From a virus, in the IMG/VR virus record IMGVR_UViG_3300024255_000045, positions 1 to 47,925 of that record: 47,925 bases of DNA. One strand, given 5' to 3'. The notes beneath the pieces are model-generated. The model saw only the letters and a list, made by a program, of their open reading frames with translations. It was not told where the DNA came from and did no database searches. Position 1 is the first letter of the stretch, and the number at the start of each line of letters is the position of its first letter. The position numbers and the translations under genes are program-made. Positions 1-47,925 of the stretch are shown here, in pieces.

Positions 1-152
1 GAACTGTGAGGGTAGCACCCCTCACGGGGGACAGGGCACAGGGGTGGACAGTCTACGGACTGTATATTGCCCCCCCTAGCGCCCTTAGCGATGCGCCAAG
101 CGAAAATCCATGGGTCCCTCCTAACCTACAAAAGTATCCAGACGACCGCTAA
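1..152 (+). CDS. 3' end of a truncated upstream gene, product unidentified
   Basis: An open frame (codons starting at base 3) enters from the left edge and stops at TAA 150-152. The 49 visible residues end in ENPWVPPNLQKYPDDR and are rich in Pro and Gly. I do not recognise the family. Its position just upstream of PAAR, gp25 and gp6 suggests a baseplate hub, wedge or tail-tube-cap protein, but that is inference from T4-like gene order only. The start and most of the protein lie outside the window. About 60 AT-rich bases without a gene follow. Confidence 0.6.
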   Translation, partial: TVRVAPLTGDRAQGWTVYGLYIAPPSALSDAPSENPWVPPNLQKYPDDR

Positions 153-212
153 ATATTTTTGAAAATGGTTTTTTAGAAACCTTAAAACCCAAAAAATTTT
201 CCCAGCAAAAAA

Positions 213-464
213 ATGCCCAAAAAAGTTGACTTCAAAGATTACGATAGTATATTAAATAACTTTGATGAATTCTGCGACCAATTTGAGTCAAGAGCATCAG
301 ACGCCTATATGAGAGGAGATCAAAATGATGGAAGAGTTACAACAGCAGCAGCAGAAGTTGGAGAGCGCACTCCAGAAGCTGTCCGAGAGGTTGACGAGCC
401 TGGACCAACGGATATCGCAGCTGGAGCGACCACAATTGATGTATCGTCGTCCTACGGATTCTAA
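213..464 (+). CDS. hypothetical 83-aa acidic protein, overlapping the next ORF
   Basis: The frame opens at ATG 213 with MPKKVDFKDYDSILNNFDEF, continues through an acidic, helix-compatible stretch, and becomes low-complexity Ala/Glu/Pro/Thr-rich in its second half. No Shine-Dalgarno sequence is evident (the upstream bases are an A-run). Only codons 1-37 are free of another gene; bases 325-464 are also read in a second frame by a better-supported coiled-coil ORF. The non-overlapping half looks like real protein and the overlapped half less so. It could be a genuine overlapping gene, a gene whose true end is altered by a frameshift, or spurious. No family is recognised. Confidence 0.4.
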   Translation: MPKKVDFKDYDSILNNFDEFCDQFESRASDAYMRGDQNDGRVTTAAAEVGERTPEAVREVDEPGPTDIAAGATTIDVSSSYGF

Positions 465-555
465 CTACGAGAGTCTCTCAGAGACATTAGATTATCTGCA
501 TAATAATGTAGAGGGAATCAAGAAAGATCTTTTACAGGTTGCGAAGACAGTATAA
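325..555 (+). CDS. small coiled-coil protein (76 aa)
   Basis: Starts at ATG 325, or at ATG 328 immediately after, with a clear AGGAG at 314-318, 6-9 bases upstream. Residues about 1-40 are a Gln/Leu/Glu heptad-like coiled coil (MEELQQQQQKLESALQKLSE, then TSLDQRISQLE). A second predicted helix (ESLSETLDYLHNNVEGIKKDL) closes the protein. Its TAA shares a base with the next gene's ATG (TAATG), a coupled arrangement that favours this frame over the overlapping 83-aa ORF. The family is not recognised. Small coiled-coil proteins in tail clusters can be chaperones or oligomerisation pieces, but nothing here proves that role. Confidence 0.7.
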   Translation: MMEELQQQQQKLESALQKLSERLTSLDQRISQLERPQLMYRRPTDSNYESLSETLDYLHNNVEGIKKDLLQVAKTV

Positions 556-1493
556 TGCCTGTAGTAATTGTACCAAACAATGAAGTTATCGGAACGGGAC
601 CGTTTGTATTGAATCCAAATCCCACGGTGCCATTGTATCAGGACATGGCAAGGATTGCACCGAATCCGATATTATATGAGACAATCAACCCAGCACTTAC
701 GATAACTGTGCAAGCGACGGGAGGGTGTCCGCTACCGGCATTACCGGAGTTAATCACAAGTATCACGTTAGTACCTGGGATGGGGGTGTCAGGTGGAACA
801 GGATCAGGGTGTAATATTATCAAGTTATCCGAGATTGCCGACAGACCAGTAACAGACATCCCAGATTTTCTAATGCAGAGGGGGTTTCTAGAACCCTCTA
901 TGGCGTATGGAACGATTGCAGGACCACCTAGTCCTACGATGGCATTAGTGGCACCTCTGAAGGGATTCTATGGGGAGAAATATTTTTATGACGCCGAGTA
1001 CATCTATGCGTCTTATTATAGGAATTCACCGACGTTAGATCCTATTGATGGAACCATAACACCGAACGCGCCGATAACAGATCAGAATCGTTTAACATCT
1101 GTAAGTTTATTAGAAGGTAGAAAGATCTTACCATTTTCTGATGTACCGGAAGGTATTGAGAAAATTACGAGTGATCTTTTTCCTGGACCTGGATTTAGTT
1201 TACAACTTGATCAACTAGCACCATTTGATCCGGCGAGTGTATTAACGTATGGTAATGATTATTTGCAAGCATTAGTACCAGAGATTAGTAGTTGGACTAA
1301 ATGGAAACCAAGTTTCATTGAAATCATGAAATATAACTACACATTAATTGTAACACATACCTGTCCACCATTTGTTACTAGTTTCCAAGGTAGTATGTTG
1401 GTACAGAATAATTGGACACCTGCAGCGAATCGATTATCATACTACATAGGATTACAGAACGGATTCTTGGATGTAGACAATGAAAACCCTTAG
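555..1493 (+). CDS. putative virion/baseplate protein, 312 aa
   Basis: Begins MPVVIVPNNEVIGTGPFVLN at an ATG overlapping the previous stop (TAATG). The protein is rich in Pro, Gly, Thr and aromatic residues, has no predicted membrane segment or signal peptide, and looks like a soluble mostly-beta structural protein. I see no lysozyme, LysM or peptidase motif. It sits directly before the PAAR tip gene and overlaps that gene's first ATG, so a role in the central hub or spike is plausible by context. In T4 the PAAR-like gp5.4 caps the gp5 spike; this protein lacks recognisable gp5 features, so equivalence is not claimed. Confidence 0.75.
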   Translation: MPVVIVPNNEVIGTGPFVLNPNPTVPLYQDMARIAPNPILYETINPALTITVQATGGCPLPALPELITSITLVPGMGVSGGTGSGCNIIKLSEIADRPVTDIPDFLMQRGFLEPSMAYGTIAGPPSPTMALVAPLKGFYGEKYFYDAEYIYASYYRNSPTLDPIDGTITPNAPITDQNRLTSVSLLEGRKILPFSDVPEGIEKITSDLFPGPGFSLQLDQLAPFDPASVLTYGNDYLQALVPEISSWTKWKPSFIEIMKYNYTLIVTHTCPPFVTSFQGSMLVQNNWTPAANRLSYYIGLQNGFLDVDNENP

Positions 1494-1776
1494 ACCAATG
1501 TCTAGACTGGCTGATATCACGACAGGACATGGATGCTATGCACCTTCTGTAGGCGTTACAGCATCTGCTAATGTCATGATCAACGGATTGCCTGCTCATA
1601 AGGTTGGAGACTCCTTCACACCTCATACATGTGGTTCTGATGTACATGGTGATGTAGCAGCGGTAGGTTCAACGAAAGTAATCATCAATGGAACTGGTGC
1701 GATGAGACTTGGTGATACCCTAGCACCTGGTGGAGCATTAATGGCAGAAGCATCATGGACAGTATTTGCAGCATAG
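1480..1776 (+). CDS. PAAR-domain tail spike tip protein
   Basis: A 98-residue PAAR protein, the usual length for stand-alone PAAR proteins (T4 gp5.4 is similar). It has the family pattern: LADITTGHGC near the N terminus, a first NVMINGLPAHKVGDSF repeat, a His/Cys-rich turn (PHTCGSDVHG), then a second VIINGTGAMRLGDTL repeat. PAAR proteins fold into a small cone that binds a metal through His/Cys and sharpens the membrane-piercing spike. Two starts are possible: ATG 1480, overlapping the preceding gene by 14 bases, and ATG 1498 (MSRLADIT), just after it; neither has a good ribosome site. The metal-ligand assignment is inferred. Confidence 0.9.
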   Translation: MKTLRPMSRLADITTGHGCYAPSVGVTASANVMINGLPAHKVGDSFTPHTCGSDVHGDVAAVGSTKVIINGTGAMRLGDTLAPGGALMAEASWTVFAA

Positions 1777-1793
1777 CAGTTATGTGCTATAAT
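1765..1793 (+). promoter_or_regulatory. candidate sigma-70-like promoter
   Basis: TATAAT at 1788-1793 is a perfect -10 element. TTTGCA at 1765-1770 is a 4/6 match to the -35 consensus, with a 17-base spacer. It lies at and just after the PAAR stop and about 25 bases before the small basic gene. The late promoters elsewhere in this window use ATAAATA instead. In AT-rich DNA such a match can arise by chance. Confidence 0.35.
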
Positions 1794-1817
1794 ATGGGAG
1801 TCAAACGATAAAAGGCA

Positions 1818-1967
1818 ATGGCAAAGAGCAGAATTGGATTATCAGGTGGAGACACAATTGAGTCTAAACCAAAGCGTACTCGTCAAGGACGTGGTAAGCA
1901 TACCAAGTATACTCCTACATCACGTAACAGTGCAAAGAAGCGTTATCGTGGTCAGGGTAGAGGATGA
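1818..1967 (+). CDS. 49-aa basic protein, conserved in marine T4-like phages
   Basis: ATG 1818 opens a 49-residue ORF, MAKSRIGLSGGDTIESKPKR, followed by a very basic Arg/Lys/Gly tail ending KKRYRGQGRG. Its TGA overlaps the next ATG (ATGA at 1964-1967), so the two genes are probably translationally coupled. The opening matches, from memory, a short protein seen next to tail genes in many cyanomyoviruses; its function is unknown. The charge suggests nucleic-acid or acidic-surface binding, but that is inference. It fills what would otherwise be a 187-base gap after PAAR. Confidence 0.75.
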   Translation: MAKSRIGLSGGDTIESKPKRTRQGRGKHTKYTPTSRNSAKKRYRGQGRG

Positions 1968-2623
1968 ATTTAATTTGCAATCTTCCTGCAGAAAAAGTTT
2001 GGGTTCGTAGGGAATACTTACGAGATCATCAAGATGGACATGGGGAGTTTGTAGAGGGCGTCTGGGTTGCTGCTAAAAGCATACCTGGGCGTGCTTTTTA
2101 CTTTGAGACATACTTACCAGAATATGGTGCAATGTATGACAAACTACCCATCAGTGCATTTGTTCGCTCCGCTGAAACCCCAGTCATAGACATGAGTTTG
2201 GAGAATCTACAATTCTGGAATTGTATGGATTATGGTGTTGCATGTATGAACAAAGGATTTGTCTCATCAATGGACTGCGAGGTCTTTACTAGAGATCATG
2301 ATCTTATGAGAGGACAATACTTGTTTACACTTGATAACTACCATGCAAACCCGGATGTAATAGATAATAATGTAAGTGAGGTGCCACAAGAGCACAAATC
2401 ACATAATTGCATCGCATTGAACAATGGTCAGTATGCATTGTATCCTAATAACAGGATGCGTCTGTATGACCTCTCTATCACCCCCGAGGAACCCAAGTTC
2501 CCTGACTTTAAAGTATCTACCATAGAATACCAAGTAGAGGCAGGAATCGACTGGGGACGCCTAGGAGACACCGATGATTATTTTTGGCAAACACAACAGG
2601 AGAAACAAAATGGGACACCCTAA
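1964..2623 (+). CDS. hypothetical protein, 219 aa
   Basis: Starts at ATG 1964, overlapping the TGA of the 49-aa gene; an AGGG lies about 7 bases upstream. The protein is rich in Tyr, Trp, Asp and Asn, contains several Cys (NLICNLP, NCMDYGVACMNKG, MDCEVF, HNCIALNN), and has no membrane segment. No catalytic motif or known fold is recognised. The C terminus overlaps the following gene by 14 bases. Its place between PAAR and gp25 in an all-late cluster suggests a virion or assembly protein, but the sequence alone does not show which. Confidence 0.75.
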   Translation: MNLICNLPAEKVWVRREYLRDHQDGHGEFVEGVWVAAKSIPGRAFYFETYLPEYGAMYDKLPISAFVRSAETPVIDMSLENLQFWNCMDYGVACMNKGFVSSMDCEVFTRDHDLMRGQYLFTLDNYHANPDVIDNNVSEVPQEHKSHNCIALNNGQYALYPNNRMRLYDLSITPEEPKFPDFKVSTIEYQVEAGIDWGRLGDTDDYFWQTQQEKQNGTP

Positions 2624-2801
2624 CCACTTAGACGGATCAGTTGACAAAGGCGAAGACTTTGTTAGTGAAGGTATGACACTCATCACCGAGACTGATAGTG
2701 ATAAGTATCTAAACATGTCAGCGAAACGTAATCGCAACAAAGCAAAGAACCAAGAGGTTTTTGATTCTCAAGAATGGGCAGATGGATTCGTTGGTAAGTG
2801 A
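2610..2801 (+). CDS. hypothetical hydrophilic protein, 63 aa
   Basis: I chose ATG 2610 (MGHPNHLDGSVDKGEDFVSE) rather than an in-frame ATG at 2574 because AGGAG at 2598-2602 gives a correct 7-base spacing and the longer form would begin inside the previous gene. The protein is charged and hydrophilic, with no membrane segment. The middle (MSAKRNRNKAKNQEVFDSQE) is basic and the end acidic. Its TGA stop is the first part of the late-promoter sequence TGATAAATA that serves gp25. No family is recognised. Confidence 0.65.
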   Translation: MGHPNHLDGSVDKGEDFVSEGMTLITETDSDKYLNMSAKRNRNKAKNQEVFDSQEWADGFVGK

Positions 2802-2807
2802 TAAATA
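2799..2807 (+). promoter_or_regulatory. T4-type late promoter for gp25
   Basis: TGATAAATA ends 24 bases before the gp25 ATG and matches the T4-like late element (TATAAATA, with ATAAATA as the cyanophage core). The first three bases are the stop codon of the previous gene. It probably drives the gp25-gp6-gp7-like wedge unit. Confidence 0.65.
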
Positions 2808-2831
2808 GTAACAGCCTATTACTGTGTCTAA

Positions 2832-3224
2832 ATGCCAACCTTTGAGACATTCAAAGATTTGAGTATTACCTTTAAAAAACATCCGGTAAGTGATGATTTA
2901 GTGGTAGTAAAAGATAAAGCAGCTATTGTTCAGGCAATAACTGCTTTACTTCTTACAAATAAAGGAGAACGACCATTTCAACCCGATTTAGGTTGTGATA
3001 TTCGTAAATCTTTATTTGAACCTTTAGATTACGCAACTAGTGGTCTTATTCGTTCGCAGGTTCTAGATGTTCTTGGTAAATACGAACCAAGAATTGAAGT
3101 TGATGACATTATAGTATCTCCCGATGAACAAAATAATGGTTATGATGTTGAATTGTATTTTACCATTGTGGGTAGAAACGATGAAGTAATAGCAACAGAA
3201 TTCTTCTTAGAGCGTACTCGATAA
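2832..3224 (+). CDS. gp25: baseplate wedge protein gp25
   Basis: 130 residues, essentially the length of T4 gp25 (132 aa). It shows the gp25/GPW features: a conserved core with NKGERPFQPDLGCDI around residues 45-60, an SLFEPLD turn, and the EPRIEV motif at about residues 85-90 (the EPR core typical of this family), followed by an amphipathic beta C terminus. In contractile tails gp25 forms part of the wedge core and provides the sheath-like handshake that starts sheath polymerisation. It lies just downstream of a late promoter and its TAA overlaps the gp6 ATG (TAATG), so it is coupled to gp6. The assignment is secure by motif and order. Confidence 0.96.
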   Translation: MPTFETFKDLSITFKKHPVSDDLVVVKDKAAIVQAITALLLTNKGERPFQPDLGCDIRKSLFEPLDYATSGLIRSQVLDVLGKYEPRIEVDDIIVSPDEQNNGYDVELYFTIVGRNDEVIATEFFLERTR

Positions 3225-5020
3225 TGCCTTATACTCAGGTTGCTAATCTAGATTTTGAAGATATCAAATCTGCTCTAAAAGATTATCTTAGAGCGACATC
3301 AGATTTTACTGATTATGATTTTGAGGGATCTGCACTGTCAGCTCTCTTAGACACACTTGCCTATAATACGTATTATACGGCGTTTAATACCAACATGGTA
3401 GTCAATGAACTATTCATTGATTCAGCGACGTTGAGGGACAACGTAGTATCTCTAGCGAAGCAGTTAGGATACACACCGAAGAGTGCTACTGCCCCAGTCG
3501 CTTATATTTCTTTTACTGCATCATATTCAAATTCCACGAGCGATACAGAACTCATATTAAAGAAGGGAACTGGATTTGTTGCAAATTACGACAACACATT
3601 ATATCAGTATGTTGTACTGAACGATGCAAAAGCACAAGTATCAAATGATGTCGCGACATTCACTAATGTTCCTGTTTATGAAGGAACACAAGTCGTTAAT
3701 ACATTTACAATTAACACATCATTAAAAAATCAAAAATTCATTCTTGATAACGACAAGATAGATACAAACACTATTGAAGTTAAGGTATTTCCAACCGGCA
3801 GTGGTTTAAATGAGTTATATCAAATTACAAATAATATCCTAGATGTTGATGGTAACTCTAAGGTTGTCTTTCTAGACGAAGTTGAAGACGAGAGATATCA
3901 ACTTGTTTTGGGTGATGGCGTCTTAGGTAAGAAACTAGAAAACGGTGCTAGGGTTGAAGTTTCTTATATCAAAACAAATGGTTCAGAATCCAATGGAGTT
4001 AGAACGTTTATCTTTTCTGGTGTATTAGAAAATGTAAACGGAGCATCGCCACAAAGTATCTCAACATCTATCACAAATGTAGTTCCTTCTAGTGGTGGTG
4101 AAGAGATTGAGACAACTGCAAAGATTAAATTCAATGCACCAAAATCTTATGGAGCACAAGATCGTGCAGTAACAGCACAAGATTATGGTGCTATTGTTCG
4201 CAACATTTATCCATCAACTAGCGATATCATTATTTTTGGTGGAGAAGATCAGGTTCCCCCAGAATATGGAAAGGTATTCATTGTATTGAAACCCAATGAT
4301 GCTGCGTTCTTAACTTCACTAACAAAAAAAGATATTACAGATAAGTTAAAGAAATATATGGTTGCTTCTGTGCAACCAGTTATTGTAGATCCATCAGTTC
4401 TTTATATTGAATTAACAAGTAAGATTTTCTATAACAGTTTAATTACAGACGAAACACCTGCACAGGTTAGAGATAAAGTAATTGGTTCTGTTCAGTCTTA
4501 TCTTGATACATCTGATACAGAAAAATTTAATGGTAAGTTTAGATATAGTAAAATTGTTGGTGTAATTGATGATACAGAACGTTCGATCAATTCCAATTTG
4601 ACATCTGTCATGATGAGAAAAGATTTTTATCCTACTCTAAATTCTACCTTTTATTATGAGGTGTGTTTCCAAAATGAGTTTGATACAGATTGTGATGATC
4701 CTGTTCTGTCATCCACTGGTTTTAGGGTGACTGAATACCCTAATTTTGATGTCTATGTTGAAGATAGGTCTGGTAAAATTGTCCTATATAGACTAGATAC
4801 TGTAACTGGTGAGAAAGTTGTTCTAGACAGTGATATTGGCGATATTGATTATGTAAACGGTGAACTTAAAATGTATGCTCTAACTATCATCAAGGGCACT
4901 TATTTTGATAATCGCATTTCATTAAGAGTAAAACCACTTTCTAATGATGTCAAGGCACTCCGTGAGGTCTATCTTGACGTTGACGTTGCTAATTCCTCGT
5001 TCACTGCATACAAAGAGTAA
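3224..5020 (+). CDS. gp6: baseplate wedge protein gp6 (baseplate J-like)
   Basis: 598 residues, against 660 in T4 gp6. The N-terminal half has the baseplate-J pattern: LDFEDIKSALKDYLRA, then SALSALLDTLAYNTYYTAFN and FIDSATLRDNVVSLAKQLGY. The centre (about residues 300-355) carries the core segment KSYGAQDRAVTAQDYGAIVR with IFGGEDQVPPEYGKVFI. Two gp6 copies per wedge form the dimer ring around the hub, clamping gp7 and gp25. It starts by TAATG overlap with gp25 and ends 5 bases before the giant gp7-position gene. Family and order agree; there is no sign of truncation. Confidence 0.95.
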   Translation: MPYTQVANLDFEDIKSALKDYLRATSDFTDYDFEGSALSALLDTLAYNTYYTAFNTNMVVNELFIDSATLRDNVVSLAKQLGYTPKSATAPVAYISFTASYSNSTSDTELILKKGTGFVANYDNTLYQYVVLNDAKAQVSNDVATFTNVPVYEGTQVVNTFTINTSLKNQKFILDNDKIDTNTIEVKVFPTGSGLNELYQITNNILDVDGNSKVVFLDEVEDERYQLVLGDGVLGKKLENGARVEVSYIKTNGSESNGVRTFIFSGVLENVNGASPQSISTSITNVVPSSGGEEIETTAKIKFNAPKSYGAQDRAVTAQDYGAIVRNIYPSTSDIIIFGGEDQVPPEYGKVFIVLKPNDAAFLTSLTKKDITDKLKKYMVASVQPVIVDPSVLYIELTSKIFYNSLITDETPAQVRDKVIGSVQSYLDTSDTEKFNGKFRYSKIVGVIDDTERSINSNLTSVMMRKDFYPTLNSTFYYEVCFQNEFDTDCDDPVLSSTGFRVTEYPNFDVYVEDRSGKIVLYRLDTVTGEKVVLDSDIGDIDYVNGELKMYALTIIKGTYFDNRISLRVKPLSNDVKALREVYLDVDVANSSFTAYKE

Positions 5021-5025
5021 AGTAA

Positions 5026-8000
5026 ATGGCTGCTGTTAAGACCAAAAGAATTTCTACTCTGATTGAGTCCCAGCTTCCTGAGTTTATTACTACTGAATAT
5101 GAACTTTTTAGTAAGTTCGTTCGGAAGTATTATGAACAGCAGGAAGTGCAAGGTGGCACTTTGGATATTATCAACAATATCCAAAAATATGCAGATATTG
5201 ATTATTACGAAAAAAATCTTTTAACGCAAAATAATACTCTTGCTAGTTCTATTTCTAGCACAGATAATACTATCACTCTCAGTGATGCCCAATCATTCCC
5301 AGCAAAGAACGGGTATGTAAGGATAAACGATGAGATTATTTTTTATGAGACTCGCACAGATACACAACTACAGAATTGTTCTAGAGGTGTAAGTGGCAAT
5401 ACCACTTTAGGTGATCTATATGATTCCTCTGATTTTGTCAGTACTGATGCATCTGCACACCAATCTGGTACAACTGTTTATAATGTCAGTAATTTATTCT
5501 TATATGCATTAGTTAAGAACTTTGAGAGTCAGTACCTAGGTTCTTTCCCAGAAAAATATCTGAAAGGTGATATTGATAAGAGAACTCTTATCAAAAATAT
5601 TAAAAAGTTTTACAAATCAAAAGGAACTACTAGTTCCATTAAGTTTGTTTTCAACACCATTATTGCAAAAGAGGTTGAGAACAAACCAGAAGTATATAAC
5701 CCAAAAGATTTTACGTATAAATCTTCTGAGTCTGATTGGATTAGTGTATATGCTCTAAAAGTTAAAGTTGTATCAGGCAACCCAAAAGATTTAATTGGCA
5801 AGAAGATTACTCAAGCACTAACAAATGAGTATCCTTATGCTGATGCCACTGTAGATAACGTATATCCAGATGGAACGAAAGATAACGAAGTTATTTGGAA
5901 TATTGTATTAGCACCAGAGACTGTAAATGGAACTTTTAATGTATCAACAAAAACTAGACTAGAGAAAACATTTCTAGATTCTATTGGTGTTGGTGAAAGA
6001 ATCGACGTATTCTCCACTCTTGGATGGGAATCTACTGGTAGTATTTTAATAGATCAAGAAGTAATTGAGTTTGATGATAAGAATGTCACTCAATTTATTA
6101 TCAAGAAAAGAGGGGACACCCCAGTAAATCATACACAAGGAACTCCGGTATACAGACCAGTTACTATCGAAGGGTCTAATGTAAAATTGTTGACACTTGG
6201 TGTTGTTTATAATGCAATACCATCAGATAAACAACCATACTCATTTACTGGAGACAAATTACAGATTTCAAATCCTGGATTTGAAACATCTGATCCCAGA
6301 ATAGTACAAACTGGAACTAATCAACCAAGATGGATTCTTGGAACTGGTGCATCTGTTAGTGCATCGACTAACACACCCACACAAAATGCATTAGAGGGTG
6401 TGTCTACAGATGTCTCTGCCATTTTTGCAGACGATCAATATTATTATATTACAAGTTCTAGTTATCCATCATATAATATTTTTGATGGTAGCACAGTTTC
6501 TGAAACTATGTTAGATCAGAAACTTCTTAGAATTATAAGAAAAGTTCCAACAACATCAACCGAAATCTACAAAACTCCAAGAAGAGATGTTGGTATTCTC
6601 CTCAATGGTGTTCCTGTCTATGGTTATAAAGATGACGAGAGTGTTCGTTTTGGTAAATTAGAGCAAATTCGTATTAACACAAGAGGGCGCAATTACATCA
6701 ATCCACCTTTTGTGTTGGTTGATGGTCTTCCAAATAAGGCGAGAGCATTTTTAACTGGCAATGTTGTTGATAGTATTGTAGTTGATACTACAGACACTTT
6801 TCTAAACACACCAACTATTGAAATTACTTCAGGTAGAGATGCTAAAGCAACTGCAGTTGTAACAGGAGGCGAAGTAACCAGCATTGTAATTGATAATCCT
6901 GGGAAATACTATTCTTCTCCCCCAAACATAGTGATAAGAGATAAAGTTGGTAGAGGTAGATTTGCTGAGTACACTTCTATTGTTGATACAGATGGAAAAA
7001 TTACCGAATTAAATAAAATTTTTGGTGGAACTCTCTACACACAAGAAAATATTGAAGTTGAAATTGTTGCAGTTGGTGAAGACGCAACTGCAACACCATT
7101 ATTGAGAGAATGGATCAAGAATAGATTTGAGAAGATAAAAAATGAACTGGATACACAATTTGGATATTCTTTTGCAAACTACAATAATGTTTTAGAATAT
7201 GGGTATGGTCAGATTGCAAATCCCAAATCATTAAGAATTGCACTTAGCGACAACTTAAACAATGCAGATACAGAACCTGCAACCAAGACCCATTCTCCTA
7301 TCATAGGTTTTGCTTATGATGGCAATCCAATTTATGGACCATTTGGACACTCGGATCCTTTAGATTCACAATCATCTATTGCCAGAATGACTTCTAGTTA
7401 TTCTATCAGATTAGATCGTCAAAATGGACCTGCTTTAAGAGATTATGCATTAGGATCTTTTGTTGATGACTACAAATATAATCATAAGAGCGGTTCTTTA
7501 GATGAAAATAACGGACGATTCTGTATTACTCCAGATTTTCCAGAAGGAACTTATGCTTACTTTTTGACTATCGATACTAATCAAGTACCACAATTTCCAT
7601 ATGTTTTAGGAGACAAATATTATTCACTGCCAGTGAGTAGTAATTATAATTCAAATATCAATCAAAATGATGTCCCCAAGAATTCTAAAAGATTTTATCG
7701 TCCTGGTATGCAGGGTAATGGAGAAGGTTTAATCGCACAGATTGATGCAATTACTTCAGGCACCGTTGATAAAATTGCAATTGATAGATCATCTAGTAAT
7801 TTTTCAATAAACTCAAAATTATTCTTTAACAATTTTGGTACTGAAGGGAAAGATATCGAGGCATTAGTTTCTTCTGTAAAAGGAGAAAATGTAAGTTATT
7901 TACAATCCAAAGAAGATAAGGTAGTAAAATTAACTACTATTCAAAATGCATATTTGTTTGTTGATGATGTATTAAGACAACCAGCAAGTGGAGCGTCTGG

Positions 8001-11000
8001 TTCTATTGTAGGAACAGTAACAGACGATAATATTATTGTTCTTAAAAATGTTATTGGAACATTCAACAACACAGGAACTTTCTCTGCAGATATTAAAACT
8101 TTTATTCTTACTATTGATCAAGATAGCAATTACACAAAAGGTGCCACATTAAGTTTAACTGATGGTGTTAATCCCCCTATTGCGACAGCAGAAATTTTAG
8201 AAGGAACAAGTAGACAAAATACTATAAAAATTAAAGTATTAACTGGCACTTGGATAGTTGATGAAGATTATTTTCTGCAGTCTAGCAATTTATTTAATAC
8301 CTCTGGATCTAAGATTGTAACTTTAGTATCTCTCAGTGATAACTTAGAACCATTTGAAGTTAATCAAAGTGTTGGTTTAATTGAGACAAGTGAGAATCAC
8401 GGTTTAGCAATTGGCGATCAAGTCAATATTAGTATTTTTCCTGATGACGCAACCAAGACAAAAAATTACTTTTTGAGAAAAAGACTATATCAAAAAATTA
8501 TTTTAAATGCACCAGAAAATAAATCAAATATAGATTATGATGGCGTTGGCAGATTCACTATATTAAATGGTGGTGCTGATTATACGGAAGATTCATATAC
8601 AGGAATTCCTCTTACTGGAGGTTCTGGAACTGGTGCTACAGCATCAATTACTGTTTCTAGTGCAGGTGCTGTTAGTAGTATTCAAATTGAAACCGGTGGC
8701 ACTGGATACAAAAGAGGCGATTATTTGGGAGTTGATGATGATCAACTTGCAAGATCTGGAGGATCTCTAAGTTCTTCTAGACTCGCTGTATATGTTGATC
8801 ATGCAGGTGTCTCATTATCTTCTAGTAGTATTCCATTAAAAACTGCAAATGGATTTGCAGTTGGTGATTACTTATCGGTTGGTTCTGAAGTTGTACAAAT
8901 TGTAGCAATTAATGGAAATATCCTTTCCGTTTCTAGAGCACAAGACAATACAACTGCTGTAGACCATTACGATAATGCAGAAGTATCTTTATATAAAGCA
9001 AATTACAACTTTACGGCAGATTATCAAATTAATAGTGGTATTGGTACTGGATATGTCAAATCATATGATGCTTCAACACAAGAAGCAATAATTGTATTTG
9101 GATACTCGATTGAAAAAAGAGTAGCGCAAGAGTTAACAATTAGTACAACATTCTTTGATGCAAGTTCCCCAGAGAGACTAGTTACAATTAGTTCTGTTAG
9201 TGATGTAGAGTATAAGTTTGAATTTTCTGAAGATAATGTATCGTTTACACCAAATCCAAATATTAACATACAAGAGTTTTACAAGTACGTATTCGATACT
9301 TCACATTCTTCATTGACAGGAACATATTTTGACCTAAGTCCAAGTAAGAGTTTCAATTTAATTACACAAGAAAAAACTACCTCTGTTATTTTGCCAGGAA
9401 ATACTGGATCATATACAGAAGTTAAATTTGGATTTGGTTCTAGATTAGCACAGAATAATTACACTATCAAAAAAGGAACTAGATTCCTTAATTTTTACTA
9501 CTTTGATAAAAACGAAATTGTTAATTCTGATGAAGCATTTTTAAAAATTGTTAATGACCCACTTCAGGGATCAAAAACACTGAATTATGTAACACCAAAT
9601 AGATTTGTTTATGATGTTCCTTCTGTGCCATTGTGGGATGGATCTGGAACTATCAATTATACAACATCTGGTCAGTTTGCTATTGGAGAAATTGATGATG
9701 TTAAAATTATCAATCTAGGAGAAAATTATAAAAAAATTCCATTAGTTGTTGGTGTAGAACCAACTTTAAATTACCGAGGTTCTGCTACGGTATTATTTGA
9801 TGATGCAACCAAAACAATTCAATCGGTGAGAATTGATAATGTTGGTTCAAATTATGTAAATCCAAAAGTCATTGTTTTAGATGCAGATGGTTCTGGCGCT
9901 ATTTTTGATGTTGTACAACAAAGTGGAAGACTGTTTTCTATTACGGTTGCGAACCCTGGAAAAGGTTATACCTATCCTCCAGTAATTCAAATTATTGAAA
10001 GTGATGTTGAATTATATGGCGAAAGTAATAGTATTGGCACTCCACAGAGTGTGAGAATTATTGATAACGGAGGAGCATATCATTTAGATAAAACAGTTTC
10101 ATCTAATGTAACTTCCCAGTATACAGTATCTTTAATTAATTTTAGTGGGGAATTTAAGAATGGTGAATATGTTACTCAGACAATAAATGGTGTTGAAGTA
10201 CTTCGTGCAAAAATTTCCGAATATAGAAGTGGATCTAATTTAATTAAATTGTCGGAAATTAGAGGAATTATACGAGAAAATATTTCTTTAGTTGGAGTTG
10301 TTTCAAATTCATCTGGAACTGTCAAAGGTATTTTTGTATCGTCATTCAAAACTAACATCTCAAGTTTCTTTGATAACCTTGGATACTACACTTCAGATAA
10401 AGGAAAACTTGGAGTAGCAAACCAAAAATTAACTGATAGTTTCTTCTATCAGGACTATTCTTATGTTGTTAAATCAAAAACACCTATAGAACAGTGGAGA
10501 GATTTAATCAAATCTACTACACACCCAGCAGGATTCAAGTTATTTGGTCAAGTTGATATAGAATCAACTGCTAATACTGTAATGCCTATTGCTACGGATA
10601 AAGCAGATAGTTTTAGTATTATTCAATTATGGGATCCCGAAAAGAATCAAATTACAGTACAAAGCACCAAGCAAGTAACTACACAAACAATTCAGAAAGT
10701 TGAGAATACTAGAATCCGTAAAGGACAAGGTTCTGCTGCTACGTCAGAGTTTAACTTTAATGAAACTCGTGCATTTGAATTTACTCTTGCTTCGCCATTT
10801 GATGGATATTTTGATACAGATGGAAGATTGCAGGGATCTACAGTCTTCCAAGTCTTAGATAACTTTGGAGTCGCATTCAGTCCAATTAACGAAGAAAGTA
10901 TTGTTGTTACTTTAGACGGTATTATCCAAGAACCAGGAGTAGCATATACAGTATCTGGTGATACAATTATATTCTCTGCTCCTCCACTTGGTGATGGTGC

Positions 11001-14000
11001 AAAACTAACCGGAAACAATTCTTCAAATACCACGCCTTACAGTGGTATGAAGTTTGTTGGTAGAAGTTTTTACTTTAAGGACAGTCAGTATAATACAAAA
11101 CATCTGAGGAAACTCAGAAATGTTTATCAAAGAAATGGTAGATGGATTGATGCAGCAAATCAAATTGAGAGAAATAAACAGTTTATCATAGAAGAATCTG
11201 TTGGATATGGTAAAGAGTATTATGTATCTCTAGATTGGAGTACAAAATTAGATGACTACCAAACTGATATTGGATATATCCTAGACTCTTATAGTCATGA
11301 TTTAAGATTTGGTGGTAATACTAAAGTTGTTGATTATGCTAATATTTTTGCTTCTGGATCTGCATATATTACTGATAATAAAACAGAATCTCTTAATATT
11401 TTTAAATATGCAACTAACTTAGCAAAACTTGCTATTAGAAATTGGGATTTTGTTGAAGAAAATGTTCAGTACATTCAAGGGTCTAAAGTTGTCTCAGTTG
11501 CAAATACAGACAATCTCGCAATTGGAATGCATATTAGTTCCGGAAGAGCATTTGATTCTGATACTAGAGTTGTATCTATTGATAGTCAATCACAGATTAC
11601 ATTATCAAAAGCAGCATTAGTTAACTCTGGTGTTGGTGCTGGTGGAGCATCTGCAGGAACCACACCTTTAGATGGGTCTACAGGTGGCAATGATCTTGGA
11701 TTAACCACAAGTATAGGTGCTGTAGAACCAGGAGATCAGTTTGCTGTAAATCCTGGAGACACTTTAAGTGTTCCTTTATCATTCTCTGGTGTAGATAGCG
11801 CAACTTTCTATCTAAGTGGTATCAATAATGGAACTTTTTATGACGCAGCAAATTTAATTGCTGGCAATAAATTATATCTTCAGGAAGAAGTTAGTGAATA
11901 CGTTTATGCAAATTATGCTCTTCAATCTAGCGATAAAGCAAAATGCTATCGTGATCTTGGATTTTTAATTGATAATATTGTATATCACTTAAAATTTGGT
12001 GGTAATGAAAGGGTGGTTAATTTTGCTCAACTTTATTATACTAATAGAGGATATCCTTATGGTGAAGAGTTAACATATATCAACAGATCTTCCACAGAAA
12101 CCGCAGCTGCTATTGCTGCATGGGATCAATTGGCGATTCTGATGAATTCTGCAATGAGAAATACTCTTGGTGCTGGAACATATACTAGTATTACACCTTT
12201 TGTAGATGCAACTGTTGCTGCAGATACTCAGTTCCCGTATTGCCAAGAAGTTGAATCATCGATCAATACATTCGTTAGTATCGTAAAAGATATTATTGCT
12301 AATGGATCTGGTGTTGTAGAGTCTATCAAGCAGAATGAAAATAAATCTGGATATTGGTCCGTGACTCCAACATATTCAAATTACAATATTATTGGAGACC
12401 CACTGTTAACTGCCAAAGAATGCAATGATGTTATATCGTCTGTAAATTCTTTATATGGAAATTTAGATGATGTATTAAATTCTACTCTTGTAGATAAAAC
12501 ACTTCCTGATTATGTTGATGGTGAAACAAAAGAATTTGAAATGTACTGGGACGATGGGTCCGCAGTATCCACAGAAAAAGATGAAAATCTTTTAATTACA
12601 ATTAATGCTGTTTTACAAGAAACCAAGTATAATGCAAATTATCCTGGCGATGACTCTTATTACATTGATAAAACTGTTGTTCCAAATAAGTTAGTATTTG
12701 ATGTAGCACCAATTTGGGATCAATATGAAGGTGCTAAAACCCTTGGAGAACCTACAGCAGTAGAAAAAATTATCGGTATTGGTATTGGTAATTATAAAAG
12801 ACTCACTATTGATTCCAATTTAATTGATAATATAAGGAGTGGTCCTTTCTTAATTTTAGATTTGGAAGATCTTACGGTTTTAAATATCGAAGAACCTGAT
12901 TATCTTCTAGTATTTGTCGATGGAGTATTACAGAAAGAAGGTATTTCTTATACTGTATCTGGACCAAATATTTTCTTTGAATTTTCTGTTACAGAACAAA
13001 TGAAAGTTGACATGCGATATCTTTATGGTAGAGATGTCGGTCAAATTCTAAATCTATATGATTACAATGTAGATCAATATTATGCAAACTCTGTAGTAGT
13101 ATTAGAAACTACAAGTGGTCTTCCTGCTTTTGAATTAAGAGCATGGATGGGCAATCAAGGCGGATCTCCTATTCAAGCGTTCCAAATTAAACCAGACGGT
13201 ACTTATAATATTATTGGTCAGATTGTTTCTCCACGTAGTAATGGATCTACACTAACATTTGAATGTTTTGGATACAAAGCAGAATTGATTGAAAATATTC
13301 CAATGACATTTGCTGTTAAGGGAAGATATACGTTAAACACTGATGTTTCATTTACAATTGCTGGAAGTAGCATAACGTATGAAAAAAATGAAGATAACAA
13401 TCTTTTACTAAGGGGTGTTGATCAGAACTGGCGTGGAACTTATTGGAGAAAAACTTTCAAAAATCCATTTGTTAGTCTTTCTAACGGATCTTCAATTCGA
13501 GTAGAAGGAGAATCAAATTTTAGAAAGATTAAGGAACTTCCATCTGTTCTAACAAGTAAGGAGCAAAGACCACAAGAACAAGTTTCAGATTCTTTCTATG
13601 GTCAAGTTAATATCGGACCATATAGTGGTATCACTAGAGGCGAAGGTCTTAGTATTGTTGCTAAAATTGAAAATGGTATTGTTGTAGATTTGGATTGGAA
13701 TCAACGTAGTTATGCTCCCATTACACAACCGACCGCATATCAATACTATACACCACCTGTAATTAACTTCTTATCAGAAGATGGCAATGGTGGTGGTGCA
13801 AGAGCACAAGTAATTGTCAGTAAAGGTCAGGTTATTAGTGTAGAACTAATCGCAGGCGGATCTGGATATACTAAGACACCAAAAGTTATTGTCGCTAGAA
13901 GATATGATGTAATAGAAGATAGTGATATTGGTGTCTCTTTAATTGATGTCAAATTAAACTTAAAGCAGTCTTTAGGATTAAATGTAATTTCTACTGTATC

Positions 14001-15516
14001 TGTTGTTGGTAATCAAGCAATTGATGTAACATCTATTACGTCAACATTAATTGATAGTCCTATTAATATTGACAGAGTTATTACTGCTGAAATATATCCT
14101 GCTGCACTAGAAGTTAGTACAGAATTGAGTGGAGGATTGGATGAGATTTTAACTCAGCAACACAGAGAAGAGCAAGTAGCACCTATTGATACGTTCTATG
14201 GTGGAACACAAATTAATATTAGAATTAACAACAAAATTGTTGATATTGAATCTTCTTCTACATTCACCACATCTGCAACTAGGGAGATTACAAGTAAGTT
14301 TACAACTGTTGTTGAGAATAATTATCTCTCTAATGTTAACTACTTTGCTACAGGATCTTTCCTACAAGCACCTCTATCTCCAACAGATACTATTATCTAC
14401 GTTGCTGATACAAGCAAGTTTGATTCCAATGGATACTTGCTAATTGGAGGAGAAATTGTTCGTTATCTACGCAAGTTAAATGATCGTTTCTTAATGGTCG
14501 AACGTGGTGTTGACAATACAAATGCACAGTCTTGGAGTCCTGGCACATTTATCAGACAAGTTCCTGATCCAGTATCTGTCGCTTCTGCTGCTGTTGCTAT
14601 TGTCGAATCTCAGTCTCAACTTATTACAATTAATGCCGCTTCTGGAATTACTAGTGCCGGACAATCACAGAGACAGATAATCACACCACTTGCTGATGTT
14701 AAGACCACCACGAAGCAAATTATTGCGGAAATCCAACCACAACTTAATGTTGAATCTGTTTCTAGTGTTAATACTTTTGTAGTTTATAGATTAGAACCAA
14801 CGTTTAATATTGTATCTTCTTTTACAACTACTTCAGATGTAGAGGTTGTTAACACATTACAATCGGTTCAAACTCAACTTGATATTCAAAAAGCAGCAAC
14901 TGAGATACTTCTAACCCCACCTCCTAGTGGTGTAGTTGACGGATATCAAGAGAGTGTTTTTATTAATGACCCTGTTGAAACTAGATTGAATGGATTTATA
15001 GATTTGCTTGATGACTACGGAGTCGTCAAGAGAAATGGCACTATAATTTTTGTTAGAAACTCTGTCTTTAATATCACCGCAGATTACATTGGAAATTACG
15101 AAAAAACAAATGTCGGTCATGTAATCGGACATTTTAACGGTATATTTGATGATGGTGCTGCAAATGTTTCTGGTATTTCCCTTCATGAAATATCAACATA
15201 TTTCCCCGCATTATCATTGGAAGACTTTGAAAAGAGAAACAAATCTAGTTATACTTTAGTGGGAGATAAATTCAATTTGATGCCGCCATCAATTCAAAAC
15301 CCAGTTGCTATCAGTTCTTCTTCAGGAACTATTGGTGGAAGTATTGTTGTACAAGATACTACATACTTCCCAAGTGAAGGATACTTATTTACTAGTGGTG
15401 GAACTGTAATTCAATACACTGGAAAGTCATCAATCGAATTTACTGGTTGTACTCTCTATAGTGGACCAAATTCCATTAACGCTACAGAAGAATTGATTCC
15501 GTTTACAATTTCATAA
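5026..15516 (+). CDS. giant baseplate wedge protein at the gp7 position, with YHYH domain
   Basis: 3496 residues in the slot between gp6 and gp8 where T4 has gp7 (1032 aa). The N terminus (KRISTLIESQLPEFITTEYE) is typical of marine T4-like phage wedge proteins. Domains by residue: N-terminal helical docking region 1-60; RG-type beta modules about 80-125, 320-378, 1268-1322, 3121-3178 and 3440-3480; GxGY-type beta repeats about 546-640, 1175-1240, 1556-1690 and 2909-2960; a YHYH-like domain about 756-860 (FAYDGNPIYGPFGH); 'DGxxQ' beta motifs near 1962, 2525 and 2629; two alpha-helical modules at 2042-2140 and 2273-2379. Its TAA lies inside a late-promoter motif. The wedge role is inferred from order; the added domains are probably surface-exposed. 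Confidence 0.85.
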   Translation: MAAVKTKRISTLIESQLPEFITTEYELFSKFVRKYYEQQEVQGGTLDIINNIQKYADIDYYEKNLLTQNNTLASSISSTDNTITLSDAQSFPAKNGYVRINDEIIFYETRTDTQLQNCSRGVSGNTTLGDLYDSSDFVSTDASAHQSGTTVYNVSNLFLYALVKNFESQYLGSFPEKYLKGDIDKRTLIKNIKKFYKSKGTTSSIKFVFNTIIAKEVENKPEVYNPKDFTYKSSESDWISVYALKVKVVSGNPKDLIGKKITQALTNEYPYADATVDNVYPDGTKDNEVIWNIVLAPETVNGTFNVSTKTRLEKTFLDSIGVGERIDVFSTLGWESTGSILIDQEVIEFDDKNVTQFIIKKRGDTPVNHTQGTPVYRPVTIEGSNVKLLTLGVVYNAIPSDKQPYSFTGDKLQISNPGFETSDPRIVQTGTNQPRWILGTGASVSASTNTPTQNALEGVSTDVSAIFADDQYYYITSSSYPSYNIFDGSTVSETMLDQKLLRIIRKVPTTSTEIYKTPRRDVGILLNGVPVYGYKDDESVRFGKLEQIRINTRGRNYINPPFVLVDGLPNKARAFLTGNVVDSIVVDTTDTFLNTPTIEITSGRDAKATAVVTGGEVTSIVIDNPGKYYSSPPNIVIRDKVGRGRFAEYTSIVDTDGKITELNKIFGGTLYTQENIEVEIVAVGEDATATPLLREWIKNRFEKIKNELDTQFGYSFANYNNVLEYGYGQIANPKSLRIALSDNLNNADTEPATKTHSPIIGFAYDGNPIYGPFGHSDPLDSQSSIARMTSSYSIRLDRQNGPALRDYALGSFVDDYKYNHKSGSLDENNGRFCITPDFPEGTYAYFLTIDTNQVPQFPYVLGDKYYSLPVSSNYNSNINQNDVPKNSKRFYRPGMQGNGEGLIAQIDAITSGTVDKIAIDRSSSNFSINSKLFFNNFGTEGKDIEALVSSVKGENVSYLQSKEDKVVKLTTIQNAYLFVDDVLRQPASGASGSIVGTVTDDNIIVLKNVIGTFNNTGTFSADIKTFILTIDQDSNYTKGATLSLTDGVNPPIATAEILEGTSRQNTIKIKVLTGTWIVDEDYFLQSSNLFNTSGSKIVTLVSLSDNLEPFEVNQSVGLIETSENHGLAIGDQVNISIFPDDATKTKNYFLRKRLYQKIILNAPENKSNIDYDGVGRFTILNGGADYTEDSYTGIPLTGGSGTGATASITVSSAGAVSSIQIETGGTGYKRGDYLGVDDDQLARSGGSLSSSRLAVYVDHAGVSLSSSSIPLKTANGFAVGDYLSVGSEVVQIVAINGNILSVSRAQDNTTAVDHYDNAEVSLYKANYNFTADYQINSGIGTGYVKSYDASTQEAIIVFGYSIEKRVAQELTISTTFFDASSPERLVTISSVSDVEYKFEFSEDNVSFTPNPNINIQEFYKYVFDTSHSSLTGTYFDLSPSKSFNLITQEKTTSVILPGNTGSYTEVKFGFGSRLAQNNYTIKKGTRFLNFYYFDKNEIVNSDEAFLKIVNDPLQGSKTLNYVTPNRFVYDVPSVPLWDGSGTINYTTSGQFAIGEIDDVKIINLGENYKKIPLVVGVEPTLNYRGSATVLFDDATKTIQSVRIDNVGSNYVNPKVIVLDADGSGAIFDVVQQSGRLFSITVANPGKGYTYPPVIQIIESDVELYGESNSIGTPQSVRIIDNGGAYHLDKTVSSNVTSQYTVSLINFSGEFKNGEYVTQTINGVEVLRAKISEYRSGSNLIKLSEIRGIIRENISLVGVVSNSSGTVKGIFVSSFKTNISSFFDNLGYYTSDKGKLGVANQKLTDSFFYQDYSYVVKSKTPIEQWRDLIKSTTHPAGFKLFGQVDIESTANTVMPIATDKADSFSIIQLWDPEKNQITVQSTKQVTTQTIQKVENTRIRKGQGSAATSEFNFNETRAFEFTLASPFDGYFDTDGRLQGSTVFQVLDNFGVAFSPINEESIVVTLDGIIQEPGVAYTVSGDTIIFSAPPLGDGAKLTGNNSSNTTPYSGMKFVGRSFYFKDSQYNTKHLRKLRNVYQRNGRWIDAANQIERNKQFIIEESVGYGKEYYVSLDWSTKLDDYQTDIGYILDSYSHDLRFGGNTKVVDYANIFASGSAYITDNKTESLNIFKYATNLAKLAIRNWDFVEENVQYIQGSKVVSVANTDNLAIGMHISSGRAFDSDTRVVSIDSQSQITLSKAALVNSGVGAGGASAGTTPLDGSTGGNDLGLTTSIGAVEPGDQFAVNPGDTLSVPLSFSGVDSATFYLSGINNGTFYDAANLIAGNKLYLQEEVSEYVYANYALQSSDKAKCYRDLGFLIDNIVYHLKFGGNERVVNFAQLYYTNRGYPYGEELTYINRSSTETAAAIAAWDQLAILMNSAMRNTLGAGTYTSITPFVDATVAADTQFPYCQEVESSINTFVSIVKDIIANGSGVVESIKQNENKSGYWSVTPTYSNYNIIGDPLLTAKECNDVISSVNSLYGNLDDVLNSTLVDKTLPDYVDGETKEFEMYWDDGSAVSTEKDENLLITINAVLQETKYNANYPGDDSYYIDKTVVPNKLVFDVAPIWDQYEGAKTLGEPTAVEKIIGIGIGNYKRLTIDSNLIDNIRSGPFLILDLEDLTVLNIEEPDYLLVFVDGVLQKEGISYTVSGPNIFFEFSVTEQMKVDMRYLYGRDVGQILNLYDYNVDQYYANSVVVLETTSGLPAFELRAWMGNQGGSPIQAFQIKPDGTYNIIGQIVSPRSNGSTLTFECFGYKAELIENIPMTFAVKGRYTLNTDVSFTIAGSSITYEKNEDNNLLLRGVDQNWRGTYWRKTFKNPFVSLSNGSSIRVEGESNFRKIKELPSVLTSKEQRPQEQVSDSFYGQVNIGPYSGITRGEGLSIVAKIENGIVVDLDWNQRSYAPITQPTAYQYYTPPVINFLSEDGNGGGARAQVIVSKGQVISVELIAGGSGYTKTPKVIVARRYDVIEDSDIGVSLIDVKLNLKQSLGLNVISTVSVVGNQAIDVTSITSTLIDSPINIDRVITAEIYPAALEVSTELSGGLDEILTQQHREEQVAPIDTFYGGTQINIRINNKIVDIESSSTFTTSATREITSKFTTVVENNYLSNVNYFATGSFLQAPLSPTDTIIYVADTSKFDSNGYLLIGGEIVRYLRKLNDRFLMVERGVDNTNAQSWSPGTFIRQVPDPVSVASAAVAIVESQSQLITINAASGITSAGQSQRQIITPLADVKTTTKQIIAEIQPQLNVESVSSVNTFVVYRLEPTFNIVSSFTTTSDVEVVNTLQSVQTQLDIQKAATEILLTPPPSGVVDGYQESVFINDPVETRLNGFIDLLDDYGVVKRNGTIIFVRNSVFNITADYIGNYEKTNVGHVIGHFNGIFDDGAANVSGISLHEISTYFPALSLEDFEKRNKSSYTLVGDKFNLMPPSIQNPVAISSSSGTIGGSIVVQDTTYFPSEGYLFTSGGTVIQYTGKSSIEFTGCTLYSGPNSINATEELIPFTIS
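11149..11446 (+). repeat. alpha-helical 'RNW' module, copy 1
   Basis: Protein-level repeat at residues 2042-2140 of the gp7-position protein. It begins DAANQIERNKQFI and contains YILDSYSHDLRFGGN, ending LAKLAIRNW. It shares the pattern DAA.LI..N...I ... D...I......DL.FGGN ... A..NW with three other copies in the window. Confidence 0.75.
11842..12162 (+). repeat. alpha-helical 'RNW' module, copy 2
   Basis: Residues 2273-2379 of the gp7-position protein: DAANLIAGNKLYLQEEVSEY, then KCYRDLGFLIDNIVYHLKFG and a variant end AMRNTLGAG. It lies about 130 residues after copy 1, with a Ser/Gly/Thr-rich linker between. Confidence 0.75.
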
Positions 15517-15537
15517 ATAACGGTATAAATATAAATA
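15512..15537 (+). promoter_or_regulatory. tandem T4-type late promoters for gp8
   Basis: Three ATAAATA-core elements lie in 26 bases: CATAAATA 15512-15519 (containing the TAA stop of the preceding gene), TATAAATA 15524-15531 and TATAAATA 15530-15537, the last two overlapping by two bases. The gp8 ATG is at 15574. Both TATAAATA copies match the T4 late consensus core exactly. Confidence 0.75.
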
Positions 15538-15573
15538 ACTCAGGCACAAACCCTACGTCGGAACAGAAAACCA

Positions 15574-17385
15574 ATGGCTGCTATTATCTCTGATAAGTTT
15601 CGTATTTTTAACGCGAAGCAATTCCTGGAATCCTTGACAGAAGGACCCAGTGAAACAAGTGCCGAGCGCACAAGAATGTATTTCTTTGTTGGGCGTCCTC
15701 AAGCATGGAAAGCATATCTAGAAGTATATTCCAAAGGAAGTACTAACTTCACTGTCGGAAATGAAGTATATGTTGGAACATATGGTTCAACTGCTTTCCG
15801 TGCCACCGTTGCTGCAGTTTATGATAGTGCCCTCCTTCTTACCGACGTTTTTGGCAGCAACGGCACAAATTCCGTTCCCCCCATTGGTTCAAGTCTAAAA
15901 GAAACTGCTGATGGTGGTTCTACCGACACATCTGCTGTAGCAAAATCCGGCGTTTATCGCTACTCGACAGAAGACATTCCCCCTCTTCCTTTAGACAACC
16001 AGAGAGAAAAACTCAACGTATATGACGAGATCATTGCTGCCAAGCGTATTACTGATGCATTCGCGAGAACAGTTGTCCGTCGTTATAACTGGGATTTAGT
16101 TGCAAACCCTAAGTTTGATATGTGGAAACCTGACTATTCTGCTACTCCTGGTGGTGGTGGTCAAGTTGGCAAGCAAACTGCAACAAACCAAACAAGCATT
16201 TCTGATGCTAAGTTCTACGTAATGAATTCTGATTACGAAGTCTTTAAGTGCCTTTATAATGGCGAGAATGTTGCTAACGCAACTGGTCAAAATGCTACCG
16301 AAGAACCAAAAACCACTGGTGGCAACTATGCTTCTGGAACTGGTCTTTATACTGAGACATCTGGTGCTGGATATATCTGGAAGTACATGTATACCATGCC
16401 AACCGATGATGTTCTAAGATTCCTTTCTTCGGACTTCATGCCAATCGTTCTTCCTGCCAACAATACCCGTACTGCTGTTACTGGTGCCGCTGTTGCCGGA
16501 GCAATTGATGTTGTTCTTATTGAAGATGGTGGTGCTAACCTACCTGCTTCACAAACACTATTTACTAGCATCAAGGGTGATGGTACTGGTGGAGTAATTG
16601 AGTTTGCTACAGATGGTTCTGGCACTATTACTTCTGCTAGTATCCAAGCAAGAGGTCAAGATTACACCTATGCTAATGTCCTTCTAGGAAATGGCAACCT
16701 ATTCTCTGACGCTGGTTTAACTACTGCTGTTGGCACAGGTGCTACTGCTGTTGGTGCTCTTGAAGTTGTGATGCCCCCCGAAGGTGGTCATGGTTTTGAC
16801 CACGAGCTAGAACTCAATGGTAAGCGCGTGATGACAAACATCCGCCTAACATATTCCGAAGGTTCTGGAGACTTCCCTGTTGATAACGATTTCCGTCGTA
16901 TTGGCATCCTCAAAGATCCCGTTCTTGCTGGCACTTCAACATTTGCTACTCAAGATACACTATCTGGATTAAAAGCAGTTAAGATTACCGGAGCAACTGC
17001 AGATTTTATTCCTGACGAAGAAATTTCTCAAACTGTAACTGGTGGTACTGCAAAAGGAACTGTTGTTTCTTGGGTTCTAGACAGTGGTTCTACTACTGCA
17101 GGTGTTCTTAAGTATATCCAAACCGTTGATGCACACGTTGATCAAGGTGTAGTTCAAGCATTTGAAAGTAATGGTTCTAATGCTATCTCTGGTGTTCTTT
17201 CCGCTGCTGCAGGTAATGTTGATACAACATATGCCAACACACTTCTAGGTGTAGCATTTACTGCTGGTTTAGCAGGTGCAGAAATTAAGAATAACTCAGG
17301 TGATGTTATCTATCAAGAAAACCGTCGTTTGATCACCCGTGCTCCTGACCAGATTGAAGATATCAAGTTGGTTATCGAATTCTGA
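15574..17385 (+). CDS. gp8: baseplate wedge protein gp8
   Basis: 603 residues; T4 gp8 is 334. Conserved gp8-type segments include RMYFFVGRPQAWK near residue 30, EIIAAKRITDAFARTVVRRYNW around 150-175, and a strongly conserved block ISDAKFYVMNSDYEVFKCLYN followed by GYIWKYMYTMPTDDVLRFL. The extra length falls after that block, where GxGY-like beta material (IEDGGANLPASQ, IQARGQDYTYAN) and Gly/Thr-rich strands appear. gp8 bridges gp7 and the outer wedge in T4. It has tandem late promoters upstream and an intrinsic terminator downstream, so it may be a separately transcribed unit. The assignment is firm. Confidence 0.92.
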   Translation: MAAIISDKFRIFNAKQFLESLTEGPSETSAERTRMYFFVGRPQAWKAYLEVYSKGSTNFTVGNEVYVGTYGSTAFRATVAAVYDSALLLTDVFGSNGTNSVPPIGSSLKETADGGSTDTSAVAKSGVYRYSTEDIPPLPLDNQREKLNVYDEIIAAKRITDAFARTVVRRYNWDLVANPKFDMWKPDYSATPGGGGQVGKQTATNQTSISDAKFYVMNSDYEVFKCLYNGENVANATGQNATEEPKTTGGNYASGTGLYTETSGAGYIWKYMYTMPTDDVLRFLSSDFMPIVLPANNTRTAVTGAAVAGAIDVVLIEDGGANLPASQTLFTSIKGDGTGGVIEFATDGSGTITSASIQARGQDYTYANVLLGNGNLFSDAGLTTAVGTGATAVGALEVVMPPEGGHGFDHELELNGKRVMTNIRLTYSEGSGDFPVDNDFRRIGILKDPVLAGTSTFATQDTLSGLKAVKITGATADFIPDEEISQTVTGGTAKGTVVSWVLDSGSTTAGVLKYIQTVDAHVDQGVVQAFESNGSNAISGVLSAAAGNVDTTYANTLLGVAFTAGLAGAEIKNNSGDVIYQENRRLITRAPDQIEDIKLVIEF

Positions 17386-17404
17386 TCACAAATAAATAAC
17401 TTCA

Positions 17405-17436
17405 AATCCTCTGAGATATCTCAGGGGATTTTTTTT
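17405..17436 (+). terminator. intrinsic terminator after gp8
   Basis: An inverted repeat, AATCCTCTGAGA with TCTCAGGGGATT (17405-17430, one G-T pair, very short centre), runs directly into eight T residues. It lies 20 bases after the gp8 stop and just before the next late promoter, separating the wedge unit from the following unit. Confidence 0.85.
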
Positions 17437-17440
17437 ATCT

Positions 17441-17449
17441 CTATAAATA
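17441..17449 (+). promoter_or_regulatory. T4-type late promoter for the DUF4815 gene
   Basis: CTATAAATA is a strong match to the T4 late promoter. It begins 5 bases after the gp8 terminator's T-run and ends 36 bases before the ATG at 17486. Confidence 0.8.
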
Positions 17450-17485
17450 CTAAGGACAAAGAATGCTAGTATTTGGCGGAAAACG

Positions 17486-20400
17486 ATGCCACAGAAGACA
17501 AACCTTAATGTAAATCCTTATTACGAGGACTTCGACGCGAGCAAGAATTTCTATAAGATTCTTTTCCGTCCTGGGTATTCTATCCAGACTAGAGAATTAA
17601 CACAAATACAATCTATTCTACAGAATCAGGTTGAAAGTTTTGGTAAGTATGCTTTCAAACAAGGAGACCTAGTTGTCCCTGGGGAAGTTGGACTTAACAC
17701 CAAACTAGATTATGTGAAGTTGTCTTCTGTATCAGAAGTTGCTGTTGAAGAAGATGGCAATATCGTATACAAAAAATATGATATCAGTCAACTAATTGGC
17801 AGACAATTGCGAGGATTAAATTCTGGAGTGATTTCTACTGTTTTAGAAACAAAGTTAGCAACAGAAACTACTGCTGACACTGTTTATGTAAATTATTTGA
17901 ATAGTGGTAATTCTAACAACGAATCAAAGTTTCGTCAAGGAGAAACTTTAGAAGTTGTTGATGGTATCAATACTCCATTATTAGTTGTTGGAACTGACGG
18001 TAGTGTACTTCCTACTAGTATTCAACTTACAAATCCAGATACTGGAGACGTAACTTCGATTGAAAGTCCAGCAATGGGATTTGCTTCTGCTGTAGAAGTA
18101 GAAGAAGGTATCTATTTTGTAAATGGATATTTTGTAAGATGCAACAAAGAAATTCTAGTAATTGATGATTACTATGATAGTCCTTCTTCAAAAGTAGGAT
18201 TTAGAATCCAAGAAGAAATTATCACTCCAGAAGAAGATGCCAGTCTTTATGACAATTCTATTGGATCTTCCAATTACACTGCTCCAGGAGCACATAGATT
18301 AAAAATTTCATTGAAATTAGTTAAGTTTGAATTCAATCAAACTACAGATAAAAATTTCATTCAGTTGCTTACCACACTAAGAGGTGCAGTACAAAGAAAG
18401 GTATCACCAACTAATTATAGTTTGATTGAGCAAACTCTTGCACGTAGAACGTTTGACGAAAGTGGAGACTATGTTGTTGGCAACTTTGATATTGATGTCA
18501 GAGAGTATGCACAAAAAAATAAAAATGGTGGACTGTATAAAGCAGATGCGTTTGGACTTTACAATGGTCTAACTGAAGGAGAAGCATCAAGAAAGATGTT
18601 AGCTAGTGTCAGCACAGGCAAAGCATACATCAAAGGATATGAAATTGTCAATAAAGAGACTAAGTATCTAGAAATTAATAAGGCGAGAGCAAGTCTTACT
18701 AGTGATAATATTAGATTAAAAACTAAATCCCTCCCAACTTTAAATATCACTAACGTATATGGTAGTGTTCCTCTTAACAAAGAAGGAGCAGATCTTACTG
18801 CGTATCCATACATTAACTTATATTCTACATTCAATGATGGATCTGTAGGATTAGGAAATTCTGAACTTCCTACTGATCACAGACAAACAACAGATAGAAG
18901 AGGACAAGTTTTTGGTTCAGATGATGCCACAAAGACTATTGTTGTTGAAGTAACTAACACAACACAACCTCTCTCAAGTATCACAGATGCAAACTTTGAT
19001 ACTTTATTTGGAGAAATTCATTTCATTAAAACCAGAAATGATGCAGGTACTGCAACCTCCACTTCAACAGTAAAAGGAATCGCTTTTGCAAAAGTCAACA
19101 AACCATTAATCAATGCAAATGATTCTGTTAAATTTTTGGAATTGACAATTCTTGGCAAGAAAGATGATTTAGATTTATTGTTTGTAGAGTTTGATTTAGG
19201 AGATTCAAATTATCAAAGAAAAATTTTCCTTACTAGTGCAGATGCATCTACAGATGCTAACGAAATAGGTTTCATTGTAGATTACAGTGAAACAATTACA
19301 CCTGTTATTGGTAGAGCAAAACCAAATAATTTCGCTCTCAAGAAAAAAGGATCTGGATTTAATAGCGACTCTGACATTATTTTATCGCAAGGTCGTCAAG
19401 CTGATGGATCTGCAACTTACAATGCTACTTTTGGATTGTCTTATTTTGATCCAGAATTCTTTACTAAAATTTTATTAGATACTGTCCCTACACAAGGAGC
19501 ATTTGGAATTGGCAAATACATATTTGGTTTAAAATCTGGAGCATATGGAGTTGTTGAAGGTAGTCCTTCCGGAGTATATTCCGTAGGAAAACTGTTGTTC
19601 ATAAAAACTCTATCTGGTAGATTTCAATCCGGAGAATCCATCAAGGATGAAGGTGGAAATGTAGTTAAAATTGCAAAGGATAATACAGTATCTCATTTTA
19701 TTGTAACTAATCCTGGTCTTGGATATGCAGAAAATTCAAACATTGTAATCAATGGTGTTGAATATGACAATTCTGTTGTTGATCTGGCAAGATTGAACAG
19801 CGGTGCTTTTTATAGAGCAGAGATTAAAAATAAGTCTGCTTTATCTACAGAATATGCACAACCACCAGCAGTAACTGTAAAGCAACCTGATGGTTCTGCG
19901 ACACCAGCTCAAGGTGCAGTTATTTTAGCAGTTCTAACTAGAAATGCAATAACAACATATACTCCGCAAAATATAAAATCAGTTTCTGCCAAGTATGGAT
20001 CTGCTGGAGAAAATGTATTCACTGCAGATGTTGTAGTTGATGATGCAGAATTTGCAGAAATTAAATCTATTACCGATTTTACTTTCTTTGGAGATAAAGG
20101 ATATAACTTTATTGAATCTACTAGTTTTAATGCAGATGCTAGTAATGTGCTTCAACAGGGCGACATCATTCAATTCTCTGATACGGATAATAATTTAGTA
20201 CGTTCTACTGTACAGTATGCAACGATAAAACAAGGAGCATTCAAGACCAGAATCTATCTAGATACAATGCTTCCTGGTGATGTTGTTAATACTAGCATTG
20301 TACGTTTGCGTCCTAGAGTTAGAAATGCAAATCAAGGAACTCTCATTTATCCAACCGGAAGTAATCAAATTAAACAGATTTCTTCAACACCAGAAGAAAC

Positions 20401-23400
20401 TAAAATTAAATATTTTTTCCGTAGAGATTTTGTAACTACTGCGGCTACTTCCGGTGGTGTAATTACATTTGCTGCACAATTGCCATTTGGAACACAAAGA
20501 TTCGCTGCTTTTACAGAAGAAAATTACATCATTACTGTTCTAGATCCAGGTGATTCTCCTAATGTACATACAGGAGATATTGTTTATATCGATAAAGATG
20601 CAGTAGAAATTAGTTCATCTACTGATACCAGTAGTGGACTTATTGCCGGAAGCATTAGTCTGCAATTGCCAACAACATATTTTGGAACAATTCCATCAAA
20701 TGGAACTTATCCAAAGTTAAAACTGACTGCCACATTAGAAGTAGAGAATGCAAAACCAAGATTAAAAACTTCTGTAGAAAATAGAAGAATTGTAATTACT
20801 TCCAGTGGTGATAGAGTAATTCCATTTAGAGGTATTAATTACGACACTGAAGTTGTTGAAACACTTTCATATTCTGATGCTTATAAACTTAGATATGTTT
20901 ATGAAGGTAGTGCTACTCAACCACCTCAAGCAGATTCTGCAGGAAGTTTAATTTCTGGTTCTGATGTTACAGATAGATTCACATTCGATAATGGTCAAAG
21001 AGACACTGTTTATGATGTTTCTAGATTAGTTTTAAAACCAGGATATGAACAGACTACTGGACAACTTCTAATTGCTTTCGATTACTTTGAGCATTCTGCT
21101 GGAGATTTTTGTACCGTCGATAGTTATATTCACGAAGCGGGAGTAACTGAAGATGAAATCCCATCGTTTAATTCATCTGTTTATGGTATTATTAATCTTA
21201 AAAATATTCTAGATTTTAGACCTAAAGTAGATACTACCGCATCTATTGCTGGTTTCCAAGATACTGCATCTTTAGCATCATCAATTGGTCCATTTGCTGG
21301 TGCTGGTGCCATTATTTCTTCTAGTCCTGCATCAGATACGAATTTAGAGTATACATTATCGTTCAGTCAAATTCAATACCTAGACAGAATCGACGGTGTA
21401 TTTCTTAACAAGAATGGTAAATTTATTATTAAAGAAGGCAATTCCTCACTCAATCCATCAAAACCAGATCCTGTTGATGATGCGATTCCTTTATTCTATG
21501 CATATATTCCTGCATTCACACAAAATAGTAAAGATGTAAGAATTACTCCTGTTGATAATCGTCGTTATACAATGCGTGATATCGGCAAACTAGAAAAACG
21601 TATTGAGAGACTTGAATACTATACCACGCTTAGTGTTCTAGAACAACAGGCATTGAATATGCAAGTTAAAGATGAGATTGGATTTGATAGATTCAAGTCT
21701 GGTTTCTTGGTAGACAATTTTGAATCCCACAGAACAGGAAATCTAACTTCATTAGATTACCAGTGTTCTATTGATTCTCAGCAATCAGTCTTACGTCCAC
21801 AATCAAAAGAAGATTCTTTTATACTTAAAGAAGTAAATACTAGAGAAGATCAAAGAGTTGTTTCTGGATACAAAAAATCCGGAGATATAGTTACTCTACC
21901 ATATTCCAATTTAGAATTTATTGGTAATAATTTTGCATCAAAAACACTAAATCCAAATCCATTTGTTGTTCTTCAATATGTTGGAGATTCTGTTTTATCA
22001 CCAAGCATTGATCAATGGTATGATACCACAGAAGAACCACTAGTTGTCGATACTAATACTGATCTATACAAAATTTTCTTATCTAAAGAAAGTGTAAAAG
22101 AAAGTTTTTCTAGTTTGTATAATTCTTTTGTAATTAACTGGGTTGGTTCATCACCATCTTTCTCTTCGATTAATTCTCTTGGTAGTATTAACAGTCAAGA
22201 TTCACAGTCAAAAGTAAAACTAGCGTCCACTGCTAGTTCTTCAAACATCAGTCCGAAAAATAATGATGTTGCGAAAGGAGTTCAAACTAAGACTATAAGA
22301 GGAAATTCTGTATCTTCTGCTTTGCAGTTCTTTGCTAGAAGTATTCCAGTTAAGTTTGTTGTTAGAAGACTGAAACCAAATACTACTATTTCTGTCTTTT
22401 TGGAAGGTAGGAATATTAGTCGTTGGGTAAATCCAGATCTCAGATTTACTGGGATCGCTGGTAATTCTCCATCTGCTTTTAATGGACCAGTAACTACAGA
22501 TGATGATGGAAATGCTAGTGGTATTATTGTTATTCCTGCTGGTCTTCCACCAGAAGAAAATACAACTTGGACTGGAGATGTAGATACCTTATCATATGAT
22601 TCTTCTGGAGAAGAAGTAAAAATTGCAGCAGGTATCAAAACATTTAGATTTACTTCTAGTTCTACAGATGAAGAGAAGTCCACTGTAGCTACCTATGCAG
22701 AAGTTAAATATTATGCAACTGGTATTTTGCCAGAAAATCCAGGAACAATTGTTTCAACGAAACCATCTTTCTTTAAAGCAAATGAAGGTGTTCAATTCAT
22801 AGATAGCAATACCGATAATCCTGTAAGACCAAATCCACTTGCTCAGACATTTAAAGTCGAAAACTATGAGGGAGGTATATTTACAACTGGTCTTGATCTA
22901 TACTTTAATAAAAAAAGTAATAAAATTCCAGTTAAAGTATATTTGACAAATGTAGACTCAGATAAACCAGGAAAAAATATTATTCCTGGCACAGAAAAAG
23001 TTATATCCCCATTTACTTTCCTTAAAATTTTTACTAACGGAAATGTTTACTTGACTCAGGGAGAATCAATTACTGGTTCTACCTCTGCTGCAAGTGGTCC
23101 TCTTGCCAAAATTATTGATAAAAATGGCGTTGACCTGGTGCCTTCCTCTTCAGGAAGATATCTACTGACAAATGAACAAGTTTACACCATGGTTCTAGAT
23201 AACCATAATGGTCGTTCTTTCAATCAAAATGAAAGTTTGATTATACCATCAGTAATCTTATCAAATAATACCCAAGGAACAAATTCGGTATTGACTATTG
23301 CAAAAGATAGTGGAAAAGTTTCTGCTGTTAAAATTCTAAACCCTGGATTAAATTATGATAGTGCCATCATTTCAATTGAGAGTCCACAACTTCCAGGAGG

Positions 23401-25606
23401 ATCAGTTGCAACTGCACGAGTAGAAGTTTCTGGTGGTAAAATTTATAACACAGAAATTTCATTGACTGGTTTTGGATACACAGAACCACCATCAGTAGTC
23501 GTCAGAGGCGTTGGAAATGGCGCTGGAGGATGTGTTATTGAAACTGACATAGAGATTGATACCCCTGCCGTTAGAATGGGCGTAGCAATTGATTCCGAGG
23601 GTCTCACAAACTCTACTACACCCACACATTTCTCTTTCGATCATCCTGTTTATTTACAAAATGATACTGAATATGCTCTTGCTGTTGAAACAGATTCGAT
23701 AGATTATGAACTATGGGTATCAAGACTTGGCGAAACAGATATTGCCACAAGCACAGTTATCACCACACAACCCTCGCTTGGTTCTGTTTACAGATCTCAG
23801 AACACTGAGAATTGGACGGAAGATAATTTTGAAGATATCAAATTTAAGATGTATAGAGCAGAGTTTGATATTACAAGAACTGCAGAGTTAGTTCTGACGA
23901 ATGAAGATTTGGGATATGAACTTCTCGAAAAAAATCCATTCCAAACCAGTGCTACAGCAAACACAAATGCAACTTCGTTATTGTTTAGAAACAATAACAA
24001 TATTGTACGTGTTAATCACAGAGATCATGGATTTGAAACTCTTGGAGATTCTTATGTTTTCTATAGAACAGCACTAGAAACCGGTGGTATAACATCTGAT
24101 ATTTTAAACAACACATTATTCCAGATTTCTAATAGTGGAGTTGATACGTATGATATCACATCATCTATTTCTGCTTCTGGAAATATTATAGGTGGGGGAG
24201 ATAAAGTTTATGCTTCTTATAACAGGAAATACGAAACTTTATATCCACAAATGCAATATCTAACTTTTACTGGAACTAAGTTAGAATCTACGGTAAAAAC
24301 TACGAATGTCATTGCAGTAGATGCTTCCAAAATTAATTATGATTCTTATGATCAGTCTGATTATGAAAAAACTTTCTTAAATGAACCTCATTACTTTACC
24401 AATCAAAAATTTGTTTCTTCGAGTATTAATGAAATATTAAATGATTTAACAAATTCTCTATCATATAAGTTAGAACTATCTTCTACAGTATCACATCTTT
24501 CACCTGTTGTGGATCTCTCAACCTCCAGTGTGAAGACATCTACTAACAGAATAGAAAAAGCATATGGACAGGAAGATCGTTATGGAAGAAGAGATCAAGT
24601 TATTGAATTTTATCCAATCTACTCGTTTACTGTTTCTAACATTACTGGAGTTACTATCCAAAATGATCAAGCAATTGAAGGATACAACTCTAAAGCAGTT
24701 GGTAAGATTGCAAAAGTTAGTGGAAATACAATTTGGGTAAAACTAAAAACTTCACAGTTCTTCCAGAAAGGAGAAAGAGTTACTTTAGGAAACCAACCAA
24801 CACTAATTGAAACTGTCAATAGTGTAGATGTTCCAAGAGCAATTGTTGATACCAATCCAATTCAAGATTTCCAGGAAATTCCTGATGCTGCCACAATTAC
24901 AGCAAGAAATCCAGCTACACCAGTAGAAACTTATGACAATATTATTACTGGTAAAGCAGTAATTTGGAATGATAGAACACAAGAATTGACATTGAGGACT
25001 GACACTCAACCTATTGCTGGAGATTTTAATGGAAGAATCCAAGACAATGATGCATATGCTAGAAAAGCACAATTAGTTGACCAAGTTTCTGATATTTTCC
25101 GTGTGGGTGATATTGTATCATATCCAAATCAACCTGCTGATGAAGTTCTTTTCTTGGAAGTTGGCACTATGACATATAGCAATGGTTCTGAATTCGTTTC
25201 AGAACTTACTTCTAGAAATAGTTCTTCTATTGCCAAATATATTACAAAGGAAGTTGCTATTTCAAATCCAGCTACCGCAATTGATGTTCATTTAACTTTG
25301 AATATTAGAGATCTTTCTGATATCGAAGTTTTATATAAATTCAAAAAAGCATCTAGTAATGAAAATTTTGAAGATATTGATTGGGAATATTTCAATGGCA
25401 CAGGGCAACCAGATTCTTTGGAAATTGCTACACCAGAGAACAGCATTTCGAGTGTAATCGAAAAGCAAGAATCATATCAAGACATTACTTACAGCGTAGC
25501 AGAACTTCCTGAATTTTCTTCGTTTGCTGTCAAGATTATTATGAAGGGTACTGATCCAGCATACGTTCCCAAAATTCAAGATATTCGTGCAGTTGCTGCT
25601 TTCTAA
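17486..25606 (+). CDS. giant DUF4815-family tail/baseplate protein (gp9/gp10 position)
   Basis: 2706 residues. The N terminus (TNLNVNPYYEDFDASKNFYK, then FRPGYSIQTRELTQIQSILQ) is the recognisable DUF4815 signature found in marine myovirus tail proteins. A further conserved block at about 1290-1440 contains FSQIQYLDRIDGVFLNKNG, the YTMRDIGKLEKRIERLEYY coiled-coil stretch and SVLEQQALNMQ. GxGY-type beta repeats lie near residues 735-820 and 1946-2026 (LTGFGYTEPPSVVVRGVGNG). It follows gp8, where T4 has gp9 and gp10, so an outer-wedge or fibre-anchoring role is inferred; orthology to either is not shown. It has its own late promoter, and its stop overlaps the next start (TAATG). Confidence 0.88.
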   Translation: MPQKTNLNVNPYYEDFDASKNFYKILFRPGYSIQTRELTQIQSILQNQVESFGKYAFKQGDLVVPGEVGLNTKLDYVKLSSVSEVAVEEDGNIVYKKYDISQLIGRQLRGLNSGVISTVLETKLATETTADTVYVNYLNSGNSNNESKFRQGETLEVVDGINTPLLVVGTDGSVLPTSIQLTNPDTGDVTSIESPAMGFASAVEVEEGIYFVNGYFVRCNKEILVIDDYYDSPSSKVGFRIQEEIITPEEDASLYDNSIGSSNYTAPGAHRLKISLKLVKFEFNQTTDKNFIQLLTTLRGAVQRKVSPTNYSLIEQTLARRTFDESGDYVVGNFDIDVREYAQKNKNGGLYKADAFGLYNGLTEGEASRKMLASVSTGKAYIKGYEIVNKETKYLEINKARASLTSDNIRLKTKSLPTLNITNVYGSVPLNKEGADLTAYPYINLYSTFNDGSVGLGNSELPTDHRQTTDRRGQVFGSDDATKTIVVEVTNTTQPLSSITDANFDTLFGEIHFIKTRNDAGTATSTSTVKGIAFAKVNKPLINANDSVKFLELTILGKKDDLDLLFVEFDLGDSNYQRKIFLTSADASTDANEIGFIVDYSETITPVIGRAKPNNFALKKKGSGFNSDSDIILSQGRQADGSATYNATFGLSYFDPEFFTKILLDTVPTQGAFGIGKYIFGLKSGAYGVVEGSPSGVYSVGKLLFIKTLSGRFQSGESIKDEGGNVVKIAKDNTVSHFIVTNPGLGYAENSNIVINGVEYDNSVVDLARLNSGAFYRAEIKNKSALSTEYAQPPAVTVKQPDGSATPAQGAVILAVLTRNAITTYTPQNIKSVSAKYGSAGENVFTADVVVDDAEFAEIKSITDFTFFGDKGYNFIESTSFNADASNVLQQGDIIQFSDTDNNLVRSTVQYATIKQGAFKTRIYLDTMLPGDVVNTSIVRLRPRVRNANQGTLIYPTGSNQIKQISSTPEETKIKYFFRRDFVTTAATSGGVITFAAQLPFGTQRFAAFTEENYIITVLDPGDSPNVHTGDIVYIDKDAVEISSSTDTSSGLIAGSISLQLPTTYFGTIPSNGTYPKLKLTATLEVENAKPRLKTSVENRRIVITSSGDRVIPFRGINYDTEVVETLSYSDAYKLRYVYEGSATQPPQADSAGSLISGSDVTDRFTFDNGQRDTVYDVSRLVLKPGYEQTTGQLLIAFDYFEHSAGDFCTVDSYIHEAGVTEDEIPSFNSSVYGIINLKNILDFRPKVDTTASIAGFQDTASLASSIGPFAGAGAIISSSPASDTNLEYTLSFSQIQYLDRIDGVFLNKNGKFIIKEGNSSLNPSKPDPVDDAIPLFYAYIPAFTQNSKDVRITPVDNRRYTMRDIGKLEKRIERLEYYTTLSVLEQQALNMQVKDEIGFDRFKSGFLVDNFESHRTGNLTSLDYQCSIDSQQSVLRPQSKEDSFILKEVNTREDQRVVSGYKKSGDIVTLPYSNLEFIGNNFASKTLNPNPFVVLQYVGDSVLSPSIDQWYDTTEEPLVVDTNTDLYKIFLSKESVKESFSSLYNSFVINWVGSSPSFSSINSLGSINSQDSQSKVKLASTASSSNISPKNNDVAKGVQTKTIRGNSVSSALQFFARSIPVKFVVRRLKPNTTISVFLEGRNISRWVNPDLRFTGIAGNSPSAFNGPVTTDDDGNASGIIVIPAGLPPEENTTWTGDVDTLSYDSSGEEVKIAAGIKTFRFTSSSTDEEKSTVATYAEVKYYATGILPENPGTIVSTKPSFFKANEGVQFIDSNTDNPVRPNPLAQTFKVENYEGGIFTTGLDLYFNKKSNKIPVKVYLTNVDSDKPGKNIIPGTEKVISPFTFLKIFTNGNVYLTQGESITGSTSAASGPLAKIIDKNGVDLVPSSSGRYLLTNEQVYTMVLDNHNGRSFNQNESLIIPSVILSNNTQGTNSVLTIAKDSGKVSAVKILNPGLNYDSAIISIESPQLPGGSVATARVEVSGGKIYNTEISLTGFGYTEPPSVVVRGVGNGAGGCVIETDIEIDTPAVRMGVAIDSEGLTNSTTPTHFSFDHPVYLQNDTEYALAVETDSIDYELWVSRLGETDIATSTVITTQPSLGSVYRSQNTENWTEDNFEDIKFKMYRAEFDITRTAELVLTNEDLGYELLEKNPFQTSATANTNATSLLFRNNNNIVRVNHRDHGFETLGDSYVFYRTALETGGITSDILNNTLFQISNSGVDTYDITSSISASGNIIGGGDKVYASYNRKYETLYPQMQYLTFTGTKLESTVKTTNVIAVDASKINYDSYDQSDYEKTFLNEPHYFTNQKFVSSSINEILNDLTNSLSYKLELSSTVSHLSPVVDLSTSSVKTSTNRIEKAYGQEDRYGRRDQVIEFYPIYSFTVSNITGVTIQNDQAIEGYNSKAVGKIAKVSGNTIWVKLKTSQFFQKGERVTLGNQPTLIETVNSVDVPRAIVDTNPIQDFQEIPDAATITARNPATPVETYDNIITGKAVIWNDRTQELTLRTDTQPIAGDFNGRIQDNDAYARKAQLVDQVSDIFRVGDIVSYPNQPADEVLFLEVGTMTYSNGSEFVSELTSRNSSSIAKYITKEVAISNPATAIDVHLTLNIRDLSDIEVLYKFKKASSNENFEDIDWEYFNGTGQPDSLEIATPENSISSVIEKQESYQDITYSVAELPEFSSFAVKIIMKGTDPAYVPKIQDIRAVAAF

Positions 25607-25812
25607 TGTCATACATTAAAGTACAAGGTTATGATGGTCTTGTTCGAGATAAAACTACAGGTGCTATTTTGAACAACGACCATTCAGCAATTGAAGCTAG
25701 ACGCAAGCAGAAAAATCTTAATGCTGCTCTAGAAGACATAAATAACTTGAAGGAAGAAATATCTGAAATAAAAGCATTACTTAAAGAGTTTGTAAAAAAT
25801 GCCAGCAATTAA
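25606..25812 (+). CDS. small coiled-coil protein, 68 aa
   Basis: Starts by TAATG overlap with the giant DUF4815 gene and overlaps the following gene by 14 bases, so all three are coupled. The N-terminal half reads YIKVQGYDGLVRDKTTGAIL and ends near DHSAIEARRKQK. The C-terminal half is a predicted coiled coil (EDINNLKEEISEIKALLKEF). The first half resembles phage accessory proteins that carry an 'RD..TGAI.N.D' element, but I cannot name a family. A role in assembling or trimerising a neighbouring fibre is plausible and unproven. Confidence 0.8.
   Translation: MSYIKVQGYDGLVRDKTTGAILNNDHSAIEARRKQKNLNAALEDINNLKEEISEIKALLKEFVKNASN
25737..25744 (+). promoter_or_regulatory. weak candidate late promoter inside the 68-aa gene
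   Basis: CATAAATA lies 54 bases upstream of the ATG at 25799, within coding sequence. The core fits the late element seen elsewhere in the window, but the codons for Asp-Ile-Asn-Asn could produce it by chance. Confidence 0.25.
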
Positions 25813-28800
25813 CGTAGCTAAAACTGATACCTTTGAAAAACAGAGGCAAAAAATAAATCAGATAGGTCAAGATTTATTAGATCTTACGACTGCTACTGGT
25901 GCCGGAGCATTCAGTTTGAATGATGGTACTGTTTCATCACCAGGACTATTTTTTACTAATTCTACTAATACCGGTGTTTACAGAGGACAAGGAAGATCTT
26001 TAAACATTACTGCAGATGGAATTGGAGTTGCTAGTTTTACCAACACGTCTTTAACTTCATTATTGCCAATAAAAACACTGTCTTCTGCAGTTGAATTGGG
26101 AACTGCTGGTGTAACTATTTCATCTGCTGGAGGTGCATATTCTGGAGGAATATATCCAAATGTACCGTTTACCGGAGGTTCTGGTAGAGAGTTAAGAGGA
26201 ACAGTAACTGTAAATCCTTTTACTGGAACTATAACTAACAATGGATCTGGATATGTAGAAGGAAATTACACCGATGTAACAATAACAGCGGCGGGAGGAA
26301 CTGCTGTAGTGGATATTGATGTTGAAGGAATTGCAGTATTTACTACAAATATTGGTACTGGTGGAACTCAAGAAGGCACATATACAAACGTTTCATTGAC
26401 TGGTGGAACAGGTTCTGGTGCTACAGCGACTATACTAGTTCTTTCATCTACCGATGGTGATGGAAATACCGATATTATTGTTTCTCAAGTATCGGATGTT
26501 GATTTAGGCAATGGTCTATATTTAGTTAATGATGTTTTATCAGCAACCCCGGCAAACATTGGCGGTGTAACTGGATTTCAACTAAGATTAGATAAAGTAA
26601 ATCGTATTGAATCTATAACACCAAAATCTATTTCTCCAACCTCATTGCCAACAGGAACAACATTTACTGTTAATAATGCAGATCTTGGTGGAACCGGTTC
26701 TAATTTTCTTTACACATTAGATATAGTTGGATCTGTTACTAATGTTGATATTAGTAATGGTGGTAAAGCATATCAAACTGGAGAAATTCTTAATGTAAGA
26801 GCATATGAACTTTACCCAACCGTTACAAAATATTTAAAATTAAAACAAAGTCAATTAATAGAATTTACGGGAACATTACCCACATCTGGATTTAATATAG
26901 GTTCTACAGTTACTCATGATGGGTTTAATTCTATTGTAACTAGAAAATATGAAAATGGTGGTAATATTGAAGCTATCGTTGTAGATCAAGAACTACAAGG
27001 AGAAGTACCATTCAATCCAGGTGTTCCTACAATTACAGATGGTAATTCTACAGCAACTATAGATTCTGTACAGAGTGCTTTAAATTACTATTTTTCAGAT
27101 GATCCGCAACCTCTCGCAGAAGATGAATATACAGCATGGACACATTTACCAGACATTACATTTAGAGAGAATGAAAGATATGTATTCATTCAATTAGATG
27201 ACTTTACGGCAGGAACTCAAACAAACAACGAACCACATCCATTAAGATTTTCACAAACCCCAGATGGATTTCATACTAATGGTGGAGAAACTTTAAATGG
27301 AAATCCAGATGTCAATCTTTTAATTGATTACCAATATCAATATCCAAATGCAGAACATGCGGTAGAAATTATTATTACTTCTGCAGTACCAACTACGTTA
27401 TACTATTTTTGTGGTTCTGGTTCTGCAGATCCTTTAATAGAACATATTGACGAAGGTGGATTTGATGGAAGAGAAGGAGTTATTACAAAATCAGGATCCA
27501 TTCTTGCTAGTTTAGGAAGTGGGTTTGCCTTAACTTTAGGAACGGTAGAAGAAACTGAAAGTATTAGTCTTGATCCAACAGGTTCTGCTAGATTTGATGG
27601 TGCGCTCATTGCTGATTCTGGAAGTTTTGCAAATGGATTAACCTCATCGTATGGTGCTGCTATTTCTGGAAATCCTTTAACAGTTTCCGACAAATTTTCT
27701 GTAGATAATTTGACTGGAAATACTCTAATTGAAGGAACTTTGACAGTAAATGATGAATTGTTCTTTACTTCATCTGCTGCTTTTGGTGGGGTACTCTATG
27801 TTGATGCTACTAATAACAAAATTTCTGTTAATAGAGATCCATTAGTAACTCCTTTGGTCGAAGATTTTGAAGTAGATGGATCAGTTTCAATTGATGGAAA
27901 TGTGAAACTTGCTTCCGATTCAGGAGCATATGTTTCAATTGGTGGTGCTCCTGGGTCTTATGAATTAGATGTAATTGGTGTTATTTCATCTAATCAAAAA
28001 TATCTTGCCCCTGTATTAGGGGATTTAAAAAATCCAGTATATACTTTTGCAGACGAAAGTCGTATTGGATTATCTTCCAATCAAACAAATAAATCTATCT
28101 CCATCACAGGAATTTCAGGAGAGTTGACTAGATTTAAATCAGATGAAGTATCTGTTTTCAGAGATTTAAAATTATATGAGAGAGAAATTTCTTCTACAAC
28201 AACTATTTCTACTGGAGAAGGGTATGATATTGGTTCTTACAATGGAGTTTCTTCTTCTGGTGGAACAGGTGATGGATTAACTGCTGATATCACAATTGCA
28301 TTTTCCGTAACTCTTGGAAAAATTTCAACAATAGATAATATTAGTAGTGGTTCAGATGCAGCAAGAATTGCGGGTGTATATAGTAAAATTTCTCCAACAT
28401 CTTCTGGATCTGGAACAGGTGCAAAATTTGATATTACAATTGACTCTGGTGGTGCAGTAACATCAGTAGATCTAGTTGCTGGAGAATTATTTGCATTTAA
28501 TACACAAATAAACATTATTTCTTCTGAGTCATTAGCACAATACAGCAATGTATCGGGAACTTCTTCTGGTAGCGGATCTGGTGCTACGTTTAATATTTCA
28601 AGAAATATTTCTGGTGTAGCAGAAGCAACTATTGTAGAAATTGGTAAAGGATATGTTTCCGGTGAAATTATTACTATTCTTGGATCTTCTATTGGTGGTG
28701 TTGATGGATCAAATGATTTAGATATTACTGTATCATCAGTATCATCTGGTGGAGGTGAAGGTTATGTAGTAGGAGATATTTTAACAGTTAATGGATCAAC

Positions 28801-30517
28801 ATTTGGTGATGGAATATCAACACCAGCAGATATAACTTTTGATGTTGCTACTTTACTTGGTACTGGTGGTGCAGGATATTCAAATAATGATTATTCATCT
28901 GTACCACTAATTTCCACAACAGGAACTGGAGTTGGAGCATCTGCAAATATTACTACAGAAAATGGATCTGTTTCTTCAATTGCTATAGTTAGTGAGGGTT
29001 CTGGTGGATATGCAGTTGGAGATGAACTAACATTTAATTATGCTGATTTGATTGATACTAATGGCGTTATATCATCAGTGCCAACCACTGACGCACAATT
29101 TTTTATTGGAGCACTTGGAACGGTTCAAGTTGTTAATATTGTCGATAGCGGACTTGGATATGTAAACAATGATATTTTAACATTTCCGCTTCTTCCTGGG
29201 AACCCACAATCAGAATTTTCTATTAAAGTTGATGCAGTTAATGAAACCGAAATAATCAGTTTAGAATTAAACAATGGATTGATATCATCTGCATCAGTTA
29301 AAATAACAAATTCAATTAATGTAAATGATTTTATCTCTATTGTAGATTCAACAATATCAAATCAATCTTCGGGTGATATTACAATTGTTCCTGGAGGAGC
29401 GACCAATTTATTGAGAGTTAATGGAACAGGTGGTGTTAAAGTTCCTGTCGGAACTTCAACTAACAGACCATCTGCATCTACATTGGGTATTGTTAGATAT
29501 AACAGTGCTACACAACAATATGAAGGATCTAATGGATCTGACTTTATTTCACTTGGTGGTGTTCGTGATGTAGACGGAAATACTTTTATCTTAGCAGAAA
29601 AAGTAGTAGGGGCAAATGATAACATATTATACTTCTATAACGATGCCACTAATAGTTCTAGGTTTTCAAAAAATTCTATTCAATTAGCAACATCAAATAC
29701 TATTGAGTCTGTAAATACCGATGGTAAAACTTTATGGGAACCTGGTATTTCAGTAGCATTAAATGAATTAGTATATACATCAGATTCTATCTACGAAATT
29801 ACAGTTGCAGGAACTACTGGAACTTCTTCCCCAACGCATACAGCAGCAGCAGCAATTGATGATAATAATGTAGAATATACATATGTTTCTACTGTTTACC
29901 AACCGTTAACATTTAAGGCATCAAACATTACATTTGATGCCACGCTAACGTTAGGTGCATTACAATCATATTCTTATAACAATGTATCTTCAGTATTAGA
30001 AACAGGTCTTAATAATATTGAATTTGCTTTTGGTAAAATTGGTAATACACCAAATACATCATTTACATTATCCGATGATGGTTCACTAAGAGCAAATAAA
30101 TCTTTTGGTTCATCAAATGCAGTATCAAATTTAAAAATTCTAGATTACACAACAAAATTCCTTGAGTTAGATGATGTTATTATAAAAACTCAAGATACAC
30201 CTTTAACAAAGGGATCTACAGAATCTGGAAACTTTATTGTATATAATCCAACACAAGAAAAATCATGCAAGGTCACAGTAACTGCAGAAAACACAACAAC
30301 AAATGATATCCATACTACAGAAATTCAAATTATTGTAAAAGGAACTGATATCATTACATCAGAGTATTCATCTCTAAATACAGGACAGGAGCAGTTTACA
30401 TACGGTTTATCTTTTGCACCAGGCGGTGAAGTACAAATCCAATACACTTTGGATACTACTCTCACAACAGGAGACGCGGTAGTAATTACTTCATCGGCAA
30501 CCACTATTAAGAAATAA
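25799..30517 (+). CDS. fibre-like virion protein, 1572 aa
   Basis: Begins MPAINVAKTDTFEKQRQKIN, an N terminus I associate with marine T4-like phage tail structural proteins. Most of the chain is beta-rich repeat: GxGY-type units at about residues 100-230 (NNGSGYVEGNYTDVTIT, LTGGTGSGATATI) and again, densely, at about 800-1170 (IVEIGKGYVSGEIITI, IVDSGLGYVNNDILTF). Around 1217-1262 is a typical fibre segment, GTSTNRPSASTLGIVRYNSA with a following GGVRDVDGNTFI. There is no membrane or enzyme motif. It overlaps the 68-aa coiled-coil gene by 14 bases. A baseplate-attached fibre or decoration is likely; its exact position in the virion is unknown. Confidence 0.82.
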   Translation: MPAINVAKTDTFEKQRQKINQIGQDLLDLTTATGAGAFSLNDGTVSSPGLFFTNSTNTGVYRGQGRSLNITADGIGVASFTNTSLTSLLPIKTLSSAVELGTAGVTISSAGGAYSGGIYPNVPFTGGSGRELRGTVTVNPFTGTITNNGSGYVEGNYTDVTITAAGGTAVVDIDVEGIAVFTTNIGTGGTQEGTYTNVSLTGGTGSGATATILVLSSTDGDGNTDIIVSQVSDVDLGNGLYLVNDVLSATPANIGGVTGFQLRLDKVNRIESITPKSISPTSLPTGTTFTVNNADLGGTGSNFLYTLDIVGSVTNVDISNGGKAYQTGEILNVRAYELYPTVTKYLKLKQSQLIEFTGTLPTSGFNIGSTVTHDGFNSIVTRKYENGGNIEAIVVDQELQGEVPFNPGVPTITDGNSTATIDSVQSALNYYFSDDPQPLAEDEYTAWTHLPDITFRENERYVFIQLDDFTAGTQTNNEPHPLRFSQTPDGFHTNGGETLNGNPDVNLLIDYQYQYPNAEHAVEIIITSAVPTTLYYFCGSGSADPLIEHIDEGGFDGREGVITKSGSILASLGSGFALTLGTVEETESISLDPTGSARFDGALIADSGSFANGLTSSYGAAISGNPLTVSDKFSVDNLTGNTLIEGTLTVNDELFFTSSAAFGGVLYVDATNNKISVNRDPLVTPLVEDFEVDGSVSIDGNVKLASDSGAYVSIGGAPGSYELDVIGVISSNQKYLAPVLGDLKNPVYTFADESRIGLSSNQTNKSISITGISGELTRFKSDEVSVFRDLKLYEREISSTTTISTGEGYDIGSYNGVSSSGGTGDGLTADITIAFSVTLGKISTIDNISSGSDAARIAGVYSKISPTSSGSGTGAKFDITIDSGGAVTSVDLVAGELFAFNTQINIISSESLAQYSNVSGTSSGSGSGATFNISRNISGVAEATIVEIGKGYVSGEIITILGSSIGGVDGSNDLDITVSSVSSGGGEGYVVGDILTVNGSTFGDGISTPADITFDVATLLGTGGAGYSNNDYSSVPLISTTGTGVGASANITTENGSVSSIAIVSEGSGGYAVGDELTFNYADLIDTNGVISSVPTTDAQFFIGALGTVQVVNIVDSGLGYVNNDILTFPLLPGNPQSEFSIKVDAVNETEIISLELNNGLISSASVKITNSINVNDFISIVDSTISNQSSGDITIVPGGATNLLRVNGTGGVKVPVGTSTNRPSASTLGIVRYNSATQQYEGSNGSDFISLGGVRDVDGNTFILAEKVVGANDNILYFYNDATNSSRFSKNSIQLATSNTIESVNTDGKTLWEPGISVALNELVYTSDSIYEITVAGTTGTSSPTHTAAAAIDDNNVEYTYVSTVYQPLTFKASNITFDATLTLGALQSYSYNNVSSVLETGLNNIEFAFGKIGNTPNTSFTLSDDGSLRANKSFGSSNAVSNLKILDYTTKFLELDDVIIKTQDTPLTKGSTESGNFIVYNPTQEKSCKVTVTAENTTTNDIHTTEIQIIVKGTDIITSEYSSLNTGQEQFTYGLSFAPGGEVQIQYTLDTTLTTGDAVVITSSATTIKK

Positions 30518-30519
30518 AC

Positions 30520-31029
30520 ATGGCTATCGAAAATAAAACATTTAATTCAGAATATGGTTTTGGTGTTAGTGAAACTCCAGTTGTTGATGAAAGTAGAAAT
30601 ATTTTAAACATCAATACAATTACGGTACAGAATGAAAATTTTACTAATGCAAGTAAGTATTGTTATATCACTAGCGGAACAAACAATACTATCTTGACAT
30701 CAGATGGTATTCTTGTACCAACTTTAGCAAACAACACAATAAATTTTATCACTACAAAACTTATTGGTGTAAATTTTTCTGGAACAGGTCATTATGTAGT
30801 TAATTTTGAAGTTAACGCTACAGTAGATGGTTCCGGAAATGTTTCTTTATTGTCAGAATTAAAAACAATTATCAAAGATTCTATTCCCGCTAATGAGATA
30901 TGGACTGTTTCTCCTTATGGATCAGGTGGAGCAAATGAGTATAGTTATGCAGTAACTAGAGGAGGAACACTAGATACAATTAAGTGGACTGCATATTCAG
31001 AAGTCGTAAGTATTGATTGGTCTGCCTGA
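30520..31029 (+). CDS. putative virion protein, 169 aa
   Basis: Starts 2 bases after the preceding stop (MAIENKTFNSEYGFGVSETP). The protein is beta-rich, with alternating hydrophobic residues, many Asn/Thr/Ser, and no Lys/Arg-rich or membrane segment. No family is recognised. Its TGA stop (31027-31029) is embedded in the TGATAAATA late promoter of the next gene. Given its position between two fibre-like genes, it is probably a small virion subunit or cap; function cannot be read from the sequence. Confidence 0.75.
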   Translation: MAIENKTFNSEYGFGVSETPVVDESRNILNINTITVQNENFTNASKYCYITSGTNNTILTSDGILVPTLANNTINFITTKLIGVNFSGTGHYVVNFEVNATVDGSGNVSLLSELKTIIKDSIPANEIWTVSPYGSGGANEYSYAVTRGGTLDTIKWTAYSEVVSIDWSA

Positions 31030-31035
31030 TAAATA
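31027..31035 (+). promoter_or_regulatory. T4-type late promoter for the 2880-aa fibre gene
   Basis: TGATAAATA is the same nine bases as the gp25 promoter and again begins with the upstream gene's TGA stop. The downstream ATG is at 31069, 33 bases after the motif. Confidence 0.65.
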
Positions 31036-31068
31036 AAGAAGTAAGAAGCATCTGCAAGATAGAGCAAA

Positions 31069-34000
31069 ATGAGCTTAGATTTTAATGTAGATAAACAAAT
31101 TTTATCTGGAACCGAACCGAAAATCGTAGGTTCAAATAACTTTATCGTCAGAGCAGGTTCAGGTTCTGAAGAGAAGGAAGTTTTCCGAACCCTATTAGAT
31201 TCAAATACTGGATTGCCTAGACTTGGCATTAATAGAACCGGTACAAAAATTGAGTCTATTACTGTAAACGAAAATCAACAGGGTAATGGTTATACTATTC
31301 CACCTGGTGTTGTAGTAGGTCCTCCCAATAATCCTGATGGAACTCAAGCTCTTGCTTCTGCATTACTTAACAATGGTCAAGTTGTTGCTATTGTTGTAGA
31401 CAATCAAGGGGAGGGGTATACCTCTGCTCCTTCTGTAACAATTTCTGGTGGTGGTGGATCTGGTGCTGCTGCTACCGCTGTTCTTGATACCATTGATTTT
31501 GAACTTGATATCAATGGTGCTATTAGAACATCAACGTCTATTATTTCAGATACGGCAAAAATTCTAAATCTGGATATTGATAACTTTATCACTCCCGATG
31601 CTAATTTTAGAGCACCAAACTTAAAAACTTGGTCTAATAATAGTGGCATACCATGGGCTCCTAATGCAATTTTACAAAAAGGAGAATTTTATTATCAACA
31701 ATCAAATGTTTATGAAGTTGTAGAAACAGGTCTTTCTGGTACTGTAGGACCAACTCACAATGATGGTATTGCAGCAGATAACGAAGCATCACTTAAGCAT
31801 ATCGGTTTCAGGGTTATTAATCCAGATCTCCCTTTGTTTGGAGAGACTGGAGAATCTGGTATTTACCCAAGATCTATTACTCCTCAATTAGGTGATAAAT
31901 CAGATAAAATTGCTACAACCGAATATGTCCTCAACTTAGCAACGAATGACGTTGGTGGTCGTGTCTATGTTTCCCAATCTATTGGTAATGACGATAATGA
32001 TGGTAGATCTGCTGCTGCTCCAGTAAGAACAATTAAGAGGGCAGCACAAATTGCTTCTCAAACTGTTAATGTAAAAGAATCTATTATTATTTCTGGAGGT
32101 GATTATGTAGAAGATAATCCAATTTCTTTGCCTCCTGATTGTTCTGTCGTAGGTGATAACTTACGTCTTGTCATCATTCGTCCCGCAAACCCAAATAAAC
32201 ATATTTTCAAATTTGGTGATAAAAACTACGTTATTGGTGTTACTTACAGAGATCAAATTAACTCTGCTGGAGATCCCGTGGCAACATGGGATTTTGCCAT
32301 GGTTTTTGATGACAAACAAAGAATTTATTACGATAGAAATGCTGGTGGTAGTTTTGAGAGAAACTTTCCAATCGGTCATCAAATTTTTGGACCAGAAAAA
32401 AGTAAAGTCACATTCCAAACTAATACTGGAATAAACCTTTTAACGGTAGGACAGAGTGTTAGAGGTATTAACACTGGTGCTGTTGGAACAGTAACTAAAG
32501 TATCCTTTGATGAAATTGATTCAAATGAACCAGATGCATTCCAAAATGGTTCTGTTGAAATTGATATTGTAAGTGGTTCATTTAATTTAGGTGAAACGTT
32601 CGAGTATATAATTGGAGTTACTCCAAATACAGTTACATATGAATTTGTTTCTGTTGGACTTAAATCAATTAGAGCAGAAGGAGAAGTTGTATCAACCGGA
32701 ATAGATTTAAACAATACTCTTTCTATTGCTAGAATTGATACTGCTATACAAGGTACGCCAGAAGTTTCCCAATTTGGTTTTGGTTATGAGGCAGAAGGAA
32801 ATGCAGAAGATCTTGGTGGCATTGTTATCTACACGAACCAACTTTTAGGCAGAGATAATATTCATGATTTCAAAGAAGGTGATGAGATTCTTATCTCTGG
32901 TCTTCCTACTTCAAATCCTGATCTATCTTTTCTTAATGGCAAACAAAGAATTTACAAAGTTTTAGAAGACGCTGATGGTCGTTCTAGAAGATTTGTAATT
33001 CCAAAGAAAACTGCATATATTAATGCAAACTATATACCTACTTCCGCTACAGTATCGTCTTTTACAGATTACATAACTCTTAGTTTACTAAACTCACCAA
33101 ACAAGTTTGATAGAGCAGCATATGTTGCTAGAAGATTTCAAGATGCTTGTAATTTAATTAGGAACAATACAGATTTTATTGCTGCGGAAGTTGTTGGTAG
33201 AATTAATAAAGAATTTGCAAAAGAATATTTTGAAGTATCTGCTGTAGATACTGGTGCTAATACTTTTGAAGTACGTACAAATCCAAATAATTTTGTCCAC
33301 ACATATGTAAGTGGTGGAACAGTAACATATTCAGGAACAGAATTTACTGTAACGGATTTAAATTACAACAACCTTACTGGTGTTGGAACTATTACTATAG
33401 ATTCTTCTCCTACATTTACAGATGGTCAAACTGTAAAAATTGAAGACATTATTGTTTCATGCACAGTCAATGGAGTATCATCTCAAAAAGAATATCCAAG
33501 TTTTAATATTCCTGTAGGAGATTTTAAGTGTACCAGAGACCTTAAGATTATTATTAACGCATTGATAATGGATCTTGAGTTTGGTAGCAATAACAATATT
33601 ATTGAAGCAGCAAAAAGATATATTGTCGGAACACAAATTGATTTTGTTCAAAATGAAATTATTCAAACAGTAAGAGCAATTGAATACACCAGAGAACTGT
33701 GTATTCTTGCTATGAGAAACTGGAGGATTGCTGACGGTGGACCTCTAGACCCAATTTATGTTCCTAAGTATGCTGCTAACGTAGCAAGATACTTCGACAA
33801 CACAGTAATTACAACTACTGCTGGTGTAAATGCAGATGGATCAGCATCTGATGGCACGGCATGTGCTGATGTTAGATCTGCTATTGATACATTATCATAT
33901 CTATTTGTTGATGTTCTCGCAAATAATGCTTCTGGTACTTACTTAGATGCTGCATACCTAATTGCTAAAAATAGAGATGCAATTGCGGATCAAGCATTAT

Positions 34001-37000
34001 TAGACGCACAACTTACATATCCTAGTCTTGCTTTAAGTGTAGCAAATGAATATAAGTGTCGTAGAGATATTAATATTATTATTTCTGGATTAATTAGAGA
34101 TTTAGTTTTAGGTGGAAACTCTGGTATTGTTAATGTAGGAGAGTCTTACTACACTGGTACTGAGTTGACTGGATTGCCAGCAAGTGAAGTTGCTGCAACA
34201 ATTTATGCATTTGATAAAGTTAAAGATTATGCAATTAATGCGATACGCAATTGGACGGATGGAACAGGAGTATTTGCTACTACATCACCATCTGCTGCTA
34301 CATACAATTCGTCAAATGGTTTGGTAACAGTAACCTTCCCAGATCCCACAACAGCAATTACAACTAACGACAGAATTGCATTTAAAGAAGGAGCAATTAC
34401 ATTTAACTGTACTTCAAATGGTGGTGGAGATCTAGCAAGTCCAACTTTCCAAGATATTCACAATGGCAGAAGTTTAGAGATTAGCAATGTAACATCTGCT
34501 GGTGGTAATACTACTATCACATGCACTGTTGGTAGTGCTGGATCTGTAGCTGGAGTTAATCATACATTTGTTAGTGCTTTAACAGATGGAACTGTTATTG
34601 TATATAATTCAAATCGCGTAAATTTAGCAAACAGTACAGTTCCAACATTTGATGATTGGAATATTTTACCAGATCCTTCTAGTCCTGATTGTGCTAACGT
34701 TGTATCATCTATCACTACATCGATGGGACTTCTAGAAGATATTCTAGACGGTACTGTTGCTCCTGGTGGCACAACTGTAAACACTGGAACACTATATGAT
34801 ACTATAAGCATTGTAAATTACGCATCAACAACTCTTTATGATGCAGATAATGCTTTCATCACACCAAAAGCAGTGGCAGATGATTTGCCTACTATTGAAG
34901 CATCACCATACACTCAAAACTCTTCCATTATATCTTTCTTGGGTGGTAACGGTGCTCTGATCGATGGTTCAAAAGTTAAACAACCCAACTGTCCTTTTCC
35001 TGGTCTAGAACCAGACGGAAGCGCATCGTTCCCCAATCAGGGTAAGTCGATGGTTGCCTCGGCATTCACGATTGTATCTTTTGGTGGCACAGGTTATAAA
35101 GTTATAAACGATGGTTATACTCAGTTAGTTTCTGTCTTTGTTATTTTCTGTGAAGACGGTGTTCTTTGCGAATCTGGTGGTTATGCATCTGTTACCAACT
35201 CAGCAACTAATTTTGGTACATATGCTTTAAGAGCAACTGGATTTAGTGCAAACCCTTATGTATTTGACACTGGTACTATTAGTGGCGTAAGTTCTACTAC
35301 AGGAACTAATAGAACTCAATTTACTGTTAGTGGTCTTGGAAGGGAACCACTAGAACACTATGTTGTAAAATTAGAGGGTTATGAAAATAACGATCCAGAT
35401 ATTGAATATTTTATCGAAACTGTTTCTGGTGTAACAGTCGGTCCTCCTTTTGAAGCAACTATAACAATTGAAAGTGGAGCTGGTGATGCTGCGGAATTTG
35501 TAGATATTACCAATCCAGGAGTAATTGTTCCAAATAACATTGGAGAATTTAGTGGAGTTAAGATTAGTTTACACAGACCTTCTATTGTTAACTCTTCTTC
35601 TCATACATGGGAATTTGCTGGATCTGGTACTAACTACAACGCTCTACCTGAGAACGGCGGTACTAAAATTGAAGCAAACGAGCAAGTACCAGAAAACTAT
35701 GGTCGTGTTTATTGCTCTGGTACTGACGAACTTGGAGACTTTAAAGTTGGTACATTTGCTAAGATTGAAAACAGAACTGGTGCTATTACCTTTACAGGTA
35801 CTGTTACTATCTCAGAAGTTGAATTCTTAAAACTAAAAGGTGGTGATGTTGTTGTCACTGGATTTGATGCATCCAATACACTTGGTGGCGCTAACTCTAC
35901 TGATTCCAAACTACCCACACAAAAGGCAGTTAAGGATTATATCACTAACAACCTAGGTCCATATCTAAACAAACCATATTCTACGAATGCTGTTCCTAGA
36001 AATCTTGTTGAACTTACCGACTCTGGTAAAATTTCAATCGATCAAATTCCTGCGCTAAGACCATTTAGTGTATTCACTGTTGCTGATCAGGCAGAAAGAT
36101 TAAAACTAGAAGGAGCACTTGCTGGTGATATTGCCATTCAGCAAGACACCAATATTTCCTTTATTCTTAATAACGATCTGTCAAGTTTGTTCTTAGGATT
36201 CGCAGTTGACCCAAACCTTGTATTTACTATAGGAAATCTTTATACTGGTAGTGGTAGTACTGGTAGAATTCAGGCAACTGAATATAGGGAAGGTGTTGTA
36301 TCACAATTAAATATTTCAAACTCTGGTTCTGGATATACTACTGCACCAACAGTACAAATTTCATATAATGGAGTAGTACCGTCAGTAGAAGCAAAAGCAG
36401 TTGCTACTATTGCAAATGGTCAAGTTGTAACTCTAGAGTTAATTGAATTTGGTACATACATTGGTGGTGTTGGATATGATGTCCAACCAACAGTAGTTAT
36501 TTCTGCTCCTGGTGGAGGTGGTACTACTGCAACAGGAACAGCACTAATTGAAAATAGATTATATGGAGATATCGTTAATAGTATTAAAATTGAAGATACT
36601 GATACTATTGCAGATGATGATTCTCCAGTTAATACCGTCAATCTAAACAGAGTTGTTAACACTTCTGGTACTCTTGCAAACAATTGGGTATCTTTAAGTT
36701 CTAATACTATTTCGGTTAATCAATTAACTGGTCCCGGAGTTATCTCTTCTAGTTTACTAGCAAATAATTCTTCTTCAGCAAACTCATTTACTTTCTTGAG
36801 GGGAGATTCTGCATATGCTCCAGCAGTCCAATCATTTAAATCAGCAGAAACGAGATACTTTGCTATCATATCAACACAAGCAAATAATGGTTCGTCTCAA
36901 TTAGTCTTCCCAACTAATTCGGATGTTCTTAAAGGTCATGAAATAAAATCTAGTGTATCTGGTATACAACCAAATACAACAATCCAAAATATTCTTACTG

Positions 37001-39711
37001 CTGGTGGAAGTACAACTATTACTCTCAATAATCCAGTCAACGCAGATATTCCTGTTGGTACTGTTATTGAATTTGAGAGAAGTTCTTCTCCATTAACACT
37101 AGAGTCAAGTTTCACACAAGGAAACTTTATTGATGATTTAGTTATTGTTGATAGTGGATCTGGTTATACGGACGGTCAATATTTTGACGTATCTGTTGAT
37201 GGTGGTACTGGAACTGGATGTAAAGTAAACTTTATTGTTTCTGGTAGTGAAATAACAGAGTTAACCGTTGTTGATGGTGGTTCTGGATACAATGCAGATT
37301 TCACAATTACTCCAAATCCAGGTATTCTTGGAAGTGGTTCTGGACTATTACTTGCTGCTAAATTAAGTACACAAAATAAACAGTATGCTAACGTTGCAAT
37401 CGATATTAATAGAGTAACTGATGCTACTATTTCTGCAGATTTATATGGAACTGTTGGTGTTGCAAGATTCTTAAAGAATCAATTTAATCTTGGAGATGCT
37501 GGTAATGGATCCGTTTCACTGAAAACAGGATCTGATAGTGGACTAGATGCAGACCTTCTTGACGGCGCACAAGGTGCTTACTATACAAATGCAAGCAATT
37601 TAAGTTCTGGATCTATTCCTATTGATAGAATGTCTGGTACTTATAATATCAGTATTTCCGGTCAGTCTGGTAATACTTTACGTTTAATTTCATCTACCAA
37701 CAACCCAACTTCTAGTCCAAATCCTGATACATTCTCCACTGGTATTGTTTCCAATACTCTAAACAATGCTGCTACATCACTATCTGATGGTGGTTCCAGA
37801 GCACTTATCATGACTCTGAGAAACTTTGGTTCTAGTACAGACGCTACTGGCGGTGGTGCTAGACAATTAGGTTTCACAGATAATGACAACATGTGGATTC
37901 GTGGTTCTGGATCTACATTAACGGCATGGAATACTTGGTATAAAATTTGGAGTTCGGGTAATGATGGTCCTGGATCAGAACTTGATGCCGATAAATTAGA
38001 TACACACCAAGGATCGTGGTATCAAAATGCTTTAAACATCAATACAGGAACACTTTCTGATAATAGACTTCCTATTTACCAGACACATAAGTATTTTGAA
38101 AATCAACTAAGCATCAGAGCAGCTGCTGGTAATAGAAGGTTTAGAATTTACGTTCAAGGTCAACTATTAACTACTTCCCCATTCTTGGCAGGAACACCGG
38201 TTAATTTATATGATTCGGATTCTCAAGGAACTGGTACTATTCTAATCAGTTCTGTTCCCACATTTGAAGATGTAAATGATGCAACTAATAACTACTCTAT
38301 TATTGAAGGTGTACTACAGACTGGTACTTTTACAGGAGCAGTTGCAATTGGTACTACAGCAATTTCAGTTCCATTCCAGGACTTTAGTTTAGATGATGCG
38401 GGAACATTTGAAGTTAATAAACTTTATAGTGATTCTGGAACTGGTAAACTTGCTCTTGGTAGAATTGATGGAATTGCAGCATCAGATCCAGCAATTTATT
38501 TTAGAAGCAGTTTAGTTCCTGCTACAGGTGGATATAACGTTGCATTAGTTGCTACTGGTGGTGGTGCAACAACCTCTTCTGGATCTTTAAATGTTCTTGC
38601 TGCAGATTCAAATGCTCTAACACTTAATAGTAATGTTGTTTGGAATGCTGGAAATATTCAGTTTGCTTCTAATAATGTTGCTAATACTGGAGTAAAACGT
38701 GATGCTTCTGGTAATTTCTCTGCCGGTACAATTACTGCAGATATAACTGGTGCTTCTTCAGATAACGTTTTAAAAGCAGGTGATGTAATGACAGGAGACC
38801 TTCAGTGGTCTCAAACTAATCGTGGTCTTGTCTGGGGAATGAATACTGATGGAGCTTCAATTAAGTTCTATAATACAGGAAATACTGATACTAACTCTAG
38901 ATTAGAGTTTAATATTAACGATGAAGCTAATGAGTTCTTCCGTTGGACTGGCACTCATGCCAATACTACCAGAGAATTCATGAAGTTGGTTCCAGCAACT
39001 TCTGATAATAATGGAAGATTGGAAGTAAAAGGTTATACTAATCTTGGCACTAATTCAAGAACTGATAACTACTCACCACTTAATGTTCGCATTGCTAGTG
39101 GAAACGCTCCTACCTCAGGTGATCAAGCATACTTTGCTACTGCTGTTCTCGAAAAACAATCTGATACTTGGAATAGATTAAGATTTGATAGATCAGGAAA
39201 AGCAGAATGGGGTGTTGCTTCTAACCCAGATAGTAATTTTGTTATCAGTCGTCTTACAAATGCTAAGGGGACAAATGGAAGTTCTGCTGATGATGACAAC
39301 TTCACCATCAAACTTACTAATGGATATGTTGGCATTCAAACTATCGATCCACAATATAATTTGCAAGTTAATGGATCATTTGCTGCTACTAGCAAGTCTT
39401 TCTGTATAGAGCACCCAACTAAAGAGAACCATAACCTCGTCTACGGATCCCTGGAAGGTCCAGAGCACGGTGTATACGTTCGTGGCAGTGCAAGTAAGGT
39501 AATTGAACTTCCAGACTACTGGACCTCTCTTGTAGATGAAAACAGCATCACAGTTCAACTAACGCCAATTGGCAATCATGAAGCGTGGGTTGAGAAGATT
39601 GAAGATAATAAAGTCTTCATCGATGGTGGTGAGTCGTTCTACTTCATTCAGGCGACACGTAAGGATATTCTACCACTAGAGGTAGAAGTTGAATTACCTA
39701 CAGAAGAATGA
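31069..39711 (+). CDS. giant tail fibre/baseplate fibre protein, 2880 aa
   Basis: A mosaic fibre protein. By residue: GxGY beta repeat 62-142 (NQGEGYTSAPSVTISGGGGS); a beta-helix-like region about 295-375 (GGRVYVSQSIGNDDNDGRSA, VRTIKRAAQIAS, resembling DUF1565-type helices); two alpha-helical RNW modules at 692-885 and 960-1062; a fibre motif LPTQKAVKDYI near 1618; GxGY repeats about 1745-1831 and 2023-2098; T4-fibre-like motifs LDADLLDGAQGAYY (about 2159) and LDADKLDTHQGSWYQNA (about 2305); and a C-terminal domain from about 2777 (FCIEHPTKENHNLVYGSLEG). It occupies the gp11/gp12/wac neighbourhood. Adhesion to the host surface is inferred from these domains. Confidence 0.88.
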   Translation: MSLDFNVDKQILSGTEPKIVGSNNFIVRAGSGSEEKEVFRTLLDSNTGLPRLGINRTGTKIESITVNENQQGNGYTIPPGVVVGPPNNPDGTQALASALLNNGQVVAIVVDNQGEGYTSAPSVTISGGGGSGAAATAVLDTIDFELDINGAIRTSTSIISDTAKILNLDIDNFITPDANFRAPNLKTWSNNSGIPWAPNAILQKGEFYYQQSNVYEVVETGLSGTVGPTHNDGIAADNEASLKHIGFRVINPDLPLFGETGESGIYPRSITPQLGDKSDKIATTEYVLNLATNDVGGRVYVSQSIGNDDNDGRSAAAPVRTIKRAAQIASQTVNVKESIIISGGDYVEDNPISLPPDCSVVGDNLRLVIIRPANPNKHIFKFGDKNYVIGVTYRDQINSAGDPVATWDFAMVFDDKQRIYYDRNAGGSFERNFPIGHQIFGPEKSKVTFQTNTGINLLTVGQSVRGINTGAVGTVTKVSFDEIDSNEPDAFQNGSVEIDIVSGSFNLGETFEYIIGVTPNTVTYEFVSVGLKSIRAEGEVVSTGIDLNNTLSIARIDTAIQGTPEVSQFGFGYEAEGNAEDLGGIVIYTNQLLGRDNIHDFKEGDEILISGLPTSNPDLSFLNGKQRIYKVLEDADGRSRRFVIPKKTAYINANYIPTSATVSSFTDYITLSLLNSPNKFDRAAYVARRFQDACNLIRNNTDFIAAEVVGRINKEFAKEYFEVSAVDTGANTFEVRTNPNNFVHTYVSGGTVTYSGTEFTVTDLNYNNLTGVGTITIDSSPTFTDGQTVKIEDIIVSCTVNGVSSQKEYPSFNIPVGDFKCTRDLKIIINALIMDLEFGSNNNIIEAAKRYIVGTQIDFVQNEIIQTVRAIEYTRELCILAMRNWRIADGGPLDPIYVPKYAANVARYFDNTVITTTAGVNADGSASDGTACADVRSAIDTLSYLFVDVLANNASGTYLDAAYLIAKNRDAIADQALLDAQLTYPSLALSVANEYKCRRDINIIISGLIRDLVLGGNSGIVNVGESYYTGTELTGLPASEVAATIYAFDKVKDYAINAIRNWTDGTGVFATTSPSAATYNSSNGLVTVTFPDPTTAITTNDRIAFKEGAITFNCTSNGGGDLASPTFQDIHNGRSLEISNVTSAGGNTTITCTVGSAGSVAGVNHTFVSALTDGTVIVYNSNRVNLANSTVPTFDDWNILPDPSSPDCANVVSSITTSMGLLEDILDGTVAPGGTTVNTGTLYDTISIVNYASTTLYDADNAFITPKAVADDLPTIEASPYTQNSSIISFLGGNGALIDGSKVKQPNCPFPGLEPDGSASFPNQGKSMVASAFTIVSFGGTGYKVINDGYTQLVSVFVIFCEDGVLCESGGYASVTNSATNFGTYALRATGFSANPYVFDTGTISGVSSTTGTNRTQFTVSGLGREPLEHYVVKLEGYENNDPDIEYFIETVSGVTVGPPFEATITIESGAGDAAEFVDITNPGVIVPNNIGEFSGVKISLHRPSIVNSSSHTWEFAGSGTNYNALPENGGTKIEANEQVPENYGRVYCSGTDELGDFKVGTFAKIENRTGAITFTGTVTISEVEFLKLKGGDVVVTGFDASNTLGGANSTDSKLPTQKAVKDYITNNLGPYLNKPYSTNAVPRNLVELTDSGKISIDQIPALRPFSVFTVADQAERLKLEGALAGDIAIQQDTNISFILNNDLSSLFLGFAVDPNLVFTIGNLYTGSGSTGRIQATEYREGVVSQLNISNSGSGYTTAPTVQISYNGVVPSVEAKAVATIANGQVVTLELIEFGTYIGGVGYDVQPTVVISAPGGGGTTATGTALIENRLYGDIVNSIKIEDTDTIADDDSPVNTVNLNRVVNTSGTLANNWVSLSSNTISVNQLTGPGVISSSLLANNSSSANSFTFLRGDSAYAPAVQSFKSAETRYFAIISTQANNGSSQLVFPTNSDVLKGHEIKSSVSGIQPNTTIQNILTAGGSTTITLNNPVNADIPVGTVIEFERSSSPLTLESSFTQGNFIDDLVIVDSGSGYTDGQYFDVSVDGGTGTGCKVNFIVSGSEITELTVVDGGSGYNADFTITPNPGILGSGSGLLLAAKLSTQNKQYANVAIDINRVTDATISADLYGTVGVARFLKNQFNLGDAGNGSVSLKTGSDSGLDADLLDGAQGAYYTNASNLSSGSIPIDRMSGTYNISISGQSGNTLRLISSTNNPTSSPNPDTFSTGIVSNTLNNAATSLSDGGSRALIMTLRNFGSSTDATGGGARQLGFTDNDNMWIRGSGSTLTAWNTWYKIWSSGNDGPGSELDADKLDTHQGSWYQNALNINTGTLSDNRLPIYQTHKYFENQLSIRAAAGNRRFRIYVQGQLLTTSPFLAGTPVNLYDSDSQGTGTILISSVPTFEDVNDATNNYSIIEGVLQTGTFTGAVAIGTTAISVPFQDFSLDDAGTFEVNKLYSDSGTGKLALGRIDGIAASDPAIYFRSSLVPATGGYNVALVATGGGATTSSGSLNVLAADSNALTLNSNVVWNAGNIQFASNNVANTGVKRDASGNFSAGTITADITGASSDNVLKAGDVMTGDLQWSQTNRGLVWGMNTDGASIKFYNTGNTDTNSRLEFNINDEANEFFRWTGTHANTTREFMKLVPATSDNNGRLEVKGYTNLGTNSRTDNYSPLNVRIASGNAPTSGDQAYFATAVLEKQSDTWNRLRFDRSGKAEWGVASNPDSNFVISRLTNAKGTNGSSADDDNFTIKLTNGYVGIQTIDPQYNLQVNGSFAATSKSFCIEHPTKENHNLVYGSLEGPEHGVYVRGSASKVIELPDYWTSLVDENSITVQLTPIGNHEAWVEKIEDNKVFIDGGESFYFIQATRKDILPLEVEVELPTEE
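33142..33723 (+). repeat. alpha-helical 'RNW' module, copy 3, split by a beta insert
   Basis: Residues 692-885 of the 2880-aa protein. The first helix DACNLIRNNTDFIAAEVVGR is separated by about 95 residues of beta sequence from KCTRDLKIIINALIMDLEFG and the end ILAMRNW. The insert contains GTITIDSSPTFTDGQTV. Confidence 0.7.
33946..34254 (+). repeat. alpha-helical 'RNW' module, copy 4
   Basis: Residues 960-1062 of the 2880-aa protein: DAAYLIAKNRDAIADQALLD, then KCRRDINIIISGLIRDLVLG and the end YAINAIRNW. It lies about 75 residues after copy 3. Confidence 0.75.
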
Positions 39712-39764
39712 TAATTGAATATATAAAAACAAACAACAATTTCTTTGGATACGAGGACGAATAA

Positions 39765-40427
39765 ATGGCAACATTTTTTGGAATAAAACCACTACCAGCA
39801 GGATTAGTTCTTGGTATAGATTTTGCAAATCCAGCATCTTATTCTGGTTCTGGATCTACGATTTATGACTTAAGTGGAAAAGGCAATAATGCTTCTATTG
39901 TAGGAACGTTATCGTATTCAACAGATTTTGGTGGTATTTTAATTACTCCTGGAACCAGCGGTAATTATGTTGGATCATTTGGACCAGATCTTTCATCCAC
40001 AAGTAATACAGTTATTGTTGGATCTAGGTATGCTCCAGGAGCAACTCAGGGTGGTAGAGTTCTTTCATCTGGTGTTAACAACTGGTTGCTAGGACATCAT
40101 GGTAGTAATACAACTAATTGTGGAGATTATTATGCCGAGGGTTGGGTAAACAACCCCGCTTCTGGAGGTGGAGGTACTGATTGGCATATCTACACAGCAA
40201 CTGGAAATATAGACACTGATAGTTGGGGTGTATATAAAGACAATTCTTTGATTGCAGAAAATGGTAGTGGAAGCGCAGGTCCCAATAAATTTGAATTAGG
40301 TAGATGGAGAACCAATTCCGAATATAGCAATGCACAAATTTCATTTGTTTTAGCATGGGATCGTGTTCTTTCTGCTGATGAAAGAACACAAGTGTTTAAT
40401 ATGTACAGTGATCGTTTCACGGTATAA
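39765..40427 (+). CDS. single-domain LamG/concanavalin-like lectin protein, 220 aa
   Basis: After a short N terminus (MATFFGIKPLPAG) the chain is one jelly-roll-like domain: GLVLGIDFANPASYSGSGST, YDLSGKGNNASIVGTL, a middle of alternating strands, and the LamG_3-like end FELGRWRTNSEYSNAQISFV followed by AWDRVLSADERTQVFNMYS. This family usually binds glycans or proteins. It stands alone, without a fibre shaft, between two fibre genes. The ATG follows GAGGACGA with usable spacing. Its stop lies inside the TATAAATA promoter of the next gene. It is likely a virion adhesin or decoration; the ligand is unknown. Confidence 0.85.
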   Translation: MATFFGIKPLPAGLVLGIDFANPASYSGSGSTIYDLSGKGNNASIVGTLSYSTDFGGILITPGTSGNYVGSFGPDLSSTSNTVIVGSRYAPGATQGGRVLSSGVNNWLLGHHGSNTTNCGDYYAEGWVNNPASGGGGTDWHIYTATGNIDTDSWGVYKDNSLIAENGSGSAGPNKFELGRWRTNSEYSNAQISFVLAWDRVLSADERTQVFNMYSDRFTV

Positions 40428-40430
40428 ATA
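40423..40430 (+). promoter_or_regulatory. T4-type late promoter for the 651-aa fibre gene
   Basis: TATAAATA is an exact late-core match overlapping the final Val and TAA codons of the LamG gene. The next ATG is 23 bases downstream at 40454. Confidence 0.7.
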
Positions 40431-40453
40431 ATCAATAAAGGCATAGTATCAAG

Positions 40454-42409
40454 ATGGCGAATTCTGATAAGGATATCCTTATAACGCCTAATAAAGGCTC
40501 AACGAATATACCAGAAATTAGTTTTGTCGGTCAAGATAATGCACCGATTAAACTTCGCGTACTTGATGATAACACGCTGTCTTTTGAAGGAAACTCAGGG
40601 CAACTATTTTCTGTTGATGATAATTTACTTTCTGGAACTATATTTGCTGTTTCAAATATTAGTGGAGTACCATCGATTAATGTTGATGCTTCTGGAAGAG
40701 TTGATATTGCTAGGTATGGAGGTCAGTTACAAGTAGGTTGGAACAATAATGTTACAGATAGAGCACTATGTGTTACTGGTGAGATAGCACTAACAACTAC
40801 AAATTCAACACCAGCTGGTTTGTGTTTCTGGGAAAGTGGAGATAATACTGGTACAGCTCCAGCACAGATTTATTGGGATGGACCTGGATATGCTGATGGC
40901 AATAACTATCTTTCTCTTAGAACAAACAATACGGATAGATTAACAGTAACATATGATAGTGCTATTGGTATTAATACTAATAGACCTAAAGTTAAGTTAC
41001 ATTTATTTGGTGATCATACCACCACTCAATTTAGAATGACATTACCATCCTCCGCAAATGGTGGTGGAACTGGTGATATTAATATGCAAATGTGGGTATC
41101 TGAAGGAAATGCGACCTGGGATGCTGGCGGTATTGGTATGAACGTCAGTAATTATAATACTGAAACTTACCCAACAAATGTACCAGATAGTGATGGTGGA
41201 TGGTTCCCTAGATTAAATACTGGAATTGGTCAAGCATATCTAAGATTCTTCCCTAACGGTGGTGCTATCCGTTTCTCGACAAGAGACAATGATGGAACTG
41301 AGTATAGAAATAAAATTAGTATGATTAAAGGCGGTATTGGAATCAATACCGAAACGGGTGTCGGAAGCACTTACAAGTTAGTTGTTGGTGGTGATATTAA
41401 TTTTACTGGTGATTTATATCAAAACGGATCTGTGTTTAAAACTCTACCAGATCAAAGTAATACAGGAACTAGAGGTGCTGTTTTAAGATCAGATGGAGAA
41501 TCTGCTTATTGGGATAATGATTCTATGGAAAGATATTCTGGTGGATATGTACTTAGAGGTTATACTCTAGCAGGATATAAAAGTTCCACATCATGGAAAA
41601 ATGTTAATAGAACTGACCATGCTAGTGATACCACGTATGATTTAGGAGATCAAATTTCTACATCAGATGCTTATACAGCAGGATCATCAAATGGTACATA
41701 TGCTTATGTGTTCCACTCTGGAGATAACTGGAACGTTAACGGTAATGCAATTAACCGTTTTAATATGCTAACAGATACTAATGCTAATATTAGTACAACT
41801 ATGGCAAATAGCATGAATAGAACTTCTGTTATGAGAAGCAAGTTCTTATATGCTTACACTTTTGGTAATGGAGAACCAAATAAATTTGACCACCAAACAG
41901 AAACAGCATCATTAACTGGATGGGCAAATGGTGATGGCGGTGGTAGTTTACATGGAGGAAATCCAGCATGTGGTTATGGAGAATTAAGAGGATGGCATAA
42001 TGTTAGTAATGTAGGATCTTGGGTAGATTTTGCTACAGAATCTAGAAATTCTTGGGGTAGTACAGGAACAGATGGAACTAACAAAACCATAAGTACTTAT
42101 ACTGGATTCATGTATTGGAATACTGGTGGAGGTTATAGAACAACTAATGCTATGTCAAAACGTTATGATTACAGCGGAAGTCAGGTAACTACCATCGGGA
42201 AATTTAATGGTGCTACTAGTGGCGAAGAATCTTATCACACAGGTGAATTAAAAGGATACATGGTCGGAATGTATGATGGAGGACAAAACAATACTGGAGC
42301 AATTATGGATTATCAGACTAATAGTTATTACACAAAATCTAGTGTAAATAGTAAGGGACCAGCTGGCAGAGCATCTGGCGCTGGTGTAGAATACGGAAGA
42401 GGTCAGTAA
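40454..42409 (+). CDS. tail fibre protein, 651 aa
   Basis: The N-terminal module DKDILITPNKGSTNIPEISF with DNTLSFEGNSGQLFSV is a unit I know from many marine phage tail fibres. The centre has shaft-like strands (GIGINTETGVGSTYKLVVGG). From about residue 350 the sequence becomes Gly/Asn/Tyr/Trp-rich (GYVLRGYTLAGYKSSTSWKN, ACGYGELRGWHNVSNVGSWV), which resembles a receptor-binding tip with repeated strands. No enzyme motif is visible. It has its own late promoter and is followed after 3 bases by a helical protein that may be its assembly factor. Adhesin function is inferred. Confidence 0.85.
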   Translation: MANSDKDILITPNKGSTNIPEISFVGQDNAPIKLRVLDDNTLSFEGNSGQLFSVDDNLLSGTIFAVSNISGVPSINVDASGRVDIARYGGQLQVGWNNNVTDRALCVTGEIALTTTNSTPAGLCFWESGDNTGTAPAQIYWDGPGYADGNNYLSLRTNNTDRLTVTYDSAIGINTNRPKVKLHLFGDHTTTQFRMTLPSSANGGGTGDINMQMWVSEGNATWDAGGIGMNVSNYNTETYPTNVPDSDGGWFPRLNTGIGQAYLRFFPNGGAIRFSTRDNDGTEYRNKISMIKGGIGINTETGVGSTYKLVVGGDINFTGDLYQNGSVFKTLPDQSNTGTRGAVLRSDGESAYWDNDSMERYSGGYVLRGYTLAGYKSSTSWKNVNRTDHASDTTYDLGDQISTSDAYTAGSSNGTYAYVFHSGDNWNVNGNAINRFNMLTDTNANISTTMANSMNRTSVMRSKFLYAYTFGNGEPNKFDHQTETASLTGWANGDGGGSLHGGNPACGYGELRGWHNVSNVGSWVDFATESRNSWGSTGTDGTNKTISTYTGFMYWNTGGGYRTTNAMSKRYDYSGSQVTTIGKFNGATSGEESYHTGELKGYMVGMYDGGQNNTGAIMDYQTNSYYTKSSVNSKGPAGRASGAGVEYGRGQ

Positions 42410-42412
42410 TCC

Positions 42413-43150
42413 ATGGAAAAATTATATTTCTTAGTCAAAGAAAAAAACTCTATAGATATTCCCACGACAAGATCATTCTTTTCATTTAGTGGATGGAATG
42501 TGATATCTATTGATAAAACATTCTATACTATGTTTTTAGGTTTAGACTATAAATTTATTGAATTATCCAGAAAAGACATTCTTGGATATAAATTATTTGG
42601 AGAATGTAGAACTGTTACTAAAGTAGCAATGGGGGATGAAGAAGAGGATATCCCTTATAATAACTACGAGGCAAAAATTAAAATAGAAATATCTGAAAAT
42701 CGTTTGAATTTAATTATTCGTTCTATGAAACAGTTTGCTGCTATTTTATTAGAAGAAGAATTTGACAAACGCCTTGAAAAATTAAATCTATCTTTTTCTT
42801 CCTTAGAAAAAACAACATGGAAAACTCAGTATGAGCAAGCATCTGTTGGAAATGGAGAACTGATATCTGCTTTAGCAAAAGCAAAGCAAACTACCATAGA
42901 AAATTTATCCGGTAGAATTCTGGAATCAAAAGTTAATTATGATAAGCAATGTCAGGATTTGTATGTTGAATTATCCGAACTAAAGGAAAAATTCAAATCT
43001 AAAAATTCCGTAGTTGAACTTAATTTGATGTACTCTAAATACTTTGGTATGACATGTTCTTATGATAAAGAATATTGTGATGCTAACCCAGATATCTTTG
43101 ATTCTCAAGGGTCTGTAATCGGTCAAAAACCACAAGGACATTATTTTTAA
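42413..43150 (+). CDS. hypothetical post-fibre protein, 245 aa (possible fibre chaperone)
   Basis: Starts 3 bases after the fibre stop. Residues about 1-100 are a compact mixed region (KLYFLVKEKNSIDIPTTRSF, FIELSRKDILGYKLFGECR). Residues about 100-205 are long charged helices (FDKRLEKLNLSFSSLEKTTW, ELISALAKAKQTTIENLSGR), ending in a Cys-containing tail (GMTCSYDKEYCDANPDIF). The helical half has the look of phage fibre-assembly proteins, which end in a Trp-containing helical segment and commonly follow the fibre gene. That comparison is loose; no family motif is decisive. No SD sequence is clear at this junction. Confidence 0.7.
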   Translation: MEKLYFLVKEKNSIDIPTTRSFFSFSGWNVISIDKTFYTMFLGLDYKFIELSRKDILGYKLFGECRTVTKVAMGDEEEDIPYNNYEAKIKIEISENRLNLIIRSMKQFAAILLEEEFDKRLEKLNLSFSSLEKTTWKTQYEQASVGNGELISALAKAKQTTIENLSGRILESKVNYDKQCQDLYVELSELKEKFKSKNSVVELNLMYSKYFGMTCSYDKEYCDANPDIFDSQGSVIGQKPQGHYF

Positions 43151-43167
43151 TAAAACTGTTTATTATT

Positions 43168-43908
43168 ATGACAATAGAAAGATCTGATTTGATTAATTAC
43201 GCCAACCGTTTTAGTCGTTCCATGGACGACTACCAAATGGAACACTTTGTCGTAAAATCACAAGTCACTAGATTTAGACAACTACAACAAGCTTTGCTTG
43301 AGTTTCGTAGCAGGTTAGAATCTCTTGATGCTTATCATGTAGAAAGAGAAAGAATGGTAATTCAGAAGTTAAAGTGGGAACGAAAACTTCTAGAAGAAAC
43401 GGATGATTTAGAACTTAGATTAATTAATTTAGAAATTAATGAACTAACAAAAAACATTGCTGTTACTGATAAAAGAATTAGGCACGTTGAAAGAGAAAGA
43501 GAATTTTTTGAAAATCAACTTCTAAAAGATTTTGATACAGTTGAAGAACTAGAAAACTATATCGAAGATCCAGAAAACGAAAGACTGTATTGGATTTCAA
43601 GAATGGCAAAACAAGCTGCCATGGAAATGGCTTCTCAGGGTAGAATTGGAATTGGCAATTTAGATTCTATTGCTCAGATGGAAGAAGAGGATCAAATTAA
43701 AACTCTACAAATTGCAATCCAATATTCAGGACTATTGAATGTTGGTATGGAAAAATTAAAGCAAGAAGTAATTCCAGCACTACAACGATTAGAACAGTCT
43801 GATGTTACTTTCTTCCCATCTTTTGATGGTATTGAAAAAGATCTAGAATTGAAAATTATAGGAGACCTTGGTAATGAGCAAAGAAAAAGTATTCAGTCTG
43901 CCAATTAA
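43168..43908 (+). CDS. hypothetical coiled-coil protein, 246 aa
   Basis: Residues about 30-140 form an extended charged coiled coil (RFRQLQQALLEFRSRLESLD, YHVERERMVIQKLKWERKLL, LTKNIAVTDKRIRHVERERE). A less charged C-terminal domain follows (LYWISRMAKQAAMEMASQGR, ALQRLEQSDVTFFPSFDGIE). There is no membrane segment and no Cys. Its end overlaps the next gene by 35 bases, so it joins the fibre block to the enzyme cassette. The family is not recognised. It could be a virion or scaffold-like protein, or an adaptor for the enzymes that follow. Confidence 0.75.
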   Translation: MTIERSDLINYANRFSRSMDDYQMEHFVVKSQVTRFRQLQQALLEFRSRLESLDAYHVERERMVIQKLKWERKLLEETDDLELRLINLEINELTKNIAVTDKRIRHVEREREFFENQLLKDFDTVEELENYIEDPENERLYWISRMAKQAAMEMASQGRIGIGNLDSIAQMEEEDQIKTLQIAIQYSGLLNVGMEKLKQEVIPALQRLEQSDVTFFPSFDGIEKDLELKIIGDLGNEQRKSIQSAN

Positions 43909-45577
43909 TCCAAAGAGTGATGAAGAGTTTGTAAAAAATATTTTTATTCCTTTTTTACAGAAACATAAAAAATATATTGCTGACTTGTATTTTACATGTC
44001 GTATGCCCCCATTTACTCAAGATGCTATGGGTGATATTTTTGTGTCTGATCCCAGAGATTTAACGTATCAAGCATTTACTATATCAGAAAAAACTGGTAT
44101 TCCTTTATCAGCAACTTTTAATAATATTTACGTAAGACCATCACAAAAAAATTTAGATATTTTTATCGATTTTTTTAAACCCTTGTACTATAAAGGTATC
44201 AGAACTGTAACCTTACCTCATACTATGTGGGTTTCTTCTGGTCAAATACAGAAAGAATTTCCAGAGTTGTTTATTAAAAACACAATCCTCCGTGAAGTAA
44301 CAAGACCAAATGAAATTGTGTCTCTTGCCGAAGCAGGTTTTCATTATATCAACTTAGACAGAGATTTAATGAGAGATAGAGAATCTCTTGAGAGAATTGT
44401 TGAGGCAAAGGAATACTGTGCTTCTATTAAAAAACCCGTTAAGTTATCACTCTTGGCAAATGAAACTTGCTGGGGAGGATGTCCTATTATGGTGGAGCAT
44501 TATCATTTTAATAATACAAGAACACCTGATGATCCTCAATTTTTTAATGATCCTATTTCCAGAAACTCTTGTTCAAAGTGGGATGTTGAGGATCCTTCTT
44601 GGTCTTTAAAAGCAGCGAACCTTCCACCATGGAAAAAAGACTGGGAAGAGTTTTTAGATCTTGGTGTCGATGTATTCAAAATGCATGGACGAGAAGCAAT
44701 GAGTCGTCTTAAAGAAAGTATGGATATCATCGAAAAGTGGGCAAATGATGATGAGATTCTTTTCAGTGATTTTAATAATTTTGTAGATAATATTGACTCC
44801 AAAGAAAAACCATTTGAGATTTGGAGAGATAAAATTAAAAATTGTAAGTTTGATTGTTGGAAATGTAACTATTGTAATTCTGTTGTCGAGTCACATCTTA
44901 AGAAACAACATAGACTCATTCACCCATTAGTAGAAGTTGCTCTAGAATCATTTAACAAATCAGCAAACTTAGATTCTAATTTCAAGCATAGTAGATTTAA
45001 TATTGATGGGTTAAGCTCCAATAGAGTCAGACATATGCTTAATTATATTTGTTCTTTTAAAGATACAAAATATTTGGAGGTTGGTGTATACCATGGCAGT
45101 ACATTCTGTGCTGCCATCCAAAACAATAAAATAAAAGCATATGCTGTAGATACTTGGGAAGAGCAAAAATTACAACCGTTTGTTGATGGAAAACTTTCTT
45201 TCAAAACAAACTGTAGTGTTGATGTTTTTAAAAAAAATTTAAAAAATTATCTAGGATCCAATGAAGTAAAAATTATTAACAAGAAAGCAGAAATAATCGA
45301 TTCTTCTGATGTAGAAGATAAGGTTAATGTAATTTTTTATGATGGATCACACGAACTACAAGATCAAAAAAAAGTTTTAACAAACCTCTTAAAAGTAACT
45401 GATAGCATATTTTTATTGTTAGTTGATGATGCTAATTTTGAAGGAGTCATTGACGCATCAGAACAATTTGTTAAAGAAAATAATTTGACGGTATTGTTCG
45501 AGAGAAAGTTGCTGAATAATATAGAAGATGATACAATGTGGTGGAATGGTTTGCATATGTTGGTATTACAGAAATGA
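43874..45577 (+). CDS. U32-like Fe-S barrel protein fused to a class I methyltransferase
   Basis: I chose ATG 43874 (AGGAG about 9 bases upstream) over an in-frame TTG at 43868; the protein is 567 aa. Residues 1-300 resemble the U32 'peptidase' barrel: ILREVTRPNEIVSLAEAGF, then YINLDRDLM, and GVDVFKMHGREAMSRLKES, which parallels the U32 'KIEGR' segment. Cys42, Cys199-x3-Cys203 and Cys233 could be cluster ligands, as in UbiU/UbiV-type members. A second group, Cys324-x3-Cys328-x2-Cys331-x2-Cys334, follows. From about residue 370 there is a Methyltransf_24-like domain: YLEVGVYHGSTFCAA (glycine-rich SAM loop), AVDTWEE, VNVIFYDGSH. Its TGA overlaps the next ATG. The substrate is unknown. Confidence 0.75.
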   Translation: MSKEKVFSLPINPKSDEEFVKNIFIPFLQKHKKYIADLYFTCRMPPFTQDAMGDIFVSDPRDLTYQAFTISEKTGIPLSATFNNIYVRPSQKNLDIFIDFFKPLYYKGIRTVTLPHTMWVSSGQIQKEFPELFIKNTILREVTRPNEIVSLAEAGFHYINLDRDLMRDRESLERIVEAKEYCASIKKPVKLSLLANETCWGGCPIMVEHYHFNNTRTPDDPQFFNDPISRNSCSKWDVEDPSWSLKAANLPPWKKDWEEFLDLGVDVFKMHGREAMSRLKESMDIIEKWANDDEILFSDFNNFVDNIDSKEKPFEIWRDKIKNCKFDCWKCNYCNSVVESHLKKQHRLIHPLVEVALESFNKSANLDSNFKHSRFNIDGLSSNRVRHMLNYICSFKDTKYLEVGVYHGSTFCAAIQNNKIKAYAVDTWEEQKLQPFVDGKLSFKTNCSVDVFKKNLKNYLGSNEVKIINKKAEIIDSSDVEDKVNVIFYDGSHELQDQKKVLTNLLKVTDSIFLLLVDDANFEGVIDASEQFVKENNLTVLFERKLLNNIEDDTMWWNGLHMLVLQK

Positions 45578-46209
45578 ATATAATTGATGTTTTTCCAAGT
45601 CCAGTTTATGTGGAGTATTATCCAGAAAAAGAAGTTATTAAAAGTATCACAAAACAGATGCTAAGTGAAGGAGAAATTTCTCCAAATACTTATTGTAGTG
45701 ATTTATTTCATTTAGGAAACAACTCACAATCTTCTATTTTGTATGAAGATTTTTTTGATGGATTTAGAGAATGGATTATAAACAATGCCACATATTTTAT
45801 AGAAGATGTAATGGGATATCGAATAGACGACAGTCTTTTAATAACAGATAGTTGGATAAACATTTCCAAAAAAGGGGCGTATCAACATCCCCACTACCAT
45901 ACAAATTCTTTTGTATCTGGAACATATTATGTTTCTGTAGATGACGATGCGGCACCTTTAGAATTTAACTATTGTGATATAGCACCATACGCCCAAAAAC
46001 AAAATTTAATTCTAGAAAAATCTTTAGCAACGAAATACAATTCTGATGTAATAATGGACGTAAAAGAAGGTAATCTACTTTTATGGCCATCAAATCTAAC
46101 TCATGGATTTTCTAATAATAAGTCTGATGAGAGAATATCAATATCATTTAATATCATGCCAACTCAAATGAAGACAGGGGCATATGGATTTAAGGTATCT
46201 TTGTTATGA
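45574..46209 (+). CDS. 2OG-Fe(II) oxygenase, first copy
   Basis: I chose ATG 45574 (MNIIDVFPSPVYVEYYPEKE), which overlaps the previous TGA as ATGA; an upstream in-frame ATG at 45538 would lie inside the methyltransferase. 211 residues. The double-stranded beta-helix signature is present: HPHYHTNSFVSGTYYVS with His107-x-His109 as likely iron ligands, distal His177 (LTHGFSNN) and Arg187 for the 2-oxoglutarate carboxylate (ERISISFNIMP). The N terminus 'FPSPVY' and the 'SG.YYV' segment fit the 2OG-FeII_Oxy_5 type common in cyanomyoviruses. These enzymes hydroxylate or otherwise oxidise a substrate; the substrate here is unknown. Confidence 0.88.
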   Translation: MNIIDVFPSPVYVEYYPEKEVIKSITKQMLSEGEISPNTYCSDLFHLGNNSQSSILYEDFFDGFREWIINNATYFIEDVMGYRIDDSLLITDSWINISKKGAYQHPHYHTNSFVSGTYYVSVDDDAAPLEFNYCDIAPYAQKQNLILEKSLATKYNSDVIMDVKEGNLLLWPSNLTHGFSNNKSDERISISFNIMPTQMKTGAYGFKVSLL

Positions 46210-47000
46210 TTGATTATAATGAAATAAAAAAATTATTTCCAGACGACGTTTGGGATATGGGTGTTTTATCTGGAATCAATTATAGAAAAGTCATTAACAA
46301 ACCAGTAAAAGCTTTGTGCCATTTTAAAGGAGAATTGGTAACTAATAGAATACATTCACCAGAAACTATCGAGAATGCTATTATATTTGCTAGAGCATCA
46401 GATGTTGGTAGTAACTATTCTCTCTATCTAGAAGCAGAAGATTTGTTAAAACCATATATTGATTCTGGTGTATGTGAACAAATTTACACCAACTTTAAAG
46501 AAGCAGCGATCATGTCTGGTGTTGGAGTAAGAGCAAAAAACTCTTTAGTTTATAATGAAAAATTTGGATTTCAATGCAAATTGTGTGCTTTCACATTTTA
46601 CGATGAACTTGTTAATGTACCAGATAAAAAAATTAACCAAGGATTATTAGATCTATGCAATGGGTGTAATGATTGTATTGTCAACTGCCCTGCTAATGCT
46701 ATACATGAAGATTTTATTGATAGTAGGGCATGTGATGTTTTTGTCGGACTTGGAAATCACCCAACTATTTCTTCAGTCAAATGGTTCTGGTATGAAAAAA
46801 TGAATCCACCAATTCCAGAAGATGTAGTTGCTTCTTGGGACAACATGAAAGATTATGAAGAATACATAAAATGGTCTGGTAGATATGAAATGACTCCAAA
46901 TGGTTTGACTGAAGATAGAAAAGTCATTGATATTCCCCACTGTAGAGAATGTCAAAAACAACCCAGATGTAGTAAGAGACCTATTGATAATGAACAGTAA
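46206..47000 (+). CDS. QueG-like [4Fe-4S] ferredoxin-domain protein
   Basis: 264 residues, starting by ATGA overlap with the oxygenase. A classical cluster motif CNGCNDCIVNCP is at residues 151-162, giving Cys151-x2-Cys154-x2-Cys157-x3-Cys161. It is preceded by SGVGVRAKNSLVYNEKFG, which resembles the 'G..GKNS.L....G' segment of epoxyqueuosine reductase QueG, and followed by NAIHEDFIDSRAC, as in QueG. A C-terminal HCRECQKQPRC and an FQCKLC pair could complete a second cluster. QueG is cobalamin-dependent; I cannot confirm a cobalamin site, and the protein is shorter than typical QueG. It is likely an electron-transfer or reductase partner of the neighbouring iron enzymes. The stop overlaps the next gene by 11 bases. 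Confidence 0.72.
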   Translation: MIDYNEIKKLFPDDVWDMGVLSGINYRKVINKPVKALCHFKGELVTNRIHSPETIENAIIFARASDVGSNYSLYLEAEDLLKPYIDSGVCEQIYTNFKEAAIMSGVGVRAKNSLVYNEKFGFQCKLCAFTFYDELVNVPDKKINQGLLDLCNGCNDCIVNCPANAIHEDFIDSRACDVFVGLGNHPTISSVKWFWYEKMNPPIPEDVVASWDNMKDYEEYIKWSGRYEMTPNGLTEDRKVIDIPHCRECQKQPRCSKRPIDNEQ

Positions 47001-47607
47001 TGTTGAGTGGGAAGTCCTTCCTATTTTTTCCAAACCATTAGCAATTTCTAAAATTGATAATGATATTTCTAGATTATTACAAGCAGTATGTTCTAAAGTT
47101 GAATGGGAAGAAGATGCAGATGAAACTGGTTATCTTGGTGGGTGGTCTTCTGATAGAAATATTTTAGATTCTTATCCAGATATCAAAGCATATCTAGAAA
47201 ATTTTTCACTTTCTTGTTTAAAAGATCTCTATAGATACTTCGTAGATATAAAAATTACAACATCCTGGTTTACTAGATCTCTTCCAAACGGAAGAACTAA
47301 TGATCATTCTCATTGTAATTCTTGGTTTAGTTCTGTACTCTATTTTGACGAGTATGAGGAATCATCTAATAAATTAGTTTTAAACACAGATGCTCCTAGA
47401 ATTTTAATATCACAAAAAGAAGAAAATTTATTTAATGGTCATAGTTTGACTTTACCACCACAATCTGATATGATTGTTTTGTTTCCTAGTGAAGTACGTC
47501 ACTACACAACTACAAACAAATCTAATAAAACTAGGTATTCATTAGCGTTTAATATAATGCCCAAAGGATTTGTTGGAGAAGGAGACTCCAGTTACACATA
47601 TAAATAA
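46990..47607 (+). CDS. 2OG-Fe(II) oxygenase, second copy
   Basis: Start set at ATG 46990 (MNSNVEWEVLPIFSKPLAIS), which overlaps the preceding gene by 11 bases; the longer in-frame start at 46927 would add residues encoded inside that gene. 205 residues. Likely iron ligands are His106-x-His108 (NDHSHCNSWFSSVLYF) and His171 (EVRHYTTTN), with Arg182 in TRYSLAFNIMP for 2-oxoglutarate. The C-terminal 'FNIMP' ending is shared with the first oxygenase, but the rest is clearly diverged, so this is not a recent duplicate. The stop lies inside the following late promoter. The substrate is unknown; it may act in sequence with its neighbours. Confidence 0.85.
   Translation: MNSNVEWEVLPIFSKPLAISKIDNDISRLLQAVCSKVEWEEDADETGYLGGWSSDRNILDSYPDIKAYLENFSLSCLKDLYRYFVDIKITTSWFTRSLPNGRTNDHSHCNSWFSSVLYFDEYEESSNKLVLNTDAPRILISQKEENLFNGHSLTLPPQSDMIVLFPSEVRHYTTTNKSNKTRYSLAFNIMPKGFVGEGDSSYTYK
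47599..47606 (+). promoter_or_regulatory. T4-type late promoter for the 66-aa gene
   Basis: TATAAATA is an exact late-core match overlapping the final Tyr-Lys codons and TAA stop of the second oxygenase. The next ATG is at 47632, 25 bases downstream. Confidence 0.65.
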
Positions 47608-47631
47608 TCACACATCATTCTTTATTAAAAA

Positions 47632-47832
47632 ATGGACACTGAACAACTTAAGAAAAATTTTGTCGATCAACTAGAGCAAGCAGATAAGCAAATTGCTGAG
47701 TTGGAAACAAACCTTGTAAAAGCAAGAGAGTACAAACTAAAATTACAGGGAGGTCTAGAGACTTTAGAACTCCTCAATCCATCGGAAGAAGGAGAACCAG
47801 CAGAAGCAGCACCCACAGAAGTAGCAGAATAA
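47632..47832 (+). CDS. small coiled-coil protein, 66 aa
   Basis: MDTEQLKKNFVDQLEQADKQ starts a single long helix with heptad-spaced Leu/Ile/Val (IAELETNLVKAREYKLKLQG), followed by an acidic Glu/Ala/Pro tail (NPSEEGEPAEAAPTEVAE). There is no membrane segment. Short proteins of this style are common in marine T4-like phages, but I know no function. It has its own late promoter and an intrinsic terminator directly after it, so it forms an independent one-gene unit between the enzyme cassette and the neck gene, which suggests separate dosage. Confidence 0.8.
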   Translation: MDTEQLKKNFVDQLEQADKQIAELETNLVKAREYKLKLQGGLETLELLNPSEEGEPAEAAPTEVAE

Positions 47833-47839
47833 CTCTCAG

Positions 47840-47875
47840 ATCCCTTCTTCCTAAATAGGTAAGAAGGGATTTTTT
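47840..47875 (+). terminator. intrinsic terminator after the 66-aa gene
   Basis: ATCCCTTCTT (47840-47849) pairs perfectly with AAGAAGGGAT (47861-47870) and is followed by a T-run to 47875. It lies 7 bases after the stop codon. Its loop carries CCTAAATAGG, discussed separately. Confidence 0.85.
47850..47857 (+). promoter_or_regulatory. possible late promoter element in the terminator loop
   Basis: CCTAAATA contains CTAAATA, a variant of the late core, and lies 25 bases upstream of the ATG at 47883, the spacing seen for other late promoters here. It sits entirely in the loop of the terminator hairpin, so it may simply be loop sequence. Confidence 0.4.
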
Positions 47876-47882
47876 GTGTGTA

Positions 47883-47925
47883 ATGGCGTCTCCAAATTCA
47901 AGAGCTGATCTTATCACATATTGTA
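47883..47925 (+). CDS. neck protein gp13-like, 5' end only
   Basis: ATG 47883 opens a frame that runs off the right edge after 14 codons, MASPNSRADLITYC. This opening resembles the start of the gp13-type neck proteins of marine T4-like phages, in which the next segment would be a 'LGAPV.EIN' motif related to T4 gp13. T4 gene order (fibres/wac, then 13, 14, 15) supports this. Only 14 residues are visible, so the call rests on memory of the N terminus and on position. Confidence 0.55.
   Translation, partial: MASPNSRADLITYC

Follow-up and report, generated by a model that had tools for sequence, protein, structure and literature searches.

The four overlapping genes described here, named A to D, consist of a core tied to the fibre genes, which is A and often B as well, together with a C-D add-on that occupies a variable slot. 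The window, i.e., the whole stretch of DNA that was analysed, is an IMG/VR record of 47,925 bases; its baseplate and fibre genes are those of a T4-like phage, with the gp6 and gp8 families represented. The explanation we favour, tentatively and with somewhat less than even confidence, is a late enzymatic modification module that sits on a presumed transcript with the fibre-region genes 351 to 353, with A and B as its core and C and D as the add-on. The probable role of the block is an undescribed chemical decoration of the fibre or of some other late product. For gene C, the most fitting description is a minimal relative, carried by phages, of the cobalamin-dependent class III enzymes. The relevant features of the window are as follows.

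40423..40430, + strand: late-promoter-like TATAAATA before fibre gene 351, the 5' bound of the presumed transcript.
40454..42409, + strand: fibre-region gene 351-like (T4-like GC 351; phrog_1417).
42413..43150, + strand: fibre-region gene 352-like (phrog_1604).
43168..43908, + strand: fibre-region gene 353-like (phrog_1409), whose 3' end overlaps A.
43874..45577, + strand: gene A, 567 aa (phrog_1458; T4-like GC 354), predicted barrel plus O-methyltransferase-like domain.
45574..46209, + strand: gene B, 211 aa, putative 2OG-Fe(II) oxygenase (PF13759/TIGR02466).
46206..47000, + strand: gene C, 264 aa, minimal cobalamin class III relative with two predicted [4Fe-4S] sites.
46990..47607, + strand: gene D, 205 aa, second putative 2OG-Fe(II) oxygenase (PF13759).
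47599..47606, + strand: late-promoter-like TATAAATA ahead of the phrog_580 gene, the 3' bound of the presumed transcript.
47632..47832, + strand: small conserved phrog_580 gene that closes the variable slot; gp13 (neck) comes next in relatives.

Genes A and B, like B and C, overlap by 4 bases (ATGA), and C and D overlap by 11 bases, which is the layout of four plus-strand genes that the initial annotation had described. Its further statement that no promoter is seen within the cassette and that a late one follows agrees with the motif search: the late-promoter-like TATAAATA is present at 47599 and has no match between 40423 and 47599, hence none within A-D. The motif WATAAATA has six matches across the window, all on the plus strand, and sigma-70-like matches are not more frequent in the window than in shuffled sequence. 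If TATAAATA is a promoter, as the analogy with T4-like late promoters would have it, A to D are probably co-transcribed late with fibre genes 351 to 353, since no copy of the motif lies inside 40423-47599. The motif positions 40423 and 47599 mean that the bounded unit extends from 351 through D and thus comprises more than A-D. The placement of the cassette with the fibre genes, noted from the start, therefore holds in the sense that it lies in a motif-bounded fibre transcription unit. Cultured cyanophages have the same gene order around A: in P-HM2, 351-352-353 stand upstream of A, and in ACG-2014j, A is followed by other genes and then by the phrog_580 gene and gp13. From the gene order we infer a cyanobacterial host.

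The complete A-B-C-D set was found in the window and in the IMG/VR lineages L005/L019, L031/L033/L106/L107, and L103-L105/L108-L110; in L101 and L102, A-B-C are present and D is missing. In L005/L019, the identity to the window is 80% for A and 83% for C. Gene order and tight overlaps are kept whether the homologues share about 80% or about 60% identity, and this recurrence makes the arrangement more than chance. Co-occurrence in relatives, on which the initial annotation had staked its proposal, is thus real in several lineages, where the four genes are intact. Comparison of the window with L005 gives dN/dS values of roughly 0.05 for A, 0.13 for B, 0.06 for C, and 0.29 for D, with dS near saturation. 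The cassette genes are under purifying selection.

Gene A on its own is far more widespread. It was detected by tblastn in 123 catalogued cyanophage records, and about 300 to 400 IMG/VR stretches match it. Among the isolates, S-CAM4 is one that has A as well as 2OG genes. After clustering at 90% identity, 67 of 76 A representatives turned out to have a 353-like gene at most three genes upstream, some of the exceptions being truncated. Downstream genes were compared in the 72 representatives with at least three of them, a sample biased by the queries. A 2OG oxygenase lies within five genes downstream of A in 54 of these, a PF04820 halogenase is present over that distance in 37, and C follows A within three genes in 7. 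C and a PF04820 halogenase occur together in none of the 72, a result confounded by phylogeny. The content of the slot behind A ranges from no gene or a single 2OG gene to 2OG-halogenase-2OG, B-C-D, or a series of other 2OG genes. In a related clade (L144), it is filled by a 2OG gene, a flavin halogenase (PF04820), and another 2OG gene. This arrangement in related phages points to a slot whose chemistries are interchangeable and directed at a common kind of target. In related T4-like phages, a gene for a cyanophage flavin-dependent tryptophan halogenase (PF04820) thus occupies the equivalent place behind A, flanked by 2OG genes; C is not homologous to these halogenases. The same distribution speaks against the single four-step pathway that had been proposed for the cassette: A is found mostly without C or D in relatives, and C occurs elsewhere without A, so A-B-C-D is not one indivisible unit.

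Genes B and D, annotated from the outset as two 2OG-Fe(II) oxygenases, both match PF13759 above the Pfam cut-off of 27 bits (B, E 1e-21, 77.5 bits; D, E 3e-16, 60.0 bits); D scores below the TIGR02466 cut-off. Both have the HxH...H...R residues, and by sequence they are ordinary putative 2OG-Fe(II) oxygenases of PF13759/TIGR02466 (phrog_81). No member of PF13759/TIGR02466 with an assigned substrate was found. B is related in sequence to PDB entries 2RG4 and 3BVC. In the tree, B belongs to a branch that follows A, and D to another branch that is seen also behind gp46 and elsewhere; their positions on separate branches show that the two genes are not a recent duplication. A first tree had hinted that D-type oxygenases stand only beside C, as a mobile C-D pair. 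This was rejected, since a wider search recovered D relatives without C behind gp46 and elsewhere, and the new tree splits the clade.

Gene C appears in varied surroundings. In 7 of its 20 representatives, it lies behind A with a 2OG gene adjoining it. In other surroundings, a 2OG gene stands no more than three genes from C in five further representatives (L012, L100, L119, L120, and the latter's close relative L122). PF13759 genes are frequent in these phages; in G069, G070, and G065, the record's single PF13759 gene adjoins C or is two genes off. By our distance-based estimate, the chance of such proximity is roughly 2% for G069, 5% for G065, and 11% for G063, and two C-bearing records have no PF13759 gene at all. 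Taken together, the evidence for a C-2OG association outside the cassette is no more than suggestive. In the several contexts without A, C is downstream of nrdB (L010, L014) or upstream of a thioredoxin-like gene (L007), or its neighbour is a Mom-family gene, as in L012, or one resembling DruA, as in L013; in several phages it is far from the fibre genes.

These observations bear directly on the alternative that survives best, namely that there is no shared pathway. The stretch from A to the phrog_580 gene would then be a hotspot of unrelated accessory genes, chiefly 2OG genes, in which C and D are passengers independent of each other and kept together through translational coupling only. Such a hotspot would fit the varying slot content, the finding of D's branch and of C each without the other, and the abundance of PF13759 genes. 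It accounts poorly for the persistence of the A-B-C-D order and its short overlaps among lineages whose A and C share about 60% identity, and for a C that adjoins a 2OG gene in other contexts too. We consider it rather unlikely.

Gene A had been annotated as a U32/methyltransferase fusion. The methyltransferase part stands: the C-terminal half of A matches Methyltransf_24 (PF13578) with E 7e-7 and 30.5 bits against a Pfam cut-off of 26.3. A SAM motif is present, and E402, G404, G408, D426, D490, D518, and D519 are invariant in 25 homologues; this includes an invariant DD pair, and there is a DxxH with H in 24 of 25. The best PDB folds for this domain belong to O-methyltransferases, among them the sugar enzymes MycF and NovP, and to RNA methyltransferases. 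A thus shares with MycF/NovP and Methyltransf_24 the SAM motif, invariant acidic residues, and fold, whereas it differs from them in its additional Cys-rich barrel domain, to which the methyltransferase is fused, and in sitting behind fibre genes. The N-terminal domain is indeed predicted to be an alternating beta-alpha barrel. Its assignment to U32 is not supported, because there is no match to PF01136 (peptidase U32, the family of TrhP, RlhA, UbiU, and UbiV) even at E 1 and the motif E-x7-C-x6-C is absent, A reading E197-T-C199-WGG-C203 instead. That motif is essential in TrhP and RlhA (E162, C170, and C177 in TrhP; PMC6599085). An alignment of A with U32 by hhalign in the expected register is weak (17% probability); it exceeds 29 of 30 column shuffles, the remaining shuffle having an outlying score of 142.6, perhaps a parsing fault, which was counted against the real score. 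Structure prediction, called for by the initial annotation, gave the barrel of A and the ferredoxin domain of C, and no U32 entry is among the 50 PDB matches listed for A. All 56 non-redundant homologues keep the cysteines at positions 199, 203, 233, 324, 328, 331, and 334, and where the model is of low confidence, the stretch mostly coincides with these residues. We infer that the N-terminal domain bears a metal or Fe-S site. Cellular relatives of A were sought as well, and the only matches in genome collections were two MAG-binned contigs, which we take to be phage.

The middle of C matches TIGR02486 (reductive dehalogenase) with E 1e-9 and 38.6 bits over 77 residues, a partial match against a cut-off of 160, and TIGR00276 (QueG) with E 4e-7 and 29.4 bits, likewise partial, against a cut-off of 200. 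A profile of C retrieves PceA-type dehalogenases and QueG in the PDB, and hhalign aligns it with E. coli QueG over 74 columns (E 7e-9). The 46 PDB matches that the AlphaFold model (pLDDT 79, pTM 0.75) gives at E<1e-3 are without exception QueG, PceA-type enzymes, or NpRdhA, with MMACHC next; TM-scores are moderate, 0.4-0.5 by query length. According to this model, C would consist of a nitroreductase-like cobalamin domain and a ferredoxin domain, as in class III. Cysteines 151, 154, 157, 161, 176, 246, 249, and 255 are invariant in 20 of 20 homologues, all of which match PF13484, and this ferredoxin-type eight-Cys pattern corresponds to two predicted [4Fe-4S] sites. The Fe-S part of the initial label, a QueG-like Fe-S protein, is therefore sound. 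QueG-like as such is right as to the class III relationship and understates the case, since C has a dehalogenase-type Lys where QueG differs.

That residue, Lys125, is K in 18 of 20 homologues and H in 2. HMMER sets it on NpRdhA K488 and PceA R305, and E. coli QueG has neither Lys nor Arg at this position. In NpRdhA, Y426 and K488 have been implicated as a proton-donating dyad (PMC7565698). Tyr71 of C, present in 18 of 18 sequences, is the probable catalytic Tyr, and QueG Y101, PceA Y246, and NpRdhA Y426 would be its counterparts; to bring it onto the QueG DYH motif, the profile alignments had to be forced, and their confidence is low. N96 (19 of 19) may correspond to PceA N272 and QueG D130 (PMC4646009), a gap of about five residues making the match unsure. 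Base-off cobamide binding has no sequence motif (PMC4646009). C stops at the second cluster motif and has no counterpart of the C-terminal helical repeat domain of QueG, a proposed tRNA binder (PMC4646009). In short, C shares with RdhA (PceA, NpRdhA) and QueG the fold match, the double-cluster Cys pattern, and perhaps the catalytic Tyr, and with RdhA the basic position, whereas it is about half the size of RdhA (264 aa), lacks the QueG helical repeat, and scores far below the cut-offs of both TIGR02486 and TIGR00276. Given its small size and missing parts, it should not be filed as QueG or RdhA.

No C gene was found in INPHARED (no tblastn match in 50,697 phage records) or by tblastn in 72,556 plasmid records, and nothing in the viral structure library matched it at E 0.001; nor was a cultured phage with C found. 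A profile scan of 151 genomes from a single bacterial phylum, the one to which the MAG of L125 belongs, recovered ORFs of RdhA size and of QueG size as well as a short relative of 232 aa (L308), in which GPRVR occupies the position of K125. Among the phages analysed in a survey of 7-deazaguanine genes, there was no QueG (PMC6884629), and searches of the open-access literature turned up no report of a C-like protein in phages. The claim that no described phage system has such a four-gene set is supported.

The features of A and C also invite a reading as RNA modification enzymes. A would then resemble an RNA hydroxylase such as TrhP fused to a TrmR-type methyltransferase, and C would act on a tRNA base like QueG. 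TrhP and TrmR are an established pair for U34 hydroxylation and O-methylation that makes methoxylated uridine in tRNA (PMC6599085), and A is analogous to them in plan, a conserved-Cys barrel plus an O-methyltransferase. QueG, a tRNA enzyme, is among the nearest relatives of C, and the fold matches of A include RNA methyltransferases. However, A differs from TrhP in the absence of both the U32 profile and the E-x7-C-x6-C motif, C has Lys at the dehalogenase position and not the QueG domain proposed for tRNA, and a constant linkage to fibre genes is not expected of an RNA enzyme. This reading seems to us decidedly improbable. It is very unlikely that C is a true reductive dehalogenase that strips halogen from a small molecule or a residue of the fibre and so mirrors the slot's flavin halogenase: the RdhA-type basic residue and conserved Tyr of C, the better score of the dehalogenase profile (38.6 vs. 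29.4 bits), and the halogenase in the equivalent slot of the related clade are in its favour, but C reaches about half the length of RdhA and scores far under the family cut-off, and a PF04820 halogenase is absent from all 12 records with C, of which one measures 193 kb, on which ground a halogenation-dehalogenation pair within one phage was rejected as well.

In the modification module that we favour, the 2OG oxygenases B and D would hydroxylate a target, the O-methyltransferase-like domain of A would cap the hydroxyl, and C may reductively cleave that group or one next to it. C would be loaded with host cobalamin or pseudocobalamin and fed electrons by host ferredoxin. According to one study, >95% of cyanobacteria can make only pseudo-B12 (PMC5816740). 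Judged from position alone, the likeliest target would be the fibre or a fibre-associated protein, or its glycan. In weighing the module, we counted in its favour the 353-A linkage, the single presumed unit, the 2OG genes after A, the kept overlaps, the class III fold and conserved residues of C, purifying selection, the methyltransferase folds of A, and the 2OG-halogenase-2OG arrangement in the equivalent slot of the related clade. Counted against it were the separate occurrence of A and C, the distance of C from fibre genes in several phages, the suggestive but no stronger C-2OG link beyond the cassette, and the moderate TM-scores of the C model.

In the literature, class III B12 enzymes fall into two kinds, the reductive dehalogenases and QueG (PMC7585037). 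That C represents a third, viral branch, a minimal B12-dependent reductase with a dehalogenase-type Tyr-Lys site, which joins 2OG oxygenases in an undescribed tail-fibre decoration, is an attractive idea that we nevertheless regard as unlikely. If C is truly a minimal phage member of class III, it would offer a compact model for studying these enzymes and would make phage production depend on the B12 supply of the host. In general, an enzyme slot comprising A, 2OG oxygenases, and a halogenase or B12-type reductase is linked to fibre genes in hundreds of T4-like phages, and this linkage leads to a testable claim that T4-like phages chemically modify their own adhesins.

The late-promoter-like motif WATAAATA matches the window at 15524, 15530, 17391, 17442, 40423 and 47599. 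All six of the matches are on the plus strand, and each is located upstream of a large or conserved ORF. The motif is rarer than in shuffled sequence (6 observed vs. a mean of 15), as would be expected if late promoters are under selection. In the baseplate region, a 3,496-aa ORF (5026-15516) contains a YHYH domain (PF14240, E 1e-15).

The 264-aa Fe-S protein C is found in other surroundings in stretches from other records (L-numbers). A Mom-family gene of the DNA-modification type (PF25680, E 1e-19; L012:7390-8004) lies between C and a 2OG oxygenase gene. In L013, the gene immediately upstream of C (2340-3461) matches DruA (PF14236, E 1e-9). C is immediately preceded by nrdB, encoding the ribonucleotide reductase small subunit, in L010:6775-8771 and L014:1151-3144. 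In L007, the end of C is overlapped by a small thioredoxin-like gene (8794-9084; PF13098, E 5e-4, below the cut-off), whose product is a possible redox partner of C. Among the 151 sampled genomes of one bacterial phylum, the top-scoring relative of C turned out to be a 232-aa protein (L308:1141-1839) having the double-cluster motif and GPRVR at the position of K125. Cells may harbor a short, as yet unnamed family within the enzyme class of C.

Gene A, encoding the barrel and O-methyltransferase-like protein, is also carried by the contigs L125 and L126. One of the two was assigned to a MAG of Dehalococcoidia and the other to a MAG of Euryarchaeota; both are probably misbinned phage contigs. 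In a related T4-like phage clade, a PF04820 flavin-dependent tryptophan halogenase gene flanked by 2OG oxygenase genes is situated behind A (e.g., L144:7254-8816, E 2e-85), and most of L143-L196 have such a gene of about 500 aa. In L064 (7628-11011), six genes follow A in an uninterrupted row; four of them match 2OG-oxygenase profiles, and the remaining genes are similar in look. This row suggests that the slot downstream of the fibre genes has serially recruited enzymes of the 2OG-oxygenase type.
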